DNA of 64,000 nt from Lineus longissimus (taxonomy: Eukaryota > Nemertea > Pilidiophora > Heteronemertea > Lineidae): NCBI RefSeq assembly GCF_910592395.1, contig NC_088317.1:18832039-18896038 (forward strand), read 5' to 3'. The notes beneath the pieces were generated by a model that saw nothing but the letters and a program-made list of their open reading frames with translations, was not told the DNA's origin and did no database searches. Shown here piece after piece: positions 1-64,000 of this stretch; position 1 is the stretch's first letter; every line of letters begins with the position of its first letter. The translations under genes and the position numbers were made by a program.

Positions 1-2130
1 TGCTGATCTCCTTTTTGGCTTCTCATCAGCGTAATCAACGAAAGAAATCTATTTTAAATCTATAAATTGTGGGCAGTCCTCGTTTCACTGTGTGGAAATA
101 AGACTATATTCATCATGAAATATCAGATAGTTTTCCTTTTTCATTCTCACAATAAAGACTGACATTGACCGATGACATTCAAGTTTCTAAACGATCAAAT
201 GAATTGAACCCAGACACGAGAGAATACTCACGACGTCATCAACCTCGTCAACACATTAATCATCTGTGCACGAGTTTGATTAGGCGGCTGTACGTGTCAC
301 CTTTACATCTATTAATTAGCAGGTTTTATAGAACTCTATACTGGTTATGTCACTGAAAATGTCAACGTAACGATATGTTCACTGGTAAGCTGCGTCGTTC
401 ACAGTTTCTCTGACGCTCGGTCGTGTAGTACGGAGACCTGATCGATAGCCGACAGGCAGGAACAAGGTATGATAGAGCCAAATTCCCTGTATGATATATT
501 TTATAGAAATTCAATTCTTGAAATGAGCATGATAAGTTTTGAGTTGCATGTTCTAGGTTAAATCTATACGATAATGTTTTACATTGGATTCTATACGGAG
601 CCGAGTTTGTGTATGAGAATCGTTCGATCGAGTCAATTTTACCGAAATCTTGCAGGTAGTATGTTGCCTCTTTCCGAATTGTTCGCTTTCGTACACGTAC
701 TTCAATAGATGACTCCCCTGTCAAATTGCTCTGGGAAAGGGAATTGATGTATGACTCGATGTAGTTAGCGATTTTATTTCCGTTTTTTTTCGCGCCATTA
801 CGTGTGTTTGATTAGCCCTAGTACATTCTACCACTGTACGGCCACTAACTCACGTGTTTACCCTCCGCTACTTTACAGGTCGTCCATTGATTGTTATATC
901 CTGGTCATTTATTATTCAACGCTTTCTACTGTAGCTAAATCAATAATACCCCATGGCAATATTAGTGTGTCATGTAGCAGGCTAGGCTGATCGCAGTCAG
1001 CTTCTGGCCCTGCTCGTCTGGAACAACACCAATCGCAGAATGTCAGGTAGCATGCTGGGCTTAATTTCAATTAGCAGCCGTATTTAACCGTGGTCATATT
1101 TTCCTTTAGTGTTGTAGGTCGACCCTCCAAGACCGATACATCCCCATCCAACCGAACCACCCCTACGTTGTTCCGTTTTAGCAGAGCATCCTCCCATTCA
1201 TCGCCATCCTCGATTTCATCTTACAGCTCGAATCTCAAGACCGACTGAATCACCATGCGGCACAACCCCATGCTTATGTTATTCCCGTAGGATCCTTCAT
1301 CTCACTGCCGTCATCTGTTTTATCTTTACAGCTCAACTCTTCAAGACAGATCGATGACGAGGATAAATAGAAAAAGAAACTGATAAATACTAAGGTAAGT
1401 AGATGAAGCGATCACGTCATTGGCATGAATTAGACTTCCGTCCTATGGGGTGACTTTGGACAACGGGGAATAACTTGTGCTGTATCCCTTCTGACCAATG
1501 CGTAATAATGACAGTCCCATGAGGGTAGAAAAGGATCAGTCCACCAAAGCTATAAAAATAATGACCCTTGTTGCCGCAGCAGTATCACGCTTATTAAACT
1601 TGTTGACATATTGACAATCGGTTCTTACGTAAATCAGTCACCAGGTAGACTGAATATTCGTTGAGCCAAAAACTAAATATTGTAATGTACACAAAAAACA
1701 CAGAATGCGTTTGAATTTTCCAACTGATTTTGGTGTAGGCACAGCACCAGACTGTCGACGTCACCTAGATTTTCAAAACAACCGTGTTGTCCATGGCGAT
1801 GTTTGATTCTCTCAAGGTGTAAGGCGGATGGGCATGTTTGGACTTCAGACGCCTTTGACCCAAGTATTATGAGGTTGGAGAGACTACACGATGAAAAGAA
1901 ATCGGTTTACCTTTAAACAGAATAGAAACCAGGCTCTGCTAATGTAGAGTTCGAGTGTAAAACATATTGTAAAGATATAAACCATGTGTGGTCGCGTGCC
2001 CCTCAAAATAAACTACGGGAGTCTTTTATCTGATTTGTTACGACATCATTTCCTTTAAAAGGCAAACTCTCATTTTAAACACTTAAGGCACTTAGCGGAA
2101 ATACCCCTCCCCTCGCGCTCACGTGAAGGC
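1..2130. other. Upstream non-coding region, no gene recognised
   Basis: Short open frames on both strands show no recognisable domain or codon signature. A GTAAGT site near 1394 and a TATAAAAATA stretch near 1550 could belong to an untranslated first exon or promoter of the secretory precursor gene that starts at 2206, but nothing in the sequence proves it. Confidence 0.5.
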
Positions 2131-2205
2131 GTGCATGATGTCAATCCAAGTTGTTCTGTGAATGTGTCCTTTTATATTCTCGTTGAAGGTGACGAAGCCA
2201 ACGTG

Positions 2206-5200
2206 ATGAAGGCGTGTGTGGTGATGATCTTAGCCGCAAATGCTCTGTTGTTGTTAACAGAGAGCAAGAGCGTAAGTCAGCCCAGTAAAGTCAAGCGAAC
2301 TAAGCGATCGTGGGAGGACCCCTTCGAAACAGAGAAAAAATCCTCGTGGGGTGACCCATTCAGAACTGAGAAGAGAGACGAATTACTTAACGCGTTAAAT
2401 GGTTTGGAGAGGGCAAGGCGGCGATTTGAACCTGAGCCTGGAAACCAGTACTTGAATCCGATGGCGTATTTGTTTGATGGAAGCCTAACTGGCGAGGAAG
2501 AATACAATAAGCCGTCCTATAACCAGGGCAGCGATGCCGGCAGAGAGGAGGAAGACAGTGATGATGATGAGTTCAACATGCCTAAAAAATCAGAGTACGC
2601 CCCGTACCGTACGTACCCAAGACCAGCTGACATGACCGAGCTAGAAAATATCTTAGCGTCGCCTTCCAAAGCGAAAGCGAAACGACCGGATTGGGGTAGC
2701 AGTGAGGAATCAGATTTAGATGATAATTACCTGCCCGAAGAAGATTTCGGTGAGGCAAAGGAGAGTTCTGAAGAGGTTAACCCGGCACGAGCGGAGTTTT
2801 CTCGCGAGCAGCTTGAGTCACTACTGCAGAAGGCGGAGGAGTATGAGAAGGTTGCTGAAGAGAAGGAGAAACCGCACAGTACAGTGGAGCCTGTCTCTAA
2901 TGAGGAGTTGCAGAACGTTCTCTCCGGAGACGAGGACCAGGAGGAGTCGGTCGCCAAGGAAGAGGTAGAGGATGAGAGAGAATTCGATGAAGGTGGAAAT
3001 GACAACGATTTTGGTAAGTTTTCTCCACAGATGGCCGAACTAAACAAAGAGTGGTTGATTAATCAATACTTGAAAGCAGCCGGAGAAGAAGTGACTAAGA
3101 AACATAAGAGAGTAGCAAAACGACCAGTGGAGGATTTCGCGGAAGAGGAGGGAGATGTCCCTCCCGTTGACGCCGAGGAGGAGGAAGAAGAGGAATTGGA
3201 GGAAGAGGCAGCCGCGCAAGAGGCAAAGTACACCAAAAAAGATTTAGAAAAATTAGTAGAGGAATATGCAATAGAAAATAAGCTGATTAGTAAAGAAAAT
3301 GAATATTTGGCCACAGCGCTGAACGCGGCGACACTCGGGCAGATAGAAAAGTCGGATAAGTACTTAGGAGAGCAATTCAAGGCTTTACAGAGCGCTGTGA
3401 AGGTGGAGGAGACACTACAGGACATCACCAAAGCTGAGGAGGAGGCGGAGGAGGAGTGGGGCCCCGTGGTGGAGGACAAACGCGTTAGCCAAAAAGATGA
3501 TAGAGTGGAGAGTTTTGATGATGTGCCAGACATGCCCATGTCCGAGTTGGAGGATGTCTCGGCAAAGGGGGAGAAGGGTCAATGGTTTGATGGGCCACTA
3601 CCTGAGGGATATGACCTCGTGGATGAAGATAGTCCAGGTGGGTAACCAAGCTCCAGGGATATGCTTTCTTTCAGCAGAAAAATGCCATGCCTCGCCGTGA
3701 CTTAGAACCCTGTACCCAGTGAACATGTTAATTTATGCTGGTACAAACATCTTGTAGTTTTCCTTTGAAGGATTCATCAACCAGGTCGAACATCGTTATA
3801 AGGTTCTATAGATAACATTATTGATTAAATGCATGTACATGGTACAATATTTACAAGATTCTGTAAGATTCTTAATTTCGATCTGAAACCAGAATCTTAC
3901 AGTAATCTATTGAATAATGTACATAAATGACAAGTACAAGACACTGAAAATAATTTTTCCGAAGAATCATATCAGGATTTCCAACCTCTGGGTATGGCTT
4001 TTACATTGATGAGTTCACAGCGCCTTTTCCTGATCGGTATGTGGCATTTTGTCCGGCTCACTGACCTGTGTCTACTTTGTGGAAGTTGTTTCGCTAAATG
4101 TACAGGTGGCTGGCATCTGAAACAAATGTTCACTTCTTTTTACTAAAACTGACAAGCATCTGCACATTTCCCTTCTTCAGAATATACGCAGCTGAATCCC
4201 TTTTTACGAAAAATGATAAAGATCTACGGTCCTGAGAAGGCGAGGGAGATATTATCAAAGCGAAGTGGTGAGCCTATTCAGGTCGAGGAGGAGGATGAGG
4301 ATGTTCCCAGTGGTAAGTTAAAAAGAAGCTGCAAAGAAAAACAGTTTGGGCGTGGTTTCGTCGCCTAGCCTGTATTGGAGCACTCATTAAGTGATTATCA
4401 AATGCATATGGTTGTTCAGCACCTGGACCCTGTGTAGATTTAGCATGAGATAAGACTTCAGCCCATGCAGAATGGTGGCCTTCTCCTCAGAAATCAGAAA
4501 TGTAATATGATGGTTCCACCTCAGCCAAAGTGAGACTGGTTAGCATTACCTACTGTGGCAGGTACAAACTCTCTGTCAACCTGAGTCAATCCTCCCCCAC
4601 TGCAGACTACTGTGACTCAGCTGATAGGCAAGGGTCACTGATTAATCTGCCTCCAGCCTTGCGCTTTATTGCTTCACCTGTTCTATTGACACATTCTACT
4701 CCGATGTTCCAGATGCCGAGATCGAGGAGGCCATCGCGCAGACCGTGAGAGAGAAGGACGAGGAGGAGGAAGAACAGCGGGCTGAAGAGAACGAAATCGC
4801 TTCCACCCTTGAAGGGTTAATAGCCAATATGGCGCCAGAACAGAAGGTGCATCTTAAAGAACAAATAGCTGATATAGTTGGTGAGTATCGCCATGATTAT
4901 AGAGAAACGACTCGGACTAAGTACATGTATAAGGCTTCGTTATGATCAATCGTTAAAGGTTTGCAGCGAATAATGAAACACAATTATCAAGACACTAACC
5001 ATAATAACAATGTGTCTCTGTGTCGTCGAATTAGCAGGTTAAAAAGAGGTTTCATAACGTAGGATGATAAGTGCCACTATAAAGTTTTCATATATGCATT
5101 TTATATTGTCAATAACCACCATCTCATTTATGTTTGAAAGAGCTGGCGATTCTGAAACGGCGCCGTGAAAATTATCCACCAAGATGTAATTCAATGATAA

Positions 5201-6253
5201 ACTTGGGTAATTCCACCAAGTGGTGTTTATTTGTAACGCCAAGTCGAAACTCTCGATTACATGTAACGCTACAATATTTACACTATTCTTTTGAGAGATT
5301 CTTATTCAAAATATGATAAGGAATCTTACAGTAATTTTACAGTAATTCATGTATTGTATAGATTGTGCATGTACATGTATTTGAAGATCTGAGAATTTTA
5401 TAAGACTCTGCAATCGGGATTGCGACTTGGGGTTCCATTTATCATCAGCTTTGTGATGGAGTCACAAATTCGGTTGCACTTTGTAATGGAACCACAATAG
5501 ATAGGTTTGGCACCTCTTATTAACGAGTACAAAGTTCGAAGGTTATGTAAATGTTCTTTTCTATCAGCGACAATTTACAAAAGTCACTTCTTCCTCGCAC
5601 TGAACCTGCCAATATTTCGATTTTTTTTTTATTTTCGGAATTTTGTTACGAAGATTGGTGATATTTCTCTTAAACTTGACTGACAAGGAAGCAATTGCGG
5701 CTCAACATTATTTGACTTGCAGGTGACCCCAAAGACGTTTGTCCCGCCGTGGAGACGTTAGCCGATGGCTGTAAAAATCTCATGAATCTATACGCGGTTG
5801 ACTTAGATGAAGAAGCACAGGGTGTATGTACGAGGCACAAAGTTTGCTATGCATGTGTAAGTAGTTGTAGGCCTAAAACACCATTTATAGTTATTTCACT
5901 ATTTAAAAAGTTCCATTAAGGCTGATGAGCGGACGGATAGTGTAAGTTTCGCATACCAGCTTCTTTTTTGTCATATTTTCTAGTCTATCTTAACCGTAGT
6001 ACTCATTGATTCCAACCTCTTGTTGCAGGGTTCAAGCATCGACAGCAAACGCCTGTCCCGAGACAATTGTGATAACCTATTCCGCCGCGAGGCGGAGCAA
6101 CGGTGCCGTGGCGAGGAGACGTGTGAAGAGGGCGCGTTAGGTCTCTTCTCTCTGATGGCCCGTGAACACAGCTACATCGACGATCCATCGGAAACGACAT
6201 CGGAGATCTGCAACCGAAAATGTGTCGCAAAATATATATTAGGTCTGGACTAG
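2206..6253 (+). CDS. Neurosecretory-type acidic precursor with C-terminal phospholipase A2-like cysteine domain
   Basis: Five coding exons: 2206-3637, 4181-4312, 4713-4880, 5723-5856, 6029-6253. All have GT donors and AG acceptors; phases are 1,1,1,0 and the total is 2091 nt (696 aa). An in-frame ATG lies 75 nt upstream, but the one at 2206 places a signal peptide (MKACVVMILAANALLLL) at the terminus, so it is preferred. Residues 30-57 hold KR and KK sites around two related peptides, SWEDPFETE and SSWGDPFRTE. Residues 60-577 are Glu/Asp-rich with further KR sites, granin-like in composition. Residues 578-696 carry ten cysteines including C613-xx-H616-K617-x-C619-Y620-x-C622, then C636-D637. 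This resembles the CxxHDxCYxxC core of secreted phospholipase A2 with Lys in place of the calcium-ligand Asp, so catalysis is doubtful. A role as a secreted regulated-pathway precursor is inferred; the exact family is not recognised. Confidence 0.82.
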
Positions 6254-6328
6254 GTACTCCATTGTAGAGGATATGACATCATTGAATTCGAGAGTTAACT
6301 TCATAAGAAACCTCCACGCATTGTCTTT

Positions 6329-6374
6329 AATAAACCTGGCTAATTGGAGACATTTCATAGACTGGTAGAATAAA
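6329..6374 (+). promoter_or_regulatory. Two polyadenylation signals (AATAAA) after the precursor gene
   Basis: AATAAA occurs at 6329-6334 and again at 6369-6374, 76 and 116 bases after the stop codon at 6251-6253. This is the usual position for 3' end formation of the secretory precursor mRNA. Confidence 0.55.
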
Positions 6375-7285
6375 GCTGGCATCTTATTGGAGATCACATC
6401 ATCTCGATCAAGTAGCAAGCTCTAACTACGAGGCACGGATAAAATGATACAGCTTTCTGAAACGGAATGTGACCTCATGGAATTGAGTGATGTCATAGAC
6501 ATACACAGGAGTCACGTGATGATAAGTAAACAATACTGACTGTGCCTATTTTCTTAGGAACGCTATTCCTTGTCCTCCAAGTTGGGACGTGCAATAGTTT
6601 TGTGATAATCTTAGTTAATTAATCTAGTCACAAAAAGATACTTCTAGTGTATATCTTAACATATCAGGCGTCCTAGCACTCTGTAGAAGGGTTAGCTCCC
6701 ACTCAATGGCTGCCGCCATGTTCACTCGCCTTTCTCGTGTAGAATTCTTTCAGATCGAGAAGAAGCGTAGGTAAATCCTCGTTGTGTTTAATCCTATCTA
6801 ATGAAAATTCCTGAAATCGGCCATCCTGAAGATCGCAGACATTACTGTCAGGCCCCTTCCTATCAGGAACGGTTTTTATTGATCGTCTTCAGAAGCCATT
6901 GGGCCTCCTTAGATGCAGACGGACAGGAGATTTCCATTTCTTTCGGCATGCCTGTGCTGCTATCTGGCGAGAACTTAGAATAGCAATAGCGTAGCCGAAA
7001 AACCTCTATAAGAAATCAACGCGGCTTACTTACGCTCAGTCTTGAAAATCCGTTTAGCAAAGCTATGTGCATTTCCTTTTTGCTTGTGTAAGAGTGTGCC
7101 CGTAGTATATTTCTAGAAATGTCAATATAGTCGTTTTGTGGGGAACAAGTTCACTATACCGGTATGATAAGAAAATGTGCTTTTCAACTTTATTTTCTGG
7201 ATAAAAATATGTGCAGATCATTCGAATCGGGAGTAGTAGAGAACTGTTCGCGATTCACGCCAAAGGAAAGGCATTGTACGTGTTT

Positions 7286-7624
7286 ATGGCAACAGTTAAA
7301 CGAGTTCTTGAGCCTTTTACTCTGTCGAATTGTAAAATGCGCTATGTGGTTATAGGGCTTATATCCGGCTTATTTTTCGTGATCATTATTGTGTATATGG
7401 ATGAAAAGGCGAGCGTCACACTGGTGCATGTTGCGATGTTATGGCTAGTCAGTCAACTGGTCAGTAAACTGGTAGGTGTCTTAAACTGCTGCTATGACTT
7501 CATTTTGCTACAACCGGGACCCTCTAAATCGCCAAAATTTAGCACCTCATTATTTTGGTGCATGCGCAAAAATTTAAAAAAAATCAATTTCGCGATTGCA
7601 AATTTCTTTTGGTTTTTCAATTGA
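7286..7624 (+). CDS. Possible first exon with signal-anchor segment (weak)
   Basis: An open frame from ATG 7286 starts with a basic stretch followed by a hydrophobic segment (VVIGLISGLFFVIIIVYM), the layout of a type II Golgi or ER anchor such as in glycosyl- or sulfotransferases. No downstream exon, catalytic motif or clear donor was found, and the distal part of the frame is low-complexity A/T sequence. It may be a chance open frame; the true exon, if any, would end before about 7470. Confidence 0.2.
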   Translation: MATVKRVLEPFTLSNCKMRYVVIGLISGLFFVIIIVYMDEKASVTLVHVAMLWLVSQLVSKLVGVLNCCYDFILLQPGPSKSPKFSTSLFWCMRKNLKKINFAIANFFWFFN

Positions 7625-8470
7625 AAAAAAAGGTTTTCCTCATTTTTATTTTCGCGAATTTAGATTATTCGGGAAATCTGCGAATATAAACAGCCGTGAC
7701 AATTTAGTAGTTTACAGTTTTGCTTCCTCCTGAGGTGCATAAATGTGTCTGGAACAGTAGAAGTTGGCCTTTAATTCGATTGTCAATAATTAAGTATGTG
7801 AATGGCATATTTAGTTGAAGCCTCAGTTTTTGAAGTTCAGAATATTTGATTATAGTTTAATTTTCTTCTTCTAGTTTAACAGAGAAATTTCTACAGAATG
7901 TATCTTACATCATGACAAGAAGCACCCAAGTCAAACGGGGACAATGGATAAAAATTGAACAATGTTTTATGGTATGTAAAGCAGTCCAAACACTGTTAAC
8001 CAAGTTCAGCCAGAGAAATAGTGCCATTGAAGTCGCTCTGTCAAACCAGAGGAAGTCAACAAACCGCTGATAAAATCAGTTTTAATGATGTAATAAGTTA
8101 ACATAAAAGTGTGAACATGCGGCAACCAGCGAGATTTAATCTATTTTTGTTACATTTAGTCAAGTTAGTCGAACCAAGGAGGTAAAATGGCAGAAATATG
8201 TAAATATATCGCGCGGGATATTCGGCCTGGTTGCCATAGTGACACTTGTTTGTGAAACATGTCGGTAAACACCATGGTGTACGTTCCGCTGATTGGTCGT
8301 TTAATGCCTTGTTCAACGTTGTGTTCAAAGTTTATCAATGTCTGATTATTTCTCCTAAACAAACGTGTATCGACAACATTATCTTCTTCTCCAATATGGT
8401 CAATATTCGTGTTTGTTGCAAGATGCTATTAACTCATTTTGAGAAAGCAGAAAAGCACGGTTCCCAAAAA

Positions 8471-8502
8471 ACAACACACACCCACACACGCACACACACA
8501 AC
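8471..8502. repeat. Imperfect (CA)n microsatellite
   Basis: About 32 bases of CA/CCA/CGCA dinucleotide repeat in otherwise unique sequence. Confidence 0.8.
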
Positions 8503-9113
8503 TCTCACAATGAAACAGCACATGTGCAATGTACATTGTGAATTCGACATGTTGTGTTTTTTAAGTCCAAAGACGTCGTTTAAAGCAGTTTGTAACGAAA
8601 GCTTCATCTCGCTGACCAACCAGCATCTTTCTTTGATAGTTCAGATAGAAGAAACAACTTTATAGAGAATCGAAGCACTCAACTCGACGTTGAAAGGCCA
8701 GCCTGATTGAACAGGATTCTGGGAAGTTGATTCGCCAGGCTTCGTTTTCAAGAGTAAAATGATCAGATATTTTGAATATAAGTATGAGTAAAGTCGCTTG
8801 TTGGAGACTGTCTACCAGACAGAGTTCTGGAGCTGCAGCCAGAAGATGTAGTGGCCAGACAGTCACTTTTTACTTATCAAAGTGTTGTTGTCAGTGTTTA
8901 GTTAGAACGCATTTAGATTTGTTAGCAGATTATCGGTGTGCATAAAGTATGGATTATTTAGTAAAAAGGGTTCGTTAATTCAAAAATATAGTTCGCGTGA
9001 AGACCAAATATCAAGCCAACAAATCGAATTCACCTTTTTTTACATTTGCATGATGTCCATGACGACATCGTTATAGTTATACGCTGTTAACAGACATAGC
9101 CCGACCGCTTTTT

Positions 9114-9608
9114 GGGTTAATATGAGCCAGCAGCCCGATAGACAATGCTTATGTCTGGTTGCTATCTTGGGTTAATATGAGCCAGCAGCCCGGTAGACAA
9201 TGCTTTTGTCTGGTTGCTATCTTGGGTTAATATGAGCCAGCAGCCCGATAGACAATGCTTATGTCTGGTTGCTATCTTGGGTTAATATGAGCCAGCAGAC
9301 CGGTAGACAATGCTTTTGTCTGGTTGCTATCTTGGGTTAATATGAGCCAGCAGCCCGGTAGACAATGCTTATGTCTGGTTGCTATCTTGGGTTAATATGA
9401 GCCAGCAGCCCGGTAGACAATGCTTATGTCTGGTTGCTATCTTGGGTTAATATGAGCCAGCAGCCCGATAGACAATGCTTATGTCTGGTTGCTATCTTGG
9501 GTTAATATGAGCCAGCAGCCCGGTAGACAATGCTTTTGTCTGGTTGCTATCTTGGGTTAATATGAGCCAGCAGCCCGGTAGACAATGCTTATGTCTGGTT
9601 GCTATCTT
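9114..9608. repeat. 55-bp minisatellite, nine exact-length units
   Basis: Nine consecutive units of exactly 55 bp begin at 9114, 9169, 9224, 9279, 9334, 9389, 9444, 9499 and 9554. Each starts GGGTTAATATGAGCCAGCAG. Only three positions vary: CCGATA/CCGGTA, CTTATGTC/CTTTTGTC and one CAGCCC/CAGACC. Every unit contains the short inverted pair AGACA...TGTCT around the ATGCTTA/ATGCTTT loop, so each could fold into a small hairpin. No ORF runs through the array. Confidence 0.95.
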
Positions 9609-10059
9609 GCATGAACGCGGTAGCTGCGGTGGAGTAATAAATTCATTATCCAAATTTAATAAAACGATAAAAACTTAGCAAAATGAGCTGTCACCACGGT
9701 TGGCATGACAATTCGTGTTTGTATCACGTGACTTAATCACCAAGATGGCGTCTCCGGCCATGGTGTCTGTTGTGTTGTGCTAGTCCTGGTATATATAACG
9801 AACATATACACCTCAGACGATTCGTGTGCGCTTTAGTAAACATAGTATTCTAGAAAGAGCACAAAATCTCAGTCTACCAGTACCGGGCCACGTTAAGCTT
9901 TAAATAATGTGCGTTAGTGTTAGTGTCGTTAGGTATCAACGCAGTTGTTTTTCTGTATTCCTCAGTAGGCCTATAACGGAAAAGAATTCCTATTGGCAAA
10001 GACTCTTCTCATATTACTAGTGTTCCCAGGAAGAAAAATTCTCTTGAAGATTCTTCTAA

Positions 10060-10620
10060 TTGAGATTCTTTGTCAATTTCATATCTCTTTCAGTTTCGTA
10101 TACATCAAGCATTGGATTCATGTACATGTACATTCTTAGCATGATTCTTGTTAATATCTAAGATCACAATCCAAATAAAAATCCATATTAGATTCTCACA
10201 AAATTCTTAGTTAAGATCTTACTCAGATTCGTGCAGATGGACATGTTGATTCGTTATAGTTATACGAAGGTACCCGTAAGATTTCTAGCGAGGAAGTTAA
10301 CTAAGAATCTTACACCGCTTGTGAATAATGTACATGTGCATGGGTACAAACTTAAACATAAGAATAGAAATAAAGCCAATGTTTCAAGTAAACAACAAGG
10401 TAAAAAATCCCGATAAATTTTTATACAATTACAATGCATCGTACATGTGTAAGCTTACATGTACATTTCTGTAGACGATTCTTTTAAACATTTTTACGGA
10501 GTTAAGCGCTCAATAACGAATCTTACAGGAATCATGCAGTGATTGTCCATGTACATGCGTATGAAACTAAGTGTTTAGATCTTAACTAAGAATCTTATAA
10601 GAACGTCTTAGGGATTTCCT
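10060..10620. repeat. Cluster of dispersed AT-rich repeat (GATTCTTAGTTAAGAT family)
   Basis: Repeated words in both orientations, including AAGATTCTTA/TAAGAATCTT, TTAAGATCTTA, GTACATGTACA and an AAAAATCCCGATAA edge near 10405. The same words recur near 3845, 5283, 14205, 18215, 18830, 54278 and 57588 and form the tandem array at 61693-62117. No coding capacity is visible, so this is probably a non-autonomous mobile or satellite-related element. Confidence 0.6.
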
Positions 10621-11701
10621 GGGTAAGGACCCCATTGTGACGCACTACCGCATTCCTCCTTGGGTCCAGATTAGAGTAACAATATGACGTGTACCTTGCT
10701 GTTACATGCTTCATCACTTGTGTTGGCTGCTTACTGAGTCTATCGTTTATCTTAATGTTTCAATAAATATATATTCCAACCATTTCACTTTGTTGTATAG
10801 TTAATATGGGGAAGGCTAAGACCTTGAAAGGAAGCACTTATCCAACCATTGCCCTTTATTGTTTGGTTATTTAAGTTATGAGCCCCCGAAGTTCCTTTTT
10901 ACATCCACCCAATATATGAATGCTGCATTAAGCAGCAACGAATATTAATCTTTAGAAATATCAAATTTCAGTTGGTCCAAAAAATCTAAAGCTATCGACA
11001 TTAGCAAGCCGTCAAATGAACTTGAATAACTGTGTAACGTTACAAAGCAAAGCCATTGTCTAAGTTACAATGATGCTTGGTGGTTTTGATTACACGAAAT
11101 CAAACCTGGCTAAAATAGCAGTCGTATCCGATGGCAATCTGTTTTATAAAGGTATCCCTACTATAAGCTTACGTCGCAGTTACAGCTAGGATGGCGGTTA
11201 TCAGCAACGGCTTTCTGCGGGGAAAATCCGAAAATACATACGGTCGTCGAAGAAATCACTATTGTCTTTTTGATTGAGAGGGTGATAAGCCCATTAGATC
11301 AATGTTGTTTTCTCGCCGTTTTTTCAATTTTCACATGTGGCAACAATGGAAACACAACGGTAACTGTTAAGTATCGACGATAAAGAGAAGCACACAGCAT
11401 GCGAAAGCACAACATGGAAAACATTAATCGCCACCGGCAGTTAAAGTGAAAGAGCAGAGTTCTGTTTTGTAGTTGCACACTTTCCCGGCATGATTTCATC
11501 CTGAACTTCAGTGCAACGCTCGGCACAAACTGAAGATCTGTGCGACACTTGGCATTAGGGGATGAATAAAATTGCCACTAAATGTTTTTTTCTATTTTCC
11601 TGAGCCAGGCGCAGTAAATACATCGAACACGAACGGTGTACCCCTTTAAGGCCCAAAATGCCATATATGCAGGAGACTGTTATTTGTCATTGTTTTATCA
11701 G

Positions 11702-11780
11702 GACTACAAAACACTGCCTAATAGCAGGTTCTGTCGAATAGATGGAGACTTGGTCGGGGCTCTGTCCCTGGCTGTACCAG
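11702..11780 (+). other. Orphan candidate exon upstream of the GPCR
   Basis: A pyrimidine-rich acceptor (TTGTTTTATCAG) precedes 79 nt open in the frame DYKTLPNSRFCRIDGDLVG..., and a strong donor (CAG|GTGAGA) follows. The same segment, donor included, is retained in the three derived duplicates. Its product is not recognised. It could be an untranslated or coding upstream exon of a neighbouring gene. Confidence 0.3.
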
Positions 11781-12059
11781 GTGAGAGAAAAAGCACTCGG
11801 AGACACGATGACGTAAAGCTGTACAACATACTCCATTTGACGGGCCTCGTAGTGTAACATAGCGTGCATGGGCATCTCTGCATGCAGCTCTTCGCACCAC
11901 ATGATGCTACTGGTGCTTTAACTCAACGTCCTCTGGGGATTTCGAAAATCTTTCGCTATCAATCAAAACTCTCGAAAGCCCTTTCTCACCGGTCAATGGG
12001 AGACATTTCGCGCCGATTCTCCATATTGATATGAAGCGCGGCTGATCAGTGCAGAACTA

Positions 12060-13211
12060 ATGCACACAGGCCATGTAAACACAACAACGACAAGTGTCGA
12101 AATGAATACAGGCATTTCCTCAACGGTCCTGACGATAATACCCGAAAGCGCTGAAACTGATGACGTCATCCTCAATCTTCGGCAGGCCGTCGCCATATTC
12201 CAGGCCTATATCCTCATCATCGTCATCTGTGTTGGACTATTCGGAAATGTCCTCTCCATCGTGATATTTACGATTAACAAGAAGCGCGACATGGTCTCCG
12301 CTCAGTATCTACGGGTGCTCGCCGTGACCGACTCGGGCATATTGCTCTTTGTCGGGCTCAGATTGTTCATATCGCGGGGAGTGCCACATGCCCTTGGATA
12401 CCAAGTTGGGTTCGACCTAATTGTTAAAGCAATCGCAGCCTGTAAGATATTTCGCTTTTTAGAACATCTCAGTATGTTTTTGTCCGCCATGTTGATCGTT
12501 TTATTCTCCGCAGAGCGTGTTTTCGCCGTCTGGCTGCCACTCAAAATGGCAGAGTTTACCGCTAGGCGCCGCTACATAGCTATCACATCCCTAGTTGTCG
12601 TCGGGGTTTTGATGAAATCGCATATTCTGGCTTTTTTCACAATTAATATCAGGGAAGGTTACCATAGCTGCTGGTACCCAATAAGCACGCCAGAAACTGT
12701 AAAAATACCACTCTCACTTTATGACATTGTCCCGAGTCAAATCATTCCATGTTTTCTAATTTTCGCGCTGAATATATTTATTTGCATCGGCATCAGACGC
12801 TCGCGTCTAACAGTCACTCTCGGCACTAAAGAGGAGCTGAAACGTTATAAACGAGACATGCGGTGCATTGGTAACCTCTTGTTTGTGTCTACTGTGTATT
12901 TCATCTTCACAACGCCAAGATCGGTTCTATGGCTTTATACTGGCATTCTCACCTTCATTGTCGCTAAACAGGATACAACTGTGAACGATCAACATTTGAC
13001 AACCATGTATGAAATAGCACTTTTTGCAGACTCGCTGACCACCTTTAACTATTGCTTGAACTTTATCATTTATGGCGTATCGCTGAACTATTATCGCGAG
13101 ACAATGAAAGATATTATTTTTTGCAAGACAAAAACGAAATTTAGCCAACAGAGCGAAGTTGAATCGGAAGTTGTCAACAGTAGAACTCCACATGTTCAGC
13201 AACGTTTGTGA
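12060..13211 (+). CDS. Rhodopsin-class G-protein-coupled receptor, peptide-receptor-like, intronless
   Basis: A 383-residue single-exon seven-helix receptor. The extracellular N-terminus has an NTT sequon. Helix 1 carries GN at 62-63; helix 2 LAVTD with Asp91; Cys128 at the start of helix 3 pairs in principle with Cys204 in loop 2 (HSCWY). Helix 3 ends ERV (152-154) rather than DRY. Helix 6 has TTP at 284-286 without the usual CWxP, and helix 7 reads NFIIY (334-338) instead of NPxxY. Length and basic loop 3 fit small-peptide receptors of the FMRFamide/myosuppressin-like group, but ligand assignment is inference. It lies convergent with channel gene A. Three 5'-truncated copies occur at 22129, 31520 and 40953. 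Confidence 0.85.
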   Translation: MHTGHVNTTTTSVEMNTGISSTVLTIIPESAETDDVILNLRQAVAIFQAYILIIVICVGLFGNVLSIVIFTINKKRDMVSAQYLRVLAVTDSGILLFVGLRLFISRGVPHALGYQVGFDLIVKAIAACKIFRFLEHLSMFLSAMLIVLFSAERVFAVWLPLKMAEFTARRRYIAITSLVVVGVLMKSHILAFFTINIREGYHSCWYPISTPETVKIPLSLYDIVPSQIIPCFLIFALNIFICIGIRRSRLTVTLGTKEELKRYKRDMRCIGNLLFVSTVYFIFTTPRSVLWLYTGILTFIVAKQDTTVNDQHLTTMYEIALFADSLTTFNYCLNFIIYGVSLNYYRETMKDIIFCKTKTKFSQQSEVESEVVNSRTPHVQQRL

Positions 13212-13497
13212 CGCCCCACGTATCTCAAACTGATTCCATGTCATTCTCTTTGGATGGCGGTAATTTGTAAGACCAGTTACAGATTTAAACCGATCCAAAT
13301 ATATATGTGCCAAGGACGACTCTTTGTCTTATATTGCACAACCCAGAGTTATGTTTTTACACTCATATTACACACTGACGAGTGCAAAAGAGTGACAATT
13401 ATCGATTTATTTTTCGTGACCTAAATATAATTTTACGATTAATTGTCTCGCCAGACACGTTTATCACTTTGAAAAACCATTAACATATATATATGTC

Positions 13498-13503
13498 AAT
13501 AAA
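13498..13503 (+). promoter_or_regulatory. Polyadenylation signal of the GPCR
   Basis: AATAAA lies 287 bases after the receptor stop codon, in an AT-rich 3' region. It is also present in the truncated copies. Confidence 0.5.
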
Positions 13504-13564
13504 AGTGAGGACTTCTGATCAATCGATTTGCATGTATCTAACTATTTTTTTTTCACAAGTTCAA

Positions 13565-13778
13565 AATTCTGAAAATTTTTCGAAGCCAAATTTTTTGGGG
13601 GGCTGATGATGATGTTTCTTCATTTTGAGAAGAAAAAAAACAAGTGAAAAAAATATTTGGACTCCGACATTTTTTCATCCTTCTGATTCTGAAAAAGTTT
13701 CAAAGCAAAAAAAGCTTTGGGGCTGATGATGTTTTTTCATTTTGAGCAGAAAAAAACAAGTGAAAAAATATTCGGAGT
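13565..13778. repeat. Two-unit imperfect direct repeat downstream of the GPCR
   Basis: Two roughly 105-bp AT-rich units share TCTGAAAA, GGGGCTGATGATG, TTCATTTTGAG, ACAAGTGAAAAAA and an ATATTTGGA/ATATTCGGA end. Both units are conserved in all four duplicates (near 22997, 32388 and 41816). Confidence 0.7.
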
Positions 13779-14905
13779 ATTTAGGTACCAAGCATGCAGC
13801 TCCTTAATTCCCTGCCTGACGCTAGCAAGTAAGGCCATCGTGCCTGCTGGAAGACTGTTCACAACAGATAGGACAAAACAACTTGATTGAAGAACCATAA
13901 CACTGGCATGACAGTTGCTGATTGCATTTATTTATAGTTTAAGACTCAAGCGATTATACATATAATATATGAGGAACTTAATAAATTGAAATGAAATAAA
14001 GCTATACCTATGTTGTACATATCAATTCACCTTGTCATTTTATTTGAAGACGACTGTGCTTCTTGATTGCTGCACCTGTTGAACAAAACTAACAGGTGAC
14101 CTCCCCGGGATACTTCAAATATTACAAAAAAGAAATGTCTTTGAAATAGGCAGGCTGGCCTGTGTTAGGTAAGGTGGGCCTTTGAATGTCGAAAGTACCG
14201 AAAAGATTCTTATACCATTCCTAGCTAAGATCTGAGAACCAAAAATCTTTCAGGGATCTTATAAATAATGTACATGCAGACAGGATTAAATTACAGTATA
14301 ATCTTGATATTTTCGACCTAGGCTGGAAAGTCGAATGCGAAAATGGTGAATGATCTTTGTTTTTCTGGTAAAGGAAAACACTAAGTACAAACCACAATAC
14401 TCTTAAGGGACGAATGTAGTACACTTAACTCTGTGGTGGTGCAATGTAGTTCTTAACACACAAACTATGTACTAGGTAGGGTGGGGTGGAACGTATCAAA
14501 TACAATAACGGGAACTTAACAACATGACGCCGGAATAATGCTTGCTAGTTCTGATATCTAACATTAAACAACAAATGTGGTGCTGCAATGCCGTGACGTG
14601 GTTTCAAACATTTACAATAGCATGTCATTTGTTAGTGTAGTTCTTACCAAAGCTGGTGATAACTATATGAAAAAACACTAACAAATAGTGCGGGTATAAT
14701 GTACATTACGTGAAAATAAGCAAATTTGATTAGTTTATAATTGACCAAAATCGATGCAGACGACATTTATGTAACTTCAGAAATTCCAAAACTCCTCTTT
14801 CATTCCTTTAAAAGCACTGCCCAAGTTTTCACGAACTTGTAATATTTTTATACATTATTGTAAGTAACAACATCCTGGAGATGTTAGTTAAAAAGTGCAT
14901 TTCAG

Positions 14906-17900
14906 CTAAGCGTGAGATGTCTTCTCCAAATCCGTGTAGCCAGACACTTTGGAAGTGATGGAGAAGATAGCAGAATATCTTCTTCCCTTTTCTTCTTCGC
15001 TGTAACCAGTGCTGTATGGCTGTTCAGTGTCCATGGCAGAGATTCTACTCAAGATTCTATTCGCTTTGGTGTTGGCCGCTGCATGATTCGTCTTGATGTT
15101 TCTTCCGATGAAGTAAAATATCTCCAGTATAGTGAGGAATGAGCCGCCAAGGAACAGGCCAGCTGTACCACCAATATCACCTTATGGAAAGACAATAAGC
15201 AGGGCATTGTATAACCTTATTAGGGTAGAAGACATCCAGTAGTCGTTACGAAGTTTACGCCAATCATACAATTAAATACCTAGTTTTGACTTCAATTAGT
15301 CAATCGATCAAAAATGCATTAAGAGAGTGCTTGCGCGAATAATGGAAAGATCTTAACATAAGCACTCCCGAAACATCTTTTGTTATAGAGATGAGTGAAA
15401 ACCAACGTCAATGTATACCCGACCAGCAGGGTGGTGGATCACATATGGTTCATAAAAACGGAGAAGCTATGATTCAGTTCGATCACAACCTGATCAAGAT
15501 TGTCATGGACAGAGAGTCTTGGATCGCCTAATTGACTCTGTTTCCTGTTACTTACATAACAATGAAAACCAGGTGTAAGCCGGTGACTTGATAACTTCGG
15601 TTAGGCTAAGACTCTGGTAAAACACTTGAAGGGCTAGAATATTTTGCCTGCAAAAATCATAACAGACGTATACTTTTATCAACATCAATGAAACTGAATA
15701 ATCATATGTTGAAAGCGTATGCTGTATCACCGTTAATTGCCTGTACTGAACAAGGAAGAACTTGTTCATGGAATAGATCTTGTTTTGATATTTTTCCCGT
15801 CTCCGCCGCCGAGAACCTTACGTGGATTGATATGATCATTCTACTTTATTTGCTGAAACCGAAAGATCAGCCAGCACTATCAACAGCTTTTATGCAGCTT
15901 TTGGTCTCAATGTGTAATTTTAAACCACAAGTTGGCGAGTATTATGTCATTCTTGCTCCACTGTACTTACCGTACCATGGTATGGTCGATCGTGAGAGTT
16001 TTATTAAACTTCACCAAATCATTGAGAAACGTATCAAGCTCTTGAAGGAAATCATCAGTTGCCTTTTGTACTTTTGGGATCAGATAATAGAGGGCGCCAA
16101 TGGTCTTGTCCAGTGATCGCAGCATTGGTAGCAAAGTTTTTCCTTGGGTGTCTATCATTTTAGCTAATACAGGTACATCCGTCCGAACAGCAATCACAGC
16201 ATCATAAGTCTGCTGGATGCTCTTCAAATCCGACTTCGTGCCATCGATCTTACGCAGGATGTCAATCAAGACGACACTCCCACGAACATAGCTGGTGATC
16301 TTATATCGAAACTTCGAAGCTGGGGTGACCAGTTCGATGAGCCTTTCCTTCGTAATCGTCTGCCAGATCGGGATTAGGTCAAACGCTCTTTTCTCAACAT
16401 CCGTGAAGAACTTCTCAACGGAATCAACGCTGTAGGCTTTCATCGCCCTTTCGTAATTAGCAATGTTGGTGCCAACTTCGTGAAGGAAATATGCAAGCTT
16501 TTCGTCTCTCGCTTTCAGTGTGGAAATTGAACCTGCCAGCGCGACACTGACTGTGTTCATCGCGTCCCTAAGTCCAGTAACAGCCGTCCGAAAGTTGGTC
16601 AGCGACCTCCTTATGTCATTGGTCTGTTTTTCCAACTTGCTGTACAAGTCCTGTTCCTCAGATTTACTCACCGTTGTCAGCGTTCTGGCCAGAGTCTGAA
16701 AGGCAGACATCTTCTTTCGTAAATCAATTCCTTTGGTGGAAAATTCAAAAAGGGCATAAAATATCTCTCGGTTCTTTTGACGGATGATTCCCCTTGGGAC
16801 AGGAAGGCCATCGACAATGGTACCGCCAGCTACCAATAATCCCCTAACTTCTGTGTTGTACATCTTGTCAACTGAATATATTAAATTGATTGATTCCTGA
16901 AAATATATCGCCAGTAGCCCCTGCAAGCTCGCGACAGCCTTTCGAGAATTGCCATCCATCTTGAAAAACACTATTTTCAGCTTGGCTGGTAGAATGGTCC
17001 TCTGCAAATTCCATGTTCGTATTTCTAGCTTGACCAATTGTGGTTCGAGATAGTTCTCAATGGTTTGAACCCTGAAAACAATGTTGTAGTTCTTCGTCAG
17101 CAGCTTGATGTAAAATTGGAGATGGAAGTTCAAGTTTCTGAGTTCTCTCTGTACGGCCTTAACAGCAACATCGATAGTGGACATATTGCTTCTTAACGGT
17201 TTCTGGACGCTCTCGTGTAAATAGTTAGAGGCCTGATGAAGTTTCCTAAGCAAGTTGAGGTCATTCTTAACTGTTCTTTTATCCACCAACTGCCTGAGGA
17301 GTAAAGCTTTCTTGTAGCGTTCCAGGAGTGTCTTGTCTGATTCGAGAATATCAATTATGGAGAAGATACTTGTGGCAGAGAGGTCGGTGTTGGACAATGT
17401 AGTCGTAAACTCATCTTGGTAACAGGGATGAGTGCAGGTGTGGGCGAATGTACGAGCGCCTGAAAAAAATGCATCATATAAATTCCTAAGCAATAGTGAG
17501 AGATATGGACCATTGTACCTTGAGCTGGCTAGTGTGTGGCCAACAAGTAAAACCGCCCAATGAAATGTCATTTGAGCAATGTCTGGCCGCGGGTCGAGGG
17601 ATTTCAGGCCCAAACGTGTCAAGTACAATCAACAGTCAAATATCATTTTTTAGTTAATATTCGCAATACAAAGTGAGGGTTGGTAACTAAAACATGCACG
17701 ATCTCTAATGAATGACACCCGCCCTGTTGAGTGTCGATTATTCTTTCTGATGAAATCATCTTCACAGCCCTACTGTTCTCAGTGTTCTCGAATCATATTC
17801 ACTCTGGGAAGTAGAAAAGCACTGTGAGTGTCTAAGACAAATGAACGGGGGGAAAACGATTTCTCGAACTTACTGACGTCACTGCAACATCCATACAAGG

Positions 17901-20368
17901 TCGACAGGTTACAATACGGTGGCTTGTCGGGTCCAACCCATCTCTGTCCGTACTCGATACAACCACATATCTCAGCTGTTGCGTTGGTCTTCACCTCAGC
18001 CAGGCACGCTTGGAAGGAGTAGGCATTGTAGTCCCTCAAGGATTGAGATGCGCAGTCTCCGTGAGGCTTAGGCAGTCGTGTGACCTAGAAAAGTACGTAT
18101 ACTTGTGGTTGTAGAATCAGCCTGGTTATCAATTCATATTATTATTGAGATCTCGATCCCAGGAGAATTCATGAAGTATGGACAATTTGTATACATGTTC
18201 ATGAGCATCCATGACAAGATTCTTGTAGGATTCATAGTTAAAATGAAAATAAGAATCTTACAGGAACCCTGTAAATATTGTATATGCACATGTACACGAA
18301 ACTGAATAAAATCTTAACTAAGAATCTTATACGAATTTTCCACCATAGCTGCACTTGACCTGACTTTGCACCAGAGCCGAGATTCAAGAGGCTAGAATGC
18401 CAATAATACATTGAAGAAACAAATCAATATATGATCATTAATGATACTTACGCTCGAGATATGCAAGGCAGCTCTAGAAGCTCCAAACACTGGCACCGCC
18501 GTGCCTAAATCTGACACCCGAGGATGGTCATGGCCATTGAATATCAACACCTGGATTCCCGATGATAAGTGAGGGCCTGGCGAGAGTTCATAAACCTCGG
18601 CGTTAAGGTACAACTCGAGCCCGAATGATGCCCCTGAAACACTTAACTTGAGTTATTCTCGAGGCAAAGCTAAGCGGCTAGGCGCATCGAGACAATATGT
18701 ATCTAAAGACTGAACAGCTTCATCTTGGAATCATGCCATGATCGCCTTGACATGCTTGATAAAAGAGGAGAATTTACGAAAGGTTGGTGGTATAATTGCT
18801 CATTGGATATCCCAGATCGAAAATCCTGATATCATGATTCTTATAATGGTTCTTAACTAAGCTATAATTCTTATTCGGGTACAAGATCATTTACGATCTT
18901 TGCAAGATTCTTAAAATATTCTGGTTAAATATCTTCACAATGAATGTTAAAATGAAAAAATCCTGATAAAGAATTTTGAAAATCGTATCTGAATGCATGG
19001 CCCTCTGATAGCCAGTACTAACCTGTATTTTGGACTTCAAAATCTTTCGGATCTCTGACGGATTTGTTGGCATGGAGATCATTAAACACGAAACAAACCC
19101 CGAAATCCGTCATCATCTGTGTGAAATTCACGTGGCTACAGTTATGCCCTTTCCACACACATCTGCAAGAAATTGGTGTCGTTTGTAAATGAGGATAATA
19201 GTTGCGATCCTTAGGTCAATCAAATCCCAAGATTTTCTCACATGCTGCCCAATTAAAGGTAAAATGCCGACCTGAAAGATTGGAAAGGTGATTTCTTCCT
19301 CTATATGTCGATGAGCTGGTATGGTTTCTTAGGACGCTGATGATAGGAATGGGATAAAATGAAGGATCAATAAACGCAAGATAGGTCAATCATGGAAATA
19401 ATATTTTACTTCTTGATCATGTCCTCCTTCCTGTGTGCCATGTCCAGCATAGTCTGGGTGATATTCAGGTCATCTGCTAAAGTGATGTTCCTTCTCGCGT
19501 TCAGGTCAGCTCCGTAGAATTCTTGCAGCTTTCTGTAAATACCGGCTTCTAGTGCTTTGGTCATTCTGAAATTGGTATTGAGTACTTTTAAATCCGACTG
19601 GTAAGATAAAGTGAGCTTTGCAATTTCCTAAACTTTTTATGGCAATTTTCAAAAAGAGATCTTCACCTACTTAGTAACAAATTAGTCAAAAGCAGATGGT
19701 TACACTAGGAATCCCCACCTGAATTGGTTGGTGTTGCAGATGGCAACACTAGGGAATCTTACCTGAACTGGTTGGTGTTGCAGATGGCCACACTAGGGAA
19801 TCTGAGTGAATTGTTATATGCTACATTCATGTCGACAGTGACAGGGTTTTTCTGGTAGTACGCTGCTCTCTCCCCAACTTGGTAGGTAAACCAAATGGCA
19901 AATGCGATCACAACTAACAGCCACAGTGTCCTGAAAAAAAATACCGCAGAGAGTGATCGAGGTCATGCTCAGGTTATGGTATCTTTTCCACAGGGTGAAA
20001 ATGGTAAAAACATTTAGCAACGAAAACAATTTTCAGGTAGAGAATGACAAAATTCTTAACGTGGAAGTTATGATCAAAGGAAATAATTAACAATAACGTT
20101 TAGGGATTTAAAAGTATTCAAAACAAAATAAAAATAGAAATAGAGTTGAGTTGAGTTATCTATAAGATAAAATAACAACATTCGTTTTGGTTTTATGGGC
20201 CTGGTTACCACGGTATTTAAATATATATACTCACCGCCCAAGGAAGGTCCCGGCCTCAAATGTGTATCTAACTCCATGAAAACTTGTGTTTTCCGTGAAG
20301 TTCTTGAGGAAGTCATACGTTTTCTCTTTGCACCCTTTCCTGGTATCAGACTTTTCAGGGTCAGCCAT
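14906..20368 (-). CDS. DEG/ENaC-family ion channel with giant extracellular insert, copy A
   Basis: Nine exons in coding order: 20235-20368, 19763-19930, 19410-19565, 19023-19162, 18452-18633, 17874-18084, 15971-17459, 15556-15647, 14906-15180. The sum is 2847 nt (948 aa), with every phase consistent. The cytoplasmic N-terminus has the TSFHG gating motif. TM1 is about residues 47-65, followed by FPSVAICNTNQF. The extracellular part shows WKGHNCS, DFGVCFVFN, GLELYLNAEVY, TRLPKPHGDC, AYSFQACLAE, CGCIEY, PPYCNLSTLYGCC and CTHPC (339-343). About 465 cysteine-free, helix-rich residues follow (roughly 355-820) inside one exon. The normal ending resumes with NILALQVFYQSLSLTE and KSPAYTWFSLLC; TM2 is DIGGTAGLFLGGSFLTILE (859-877) with GGS as selectivity filter. 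Ser occupies the degenerin position. Trimeric cation channel function is known for the family; the gating stimulus is unknown. Confidence 0.93.
15971..17459 (-). other. Insert-bearing exon 7 of channel copy A
   Basis: This 1489-nt exon encodes residues 331-827. Its first 30 or so residues (ARTFAHTCTHPCYQDEF...) and the following exon are ordinary DEG/ENaC sequence; the interior is not. The acceptor is TTTTTTTCAG and the donor is CG|GTAAGT. The interior has no cysteine, several sequons (NMS, NKT), and amphipathic Leu/Ile/Lys patterns typical of long helices. No homology to a named domain was recognised by eye. Confidence 0.85.
18205..18335. repeat. Dispersed AT-rich repeat in the intron between exons 5 and 6 of channel A
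   Basis: Contains AAGATTCTTG, TAAGAATCTTACAGG, TGTATATGCACATGTACA and TCTTAACTAAGAATCTTA, the words of the family that forms the array at 61693. Equivalent copies are near 27637, 37029 and 46480. Unit D keeps an extra AAAAATCCCGATA edge near 46422 that A-C lack. Confidence 0.6.
19717..19804. repeat. 44-bp repeat carrying the exon 2 splice donor, two units (copy A)
   Basis: Units begin at 19717 and 19761 with ACCTGAAYTGGTTGGTGTTG. On the - strand each unit contains the last codons of exon 2 (ICNTNQF) and an AG|GT donor. The exon-proximal unit gives GTAAGA and the outer unit GTGGGG. Use of the outer donor would add 44 nt and shift the frame. Confidence 0.9.
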
Positions 20369-20823
20369 CGTAGATAAAACAATATAATACTCAGGAACTT
20401 TTGTCAGTTTTTTCTCAAGATCCTCGTCTGATTTAAATTCTAATTCTTGAAACGGCTAACGGTTTTATTCAGATTGATTATTCCAAGTCCTCCCAAATAT
20501 CGCCTCTTCTTCTTCTTCACATTATTAACGGGCTGGTAATTGAATTTTTCCTATCATTGAACACGTTGAAAGATCAATTTTAATCGTCTTCAGTTAGACA
20601 GAGATTACAAAAAATCTTTAAAACGTCACATAATTTCTCTATCGAATTTCTATCGATTCTTTTAGAATTTCATTGATTATATAGAATATTCAAAGTTGGC
20701 TTTCATAAGAGTTTAAACCGTATTAATCCACAGAATCTATCTATAGAATCTACAAAATATTTTACACAAACTTTTGTCTGTGTCAAGCGACTCAAACCTC
20801 GTGGCTTTCGCTACGTTCTGAGT

Positions 20824-20843
20824 CCAACTGTCCAAACAGTTGG
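20824..20843. promoter_or_regulatory. Perfect inverted repeat upstream of channel A (putative)
   Basis: CCAACTGT-CCAA-ACAGTTGG forms an 8-bp stem with a 4-base loop about 455 bp upstream of the channel start codon. It is conserved in all four units. A regulatory role is only a possibility. Confidence 0.25.
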
Positions 20844-21762
20844 TCGAGTTTTACATCATAATAAAAGTATTCCTAATATGGTAATGGTCGACAAAGGAAA
20901 CGGTACTTCGGTTGATGACACATTGCCATGGAGAAGGAAGGATGTTTAATCTTGTAACCATGTCGAGTTAGTTTAATCGTACTTTTCAATTAAACCAAAT
21001 TGCGTCGTCCATTATTTCATTTTGGATGGGTTGAATAACATATTGTTCATTCATTCATTCACTATCCTAATTGGATTGCTACTTTGGAATAAAATATCAA
21101 TTTGAAAAATACTAATAAATCCTCTTTTATAGTATTGTTATCTATGAATTGTATTCATTTATCATTGCCTCATCTATTACAGCGAGGAAATCTATCATAT
21201 ATTGGTCCGATGAGCATGTTGAATAAGTGAATAATTCTGAATAACTAACTAACTGGATCATTATAACACATCATTAAACCAAAATTTTAATAGCGGGAGA
21301 TATTTCAAATTGCAGTAAATTGTTCTACCTGCCAATCCTCTCGATTATTCATGTGATTATTCGTCAACACTGCCGTTTATTATATCATGCTTCCAAGAAT
21401 TCGCTATCCAATTAATAAATTGGTAAATGCACTTGCTGTTCACATTGATTCCACCCCTGTACAAGGACCTGCCTTTGTTCTACCCCTCAATCGGTAGGTG
21501 AACTAGTATATGCGTCCAGTCCATTCAATAACATGTACAGCTCGAAAGCAACCATTTCCTTCAAGTGGATTACTTAAGACGATTTAGAGAAAGTTCCTTA
21601 CGGAAGTGCATAATTTTGGATATGGAAGAAGTTATTGTGAAACCGTTTCAACACCTCTGTTAGGCCATCTCCCTGGTTTTGCATCGAATGGGCGCAAGGA
21701 ACTACTAAACCACTTAACTACTCAAGAATCTTGTTCACAATTCGCAAGCTTAGAAAAAAACC

Positions 21763-22071
21763 ATGATGCCAACTTCTGATCACGGGTCATATTCCATATT
21801 TATCTCAGGGAAACTGAATGAGCAGCATTTTTCGCTAATCGTAGGACGAATAGCCATGTTATCCTTACTAGAATGCAGTGTAATATGTACCACAAGTCCT
21901 GACTGCCGAGCGTATCACTTCAAAACACTGCCTAATAGCAGGTTCTGTCGAATAGATGGAGACTTGGTCGGGCCTCTGTCCCTGGCTGTACCAGGTGAGA
22001 GGAAAAGCACTCGGAGACACGATGACGTAAAGCTGTACAACATACTCCATTTGACGGGCCTCGTAGTGTAA
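21763..22071 (+). pseudogene. Truncated PAN-like exon fused to upstream-GPCR sequence (A/B junction)
   Basis: The first 52 codons match the N-terminal exon of the intact PAN-like gene at 52041 up to CRAYHF. They then continue in frame into the orphan candidate exon segment seen at 11707 (KTLPNSRFC...), ending after 102 codons. The remaining PAN exon and its donor are lost. The join lies in a CAA shared by both parents. The chimera is probably a non-functional duplication scar, although it stays open in all three copies. Confidence 0.75.
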
Positions 22072-22128
22072 CATAGCGTGTATGGGCATCTCTGCATGCA
22101 GCTCTTCGCACCACATGATGCTACTGGT

Positions 22129-22633
22129 ACCACTCTCACTTTATGACATTGTCCCGAGTCAAATCATTCCATGTTTTCTAATTTTCGCGCTGAATATATT
22201 TATTTGCATCGGCATCAGACGTTCGCGTCTAACAGTCACTCTCGGCACTAAAAAGGAGCTGAAACGTTATAAACGAGACATGCGGTGCATTGGTAACCTC
22301 TTGTTTGTGTCTACTGTGTATTTCATCTTCACAACGCCAAGGTCGGTTCTATGGCTTTATACTGGCATTCTCACCTTCATTGTCGCTAAACAGGATACAA
22401 CTGTGAACGATCAACATTTGACAACCATGTATGAAATAGCACTTTTTGCAGACTCGCTGACCACCTTTAACTATTGCTTGAACTTTATCATTTATGGCGT
22501 ATCGCTGAACTACTATCGCGAGACAATGAAAGATATCATTTTTTGCAAGACAAAAACGAATTTTAGCCAACAGAGCGAAGTTGAATCGGAAGTTGTCAAC
22601 AGTAGAACACCACATGTTCAGCAACGCTTGTGA
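22129..22633 (+). pseudogene. 5'-truncated GPCR copy B
   Basis: Corresponds to residues 217-383 of the receptor at 12060: helices 5-7 and the C-terminal tail. A 792-bp deletion (11915-12706 of unit A) removed the N-terminus and helices 1-4. The remaining frame is open and by chance joins an upstream ATG at 22082, giving a 183-codon frame. It lacks the G-protein receptor core, so it is called a pseudogene. Confidence 0.85.
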
Positions 22634-24334
22634 CGCCCCACGTATCTCAAACTGATTCCATGTCGTTCTCTTTGGGTGGCGGTAATTTGTAAGACCAGTT
22701 TCAGATTTAAACCGATCCAAATATATACCGTATGTGCCAAGGACGACTCTTTGTCTTAAATTGCGCAACCCAGAGTTATGTTTTTACACTCATATTACAC
22801 ACTGACGAGTGCAAAAGATTGACAATTATCGATTTATTTTTCGTGACCTAAATAGAATTTTACGATTAATTGTCTCGCCAGACACGTTTATCACTTTGAA
22901 AAACCATTAACATATATATATGTCAATAAAAGTGAGGACTTCGACTGATCAATCGATTTGCATGTATCTAACTATTTTTTTTTCACAAGTTCAAAATTCT
23001 GAAAATTTTTCGAAGCCAAATTTTTTGGGGGGCTGATGATGATGTTTCTTCATTTTGAGAAGAAAAAAAACAAGTGAAAAAAATATTTGGACTCCGACAT
23101 TTTTTCATCCTTCTGATTCTGAAAAAGTTTCAAAGCAAAAAAAGCTTTGGGGCTGATGATGTTTTTTCATTTTGAGCAGAAAAAAACAAGTGAAAAAATA
23201 TTCGGACTATTTAGGAACCAAGCATGCAGCTCCTTAATTCCCTGCCTGACGCTAGCAAGTAAGGCCATCGTGCCTGCTGGAAGACTGTTCACAACAGATA
23301 GGACAAAACAACTTGATTGAAGAACCATAACACTGGCATGACAGTTGCTGATTGCATTTATTTATAGTTTAAGACTCAAGCGATTATACATATAATATAT
23401 GAGGAACTTAATATATTGAAATGAAATAAAGCTATACCTATGTTGTACATATCAATTAACCTTGTCATTTTATTTGAAGACGACTGTGCTTCTTGATTGC
23501 TGCACCTGTTGAACAAAACTAACAGGTGACCTCCCCGGGATACTTCAAATATTACAAAAAGGAAATGTCTTTGAAATAGGCAGGCTGGCCTGTGTCAGGT
23601 AAGGTGGGCCTTTGAATGTCGAAAGTACCGAAAAGATTCTTATACCGTTCCTAGCTAAGATCTGAGAACCAAAAATCTTTCAGGGATCTTATAAATAATG
23701 TACATGCAGACAGGATTAAATTACAGTATAATCTTGATATTTTCGACCTAGGCTGGAAAGTCGAATGCGTAAATGGTGAATGATCTTTGTTTTCTGGTAA
23801 AGGAAAACACTAAGTACAAACCACAATACTCTTAAGGGACGAATGTAGTACACTTTACTCTGTGGTGGTGCAATGTAGTTCTTAACACACAAACTATGTA
23901 CTAGGTAGGGTGGGGTGGAACGTATCAAATACAATAACGGGAACTTAACAACATGACGCCGGAATAATGCTTGCTAGTTCTGATATCTAACATTAAACAA
24001 CAAATGTGGTGCTGCAATGCCGTGACGTGGTTTCAAACATTTACAATAGCATATCATTTGTTAGTGTAGTTCTTACCAAAGCTGGTGATAACTATATGAA
24101 AAAACACTAACAAATAGTGCGGGTATAATGTACATTACGTGAAAATAAGCAAATTTGATTAGTTTATAATTGACCAAAATCGATGCAGACGACATTTATG
24201 TAACTTCAGAAATTCCCAAACTCCTCTTTCATTCCTTTAAAAGCACTGCCGAAGTTTTCACGAACTTGTAATATTTTTATACATTATTGTAAGTAACAAC
24301 ATCCTGGAGATGTTAGTTAAAAAGTGCATTTCAG

Positions 24335-27300
24335 CTAAGCGTGAGATGTCTTCTCCAAATCCGTGTAGCCAGACACTTTGGAAGTGATGGAGAAGATAGC
24401 AGAATATCTTCTTCCCTTGTCTTCTTCGCTGTAACCAGTGCTGTATGGCTGTTCAGTGTCCATGGCAGACATTGTACTCAAGATTCTATTCGCTTTGGTG
24501 TTGGCCGCTGCATGATTCGTCTTGATGTTTCTTCCGATGAAGTAAAATATCTCCAGTATAGTGAGGAATGAGCCGCCAAGGAACAGGCCAGCTGTACCAC
24601 CAATATCACCTTATGGAAAGACAATAAGCAGGGCATTGTATAACCTTATTAGGGTAGAAGACATCCAGTAGTCGTTACGAAGTTTACGCCAATCATACAA
24701 TTAAATACCTAGTTTTGACTTCAATTAGTCAATCGATCAAAAATGCATTAAGAGAGTGCTTGCGCGAATAATGGAAAGATCTTAACATAAGCACTCCCGA
24801 AACATCTTTTGTTATAGAGATGAGTGAAAACCAACGTCAATGTATACCCGACCAGCAGGGTGGTGGATCACATATGGTTCATAAAAACGGAGAAGCTATG
24901 ATTCAGTTCGATCACAACCTGATCAAGATTGTCATGGACAGAGAGTTGTCATGGATCGCCTAATTGACTCTGTTTCCTGTTACTTACATAACAATGAAAA
25001 CCAGGTGTAAGCCGGTGACTTGATAACTTCGGTTAGGCTAAGACTCTGGTAAAACACTTGAAGGGCTAGAATATTTTGCCTGCAAAAATCATAACAGACG
25101 TATACTTTTATCAACATCAATGAAACTGAATAATCATATGTTGAAAGCGTATGCTGTATCACCGTTAATTGCCTGTACTGAACAAGGAAGAACTTGTTCA
25201 TGGAATAGATCTTGTTTTGATATTTTTCCCGTCTCCGCCGCCGAGAACCTTACGTGGATTGATATGATCATTCTACTTGATTTGCTGAAACCGAAAGATC
25301 AGCCAGCACTATCAACAGCTTTTATGCAGCTTTTGGTCTCAATGTGTAATTTTAAACCACAAGTTGGCGAGTATTATGTCATTCTTGCTCCACTGTACTT
25401 ACCGTACCATGGTATGGTCGATCGTGAGAGTTTTATTAAACTTCACCAAATCATTGAGAAACGTATCAAGCTCTTGAAGGAAATCATCAGTTGCCTTTTG
25501 TACTTTTGGGATCAGATAATAGAGGGCGCCAATGGTCTTGTCCAGTGATCGCAGCCGTGGTAGCAAAGTTTTTCCTTGGGTGTCTATCATTTTAGCTAAT
25601 ACAGGTACATCCGTCCGAACAGCAATCACAGCATCATAAGTCTGCTGGATGCTCTTCAAATCCGACTTCGTGCCATCGATCTTACGCAGGATGTCAATCA
25701 AGACGACACTCCCACGAACATAGCTGGTGATCTTATATCGAAACTTCGAAGCTGGGGTGACCAGTTCGATGAGCCTTTCCTTCGTAATCGTCTGCCAGAT
25801 CGGGATTAGGTCAAACGCTCTTTTCTCAACATCCGTGAAGAACTTCTCAACGGAATCAACGCTGTAGGCTTTCATCGCCCTTTCGTAATTAGCAATGTTG
25901 GTGCCAACTTCGTGAAGGAAATATGCAAGCTTTTCGTCTCTCGCTTTCAGTGTGGAAATTGAACCTGCCAGCGCGACACTGACTGTGTTCATCGCGTCCC
26001 TAAGTCCAGTAACAGCCGTCCGAAAGTTGGTCAGCGACCTCCTTATGTCATTGGTCTGTTTTTCCAACTTGCTGTACAAGTCCTGTTCCTCAGATTTACT
26101 CACCGTTGTCAGCGTTCTGGCCAGAGTCTGAAAGGCAGACATCTTCTTTCGTAAATCAATTCCTCTGGTGGAAAATTCAAAAAGGGCAAAAAATATCTCT
26201 CGGTTCTTTTGACGGATGATTCCCCTTGGGACAGGAAGGCCATCGACAATGCTACCGCCAGCTGCCAATAATCCCCTAACTTCTGTGTTGTACATCTTGT
26301 CAACTGAATATATTAAATTGATTGATTCCTGAAAATATATCGCCAGTAGCCCCTGCAAGCTTGCGACAGCCTTTCGAGAATTGCCATCCATCTTGAAAAA
26401 CACTATTTTCAGCTTGGCTGGTAGAATGGTCCTCTGCAAATTCCATGTTCGTATTTCTAGCTTGACCAATTGTGGTTCGAGATAGTTCTCAATGGTTTGA
26501 ACCCTGAAAACAATGTTGTAGTTCTTCGTCAGCAGCTTGATGTAAAATTGGAGATGGAAGTTCAAGTTTCTGAGTTCTCTCTGTACGGCCTTAACAGCAA
26601 CATCGATAGTGGACATATTGTTTCTTAACGGTTTCTGGACGCTCTCGTGTAAATAGTTAGAGGCCTGATGAAGTTTCCCAAGCAAGTTGAGGTCATCCTT
26701 AACTGTTCTTTTATCCACCAACTGCCTGAGGAGTAAAGCTTTCTTGTAGCGTTCCAGGAGTGTCTTGTCTGATTCGAGAATATCAAGTATGGAGAAGATA
26801 CTTGTGGCAGAGAGGTCGGTGTTGGACAATGTAGTCGTAAACTCATCTTGGTAACAGGGATGAGTGCAGGTGTGGGCGAATGTACGAGCGCCTGAAAAAA
26901 ATGCATCATATAAATTCCTAAGCAATAGTGAGAGATATGGACCATTGTACCTTGAGCTGGCTAGTGTGTGGCCAACAAGTAAAACCGCCCAATGAAATGT
27001 CATTTGAGCAATGTCTGGCCGCGGGTCGAGGGATTTCAGGGCCAAACGTGTCAAGTACAATCAACAGTCAAATATCATTTTTTAGTTAATATTCGCAATA
27101 CAAAGTGAGGGTTGGTAACTAAAACATGCACGATCTCTAATGAATGACACCCGCCCTGTTGAGTGTCGATTATTCTTTCTGATGAAATCATCTTCACAGC
27201 CCTACTGTTCTCAGTGTTCTCGAATCATATTCACTCTGGGAAGTAGAAAAGCACTGTGAGTGTCTAAGACAAATGAACGGGGGGAAAACGATTTCTCGAA

Positions 27301-29759
27301 CTTACTGACGTCACTGCAACATCCATACAAGGTCGACAGGTTACAATACGGTGGCTTGTCGGGTCCAACCCATCTCTGTCCGTACTCGATACAACCACAT
27401 ATCTCAGCTGTTGCGTTGGTCTTCACCTCAGCCAGGCACGCTTGGAAGGAGTAGGCATTGTAGTCCCTCAAGGATTGAGATGCGCAGTCTCCGTGAGGCT
27501 TAGGCAGTCGTGTGACCTAGAAAAGTACGTATACTTGTGGTTGTAGAATCAGCCTGGTTATCAATTCATATTATTATTGAGATCTCGATCCCAGGAGAAT
27601 TCATGAAGTATGGACAATTTGTATACATGTTCATGAGCATCCATGACAAGATTCTTGTAGGATTCATAGTTAAAATGAAAATAAGAATCTTACAGGAACC
27701 CTGTAAATATTGTATATGCACATGTACACGAAACTGAATAAAATCTTAACTAAGAATCTTATACGAATTTTCCACCATAGCTGCACTTGACCTGACTTTG
27801 CACCAGAGCCGAGATTCAAGAGGCTAGAATGCCAATAATACGTTGAAGAAACAAATCAATATATGATCATTAATGATACTTACGCTCGAGATATGCAAGG
27901 CAGCTCTAGAAGCTCCAAACACTGGCACCGCCGTGCCTAAATCTGACACCCGAGGATGGTCATGGCCATTGAATATCAACACCTGGATTCCCGATGATAA
28001 GTGAGGGCCTGGCGAGAGTTCATAAACCTCGGCGTTAAGGTACAACTCGAGCCCGAATGATGCCCCTGAAATACTTAACTTGAGTTATTCTCGAGGCAAA
28101 GCTAAGCGGCTAGGCGCATCGAGACAATATGTATCTAAAGACTGAACAGCTTCATCTTGGAATCATGCCATGATCCCCTTGACATGCTTGATAAAAGAGG
28201 AGAATTTACGAAAGGTTGGTGGTATAATTGCTCATTGGATATCCCAGATCGAAAATCCTGATATCATGATTCTTATAATGGTTCTTAACTAAGCTATAAT
28301 TCTTATTCGGGTACAAGATCATTTACGATCTTTGCAAGATTCTTAAAATATTCTGGTTAAATATCTTCACAATGAATGTTAAAATGAAAAAATCCTGATA
28401 AAGAATTTTGAAAATCGTATCTGAATGCATGGCCCTCTGATAGCCAGTACTAACCTGTATTTTGGACTTCAAAATCTTTCGGATCTCTGACGGATTTGTT
28501 GGCATGGAGATCATTAAACACGAAACAAACCCCGAAATCCGTCATCATCTGTGTGAAATTCACGTGGCTACAGTTATGCCCTTTCCACACACATCTGCAA
28601 GAAATTGGTGTCGTTTGTAAATGAGGATAATAGTTGCGATCCTTAGGTCAATAAAATCCCAAGATTTTCTCACATGCTGCCCAATTAAAGGTAAAATGCC
28701 GACCTGAAAGATTGGAAAGGTGATTTCTTCCTCTATATGTCGATGAGCTGGTATGGTTTCTTAGGACGCTGATGATAGGAATGGGATAAAATGAAGGATC
28801 AATAAACGCAAGATAGGTCAATCATGGAAATAATATTTTACTTCTTGATCATGTCCTCCTTCCTGTGTGCCATGTCCAGCATAGTCTGGGTGATATTCAG
28901 GTCATCTGCTAAAGTGATGTTCCTTCTCGCGTTCAGGTCAGCTCCGTAGAATTCTTGCAGCTTTCTGTAAATACCGGCTTCCCGTGCTTTGGTCATTCTG
29001 AAATTGGTATTGAGTACTTTTAAATCCGACTGGTAAGATAAAGTGAGCTTTGCAATTTCCTAAACTTTTTATGGGAATTTTCAAAAAGAGATCTTCACCT
29101 ACTTAGTAACAAATTAGTCAAAAGCAGATGGTTACACTAGGAATCCCCACCTGAATTGGTTGGTGTTGCAGATGGCAACACTAGGGAATCTGAGTGAATT
29201 GTTGAATGCTACATTCATGTCGACAGTGACAGGGTTTTTCTGGTAGTACGCTGCTCTCTCCCCAACTTGGTAGGTAAACCAAATGGCAAATGCGATCACA
29301 ACTAACAGCCACAGTGTCCTGAAAAAACAAAATACCGAAGAGAGTGATCGAGGTCATGCTCAGGTTATGGTATCTTTTCCACAGGGTGAAAATGGTAAAA
29401 ACATTTAGCAACGAAAACAATTTTCAGGGAGAGAATGACAAAATTCTTAACGTGGAAGTTATGATCAAAGGAAATAATTAACAATAACGTTTAGGGATTT
29501 AAAAGTATTCAAAACAAAATAAAAATAGAAATAGAGTTGAGTTGCGTTATCTATAAGATAAAATAACAACATTCGTTTTGGTTTTATGGGCCTGGTTACC
29601 ACGGTATTTAAATATATATACTCACCGCCCAAGGAAGGTCCCGGCCTCAAATGTGTATCTAACTCCATGAAAACTTGTATTTTCCGTGAAGTTCTTGAGG
29701 AAGTCATAGGTTTTCTCTTTGCACCCTTTCCTGGTATCAGACTTTTCAGGGTCAGCCAT
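24335..29759 (-). CDS. DEG/ENaC-family ion channel with giant extracellular insert, copy B
   Basis: Exons in coding order: 29626-29759, 29151-29318, 28842-28997, 28455-28594, 27884-28065, 27306-27516, 25403-26891, 24988-25079, 24335-24609. Exon lengths are identical to copy A, so 948 residues are predicted with all signature motifs (TSFHG, FPSVAICN, CTHPC, GGS filter). Exon 7 differs from A by about nine residues (for example LLRKL to LLGKL, MLRSL to RLRSL). Exon 3 has Arg where A has Leu in KALEAG. Exon 2 uses the GTGGGG donor because only one 44-bp donor unit is present. Confidence 0.92.
29149..29192. repeat. Exon 2 donor 44-bp unit, single copy (copy B)
   Basis: Only one unit is present, starting at 29149, so the exon must use AG|GTGGGG, the donor that is the outer one in copies A, C and D. 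Confidence 0.85.
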
Positions 29760-31153
29760 CGTAGATAAAACAATATAATACTCAGGAACTTTTGTCAGTT
29801 TTTTCTCAAGATCCTCGTCTGATTTAAATTCTAATTCTTGAAACGGCTAACGGTTTTATTCAGATTGATTATTCCAAGTCCTCCCAAATATCGCCTCTTC
29901 TTCTTCTTCACATTATTAACGGGCTGGTAATTGAATTTTTCCTATCATTGAACACGTTGAAAGATCAATTTTAATCGTCTTCAGTTAGACAGAGATTACA
30001 AAAAATCTTTAAAACGTCACATAATTTCTCTATCGAATTTCTATCGATTCTTTTAGAATTTCATTGATTATATAGAATATTCAAAGTTGGCTTTCATAAG
30101 AGTTTAAACCGTATTAATCCACAGAATCTATCTATAGAATCTACAAAATATTTTACACAAACTTTTGTCTGTGTCAAGCGACTCAAACCTCGTGGCTTTC
30201 GCTACGTTCTGAGTCCAACTGTCCAAACAGTTGGTCGAGTTTTACATCATAATAAAAGTATTCCTAATATGGTAATGGTCGACAAAGGAAACGGTACTTC
30301 GGTTGATGACACATTGCCATGGAGAAGGAAGGATATTTAATCTTGTAACCATGTCGAGTTAGTTTAATCGTACTTTTCAATTAAACCAAATTGCGTCGTC
30401 CATTATTTCATTTTGGATGGGTTGAATAACATATTGTTCATTCATTCATTCACTATCCTAATTGGATTGCTACTTTGGAATAAAATATCAATTTGAAAAA
30501 TACCAATAAATCCTCTTTTATAGTATTGTTATCTATGAATTGTATTCATTTATCATTGCCTCATCTATTACAGCGAGGAAATCTATCATATATTGGTCCG
30601 ATGAGCATGTTGAATAAGTGAATAATTCTGAATAACTAACTAACTGGATCATTATAACACATCATTAAACCAAAATTTTAATAGCGGGAGATATTTCAAA
30701 TTGCAGTAAATTGTTCTACCTGCCAATCCTCTCGATTATTCATGTGATTATTCGTCAACACTGCCGTTTATTATATCATGCTTCCAAGAATTCGCTATCC
30801 AATTAATAAATTGGTAAATGCACTTGCTGTTCACATTGATTCCACCCCTGTACAAGGACCTGCCTTTGTTCTACCCCTCAATTGGTAGGTGAACTAGTAT
30901 ATACGTCCAGTCCATTCAATAACATGTACAGCTCGAAAGCAACCATTTCCTTCAAGTGGATTACTTAAGACGATTTAGAGAAAGTTCCTTACGGAAGTGC
31001 ATAATTTTGGATATGGAAGAAGTTATTGTGAAACCGTTTCAACACCTCTGTTAGGCCATCTCCCTGGTTTTGCATCGAATGGGCGCAAGGAACTACTAAA
31101 CCACTTAACTACTCAAGAATCTTGTTCACAATTCGCAAGCTTAGAAAAAAACC

Positions 31154-31462
31154 ATGATGCCAACTTCTGATCACGGGTCATATTCCATATTTATCTCAGG
31201 GAAACTGAATGAGCAGCATTTTTCGCTAATCGTAGGACGAATAGCCATGTTATCCTTACTAGAATGCAGTGTAATATGTACCACAAGTCCTGACTGCCGA
31301 GCGTATCACTTCAAAACACTGCCTAATAGCAGGTTCTGTCGAATAGATGGAGACTTGGTCGGGGCTCTGTCCCTGGCTGTACCAGGTGAGAGGAAAAGCA
31401 CTCGGAGACACGACGACGTAAAGCTGTACAACATACTCCATTTGACGGGCCTCGTAGTGTAA
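31154..31462 (+). pseudogene. Truncated PAN-like exon chimera (B/C junction)
   Basis: Same structure as the A/B junction chimera: PAN start up to CRAYHF, then KTLPNSRFC..., 102 codons. It differs by one residue (GALSL instead of GPLSL). Confidence 0.75.
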
Positions 31463-31519
31463 CATAGCGTGCATGGGCATCTCTGCATGGAGCTCTTCGC
31501 ACCACATGATGCTACTGGT

Positions 31520-32027
31520 ACCACTCTCACTTTATGACATTGTCCCGAGTCAAATCATTCCATGTTTTCTAATTTTCGCGCTGAATATATTTATTTGCAT
31601 CGGCATCAGACGTTCGCGTCTAACAGTCACTCTCGGCACTAAAAAGGAGCTGAAACGTTATAAACGAGACATGCGGTGCATTGGTAACCTCTTGTTTGTG
31701 TCTACTGTGTATTTCATCTTCACAACGCCTAGGTCGGTTCTGTGGCTTTATACTGGCATCCTCACCTTCATTGTCGCTAAACAGGATACAACTGTGAACG
31801 ATCAACATTTGACAACCATGTATGAAAGAGCACTTTTTGCAGACTCGCTGACCACGTTTAACTATTGCTTGAACTTTATCATTTATGGCGTATCGCTGAA
31901 CTATTATCGCGAGACAACGAAAGATATCATTTTTTGCAAGACAAAAACGAATTTTAGCCAACAGAGCGAATTAGTTGAATCGGAAGTTGTCAACAGTAGA
32001 ACGCCACATGTTCAGCAACGCTTGTGA
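31520..32027 (+). pseudogene. 5'-truncated GPCR copy C
   Basis: Receptor residues from 217 onward, with the same left breakpoint as copy B. It has a 3-nt insertion adding Leu in the tail (SELVESE), shared with copy D, and substitutions such as YERALF and RETTKD. Helices 1-4 are absent. Confidence 0.85.
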
Positions 32028-33726
32028 CGCCCCACGTATCTCAAACTGATTCCATGTCGTTCTCTTTGGGTGGCGGTAATTTGTAAGACCAGTTTCAGAT
32101 TTAAACCGATCCAAATATATACCGTATGTGCCAAGGACGACTCTTTGTCTTAAATTGCGCAACCCAGAGTTATGTTTTTACACTCATATTACACACTGAC
32201 GAGTGCAAAAGAGTGACAATTATCGATTTATTTTTCGTGACCTAAATTGAATTTTACGATTAATTGTCTCGCCAGACACGTTTATCACTTTGAAAAACCA
32301 TTAACATATAATCGTCAATAAAAGTGAGGACTTCGACTGATCAATCGATTTGCATGTATCTAACTATTTTTTTTTCACAAGTTCAAAATTCTGAAAATTT
32401 TTCGAAGCCAAATTTTTTGGGGGGCTGATGATGATGTTTCTTCATTTTGAGAAGAAAAAAAACAAAATGAAAAAAATATTTGGACTCCGACATTTTTTCA
32501 TCCTTCTGATTCTGAAAAAATTTCAAAGCAAAAAAAGCTTTGGGGCTGATGATGTTTTTTCATTTTGAGCAGAAAAAAAACAAGTGAAAAAATATTCGGA
32601 CTATTTAGGTACCAAGCATGCAGCTCCTTAATTCCCTGCCTGACGCTAGCAAGTAAGGCCATCGTGCCTGCTGGAAGACTGTTCACAACAGATAGGACAA
32701 AACAACTTGATTGAAGAACCATAACACTGGCATGACAGTTGCTGATTGCATTTATTTATAGTTTAAGACTCAAGCGATTATACATATAATATATGAGGAA
32801 CTTAATAAATTGAAATGAAATAAAGCTATACCTATGTTGTACATATCAATTCACCTTGTCATTTTATTTGAAGACGACTGTGCTTCTTGATTGCTGCACC
32901 TGTTGAACAAAACTAACAGGTGACCTCCCCGGGATACTTCAAATATTACAAAAAGGAAATGTCTTTGAAATAGGCAGGCTGGCCTGTGTCAGGTAAGGTG
33001 GGCCTTTGAATGTCGAAAGTACCGAAAAGATTCTTATACCATTCCTAGCTAAGATCTGAGAACCAAGAATCTTTCGGGGATCTTATAAATAATGTACAAG
33101 CAGACAGGATTAAATTACAGTATAATCTTGATATTTTCGACCTAGGCTGGAAAGTCGAATGCGTAAATGGTGAATGATCTTTGTTTTCTGGTAAAGGAAA
33201 ACACTAAGTACAAACCACAATACAATAGGGACGAATGTAGTACACTTTACTCTGTGGTGGTGCAATGTATTTCTTAACACACAAACTAGGGGGCCTGTAG
33301 GGTAGGGTGGAACGTATCAAAAACAATAACGGGAACTTAACAACATGACGCCGGAATAATGCTTGCTAGTTCTGATATCTAACATTAAACAACAAATGTG
33401 GTGCTGCAATGCCGTGACGTGGTTTCAAACATTTACAATAGCCTGTCATTTGTTAGTGAAGTTCTTACCAATGCTGGTGATAACTATATGAAAAAACACT
33501 AACAAATAGTGCGGGTATAATGTACATTACGTGAAAATAAGCAAATTTGATTAGTTTATAATTGACCAAAATCGATGCAGACGACATTTATGTAACTTCA
33601 GAAATTCCCAAACTCCTCTTTCATTCCTTTAAAAGCACTGCCCAAGTTTTCACGAACTTGTAATATTTTTATACATTATTGTAAGTAACAACATCCTGGA
33701 GATGTTAGTTAAAAAGTGCATTTCAG

Positions 33727-36700
33727 CTAAGCGTGAGATGTCTTCTCCAAATCCGTGTAGCCAGACACTTTGGAAGTGATGGAGAAGATAGCAGAATATC
33801 TTCTTCCCTTTTCTTCTTCGCTGTAACCAGTGCTGTATGGCTGTTCAGTGTCCATGGCAGACATTGTACTCAAGATTCTATTCGCTTTGGTGTTGGCCGC
33901 TGCATGATTCGTCTTGATGTTTCTTCCGATGAAGTAAAATATCTCCAGTATAGTGAGGAATGAGCCGCCAAGGAACAGGCCAGCTGTACCACCAATATCA
34001 CCTTATGGAAAGACAATAAGCAGGGCATTGTATAACCTTATTAGGGTAGAAGACATCCAGTAGTCGTTACGAAGTTTACGCCAATCATACAATTAAATAC
34101 CTAGTTTTGACTTCAATTAATCAATCGATCAAAAATGCATTAAGAGAGTGCTTGCGCGAATAATGGAAAGATCTTAACATAAGCACTCCCGAAACATCTT
34201 TTGTTATAGAGATGAGTGAAAACCAACGTCAATGTATACCCGACCAGCAGGGTGGTGGATCACATATGGTTCATAAAAACGGAGAAGCTATGATTCAGTT
34301 CGATCACAACCTGATCAAGATTGTCATGGACAGAGAGTTGTCATGGATCGCCTAATTGACTCTGTTTCCTGTTACTTACATAACAATGAAAACCAGGTGT
34401 AAGCCGGTGACTTGATAACTTCGGTTAGGCTAAGACTCTGGTAAAACACTTGAAGGGCTAGAATATTTTGCCTGCAAAAATCATAACAGACGTATACTTT
34501 TATCAACATCAATGAAACTGAATAATCATATGTTGAAAGCGTATGCTGTATCACCGTTAATTGCCTGTACTGAACAAGGAAGAACTTGTTCATGGAATAG
34601 ATCTTGTTTTGATATTTTTCCCGTCTCCGCCGCCGAGAACCTTACGTGGATTGATATGATCATTCTACTTTATTTGCTGAAACCGAAAGATCAGCCAGCA
34701 CTATCAACAGCTTTTATGCAGCTTTTGGTCTCAATGTGTAATTTTAAACCACAAGTTGGCGAGTATTATGTCATTCCTGCGCCACTGTACTTACCGTACC
34801 ATGGTATGGTCGATCGTGAGAGTTTTATTAAACTTCACCAAATCATTGAGAAACGTATCAAGCTCTTGAAGGAAATCATCAGTTGCCTTTTGTACTTTTG
34901 GGATCAGATAATAGAGGGCGCCAATGGTCTTGTCCAGTGATCGCAGCCGTGGTAGCAAAGTTTTTCCTTGGGTGTCTATCATTTTAGCTAATACAGGTAC
35001 ATCCGTCCGAACAGCAATCACAGCATCATAAGTCTGCTGGATGCTCTTCAAATCCGACTTCGTGCCATCGATCTTACGCAGGATGTCAATCAAGACGACA
35101 CTCCCACGAACATAGCTGGTGATCTTATATCGAAACTTCGAAGCTGGGGTGACCAGTTCGATGAGCCTTTCCTTCGTAATCGTCTGCCAGATCGGGATTA
35201 GGTCAAACGCTCTTTTCTCAACATCCGTGAAGAACTTCTCAACGGAATCAACGCTGTAGGCTTTCATCGCCCTTTCGTAATTAGCAATGTTGGTGCCAAC
35301 TTCGTGAAGGAAATATGCAAGCTTTTCGTCTCTCGCTTTCAGTGTGGAAATTGAACCTGCCAGCGCGACACTGACTGTGTTCATCGCGTCCCTAAGTCCA
35401 GTAACAGCCGTCCGAAAGTTGGTCAGCGACCTCCTTATGTCATTGGTCTGTTTTTCCAACTTGCTGTACAAGTCCTGTTCCTCAGATTTACTCACCGTTG
35501 TCAGCGTTCTGGCCAGAGTCTGAAAGGCAGACATCTTCTTTCGTAAATCAATTCCTCTGGTGGAAAATTCAAAAAGGGCAAAAAATATCTCTCGGTTCTT
35601 TTGACGGATGATTCCCCTTGGGACAGGAAGGCCATCGACAATGCTACCGCCAGCTGCCAATAATCCCCTAACTTCTGTGTTGTACATCTTGTCAACTGAA
35701 TATATTAAATTGATTGATTCCTGAAAATATATCGCCAGTAGCCCCTGCAAGCTCGCGACAGCCTTTCGAGAATTGCCATCCATCTTGAAAAACACTATTT
35801 TCAGCTTGGCTGGTAGAATGGTCCTCTGCAAATTCCATGTTCGTATTTCTAGCTTGACCAATTGTGGTTCGAGATAGTTCTCAATGGTTTGAACCCTGAA
35901 AACAATGTTGTAGTTCTTCGTCAGCAGCTTGATGTAAAATTGGAGATGGAAGTTCAAGTTTCTGAGTTCTCTCTGTACGGCCTTAACAGCAACATCGATA
36001 GTGGACATATTGCTTCTTAACGGTTTCTGGACGCTCTCGTGTAAATAGTTATGGGTGTGATGAAGTTTCCTAAGCAAGATAAGGTCATTCTTAACTGTTC
36101 TTTTATCCACCAACTGCCTGAGGAGTAAAGCTTTCTTGTAGCGTTCCAGGAGTGTCTTGTCTGATTCGAGAATATCAATTATGGAGAAGATACTTGTGGC
36201 AGAGAGGTCGGTGTTGGACAATGTAGTCGTAAACTCATCTTGGTAACAGGGATGAGTGCAGGTGTGGGCGAATGTACGAGCGCCTGAAAAAAATGCATCA
36301 TATAAATTCCTAAGCAATAGTGAGAGATATGGACCATTGTACCTTGAGCTGGCTAGTGTGTGGCCAACAAGTAAAACCGCCCAATGAAATGTCATTTGAG
36401 CAATGTCTGGCCGCGGGTCGAGGGATTTCAGGGCCAAACGTGTCAAGTACAATCAACAGTCAAATATCATTTTTTAGTTAATATTCGCAATACAAAGTGA
36501 GGGTTGGTAACTAAAACATGCACGATCTCTAATGAATGACACCCGCCCTGTTGAGTGTCGATTATTCTTTCTGATGAAATCATCTCCACAGCCCTACTGT
36601 TCTCAGTGTTCTCGAATCATATTCACTCTGGGAAGTAGAAAAGCACTGTGAGTGTCTAAGACAAATGAACGGGGGGAAAACGATTTCTCGAACTTACTGA

Positions 36701-39192
36701 CGTCACTGCAACATCCATACAAGGTCGACAGGTTACAATACGGTGGCTTGTCGGGTCCAACCCATCTCTGTCCGTACTCGATACAACCACATATCTCAGC
36801 TGTTGCGTTGGTCTTCACCTCAGCCAGGCACGCTTGGAAGGAGTAGGCATTGTAGTCCCTCAAGGATTGAGATGCGCAGTCTCCGTGAGGCTTAGGCAGT
36901 CGTGTGACCTAGAAAAGTACGTATACTTGTGGTTGTAGAATCAGCCTGGTTATCAATTCATATTATTATTGAGATCTCGATCCCAGGAGAATTCATGAAG
37001 TATGGACAATTTGTATACATGTTCATGAGCATCCATGACAAGATTCTTGTAGGATTCATAGTTAAAATGAAAATAAGAATCTTACAGGAACCCTGTAAAT
37101 ATTGTATATGCACATGTACACGAAACTGAATAAAATCTTAACTAAGAATCTTATACGAATTTTCCACCATAGCTGCACTTGACCTGACTTTGCACCAGAG
37201 CCGAGATTCAAGAGGCTAGAATGCCAATAATACATTGAAGAAACAAATCAATATATGATCATTAATGATACTTACGCTCGAGATATGCAAGGCAGCTCTA
37301 GAAGCTCCAAACACTGGCACCGCCGTGCCTAAATCTGACACCCGAGGATGGTCATGGCCATTGAATATCAACACCTGGATTCCCGATGATAAGTGAGGGC
37401 CTGGCGAGAGTTCATAAACCTCGGCGTTAAGGTACAACTCGAGCCCGAATGATGCCCCTGAAACACTTAACTTGAGTTATTCTCGAGGCAAAGCTAAGCG
37501 GCTAGGCGCATCGAGACAATATGTATCTAAAGACTGAACAGCTTCATCTTGGAATCATGCCATGATCGCCTTGACATGCTTGATAAAAGAGGAGAATTTA
37601 CGAAAGGTTGGTGGTATAATTGCTCATTGGATATCCCAGATCGAAAATCCTGATATCATGATTCTTATAATGGTTCTTAACTAAGCTATAATTCTTATTC
37701 GGGTACAAGATCATTTACGATCTTTGCAAGATTCTTAAAATATTCTGGTTAAATATCTTCACAATGAATGTTAAAATGAAAAAATCCTGATAAAGAATTT
37801 TGAAAATCGTATCTGAATGCATGGCCCTCTGATAGCCAGTACTAACCTGTATTTTGGACTTCAAAATCTTTTGGATCTCTGACGGATTTGTTGGCATGGA
37901 GATCATTAAACACGAAACAAACCCCGAAATCCGTCATCATCTGTGTGAAATTCACGTGGCTACAGTTATGCCCTTTCCACACACATCTGCAAGAAATTGG
38001 TGTCGTTTGTAAATGAGGATAATAGTTGCGATCCTTAGGTCAATCAAATCCCAAGATTTTCTCACATGCTGCACAATTAAAGGTAAAATGCCGACCTGAA
38101 AGATTGGAAAGGTGATTTCTTCCTCTATATGTCGATGAGCTGGTATGGTTTCTTAGGACGCTGATGATAGGAATGGGATAAAATGAAGGATCAATAAACG
38201 CAAGATAGGTCAATCATGGAAATAATATTTTACTTCTTGATCATGTCCTCCTTCCTGTGTGCCATGTCCAGCATAGTCTGGGTGATATTCAGGTCATCTG
38301 CTAAAGTGATGTTCCTTCTCGCGTTCAGGTCAGCTCCGTAGAATTCTTGCAGCTTTCTGTAAATACCGGCTTCCCGTGCTTTGGTCATTCTGAAATTGGT
38401 ATTGAGTACTTTTAAATCCGACTGGTAAGATAAAGTGAGCTTTGCAATTTCCTAAACCTTTTATGGCAATTTTCAAAAAGAGATCTTCACCTACTTAGTA
38501 ACAAATTAGTCAAAAGCAGATGGTTACACTAGGAATCCCCACCTGAATTGGTTGGTGTTGCAGATGGCAACACTAGGGAATCTTACCTGAACTGGTTGGT
38601 GTTGCAGATGGCAACACTAGGGAATCTGAGTGAATTGTTATATGCTACATTCATGTCGACAGTGACAGGGTTTTTCTGGTAGTACGCTGCTCTCTCCCCA
38701 ACTTGGTAGGTAAACCAAATGGCAAATGCGATCACAACTAACAGCCACAGTGTCCTGAAAAAAAATACCGCAGAGAGTGATCGAGGTCATGCTCAGGTTA
38801 TGGTATCTTTTCCACAGGGTGAAAATGGTAAAAACATTTAGCAACGAAAACAATTTTCAGGGAGAGAATGACAAAATTCTTAACGTGGAAGTTATGATCA
38901 AAGGAAATAATTAACAATAACGTTTAGGGATTTAAAAGTATTCAAAACAAAATAAAAATAGAAATAGAGTTGAGTTGAGTTATCTATAAGATAAAATAAC
39001 AACATTCGTTTTGGTTTTATGGGCCTGGTTACCACGGTATTTAAATATATATACTCACCGCCCAAGGAAGGTCCCGGCCTCAAATGTGTATCTAACTCCA
39101 TGAAAACTTGTGTTTTCCGTGAAGTTCTTGAGGAAGTCATACGTTTTCTCTTTGCACCCTTTCCTGGTATCAGACTTTTCAGGGTCAGCCAT
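33727..39192 (-). CDS. DEG/ENaC-family ion channel with giant extracellular insert, copy C
   Basis: Exons in coding order: 39059-39192, 38587-38754, 38234-38389, 37847-37986, 37276-37457, 36698-36908, 34795-36283, 34380-34471, 33727-34001. All lengths equal copy A and 948 residues are predicted. The insert shares LRKLHHTHN with copy D but most other positions with A and B, a mosaic that suggests exchange between units. Selectivity filter, HG motif and extracellular cysteines are unchanged. Confidence 0.92.
38541..38628. repeat. 44-bp exon 2 donor repeat, two units (copy C)
   Basis: Units begin at 38541 and 38585. The arrangement is as in copy A, with the inner donor GTAAGA and the outer GTGGGG. 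Confidence 0.9.
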
Positions 39193-40586
39193 CGTAGATA
39201 AAACAATATAATACTCAGGAACTTTTGTCAGTTTTTTCTCAAGATCCTCGTCTGATTTAAATTCTAATTCTTGAAACGGCTAACGGTTTAATTCAGATTG
39301 ATTATTCCAAGTCCTCCCAAATATCGCCTCTTCTTCTTCTTCACATTATTAACGGGCTGGTAATTGAATTTTTCCTATCATTGAACACGTTGAAAGATCA
39401 ATTTTAATCGTCTTCAGTTAGACAGAGATTACAAAAAATCTTTAAAACGTCACATAATTTCTCTATCGAATTTCTATCGATTCCTTTAGAATTTCATTGA
39501 TTATATAGAATATTCAAAGTTGGCTTTCATAAGAGTTTAAACCGTATTAATCCACAGAATCTATCTATAGAATCTACAAAATATTTTACACAAACTTTTG
39601 TCTGTGTCAAGCGACTCAAACCTCGTGGCTTTCGCTACGTTCTGAGTCCAACTGTCCAAACAGTTGGTCGAGTTTTACATCATAATAAAAGTATTCCTAA
39701 TATGGTAATGGTCGACAAAGGAAACGGTACTTCGGTTGATGACACATTGCCATGGAGAAGGAAGGATGTTTAATCTTGTAACCATGTCGAGTTAGTTTAA
39801 TCGTACTTTTCAATTAAACCAAATTGCGTCGTCCATTATTTCATTTTGGATGGGTTGAATAACATATTGTTCATTCATTCATTCACTATCCTAATTGGAT
39901 TGCTACTTTGGAATAAAATATCAATTTGAAAAATACTAATAAATCCTCTTTTATAGTATTGTTATCTATGAATTGTATTCATTTATCATTGCCTCATCTA
40001 TTACAGCGAGGAAATCTATCATATATTGGTCCGATGAGCATGTTGAATAAGTGAATAATTCTGAATAACTAACTAACTGGATCATTATAACACATCATTA
40101 AACCAAAATTTTAATAGCGGGAGATATTTCAAATTGCAGTAAATTGTTCTACCTGCCAATCCTCTCGATTATTCATGTGATTATTCGTCAACACTGCCGT
40201 TTATTATATCATGCTTCCAAGAATTCGCTATCCAATTAATAAATTGGTAAATGCACTTGCTGTTCACATTGATTCCACCCCTGTACAAGGACCTGCCTTT
40301 GTTCTACCCCTCAATCGGTAGGTGAACTAGTATATACGTCCAGTCCATTCAATAACATGTACAGCTCGAAAGCAACCATTTCCTTCAAGTGGATTACTTA
40401 AGACGATTTAGAGAAAGTTCCTTACGGAAGTGCATAATTTTGGATATGGAAGAAGTTATTGTGAAACCGTTTCAACACCTCTGTTAGGCCATCTCCCTGG
40501 TTTTGCATCGAATGGGCGCAAGGAACTACTAAACCACTTAACTACTCAAGAATCTTGTTCACAATTCGCAAGCTTAGAAAAAAACC

Positions 40587-40895
40587 ATGATGCCAACTTC
40601 TGATCACGGGTCATATTCCATATTTATCTCAGGGAAACTGAATGAGCAGCATTTTTCGCTAATCGTAGGACGAATAGCCATGTTATCCTTACTAGAATGC
40701 AGTGTAATATGTACCACAAGTCCTGACTGCCGAGCGTATCACTTCAAAACACTGCCTAATAGCAGGTTCTGTCGAATAGATGGAGACTTGGTCGGGGCTC
40801 TGTCCCTGGCTGTACCAGGTGAGAGGAAAAGCACTCGGAGACACGATGACGTAAAGCTGTACAACATACTCCATTTGACGGGCCTCGTAGTGTAA
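40587..40895 (+). pseudogene. Truncated PAN-like exon chimera (C/D junction)
   Basis: Third copy of the chimera, 102 codons, identical in structure to the other two and in protein to the B/C one. Confidence 0.75.
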
Positions 40896-40952
40896 CATAG
40901 CGTGTATGGGCATCTCTGCATGGAGCTCTTCGCACCACATGATGCTACTGGT

Positions 40953-41460
40953 ACCACTCTCACTTTATGACATTGTCCCGAGTCAAATCATTCCATGTTT
41001 TCTAATTTTCGCGCTGAATATATTTATTTGCATCGGCATCAGACGTTCGCGTCTAACAGTCACTCTCGGCACTAAAAAGGAGCTGAAACGTTATAAACGA
41101 GACATGCGGTGCATTGGTAACCTCTTGTTTGTGTCTACTGTGTATTTCATCTTCACAACGCCAAGGTCGGTTCTGTGGCTTTATACTGGCATTCTCACCT
41201 TCATTGTCGCTAAACAGGATACAACTGTGAACGATCAACATTTGACAACCATGTATGAAATAGCACTTTTTGCAGACTCGCTGACCACCTTTAACTATTG
41301 CTTGAACTTTATCATTTATGGCGTATCGCTGAACTACTATCGCGAGACAATGAAAGATATCATTTTTTGCAAGACAAAAACGAATTTTAGCCAACAGAGC
41401 GAATTAGTTGAATCGGAAGTTGTCAACAGTAGAACTCCACATGTTCAGCAACGCTTGTGA
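40953..41460 (+). pseudogene. 5'-truncated GPCR copy D
   Basis: Receptor residues from 217 onward with the shared breakpoint and the SELVESE insertion. It is open to the stop but lacks helices 1-4. Confidence 0.85.
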
Positions 41461-43156
41461 CGCCCCACGTATCTCAAACTGATTCCATGTCATTCTCTTT
41501 GGGTGGCGGTAATTTGTAAGACCAGTTACAGATTTAAACCGATCCAAATATATACCGTATGTGCCAAGGACGACTCTTTGTCTTAAATTGCACAACCCAG
41601 AGTTATGTTTTTACACTTATATTACACACTGACGAGTGCAAAAGAGTGACAATTATCGATTTATTTTTCGTGACCTAAATTGAATTTTACGATTAATTGT
41701 CTCGCCAGACACGTTTATCACTTTGAAAAACCATTAACATATATATATGTCAATAAAAGTGAGGACTTCTGATCAATCGATTTGCATGTATCTAACTATT
41801 TTTTTTCACAAGTTCAAAATTCTGAAAATTTTTCGAAGCCAAATTTTTTTGGGGGCTGATGATGATGTTTCTTCATTTTGAGAAGAAAAAAAACAAGTGA
41901 AAAAAATATTTGGACTCCGACATTTTTTCATCCTTCTGATTCTGAAAAAGTTTCAAAGCAAAAAAAGCTTTGGGGCTGATGATGTTTTTTCATTTTGAGC
42001 AGAAAAAAAACAAGTGAAAAAATATTCGGACTATTTAGGTACCAAGCATGCTCCTTAATTCCCTGCCTGACGCTAGCAAGTAAGGCCATCGTGCCTGCTG
42101 GAAGACTGTTCACAACAGATAGGACAAAACAACTTTATTGAAGAACCATAACACTGGCATGACAGTTGCTGATTGCATTTATTTATAGTTTAAGACTCAA
42201 GCGATTATACATATAATATATGAGGAACTTAATAAATTGAAATGAAATAAAGCTATACCTATGTTGTACATATCAATTCACCTTGTCATTTTATTTGAAG
42301 ACGACTGTGCTTCTTGATTGCTGCACCTGTTGAACAAAACTAACAGGTGACCTCCCCGGGATACTTCAAATATTACAAAAAGAAAATGTCTTTGAAATAG
42401 GCAGGCTGGCCTGTGTCAGGTAAGGTGGGCCTTTGAATGTCGAAAGTACCGAAAAGATTCTTATACCATTCCTAGCTAAGATCTGAGAACCAAAAATCTT
42501 TCAGGGATCTTATAAATAATGTACATGCATACAGGATTAAATTACAGTATAATATTGATATTTTCGACCTAGGGTAGAAAGTCAAATGCGAAAATGGTGA
42601 ATGATCTTTGTTTTTTTGGTAAAGGAAAACACTAAGTACAAACCACAATACTCTTAAGGGACGAATGTAGTACACTTTACTCCGTGGTGGTGCAATGTAG
42701 TTCTTAACACACAAACTAGGGGGCCTGTAGGGTAGGGTGGAACGTATCAAATACAATAACGGGAACTTAACAACATGACGCCGGAATAATGCTTGCTAGT
42801 TCTGATATCTAACATTAAACAACAAATGTGGTGCTGCAATGCCGTGACGTGGTTTCAAACATTTACAATAGCATGTCATTTGTTAGTGTAGTTCTTACCA
42901 AAGCTGGTGATAACTATATGAAAAAACACTAACAAATAGTGCAGGTATAATGTACATTACGTGAAAATAAGCAAATTTGATTAGTTTATAATTGACCAAA
43001 ATCGATGCAGACGACATTTATGGAACTTCAGAAATTCCCAAACTCCTCTTTCATTCCTTTAAAAGCACTGCCCAAGTTTTCACGAACTTGTAATATTTTT
43101 ATACATAATTGTAAGTAACAACATCCTGGAGATGTTAGTTAAAATGTGCATTTCAG

Positions 43157-46100
43157 CTAAGCGTGAGATGTCTTCTCCAAATCCGTGTAGCCAGACACTT
43201 TGGAAGTGATGGAGAAGATAGCAGAATATCTTCTTCCCTTTTCTTCTTCGCTGTAACCAGTGCTGTATGGCTGTTCAGTGTCCATGGCAGACATTGTACT
43301 CAAGATTCTATTCGCTTTGGTGTTGGCCGCTGCATGATTCGTCTTGATGTTTCTTCCGATGAAGTAAAATATCTCCAGTATAGTGAGGAATGAGCCGCCA
43401 AGGAACAGGCCAGCTGTACCACCAATATCACCTTATGGAAAGACAATAAGCAGAGCATTGTATAACCTTATTAGGGTAGAAGACATCCAGTAGTCGTTAC
43501 GAAGTTTACGCCAATCATACAATTAAATACCTAGTTTTGACTTCAATTAGTCAATCGATCAAAAATGCATTAAGACAGTGCTTGCGCGAATAATGGAAAG
43601 ATCTTAACATAAGCACTCCCGAAACATCTTTTGTTATAGAGATGAGTGAAAACCAACGTCAATGTATACCCGACCAGCAGGGTGGTGGATCACATACGGT
43701 TCATAAAAACGGAGAAGCTATGATTCAGTTCGATCACAACCTGATCAAGATTGTCATGGACAGAGAGTTGTCTTGGATCGCTTAATTGACTCTGTTTCCT
43801 GTTACTTACATAACAATGAAAACCAGGTGTAAGCCGGTGACTTGATAACTTCGGTTAGGCTAAGACTCTGGTAAAACACTTGAAGGGCTAGAATATTTTG
43901 CCTGCAAAAATCATAACAGACGTATACTTTTATCAACATCAATGAAACTGAATAATCATATGTTGAAAGCGTATGCTGTATCACCGTTAATTGCTTGTAC
44001 TGAACAAGGAAGAACTTGTTCATGGAATAGATCTTGTTTTGATATTTTTCCCGTCTCCGCCGCCGAGAACCTTACGTGGATTGATATGATCATTCTACTT
44101 TATTTGCTGAAACCGAAAGATCAGCCAGCACTATCAACAGCTTTTATGCAGCTTTTGGTCTCAATGTGTAATTTTAAACCACAAGTTGGCGAGTATTATG
44201 TCATTCCTGCGCCACTGTACTTACCGTACCATGGTAGGGTCGATCGTGAGAGTTTTATTAAACTTCACCAAATCATTGAGAAACGTATCAAGCTCTTGAA
44301 GGAAATCATCAGTTGCCTTTTGTACTTTTGGGATCAGTTTATAGAGGGCGTCAATGGTCTTGTCCAGTGATCGCAGCCGTGGTAATAAAGTTTTTCCTTG
44401 GGTGTCTATCATTTTAGCTAACACAGGTACATCCGTCCGAACAGCAATCACAGCATCATAAGTCTGCTGGATGCTCTCCAAATCCGACTTCGTGCCATCG
44501 ATCTTACGCAGGATGTCAATCAAGACGACACTCCCACGAACATAGCTGGTGATCTCATTTCGAAACTCCGAAGCTGGGGTGACCAGTTCGATGAGCCTTT
44601 CCTTCGTAGTCGTATGCCAGATCGGGATTAGGTCAAATGCTCTTTTCTCAACATCCGTGAAGAACTTCTCAACGGAGTCAACGCTGTAGGCTTTCATCGC
44701 CCTTTCGTAATTAGCAATGTTGGTGCCAACTTCGTAAAGGAAATATGTAAGCTTTTTGTCTGTCGCGTTCAGTGTGGAAATTGAACCTGCCAGCGCGACA
44801 CTGACTGTGTTCATCGCGTCCCTTAGTCCAGTAACAGCCGTCCGAAAGTTGGTCAGCGACCTCCTTATGTCATTGGTCTGTTTTTCCAACTTGCTGTACA
44901 GGTCCTGTTTCTCAGATTTACTCACCGTTGTCAGCGTTCTGGCCAGAGTCTGAAAGGCAGACATCTTCTTTTGTAAGTCAATTCCTTTGGTGGAAAATTC
45001 AATAAGGGCAGAAAATATCTCTCGGTTCTTTTGATGGATGATTCCCCTTGGGACAAGAAGGCCATCGACAAAGGGACCGCCAGCTACCAATAATCCCCTA
45101 ACTTCTGTGTTGTACATCTTGTCAACTAAATATATTAAACTAATTGATTCCTGAAAATATATCGCCAGTAGCCCCTGCAAGCTCGCGACAGCCTTTCGAG
45201 AATTGCCATCAATCTTGAAAAACACTATTTTCAGCTTGGCTGGTAGAATGGTCCTCTGCAAATTCCATGTTCGTATTTCTAGCTTGACCAATTGTGGTTC
45301 GAGATAGTTCTCAATGGTTTGAACCCTGAAAACAATGTTGTAGTTCTTCGTCAGCTGCTTGATTTTAAATTGGAGATGGAAGTTCAAGTTTCTGAGTTCT
45401 CTCTGTACGGCCTTAACAGCAACATCGATAGTGGACATATTGCTTCTTAACGGTTTCTGGACGCTCTCGTGTAAATGGTTATGGGTGTGATGAAGTTTCC
45501 TAAGCAAGATAAGGTCATCCTTAACTGTTCTTTTATCCACCAACTGCCTGAGGAGTAATGCTTTCTTGTAGCGTTCCAGGAGTGTCTTGTCTGATTCGAG
45601 AATATCAATTATGGAGAAGATACTTGTGGCAGAGAGGTCGGTGTTGGACAATGTAGTCGTAAACTCATCTTGGTAACAGGGATGAGTACAGGTGTGGGCG
45701 ATTGGACGAGCGCCTGAAGAAAAAAACATCATATAAATTCCTAAGCAATAGTGAGAGATATGGACCATTGTACCTTGAGCTGGCTAGTGTATGGCCAACA
45801 AGTAAAACCGCCCAATGAAATGTCATTTGTGCAATGTCTGGCCGCGGGTCGAGGGATTTCAGGGCCAAACGTGTCAAGTACAATCAACAGTCAAATATCA
45901 TTTTTTAGTTAATATTCGCAATACAAAGTGAGGGTTGGTAACTAAAACATGCACGATCTCTAATGAATGACACCCGCCCTGTTGAGTGTCGATTATTCTT
46001 TCTGATGAAATCATCTTCACAGCCCTACTGTTCTCAGTGTTCTCGAATCATATTCACTCTGGGAAGTAGAAAAGCACTGTGAGTGTCTAAGACAAATGAA

Positions 46101-48685
46101 CGGGGGGAAAACGATTTCTCGAACTTACTGACGTCACTGCAACATCCATACAAGGTCGACAGGTTACAATACGGTGGCTTGTCGGGTCCAACCCATCTCT
46201 GTCCGTACTCGATACAACCACATATCTCAGCTGTTGCGTTGGTCTTCACCTCAGCCAGGCACGCTTGGAAGGAGTAGGCATTGTAGTCCCTCAAGGATTG
46301 AGATGCGCAGTCTCCGTGAGGCCTAGGCAGTCGTGTGACCTAGAAAAGTACGTATACTTGTGGTTGGAGAATCAGCCTGGTTATCCTCTCACATTATTAT
46401 TGAGATCTCGATCCCAGGAGAAAAATCCCGATAGGGAATTCATGAAGTATTGACAATTTGTATACATGTACATGAGCATCCATGACAAGATTCTTGTAGG
46501 ATTCATAGTTAAAATGAAAATAAGAATCTTACAGGAACCCTGTAAATATTGTATATGCACATGTACACGAAACTGAATAAAATTTCAACTAAGAATCTTA
46601 TACGAATTTTCCACCATAGCTGCACTTGACCTGACTTTGCACCAGAGCCGAGATTCAAGAGGCTAGCATGCCAATAATACATTGAAGAATCACATCAATA
46701 TATGATCATTAATGATACTTACGCTCGAGATTTGCAAGGCAGCTCTAGAAGCTCCAAACACTGGCACCGCCGTGCCTAAATCTGACACCCGAGGATGGTC
46801 ATGGCCATTGAATATCAACACCTGGATTCCCGATGATAAGTGAGGGCCTGGCGAGAGTTCATAAACTTCGGCGTTAAGGTACAACTCGAGCCCGAATGAT
46901 GCCCCTGAAACGTTTAACTTGAGTTATTCTCGAGGCACAGCTAAGCGGCTAGGCGCATCGAGACAATATGTATCTTAAGACTGAACAGCTTCATCTTGGA
47001 TTTATGCCATGATCGCCTTGACGTGCTTGATAAAAGAGGAGAATTTACGAAAGGTTGGTTGTATAATTGACGATTCGCTCATTGGATATCCCAGATCGAA
47101 AATCCTGATATCATGATTCTCATAATGGTTCTTAACTAAGCTATTATTCTTATTCGGGTACAAGATCAATTACGGTCTTGGAAGATTCTTAAAATATCCT
47201 TGTTAAATATCTTCACAATGAAAATAAAAATGAAAAAATCCTGACAAAGAATTTTGAAAATCATATCTGAATGCATGGCCCTCTGATAGCCAGTACTAAC
47301 CCGTATTTTGGACTTCAAAATCTTTCGGATCTCTGACGGATTTGTTGGCATGGAGATCATTAAACACGAAACAAACCCCGAAATCCGTCATCATCTGTGT
47401 GAAATTCACGTGGCTACAGTTATGCCCTTTCCACACACATCTGCAAGAAATTGGTGTCGTTTGTAAATGAGGATAATAGTTGCGATCCTTAGGTCAATCA
47501 AATCCCAAGATTTTCTCACATGCTGCCCAATTAAAGGTAAAATGCCGACCTGAAAGATTGGAAAGGTGATTTCTTCCTCTATATGTCGATGAGCTGGTAT
47601 GGTTTCTTAGGACGCTGATGATAGGAATGGGATAAAATGAAGGATAAATAAACGCAAGATAGGTCAATCATGGAAATAATATTTTACTTCTTGATCATGT
47701 CCTCCTTCCTGTGTGCCATGTCCAGCATAGTCTGGGTGATATTCAGGTCATCTGCTAAAGTGATGTTCCTTCTCGCGTTCAGGTCAGCTCCGTAGAATTC
47801 TTGCAGCTTTCTGTAAATACCGGCTTCCCGTGCTTTGGTCATTCTGAAATTGGTATTGAGTACTTTTAAATCCGACTGGTAAGATAAAGTGAGCTTTGCA
47901 ATTCCCTAAACTTTTTATGGCAATTTTCAAAAAAGAGATCTTCACCAACTTAGTAACAAATTAGTCAAAAGCAGATGGTTACACTAGGAATCCCCACCTG
48001 AATTGGTTGGTGTTGCAGATGGCAACACTAGGGAATCTTACCTGAACTGGTTGGTGTTGCAGATGGCAACACTAGGGAATCTTACCTGAACTGGTTGGTG
48101 TTGCAGATGGCCACACTAGGGAATCTGAGTGAATTGTTGAATGCTACATTCATGTCGACAGTGACAGGGTTTTCATGGTAGTACGCTGCTCTCTCCCCAA
48201 CTTGGTAGGTAAACCAAATGGCAAATGCGATCACAACTAACAGCCACAGTGTCCTGAAAAAAAAATAACGAAGAGTGTGATCGAGGTCATGCTCAGGTTA
48301 TGGTATCTTTTCCACAGGGTGAAAATGGTAAAAACATTTAGCACCGAAAACAATTTTCAGAGGGAGAATGACAAAACTCTTAACGTTGAAGTTATGATCA
48401 AAGGAAATAATCAAAAATAACGTTAGGAGATTTAAAAATATTCAAAACAAAATAAAATAGAAATAGAGTTGAGTTGCGTTATCTATAAGATAAAATAGGC
48501 GTTTTGGTTTTATGGGCCTGGTTACCACGGTATTTAAATATATATACTCACCGCCCAAGGAAGGTCCCGGCCTCAAATGTGTATCTAACTCCATGAAAAC
48601 TTGTGTTTTCCGTGAAGTTCTTGAGGAAGTCATACGTTTTCTCTTTGCACCCTTTCCTGGTATCAGACTTTTCAGGGTCAGCCAT
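43157..48685 (-). CDS. DEG/ENaC-family ion channel with giant extracellular insert, copy D (divergent insert)
   Basis: Exons in coding order: 48552-48685, 48086-48253, 47688-47843, 47301-47440, 46723-46904, 46129-46339, 44225-45713, 43810-43901, 43157-43431. All lengths equal copy A and 948 residues are predicted. Exons 5 and 6 differ from A by at most one residue (LHISS to LQISS). Exon 7 differs by about 36 residues, including several charge changes (SKF to SEF, RYK to RNE, DLKS to DLES) and a gained sequon (STLNATDKK). Channel motifs are intact. It is the most diverged member of the array. Confidence 0.92.
47996..48127. repeat. 44-bp exon 2 donor repeat, three units (copy D)
   Basis: Units begin at 47996, 48040 and 48084. 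The inner two offer GTAAGA donors and the outer one GTGGGG. This completes a 2/1/2/3 copy-number series across A-D. Confidence 0.9.
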
Positions 48686-50090
48686 CGTAGATAAAACAAT
48701 ATAATACTCAGGAACTTTTGTCAGTTTTTTCTCAAGATCCTCGTCTGATTTAAATTCTAATTCTTGAAACGGCTAACGGTTTAATTCAGATTGATTATTC
48801 CAAGTCCTCCCAAATATCGCCTCTTCTTCTTCTTCACATCATTAACGGGCTGGTAATTGAATTTTTCCTATCATTGAACACGTTGAAAGATCAATTTTAA
48901 TCGTCTTCAGTTAGACAGAGATTACAAAAAATCTTTAAAACGTCACATAATTTCTCTATCGAATTTCTATCGATTCTTTTAGAATTTCATTGATTATATA
49001 GAATATTCAAAGTTGGTTTACATAAGAGTTTAAACCGTATTAATCCACAGATTCTATCTATAGAATCTACAAAATATTTTACACAAACGTTTGTCTGTGT
49101 CAAGCGACTCAAACCTTGTGGCTTTCGCTACGTTCTGAGTCCAACTGTCCAAACAGTTGGTCGAGTTTTACATTGTAATGGTCGACAAAGGAAACGGTAC
49201 TTCGGTTGATGACACATTGCCATGGAGAAAGAAGGATGTTTAATCTTGTAACCATGTCGAGTTAGTTTAATCGTACTTTTCAATTAAACCGAATTGCGTC
49301 ATCCATTGTTCGATTTTGGATGGGTTGAATAACATATTGTTCATTCATTCATTCATTCACTATCCTAATTGGATTGCTACTTTGGAATATACTAAACTTT
49401 ATTGCAAGTAATATCTATTCAATCCATATATTTTATATCATCAGTAGCACAATACGTATTGTTTACTTCACATACGTTTTAATCATGTCAATAGACTGTC
49501 CTGATTAGCGGAACAATATGCCTGTACATTTCCGAATTTAATATTTTTATGCCCAAGATAGTCTTTGGAACTTACGAATTTCGAGTAAAATATTCTGTTT
49601 GGCGTTGCACCGGCTTCGCCTGAACCAATTGCATCTCTGACCGTGAGGTAGATAACTTCTAAACATCTATTACAGCTAGGAAATTGATCATATATTTGTC
49701 CGATGAGGATGTTGAATAAGTAAATAATTCTTCATAACTAACTAAAACATGGATCATTATAACACATCATTAAACCAAAATTTTAATAGCGGGAGATATT
49801 TCAAATTGCAGTAAATTGTTCTACCTGCCAATCCTCTCGATTATTCATGTGATTATTCGTCAACACTGCCGTTTATTATATCATGCTTCCAAGAATTCGC
49901 TATCCAATTAATAAATTGGTAAATGCACTTGCTGTTCACATTGATTCCACCCCTGTACAAGGACCTGCCTTTGTTCTACCCCTCAATCGGTAGGTGAACT
50001 AGTATATACGTCCAGTCCATTCAATAACATGTACAGCTCGAAAGCAACCATTTCCTTCAAATGGATTACTTAAGACGATTTAGAGAAAGT

Positions 50091-51877
50091 TACGAGGGGA
50101 GATTTCGGAAGGGTGTCTACTAGATTGGAACACCTTTTCTCACTGAAGTTGATGAGATTTAATAGTTACTACAGTGTCTACATAGTGTAATACAAACATT
50201 CTTACATATGGATGTGTTTCCTTCTTTACATCTTGATGATGATGTCGAATATTGACATAGCTTTTGAATTTAATGTTAATCCAAACTCATGCGATTCCTG
50301 GTTCGTTCTGTTGACAGGTGAAATATGGTTTTCAACTGAGGTACTCTACTCATTAATCATGACCAACAAAAACAACACGACATGAAAATTACTTTCATCA
50401 GTAGGGTGAAACCACATCCATGTTTATCAGATAGAAAAAGTTGTGTTATAAAAAACAAAATATCCAAATATCTATATTCTAATTTCTGTTATAGACTGAT
50501 TGGCATATATACCTCATAACAAAATATCCGATGGGGTCCCATGTGACCCATGCCATTTTAATCTGAATGTTTACATCCTTTTACGTCTGCTGTTTTTGTT
50601 GTTTCATGAATAATTACACATCTCTCTTGTACAGAATTATTCAATCGGGGAAAGGGAGATTGAAAGATATAAGTATTGTTCATTATTCTAATGTGGAGTT
50701 GACTTGAGTTATGGTTGAACTCGATATGTTACCGCATGGTATGTATTAGAAGCATTGCATACCAACAATGATTCATATACAGTTGAACTAAAGCTCACTA
50801 AAGAAAAAAGAGTCAAATTGAAAATCTCGGGGAGAAAATGCTATCTTGAAATTCGGAGGCATTAAATCCCATGGTAAATAATATGGTATTGTACGTTAAT
50901 TCAAAGTCATAGTAAACGGTGCTATGGTACAGTGTCGATCATTTTGCAAATTCTGGATTCAGCATGAATGGAATCACTATTGGTGTTATCGTATTGTGGA
51001 ACTAACGAGTATATATCATCTGATAGAGAGAGAGAGACATAATATAACTTCTATCGCCCTTTTGTTTCCGACTCCCGTCAATTCAACATAAATCGATGTT
51101 TTCAATTCATGCAATTGTTCCATCTTCAACAAAGCCCGTTTTCTCATTTTTTGCTGAGTGAAACACGTTAGAGATAGACATGCAGTGAAAGTTGAGAGTT
51201 ATTTTAAGGCCATATGACACTTAATAGTTTCGACAGAAGAATGCCCTCTGGTCGCAGACTCTGCAACCCATTAGTTTATCAATCATCGACCAATGCCATG
51301 AAGTGTGGGTACTTATAGGACAATTTCATTAACGTTTAAGAACAATGACAGGAACCTGCCACCACTTCTTCTGTTTTTAGAATTTTTCAGATGCACGCTA
51401 GACAGTCAGTCCATTTTCGGTAAAGAAGTCGGTTGTCCTTGAGAGTTCCACAACACTGTGGTAATCAACGAGATGGATGGTGTCAAGTGATATGAAGTAT
51501 TGTGCTGCTTCGACAGTTAGGAAGAATAAAATATTCGTCGTGAGTGCATTAGGACATTGCCTTAACGAATAAAAGGTTTATGTCCAGGGTGTAAAATATT
51601 TCCCAAAGCATGCATTCGTGTAATTTGTCGATTCACATTAGTTGGGTATGTTTGAATGTCCAGAAGAGCACTCTGCGAGTATACGTATATTCTTGTGTTT
51701 GCAAAATGCCAGTTCATACTGTCCCGCTCAGTAAAGGGGTAATACGTGTACTTTCGACTATGAATCGAGTTATGATTTACACAGGCATATTGATGTGCAT
51801 TGCAAACAATTGATGGGAAATTAATGGATACGTTCCGATGCATGATGAGGCGACAATTTATCAGAATGTATTGCAAA
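50091..51877. other. Unique spacer between the array and the PAN-like gene
   Basis: This 1.8 kb interval is absent from the three internal junctions, where GAGAAAGTT is joined to ACGGAAGTGC through CCTT. Its segment near 50620 (TACAGAATTATTCA) resembles 54593, upstream of the second PAN-like gene. No exon was recognised, although a signal-peptide exon for the PAN-like gene might be expected here. Confidence 0.5.
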
Positions 51878-52044
51878 CGGAAGCGCATAATTTTGGAAAT
51901 GGAAGAAGTTATTGTGAAACCGTTTCAACACCTCTGTTAGGCCATCTCCCTGGTTTTGCATCGAATGGGCGCAAGGAACTACTAAACCACTTAACTACTC
52001 AAGAATCGTGTTCGCAATTCGCAAGCCTTAGAAAAAAACCATGA
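51838..52044 (+). other. Open frame with weak C-type-lectin flavour upstream of PAN-like gene 1
   Basis: A 68-codon frame includes GNGRSYCETVSTPLLGHL and ELLNHL, reminiscent of the first half of a C-type lectin domain (A-x3-C, then a leucine-rich strand). It ends just as the PAN-like frame begins in another phase. It is also preserved in the three array stumps. It may be an exon of a longer secreted gene or chance. Confidence 0.2.
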
Positions 52045-54012
52045 TGCCAATTTGTGATCACGGGTCATATTCCATATTTATCTCAGGGAAACTGAATGAG
52101 CAGCATTTTTCGCTAATCGTAGGACGAATAGCCGTGTTATCCTTACTAGAGTGCAGCGTAATATGTACCACAAGTCCTGACTGCCGAGCGTATCACTTCA
52201 ACCTTTCAAGAGCTATTAGCGGTGACTGTGGTGTGGGTAAGACTGCAGAGAAGGTTAAAAATGCTCGTATGCTTAAGACATTAAACGGAATTGTAGAAAA
52301 GATTTCTCTATGGCATAAAAAGGTAAGATACGAAAAAGTTATGGATGACCTGAAATTAAATGGTCAAGTGCAGTATGTGCGCCATTCGGTTATTACAGAA
52401 AGATTTCTGCATTCTGCATCTATCTCCCAATAGATACCACTAGTGTATTGTTTCATACACAATCTTTTCCTCCGTTCACCTGGGACTTTGGTCGCATCGA
52501 AGTGCCCCGTTGCAGGAGGGACAAATCGCAGGTGTTTGCTTTAGTTCAGAAGTAAACCAACATACTGCAAGGAATCAACTTGGATGCAGATCATATTCCG
52601 AAAAAATGCGTCAGTCACCTGCAATGTCAAAGGACGAGACGCAAGGCAAAGCAATTCAACAACTAAACCCATTGCCAACTATCATGATATTTAGTTTATG
52701 TTATGTATGTCTAATACATTTGGTGCAAACTAGCGATAATTGGCGTATGCTTAATATACATTCCTTCAATCGCCAACATTCGCTGGTCTGTACTGGGTTT
52801 TAGTTGGCTGCTGATGCCATGTGCGACAGTTTGCACGAATCATGGCCACCATACAGCAGGCCTCTCGAGATGATCTTCATACGACAGCGCATCGCAGGGG
52901 TAGGTTTTAGATGAAATACTTCTCAATCCTCTGTTGACCGATGCCACCTCGTTTCTTATGCTTTCATTAAGGTACATTATGCGTTACACGACAAGTACAA
53001 TATTACAGACAAAAAACCAACTGATGTGACTTCAATATACTACCACAGGGCATTAGACGCCATAGTAGTATATAACGCGTTTCATTTGTCTGATAAACAA
53101 TTCGTTATCTATAGGTTTGAAAAAAACAAATGGACGGTGAAAAATTTCAATGTTTTGAAAACAAACCTTGGGTTGAAGGCTACGAAGGCTACATATGTAC
53201 AGTTTCGGATAATGCCTAAATATTTATACATAGCAGGCGAGTTTGAAAGATATATCGTGTGTGCCATTTCAGTCAAAGAACTGTCATTGCAAGGTATTGG
53301 AGAACTTCGACAAGCCAACTCAATTAACGTAACAATATTTGACGAATTTGGCACCAATATCAAGCATCTCCTCATACCAATTGACGGTGCTCACGAGCTC
53401 GAAGAAGCAAGAGGCCGATATGACATACTGAACCCAGATTTCTTTCGGGTGTTTTTCTGCAAGGATAAGTTTATCATGCGAGGGTTTGGTCCAGATTTCA
53501 TTTTGCGGATTAATTTGTACAAAATCCACGACAATGGTTTTTTCTTGAAGAAGACGTTTATCAAGGAACTTTACACTTGGAAATATGCAAACATTAGTGA
53601 CGTGAATATGAACGCTTTGAACATATTTGGGTGCGAACGAGATGGAAGTTTCTATTTCTTTACGGCAAGGCGAAAGCCCGCAGTGATGTATTTCAAGATG
53701 AATTCGGTTCAGCCTGTCTTGTATACGCTTCATGATGGATTTAACACGTTACAGCTTTCGAATGAAAAGTTCAGGTCAGGTCGTCATCCGTTCACTACAA
53801 CACAACTTACATTAAACCTCCTACTGGAAGGCCTCAATTTTCGAGGACCTCTTTCCGAAAAGCGGAATTATACCCGTTACTGTAATGAAGAGCCAGGAAG
53901 TGTTCTCATGAAATCATTTACCCATGGGTTCTACGTGTTTAGTAGCTATTCACAGGATCTGGTAGTGTGGCGAAAGCCCCATGTTGATATCGAATTCTAC
54001 AGATATGTATGA
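52041..54012 (+). CDS. PAN/apple-like domain protein with unknown C-terminal domain, gene 1
   Basis: Model: exon 52041-52322 (94 codons, donor AAG|GTAAGA) joined to 52972-54012 (acceptor TTTCATTAAG), both phase 0, giving 440 residues. The first exon has a PAN-like pattern: FISGKLNEQHFSL, then SLLECSVICTTSPDCRAYHFN and a later GDCGVGK. The last exon encodes about 346 residues with YHRALDAIVVYN, DEFGTNIKHLL, FGCERDGSFYFFTARRKP and a VVWRKPHVDIE end. Regular aromatic strands suggest an all-beta, possibly propeller, fold; the family is not recognised. A phase-0 frame after an acceptor at about 52516 (EGQIAGVCF...) may be an optional middle exon. No signal peptide is visible, so an upstream exon is likely missing. 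This exon is the source of the array stumps. Confidence 0.65.
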
Positions 54013-54589
54013 GTCAACCAGCAAATCCTCGATGATGGCTATCCCTACACAATTTCGTACAAATTTCACGATACAAGTATCTTGCCAGAATAGTGTAAAA
54101 TGTGCATGCATACGAAGCATCTGCTTCGAGTCTACACAACATCGATACATTACATCAGGATATGATGTTCCTGAGGGACCGAAGCGAGCCTTTTTTCCGC
54201 ATTACATTTTGAGGTAACAAATGGGATATGAAGGTCATTATGTTTGACGACCAGAAAATTACCTAGGTCGCAAATCCTCATAAGATTCCTATACGATTCC
54301 TAGTTAAGATCTTATCTGAGAATCTTAGAAGAATCGTGTCTGGGTAATTTCGACCAGGGCTATGCTGTCAGATGTCAATTGAAATGAAGAGTAAGTCCAC
54401 ATGCTTGGCAAGGTTCCTTGGCCATTACCAGATACACTACCACTCTATGAATAGGTAACTTTGTCATAAAGCGGCTGTGAATGTCTGTTGTTGGTGAGGG
54501 CTGGCGCAAAGACAGATGGAGAAGAACGTATAAGTTTCATTGCGATCTTAGTTTTGTCGACTGCCTGCTAGATTTAATATCCCCCTCTT

Positions 54590-57500
54590 ATACAGAATTA
54601 TTCATCAGGAGAAACGGGGAGTTGAAGATTTATCACAAAGATATACAGTTGTATCAGAGTCTTTATTTGAAAGACTCTGGTTGTATACAGATGTTATAAT
54701 ATCTGACCATCGTGTATGCTTTACAATAATACAGTCTCAATCATTTGCAAAGCTACAATTCGTATAAGCTATTGATCATGAAGGGACAAAGGGAATGCAC
54801 TTTCAATGGCCTTTATTCCAATACCAAGAATTCAATATCAATCAATGATTTCGATTGTTTTTTGTTACGATTTTTGTATCCGCTATAGAGCTCGTGTTCT
54901 AAACCGATATCTATAGTGTTCTGTTGAGTGGAACAGGTCAAAGATAGCAATAGAGTGGGTCTTAAAGCTACTCTTGGTCACTTCAGTCAGTCGATCTTAA
55001 CATCAACTTTGCCATGCATGTACAGGTATGCACTGTGATGGTCGCAACATTTGATCTTTAGCCCAATTGGTTTGTCTGTCATCGAATAACGCTCAACCTG
55101 AGTACGCATAGGATATTTTCATTCACGTCGAAGAACAACAACATGAATTTGATCTGATATAAGTAGAACAAGAGCATTATCAACGATATGGTATCAACTT
55201 GACCGTATTCAATGTGTTTTGGTGCTGCTGCGACAATGAGGAGGAGGATGCATTGAAACGCGCCACGATGTCATCTTGCGATCACGGGTCATATTCCATA
55301 TTTATCTCGGGGAAACTGAATGAGCTGCATTTTTCGTTAAACACAGGGCGATTTGCCGTGTTATCCTTACTACAATGCAGCGTAATATGTACCACAAGTC
55401 CTGACTGTCGTGCGTATCACTTCAACCTTTCAAGAGTTTTTGGTGGTGACTGTGGCTTGGGTAAGACCGTAGAGAAACCTGGTAAAGATGTTCGGATGGC
55501 TCATATTTCGGGTGGAATCGAAAGAGATATTCATTTATGGCAGAAACAGGTAAGACGCGAAAACATGTTGGATCACCTGAAGTGAAAATATCCAAGTGTA
55601 TGCACAGTGTAGAGTGTGTGTTACCGGTTTTTCAGGATTAGGCCAGGGAATGCGCGTTGTGACAGTACAAAACAGTACAACGAACTTGCATTTCATGACC
55701 ACCTATATTTGTCGGCCACAGGAATGTAACCTGTTCGAGATAAGATTATAACTTCTGTGCAAAAGTGCACCCTTATGACGAAACCAACAATTTGGGACCA
55801 GATTCACTGATCGTTTAATTGTTCGCTAAGAGAGGCTCCGCTGTATACAATCTAGCCGAGTACAATCACAACACGTATATTTTTATGTATATCGAAATGT
55901 ATAAAATATTTCGAAGGTCACCATCCCAAGTCTTCTTCCCCGCTAACTTGCGGCTTTGATCGCCTGCATCGTAATCACCAGTTGCAGGAGGAGGAATCGC
56001 AAGTGTTCAGTTATCAAAGAGGGAAAACAGACAGACTACGAGGAACCAACCTGGTTATGGGTAAAAAAAGCGGTAGCCAACAGATCCATCGGAGGAAGAA
56101 TACTGAGATGGTAGAGAAACGAATACAGCAACTTGTTATCCTACTACCGATTACGGTTTTGGCAGAACCTTGGGCATGCATGGTCTTTACATTTGGTGCA
56201 AGCAAGCGATAATTGGCGTATGCTATAATATACACTCCTTCAATCGCCAACATTCGCTGGTCTGTACTTTGTTTTGACAGCTGATTATTAGAATGTGCCA
56301 GCAGTTCTTTCAAATCTTGACCACGATATGACCATGACGACTTATAGTAAACAAAACACGGGGCCGGTAATCACCTACAGAATAACATGCGTCTATTGTT
56401 TCTATCCCTTCAACTCTATGTAAGATGACTTATATCATCGTTTCATGTGCTTTCATCTAGGTACATTATGTGTTACACGACAAGTACAATATTACAGACA
56501 AAAAACCAACTGATGTGACTTCAATATACTACCACAGGGCATTAGACGCCATAGTAGTATATAACGCGTTTCATTTGTCTGATAAACAGTTCCTTATCTA
56601 TAGGTTTGAGAAAAACAAATGGAATGTTAACCATTTCGGTGTTTCAAAGAGAAACCTTGGGTTGACACCTGCGAAAATTTCATACATAGAATTTCAGTTG
56701 ATGCCAAAATATTTATATATTGCAGGCGAATTTAATAGATACATAGTGTGTGCCTTCTCAGTTCAAAGGATGGCATCCTCCATCAACAATAAAGATCAAC
56801 TTCGACAAGCCAAAACAATTCATTTGGCAATATTCGACGAATTTGGCACCAATATCAAGCATCTCCTCATACCAATTGACGGTGCTCACGAGCTCGAAGA
56901 AGCAAGAGACCGATACGACATACTGAACCCAGATTTCTTTCGGGTGTTTTTCTGCAAGGATAAGTTTATCATGCGAGGGTTTGGTCCAGATTTCATTTTG
57001 CGGATTAGTTTGTACAAAATCCACGACAATGGTTTTTTCTTGAAGAAGACATTTATCAAGAAACTTTACACTTGGAAATATGCAAACATCAGCGACGTGC
57101 ATCTGGATGCATTGAACATATTTGGATGCGAACGAGATGGGAGTTTCTACTTCTTTACGGCAAGGCGAAAGCCCGCTGTGATGTATTACAAGAGAGGTTC
57201 GCTTCAGCCTGCCTTGCATATGCTATACGATGGATTTTCCACCTTACAGCTGTCGAATAATAATTTTCGGTCCGGTTGCTACCGGTTTACTGCTACGCAG
57301 ATTACAATTAAACTCTTAATGAAAGGCCTCAATTTTCGAGGAACACTTTTCGAAATGTGTAATTGTACCAGTTTCTGTTATAATGAGCCAGGAACTGGTA
57401 AAATGCTTGTGGAATCATTTGTCTCCCGGTTCTCTGTATTTAGCAGCAATGCAGGTGATATGGTAGTGTGGCGAACGCCTCATGTCGATATCGATGTCTA

Positions 57501-57900
57501 CAAGCTTGTATGAATGAGCGAGTAAACACTATCCCTTGATCCGAACATTTCTTACCCATCGTATCCACCCAGCTCGGGAATCAATATAAGATTGTTGTAA
57601 GATTTGTACTTAAGATCTAATTCAGTTTCGTGTGAACGAACGTGTACATTTGTTTCGAGATTCTAGTAAAATTATGAGTTGAGATCAACAAAGAGTGTTC
57701 TGCAATCCACGTTCTTTACTGGGTCCCTTGACCAATGGAATCAACTGAGATGAATCTCTGGAGCAGTTGTGGTCGCTGCCTATGGTACGAAGTTCTAATC
57801 ATGGCCTGGTTCACCGCCAGACGACGCTACCACTCTATGAATATGTAAAAATATTGTCATAAAGCGGCTGTGAACGTCTGTTGTTGGCAAGGGCAGACAC
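54590..57900. repeat. Tandem duplicate of the PAN-like gene region
   Basis: The 54.6-57.9 kb segment repeats about 50.6-54.5 kb. Landmarks: TACAGAATTATTCA (50633/54593), GTGCTGCT..CGACA (51500/55220), the PAN exon, the CAATCGCCAACATTCGCTGG intron word (52769/56238), the terminal exon, and ATAAAGCGGCTGTGAA after each gene (54466/57859). Gene 1 has about 0.5 kb extra between the CGACA landmark and the PAN exon. Confidence 0.75.
55268..57513 (+). CDS. PAN/apple-like domain protein with unknown C-terminal domain, gene 2
   Basis: Model: exon 55268-55549 (94 codons, donor CAG|GTAAGA) joined to 56461-57513 (acceptor TTTCATCTAG), both phase 0, giving 444 residues. It is a paralogue of gene 1 with the same PAN-like cysteines (SLLQCSVICTTSPDCRAYHF, GDCGLGK). 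The terminal exon has DEFGTNIKHLL, FGCERDGSFYFFTARRKP and VVWRTPHVDID. The frame is open upstream of the ATG without a start codon, so a 5' exon with a signal peptide is likely. A phase-0 frame after an acceptor at about 55988 (EEESQVF...) parallels the optional middle exon of gene 1, but its 3' end does not align in frame, so I leave it out. Confidence 0.62.
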
Positions 57901-60402
57901 AAAGTCAGATGGAGCCTAACTTTAAATCGCATCTGGTGAATAACATGATAAACAGCCTTCGTGGGGGGTCGATAAGCCTAAACTGATGAAGGTAACCTGA
58001 TAAAGTGTCATCTGAGACCAACAGGACTGTAATCAACACGTGTGTGCATCTCCAAACTAGCCGAGGTGACAATGATATCTGCTCATGGGAAAAGAAAGCG
58101 GAGAGCCAATGCCAGCATGTTTGTATCTAACCGAGTTACCTTTGTAGAACAATACATTATGTCTTCAGTTTATCAGCATCGAATCGATCTGGTGCTGGAA
58201 CAAGATTTCAGTTCAATAGCTAGTCCCCCCGTGTCGCTAGTTCACACATCGATTTAAACACACATCCACAAGAAGAAGCGATTTCAGCCGAAGTTCTTCA
58301 TATTGATAGCGGAGGATTCAACAAGTTCTAATTGATCCACCATGCTATAAAGTTACTTTTAAATTCGTTCTGAAACGCCTTCGAAAATGACCGTCCCACC
58401 ACTCATCTAACGAAATACTTTCTGAAAAACGATAACTTGTAATAAGACTTGCAATAGACTCGCAATGAGAAAATTGCTACTCTTTTGGCAAATCTCTCCC
58501 CAGTCTCCCTTAGTGAAAAATTTGCCCGCACTGGTCCCTTCGGCCAATCTCCTATAAAATACAGAAAGACGGGAGAGGGGCAGTTACGACTGCTTCGGAT
58601 CACCCCAAAGTGACTTGTCAAGCTTTTCAGCCACATTGTAACGGCAGCGGTTCACACGACCTCGTAATCATTCAATCTCGTCACTTCTGATTAAAATCAA
58701 GAAGTTGTCTTCCGTCGTAATCTCCCAGTAATTGAAACACTGATCTTCTAAGACCGGCCGCCTTTGCTCCACGACCCATCATATTCGCTTAATTACACCG
58801 TATCGATCGGCGGTGCTGGGAGAGTCGGCGCTGTGCAGCGCAACTGACAGGTGGAACCAGGATCGGGTGGCGATGGTATGTACGGGGACCGAGAAACTAT
58901 GAGCGATGCTGTATTTCGTGCTGTGGGGGTTAGAGAAATTGGTGTTGTAGAGAGGGAAAAGGCGAGGTGGTGCTGGTTGGCCGGATGAATCATAGCCCTG
59001 TGACGAAGACAGGCCCGGGATCTAGGAAAGTGGCATTGTCAGGAATGGGACCAAAGCTGTCTCAATGAAAATACATGTATAAACAATGCCTATGTCAAAT
59101 GCTTGAGTTAGGCGAAAATGCTTGTTCTTTGTAATCTGCGACGTGATTGGTTGTTTGACTTAGGCATATAGTCCAGATTGTTTTGCTCACTATTGGGAGC
59201 CATTTCTGTAAAAAATCTCAATTTGTCCAAAAAGTTGGTTAGGCACTTATGTCAATAGTGTGACGACTCCTGTAATAGTCGTCAGGGTTTCCAAAACCTC
59301 AAATAATCCCCATGGATTGTTTATGAAAATTACAAATGTACCTTCTATTCAATTATCTTCAAGTCGGTCTCAGGGATAAGTTGGCCATTACATATCAAAT
59401 TGTGCCCGCTTCCATTTTCAAATGGATCAGATTATGACCACTCGCTGTCACCAATCGAAGGTAATTCAATAACATTTGTCGTTGGGATTGACAGTTGGGT
59501 TTGATCGAGTTATGGTTGCACTCGCGGCATGATCATTGGGCTGGGCCGTAATGGGGTCTGGTTTCACCAATCTTGTTAAGATATCCAATGCCTAAAGGAG
59601 GATGGGACTGATGTGACTTTCGCGGCAAAGATAGAGAAAAGTGCTATACTTCGTTTACCCACCGACAACAACAGCAGGGTCCGGTAAGAGGAATACCGTT
59701 TTCAGCAGCAGCAGCAATATCACTACCTCTCACAAATCACGTATCTTGTTTTTTCCAACTGAGTGAGACAACATATTCACTTGTATAGTGTGAGAGTATA
59801 TTCGTGCTGTCATACCAACCATGAATACGACAACGAACGAATAAACCCTGGTCCCAGGAGACCGATACGACACGACTATCGATCCGTAGTGGAATCAAAT
59901 GGTCATTAATCACTGGGACGAGGGTCCAGACCTAATGCGCTAGCTTCAACCCATCTTCGAATTGTTAAATCAGATACACCCTAAGTAGATATTAGGAACG
60001 AGGTTGCCTGATCCGAGTGACTGGGGGATGCGGCAAGTAGTGATTCTGCCTGCTTCATGTTTTTGGTTTCCCTTGTAGCCAGAAAGTGTGCGGTGCCTCT
60101 GAACGCTTCTTTAAGCCAACAGCGCCAAGAGCGTGGTACCGCTAAACGTATTTGCATCTTTATTGGATTGCAGTCCCCGGGCCGTTAAGTCATTCTCCAA
60201 GTCTTTACATCAGTTACCGTTGCTAAGTGTAGACTTGCTCGTAACTGGAGACTTTAGGATGGGGCGTATCAAATGAGGCAGAACCTTTGACCCGGAAAGC
60301 CCCGTGAAGTATGCGTTGCGCAAACGGAAACCAATCGTATATTCTGCTACCGGGACGCTGCTGTACTTTTTCTGTGGTGACATCCGTCTAACTAAAAACA
60401 CA
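57514..60402. other. Non-coding interval
   Basis: It holds one copy of the dispersed AAGATTCTTA/TTAAGATCTA repeat (57588-57680), the repeated 3' flank of the PAN-like genes near 57830, and short open frames without recognisable domains. No gene could be assembled. Confidence 0.45.
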
Positions 60403-60948
60403 ATGGATATCACACATGCTATGTTTTGGATTACACTTTTGATTGGTGGAACAGTGGTGTATGGATTCCCCACGGAAATCCCAATAGGTAAGTTGATTCA
60501 TTGGTAGCTTCAACCGTTACTTATTAGCCTACCTTTTTTTATAAATTTCAAAACAATGTTATGTATTTTTCTTATACATTGAAGGATTTAAAAGTTAATG
60601 GTCATGGTGTAACCACAGCAGGGTTTAGTTGGAAAGTGCTACCATCATCGGTATCGTAGATTGAAGTTATGCATACAGTTATACTACAGAAAGGACAGAC
60701 ACTCAAACCTTTTGAAAGTTCAACATTCTGATTGAATAATGCCAGATATTCGGCCTCCATCGGAACATTCACCATTTTTCATTTTATCATTACATGCACC
60801 TGCCGATGGACAGTGTGATCATATAGATGATGATTCAAGAACAAATCTGGCATATGATAGAAATAACGATACATGTACACTTGAAAGTGGTCTTGCTGCT
60901 CCATTCGCCAGTAGGTGCCTTCCTTCATATTGTCCTCAGGTGATAACG
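60403..60948 (+). CDS. Possible start of a secreted protein gene (two exons, partial)
   Basis: The first exon, 60403-60487, encodes a signal peptide (MFWITLLIGGTVVYGFPTE) and ends at a G|GTAAGT donor in phase 1. A candidate second exon, 60746 to 60939 or 60948, continues in phase with four cysteines and the phrase TNLAYDRNNDTCTLESG, reminiscent of F5/8-type or fucolectin-like domains that read D-x-N-x-T-C. The acceptor is poor and no further exons were found. Confidence 0.35.
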
Positions 60949-61692
60949 GTAAAGTTTGGCTGGCTATTCTTCACCCACGTTTTAAAAAATAACCTAGTCT
61001 TATATACACTTAGACCAAAACTGGAATAGAAATTATGGTTGAACCCTAATTGGAATAACAACTAAGGTTGACTCTGCTCTTTCAACCAATTTTCAGACAA
61101 TTAAAGGTTCCATAATGTCTGTTTCCCAGTTGAAAAATAACTAACATCCGCCCTTAAATTAAGTTTTCTCGACAAGAAATATAATCATGTTATGTTTTTT
61201 GACAATGTTCTTTAAGATTAGACCTTAATTAACAATAGATTCGAAACTGAAAATCCCATATTTTTGCGCCAATAATAACCCATAAAAACACTCAGTACTA
61301 GATGTCATTTGTATGAAAGACACGTCTTACTTTAGCTCCTAATTTCCGGTAACCAGCCAACGTTCTTGATTGAAAATGCAATATTTGGCTCCATGGGGCT
61401 TCAGGTTTCTATATGGAATATTAACGTTGTTATATTCCGGAGGTGTCAGAGGTACGTGGCATGTTGCAGGAAGTCAGTTTGTTGAACTGTGTATGTGTTT
61501 TGTGAATAAATTGCCTGATGTTATGGATATTTCAGTGGGCCACTAATAAGACCATTCGATCCACTATCTTCCTAACAAAATTGTCGCTATAGGAATTTCC
61601 TGTGATTATTTGACTTCTCGACCAGTTGATGATGAATAAGGTGCAGAGTAAAAGAACAACCCAAGTCAAAAATCCAGATAAGACCCTTACAG

Positions 61693-62117
61693 GATTCTTA
61701 GTTAAGATCTTATTCAATTTCGTGTACAAGTGCATGTACATTTGTACAGTACTCTTGCGAGATTCTTAGTTAAGATCTTATTCAATTTCGTGTACAAGTG
61801 CATGTACATTTGTACAATACTCTTGCGAGATTCTTAGTTAAGATCTTATTCAATTTCCTGTACAAGTGCATGTACATTTGTACAGTACTCTTGCGAGATT
61901 CTTAGTTAAGATCTTATTCAATTTCGTGTACAAGTGCATGTACATTTGTACAGTACTCTTGCGAGATTCTTAGTTAAGATCTTATTCAATTTCGTGTACA
62001 AGTGCATGTACATTTGTACAGTACTCTTGCGAGATTCTTAGTTAAGATCTTATTCAATTTCGTGTACAAGTGCATGTACATTTGTACAATACTCTTGCGA
62101 GATTCTTAGTTAAGATA
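61693..62117. repeat. 68-bp tandem array of the dispersed AT-rich repeat
   Basis: GATTCTTAGTTAAGAT starts at 61693, 61761, 61829, 61897, 61965, 62033 and 62101, giving six full 68-bp units and a partial seventh. Each unit holds TTAAGATCTTATTCAATTTC, GTGCATGTACATTTGTACA and ACTCTTGCGA. Variation is limited to single bases (TTTCGTG/TTTCCTG, ACAGTAC/ACAATAC). The preceding AAAAATCCAGATAAG edge matches isolated copies elsewhere in the window. Confidence 0.95.
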
Positions 62118-64000
62118 TTAACTTGGATCGAGGAACAACGCCAGGCAAAACTGAAATGTTCGTACAGAGAAATGCAATGCATGTACAAAAAGTCAGGGCA
62201 TCGTGTCTATATACTTCTTACAAACTGATACAGACCCATCCAGTCAGTGTAGCTATCATCAAAGCCAGAAAACGTGCCCAATTACTCCTCTATCCAGCCA
62301 TATGATGCCACAAATCATGATATCAATGGGACGTGTGTTTGCCTCAGTCATTCAGGCATGGCCGTGAGCTCTTCCGTGTTGACAAGGGATCATAGCTAGA
62401 TCTAAACAAATACCACTTCCACATCCGAGATTAATATCGCAATTGTCATATTCCATGGCATAACGCTAAGCAAACAAGAGATTTAAACGCCTCGATATGA
62501 CATATTATTTGGATAAGACTTCTCTGATAAGCGGTCAGCTAGGGCCCAGTATTCATGATGGGCTGCGTGATGGATGATGGCTATTGTGTTTGCTCAAGTC
62601 CTATATATTTTGGATTGGTAGAGTTGTCAGGAACTCTTGGGACATTCAGTTTATAATTGCAATATTCGGAGAGCAAAAAGCAATCCAAAGCGATTTGCTG
62701 GATATATACGTATCTTACATCGGAAAAAATGTGTTCGGATTTGATGCGACAAGGCGATATCAGCCAAAACGACAAGCTATAGCAGTTTCTCCAAATTGTT
62801 TTTTTCACAGTCGCGAACATAAATTGCTCAACTATCCTATTGCTACCCACGCATTTGACGCAAAAGGCGAGAAAACGCTGCAAAAAGTGCTTCATGTCCG
62901 AGTTTCATTAGCAATAATTCTGGGTAGTTCGCAGCCGAGCTATCGAGATAAATCATCCCTGGAAAAGAACTGGCGGAAATAGGTTGCTCAGGTGGCGGAC
63001 GGTGCGGTTAGATGCGGTGTCGGCTTCGTGGTCGCAGGTGTTCACAGGTGCAGTAATGACGGGGGAGACGATGTCTGGTGGCGGAATGCGAGAGGGCAGT
63101 CTCACCTCAACTGCCCTTGCTGTCTGTAGTCAGTTGTATTCAGACAATATCAGGCTGTACCTCGATTACTTTAGGGTCATGTTACCACAGGTCGAAAACT
63201 TTCCAAGAAGTTCGTATACAGATCATATATTTATACAAATGATATCATTTCTATGACGAATGCAACGTACTATTCAGTCAAAATCAACATGTCCCAACCT
63301 AACTATAAAACTCGTTCGTGGCTTACTATCGATTCAAGACAACTCGCCGTCGTTTACAATCTAATTCCAGCCACTAACGTATCCACCAATGCTCATTATC
63401 TCCACAAATTCGCCAATAACTGCCATCCACGTGTATATTCAAACTTTGCCTCTCCTTGAAGTATTCCATCAAATGATTGGCTGAGGCTAATTGACGTCAT
63501 CTAGAGGACAAATTAAATTACAATCAGGCTAATTTGCGTCGTCGTCGTCTTTGATTGAATCATGTCTGAAGATTTCGCTGGGGAATCTTAACTAAAAGGC
63601 GATTTAATCCTTAAAATGATCAAGCTGTGATAACGATTTACCAGCCAATTAGGCTAATGGGTGTCTTGCAGTGAGCAGGAAATGTTGAATTCAAGTCATT
63701 TTACGAGAAGGAGATGTATTTAAGTTGCTTCAAACTTGGACTGTACAGGAAGGACAAACAGTTCAATTGATATCAATCATTACTCTAACCCAAGTAAATC
63801 GAGACATTCCGATACTTGTTACCAGGAACCATCTCGGCGATTTCACTCACTCACTATGAGGCCATCCCATCAATAAAACAGCTTGATAGTAACAACGTTC
63901 AAGGTTAGTTGCTTTTTGGCCTCAAACAAGCTTTTGATGATTATGATATAATAGCTGGCTCATATTCAAAAACAAAACAAAACACTATGGTTAGATTCGA
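62118..64000. other. Terminal interval without a recognisable gene
   Basis: The longest open frame is a 132-codon + strand frame at 62584-62982. It has no recognised motif and overlaps an open - strand frame of similar length, so neither can be called coding. Confidence 0.4.

Follow-up and report, generated by a model that had tools for sequence, protein, structure and literature searches.

A tandem array of ASIC-like DEG/ENaC channel genes in Lineus longissimus with a large cysteine-free insert placed in the knuckle

The channel genes and their genomic setting

The window, meaning the whole 64,000-nucleotide stretch of Lineus longissimus DNA that was analysed, contains four intact channel genes arranged in tandem (Table 1), with successive gene starts 9391, 9433 and 9493 bp apart. 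Each copy is composed of nine matching exons without an internal stop, and the long seventh exon is open in all four; this array is a feature absent from the preliminary description of the locus. The units are 97-99% alike across long stretches and about 94.5% alike across 1.4 kb near the high-coordinate end, and an additional match of 0.33 kb extends the similarity to 49996. Every unit pairs one channel gene with a whole or partial GPCR on its low-coordinate side. The frame adjoining copy 1 is intronless and of the rhodopsin type, and the C-terminal pieces beside copies 2-4 have other sequence ahead of them in open frame; the Pfam scan of these three pieces covered the one at 22067. In copies 1, 3 and 4 the exon-2 end, donor included, is covered by a 44-bp tandem duplication of 2.5 to 3.5 units, and part of an exon-2 end also occurs a second time, with a possible donor of its own.

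Table 1. Features of the window, in coordinates of the 64,000-nucleotide stretch
Feature	Position	Strand	Remarks
Tandem array	12706..49389	.	four intact channel genes, spacing 9.4-9.5 kb
Copy 1, DEG/ENaC gene	14906..20368	-	nine exons, 948 codons plus stop
Copy 1, exons	20368-20235, 19930-19763, 19565-19410, 19162-19023, 18633-18452, 18084-17874, 17459-15971, 15647-15556, 15180-14906	-	
Copy 1, exon 7	15971..17459	-	residues 331-827; CTHPC, beta-10 stretch, insert, FNKT, start of following segment
Copy 1, insert	16009..17361	-	residues 364-814, 451 codons, no cysteine, predicted almost all-helical
Copy 2	24335..29759	-	nine exons, 948 aa; exon 7 at 26891-25403
Copy 3	33727..39192	-	nine exons, 948 aa; exon 7 at 36283-34795
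Copy 4	43157..48685	-	nine exons, 948 aa, most diverged; exon 7 at 45713-44225
GPCR frame	12030-13208	+	PF00001 E=9e-14
GPCR C-terminal pieces	22067-22630, 31458-32024, 40891-41457	+	
44-bp tandem duplication	19692-19803, 38516-38627, 47971-48126		copies 1, 3, 4
Second partial exon-2 end	48038-47998		possible donor
Two tandem units	52032-57510	+	
Glu-rich frame	2059-3642	+	528 codons, stop to stop
Minisatellite arrays	9112-9609, 61693-62120		55-bp and 68-bp units

Copy 1 reads as the phased, nine-exon DEG/ENaC gene that had been proposed for it. All eight introns are bounded by GT and AG, the reading frame is open throughout, and the spliced protein matches PF00858 with E=9e-73 and 246 bits (cut-off 23.6). 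The limits previously given for exon 7 proved exact, and this exon lies between the acceptor TTTTTCAG and the donor GTAAGT, with the phase kept. Its stop-free run extends for 495 codons, as compared with a maximum of 213 and a mean of 90 among 1000 first-order Markov resamples of the exon. In addition, the NCBI protein LOC135495153 isoform X1 (P0001, Lineus longissimus) is a 100% letter match to spliced copy 2, and thus the NCBI model agrees with the splicing proposed here.

Channels of the DEG/ENaC family carry a His-Gly pair ahead of TM1 and a G-x-S filter in TM2. In copy 1 the corresponding elements are FHG at residues 30-32 and the GGS inside LFLGGSF; compared with ASIC, the selectivity stretch reads LFLGGSF in copies 1-4 and GAS in P0002, a diverged paralog from the same species. 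The two most hydrophobic 19-residue windows of copy 1 start at residues 41 (1.92) and 864 (1.80), and the helices modeled at 42-72 and 849-890, both in stretches with pLDDT below 50, are the two predicted membrane helices. The channel part displays the ASIC/ENaC extracellular fold. When the insert is excised, the top sequence matches in the PDB are ASIC2 (E=6e-43), ASIC5 (E=8e-38) and ASIC1 (E=2e-37), and the fold matches at ranks 1-13 are ASIC1; the structures compared were of ASIC1, ASIC2 and ASIC5 (PDB 2qts, 6l6p, 9mky). The three matches outside Lineus that the search kept, one in Glandiceps talaboti and two in Diadema antillarum, are ASIC-like by name and 30-32% identical. Judged from its sequence, the gene encodes an ASIC-like DEG/ENaC subunit, which differs from ASIC in about 451 added residues in the knuckle.

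Further comparisons can be made with other members of the family. The FaNaC channels (7yvb, 8on7) are peptide-gated DEG/ENaC channels of spiralians, the lineage of the worm gene, and they match it more weakly in sequence than ASIC does (7yvb E=1e-26). A part added to a DEG/ENaC chain is also known in EGAS channels, where it is of the EGF type, hence cysteine-rich, and lies elsewhere in the chain, unlike a set of cysteine-free helices in the knuckle. As the expansion of their name shows (PMC10424705), these Caenorhabditis elegans channels combine an EGF with an ASC domain.

Across residues 287-343 (exons 6 and 7), copies 1-4 have no counterparts of C326 and C373 of P0004, the ASIC-like protein of G. 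talaboti, and possess an extra cysteine, C327. Read with the cysteine pairing of ASIC1, this pattern suggests that one disulfide was lost as a pair in the four copies.

Extent, position and predicted fold of the insert

The last extracellular cysteine ahead of the insert in copy 1 is C343, within the CTHPC motif, and the next is C858. Between C343 and LQVFYQSL there are 489 residues in copy 1 versus 38 in P0004, which served as the reference for insert size, so that copy 1 contains about 451 extra residues, and the large cysteine-free insert of the preliminary description is borne out. Cysteine is likewise missing from the insert in the other three tandem copies, in P0002, and in the stretch covered by P0007, a further L. 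longissimus protein. The sequon FNKT or FNKS is retained at the insert base in copies 1-4, P0002 and P0007.

The hydrophobicity of the insert repeats every 3.53 residues per turn, and its fold as predicted by AlphaFold is nearly all-helical, with moderate to low confidence (mean pLDDT 65 for exon 7 and 52.6 for the whole 948-residue protein). The module is predicted to be a set of long antiparallel helices. A membrane-crossing insert is unlikely, since the 19-residue hydropathy mean of the insert peaks at 1.36 (copy 1) and 1.51 (copy 4), versus 1.92 and 1.80 in the membrane helices. An internal repeat was rejected on a probability of 1% for the profile of residues 364-560 against that of 560-814. 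Of the nine Pfam families listed for exon 7, none passes its cut-off, the top one being Baculo_PEP_C at 19.7 bits versus 38.

In ENaC, the thumb consists of alpha-4 and alpha-5 and the knuckle of alpha-6, and beta-10 connects the two (PMC6197857, PMC9052164). With the insert excised, the flanks align by profile to ASIC2 over SKTSAKYLEKKFNKSEKYISEN with two one-residue gaps. Structural alignments pair model residues 83 or 84 to 357 or 363 with residues 82 to 381 or 387 of ASIC1, and they end at the start of the insert (residues 381-387 of ASIC1); the full-length model has a strand at 346-355, after the CTHPC cysteines. Sequence and structure thus concur that the insert follows the beta-10 stretch, which puts it in the knuckle and hence in the uppermost part of the trimer. 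The exact graft point is fuzzy, in that FNKT falls five residues ahead of the ASIC2 FNKS in this alignment, and a second alignment superposes the two FNK motifs at the cost of a four-residue gap. The insert is accordingly placed, from alignment and model, between the beta-10 stretch and FNKT..NILALQVF in the knuckle, a graft region (332-392) over which the model has pLDDT below 50. It had been described as a helical module projecting from the thumb; the helical part of that proposal stands as a prediction, and the thumb location is rejected on the profile alignment over the graft point and on the structural alignments.

The predicted fold bears a weak likeness to the four-helix-bundle sensor domains of the bacterial chemoreceptors McpZ, Tsr, Tar and Vc1313, which are also made of long antiparallel helices, with Z values such as helical bundles attain through common arrangement. 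No sequence relation of the insert to these bacterial sensor domains was found. A bacterial origin was rejected on a contig scan with two short peptide patterns, which confirmed none of 90 matched stretches; this was a weak test because only one of the two patterns falls within the insert.

Relatives of the insert and its rate of change

The search with the insert kept 2 of 7992 scored candidates, and no relatives of it were found outside L. longissimus. The search with the N-terminal part of the channel kept 2 of 1140 candidates, and the profile search with the channel part only kept 5 of 4740. These homolog searches depend on exact words in common and on a set range of lengths, for which reason distant carriers of the insert can be missed. 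A profile search of the insert had been called for in the preliminary description; the Pfam scan yielded no family above cut-off, and the homolog search no relative outside the species. The same description knew of no DEG/ENaC channel like this one, and none with such an insert was found described among the papers listed from the open-licence literature on nemertean channels and on knuckle or extracellular insertions. The accessible portions of PMC10148893 and PMC9234716 do not describe this channel architecture, and those of the FaNaC literature do not mention a comparable module. L. longissimus is among the transcriptomes of an ASIC survey in eLife (PMC9949801). Nothing was found in the open-licence literature for McpZ sensor domains or for nemertides together with ENaC.

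The insert recurs within the genome. P0002, of 939 aa, matches PF00858 with E=4e-74 and carries the same insert; its contig has the length of the one that bears LOC135495153, 19,406,143 bases. P0003 (336 aa) matches the first part of the gene and P0007 (495 aa) its last part; both lie on one contig of 16,304,662 bases, other than that of the array, and seem from their sequences to be a single locus that the annotation splits into two genes; about 70 residues of the intervening stretch are found in neither protein. The insert thus occurs in the tandem copies, in the paralog P0002 and at one further locus, which lies on a different contig. Over the insert, copy 1 and P0002 are identical at 185 of 451 residues (41%) with one gapped column, as compared with 281 of 360 in the channel part ahead of it and 64 of 91 in the part behind. 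The near-fixed length and the retention as protein indicate that the module is coding; it nevertheless changes faster than the channel.

Similar behaviour is seen among the four tandem copies, in which 50 of 451 codons vary in the insert and 20 of 497 elsewhere (P=3e-5). Non-synonymous changes account for 38 of the 50 varying insert codons, a neutral ratio (P=0.87), and for 12 of the 20 in the channel part, marginally below neutral (P=0.06); the difference between the two is not significant (P=0.24). With the insert ratio about neutral and not significantly apart from that of the channel, relaxed constraint explains the changes no less well than diversification does, and no claim of positive selection on the insert is made. 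Pairwise ratios range from 0.97 to 3.2 in the insert and from 0.14 to 0.93 in the N-terminal channel part, all computed from few changes. Across residues 343-820, the pairs 1-2 and 1-3 differ by 10 and 11 non-synonymous changes, respectively, with one synonymous change each. Relative to copy 4, changes number 47-56 in exon 7 and 10-12 in the remaining exons combined. The introns differ from those of copy 4 by 2.6-2.8%, unevenly, and gene conversion may therefore have contributed to the pattern. Along the sequence of the insert, as distinct from its surface, the changes among copies are scattered throughout.

Possible roles of the knuckle module

As described in the structural literature, the ENaC knuckle is a single helix, alpha-6, that forms a collar with the neighbouring finger, and the peptide pocket of FaNaC is formed by the beta-6/7 loop and helices of the finger together with alpha-6 from the adjacent subunit; this pocket adjoins the site of the worm insert. 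In alpha-ENaC, N312 of the palm and N511 of the knuckle are reported to be important for the response to shear, and N-glycans are proposed as tethers (PMC7958617). By analogy with the FaNaC pocket and the knuckle asparagine of alpha-ENaC, the module could receive input from a ligand, from force or from a partner subunit.

The reading we prefer, with a probability of roughly 40%, is that the insert serves as an extracellular input domain, most likely one that recognises a ligand. Three modules per trimer would then sit on the finger-knuckle collar, near the neuropeptide site of FaNaC, and binding of a ligand or a surface partner to the helical module would shift the collar, in turn the thumb, and finally the pore. 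Ligand recognition is favoured on the ground that, in a locally amplified family with a conserved channel core, it is the module that changes fastest. On ligand binding in FaNaC, the distal finger is described as moving and alpha-6 as relatively static, so coupling through alpha-6 cannot be taken for granted.

Our order of preference runs from ligand input to a tether and then to a role in assembly. As a mechanical tether or spacer, the module would anchor the channel in mucus, in matrix or on an adjacent cell and convey force to the knuckle, an arrangement that the length and position of the insert would suit, as would the shear-related asparagines of alpha-ENaC and the sequon retained at the insert base; the insert has neither a Pfam domain above cut-off nor a cysteine, and its amplification and fast change would also speak against a tether, which we hold to be a real but unlikely possibility. 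More unlikely is a collar for assembly or partner selection, in which the modules of three subunits would pack together and decide which copies trimerise. ENaC subunits do contact one another through the knuckle and the neighbouring finger, and pairing rules would be useful to four near-identical copies and their paralogs, but the changes are scattered along the insert sequence.

It is more doubtful still that the insert is a passenger, a segment under little constraint that the fold tolerates and that is perhaps removed from some transcripts. The neutral ratio of changes among the four copies would accord with such a segment, as would the NCBI name "isoform X1", which implies that other isoforms may exist, and the annotation of the third locus as two genes. 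On the other hand, unconstrained sequence would not be expected to retain 41% identity between copy 1 and P0002 across 451 residues, with one gapped column, or to lack cysteine in every member examined. An error in the gene model, whereby the long exon would be partly intron or part of a neighbouring gene, is hardly credible in view of an exon 7 that is open in all four copies, a stop-free run far beyond any resample, protein-level conservation in P0002 and P0007, and the identical protein of the NCBI model for copy 2. That the insert is real coding sequence and not a model artefact is thus supported. The genes are a real, conserved and tandemly amplified variant of a known family with an unusual extracellular module, whose anatomy is well supported and structure moderately so, and whose function we infer.

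A bolder proposal, on balance improbable, is that a new class of DEG/ENaC receptor arose among nemerteans of the Lineus line, with a helical sensor, foreign or new, set into the knuckle beside the finger/alpha-6 ligand site; these would be ligand-gated sodium channels that were amplified in tandem and whose sensor diversified in the manner of chemoreceptors. Conceivably, the module could reveal such a lineage-specific class. A natural channel with 450 residues in the knuckle would demonstrate that a whole domain is accepted at this point, a corner tied to peptide binding in FaNaC and to the shear response in alpha-ENaC, and would provide a test of collar-driven gating, for which near-identical copies differing mostly in the module are a ready comparison.

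Elsewhere in the window, two tandem units share a stretch of 1.1 kb that is 84% alike, and the first of them contains one ORF with a sub-threshold match to a PAN domain and another, of 365 codons, that matches no Pfam family. The Glu-rich frame near the low-coordinate end has KR/RR sites and no Pfam match, and might, as a guess, encode a secreted precursor. Two minisatellite arrays are also present (Table 1).
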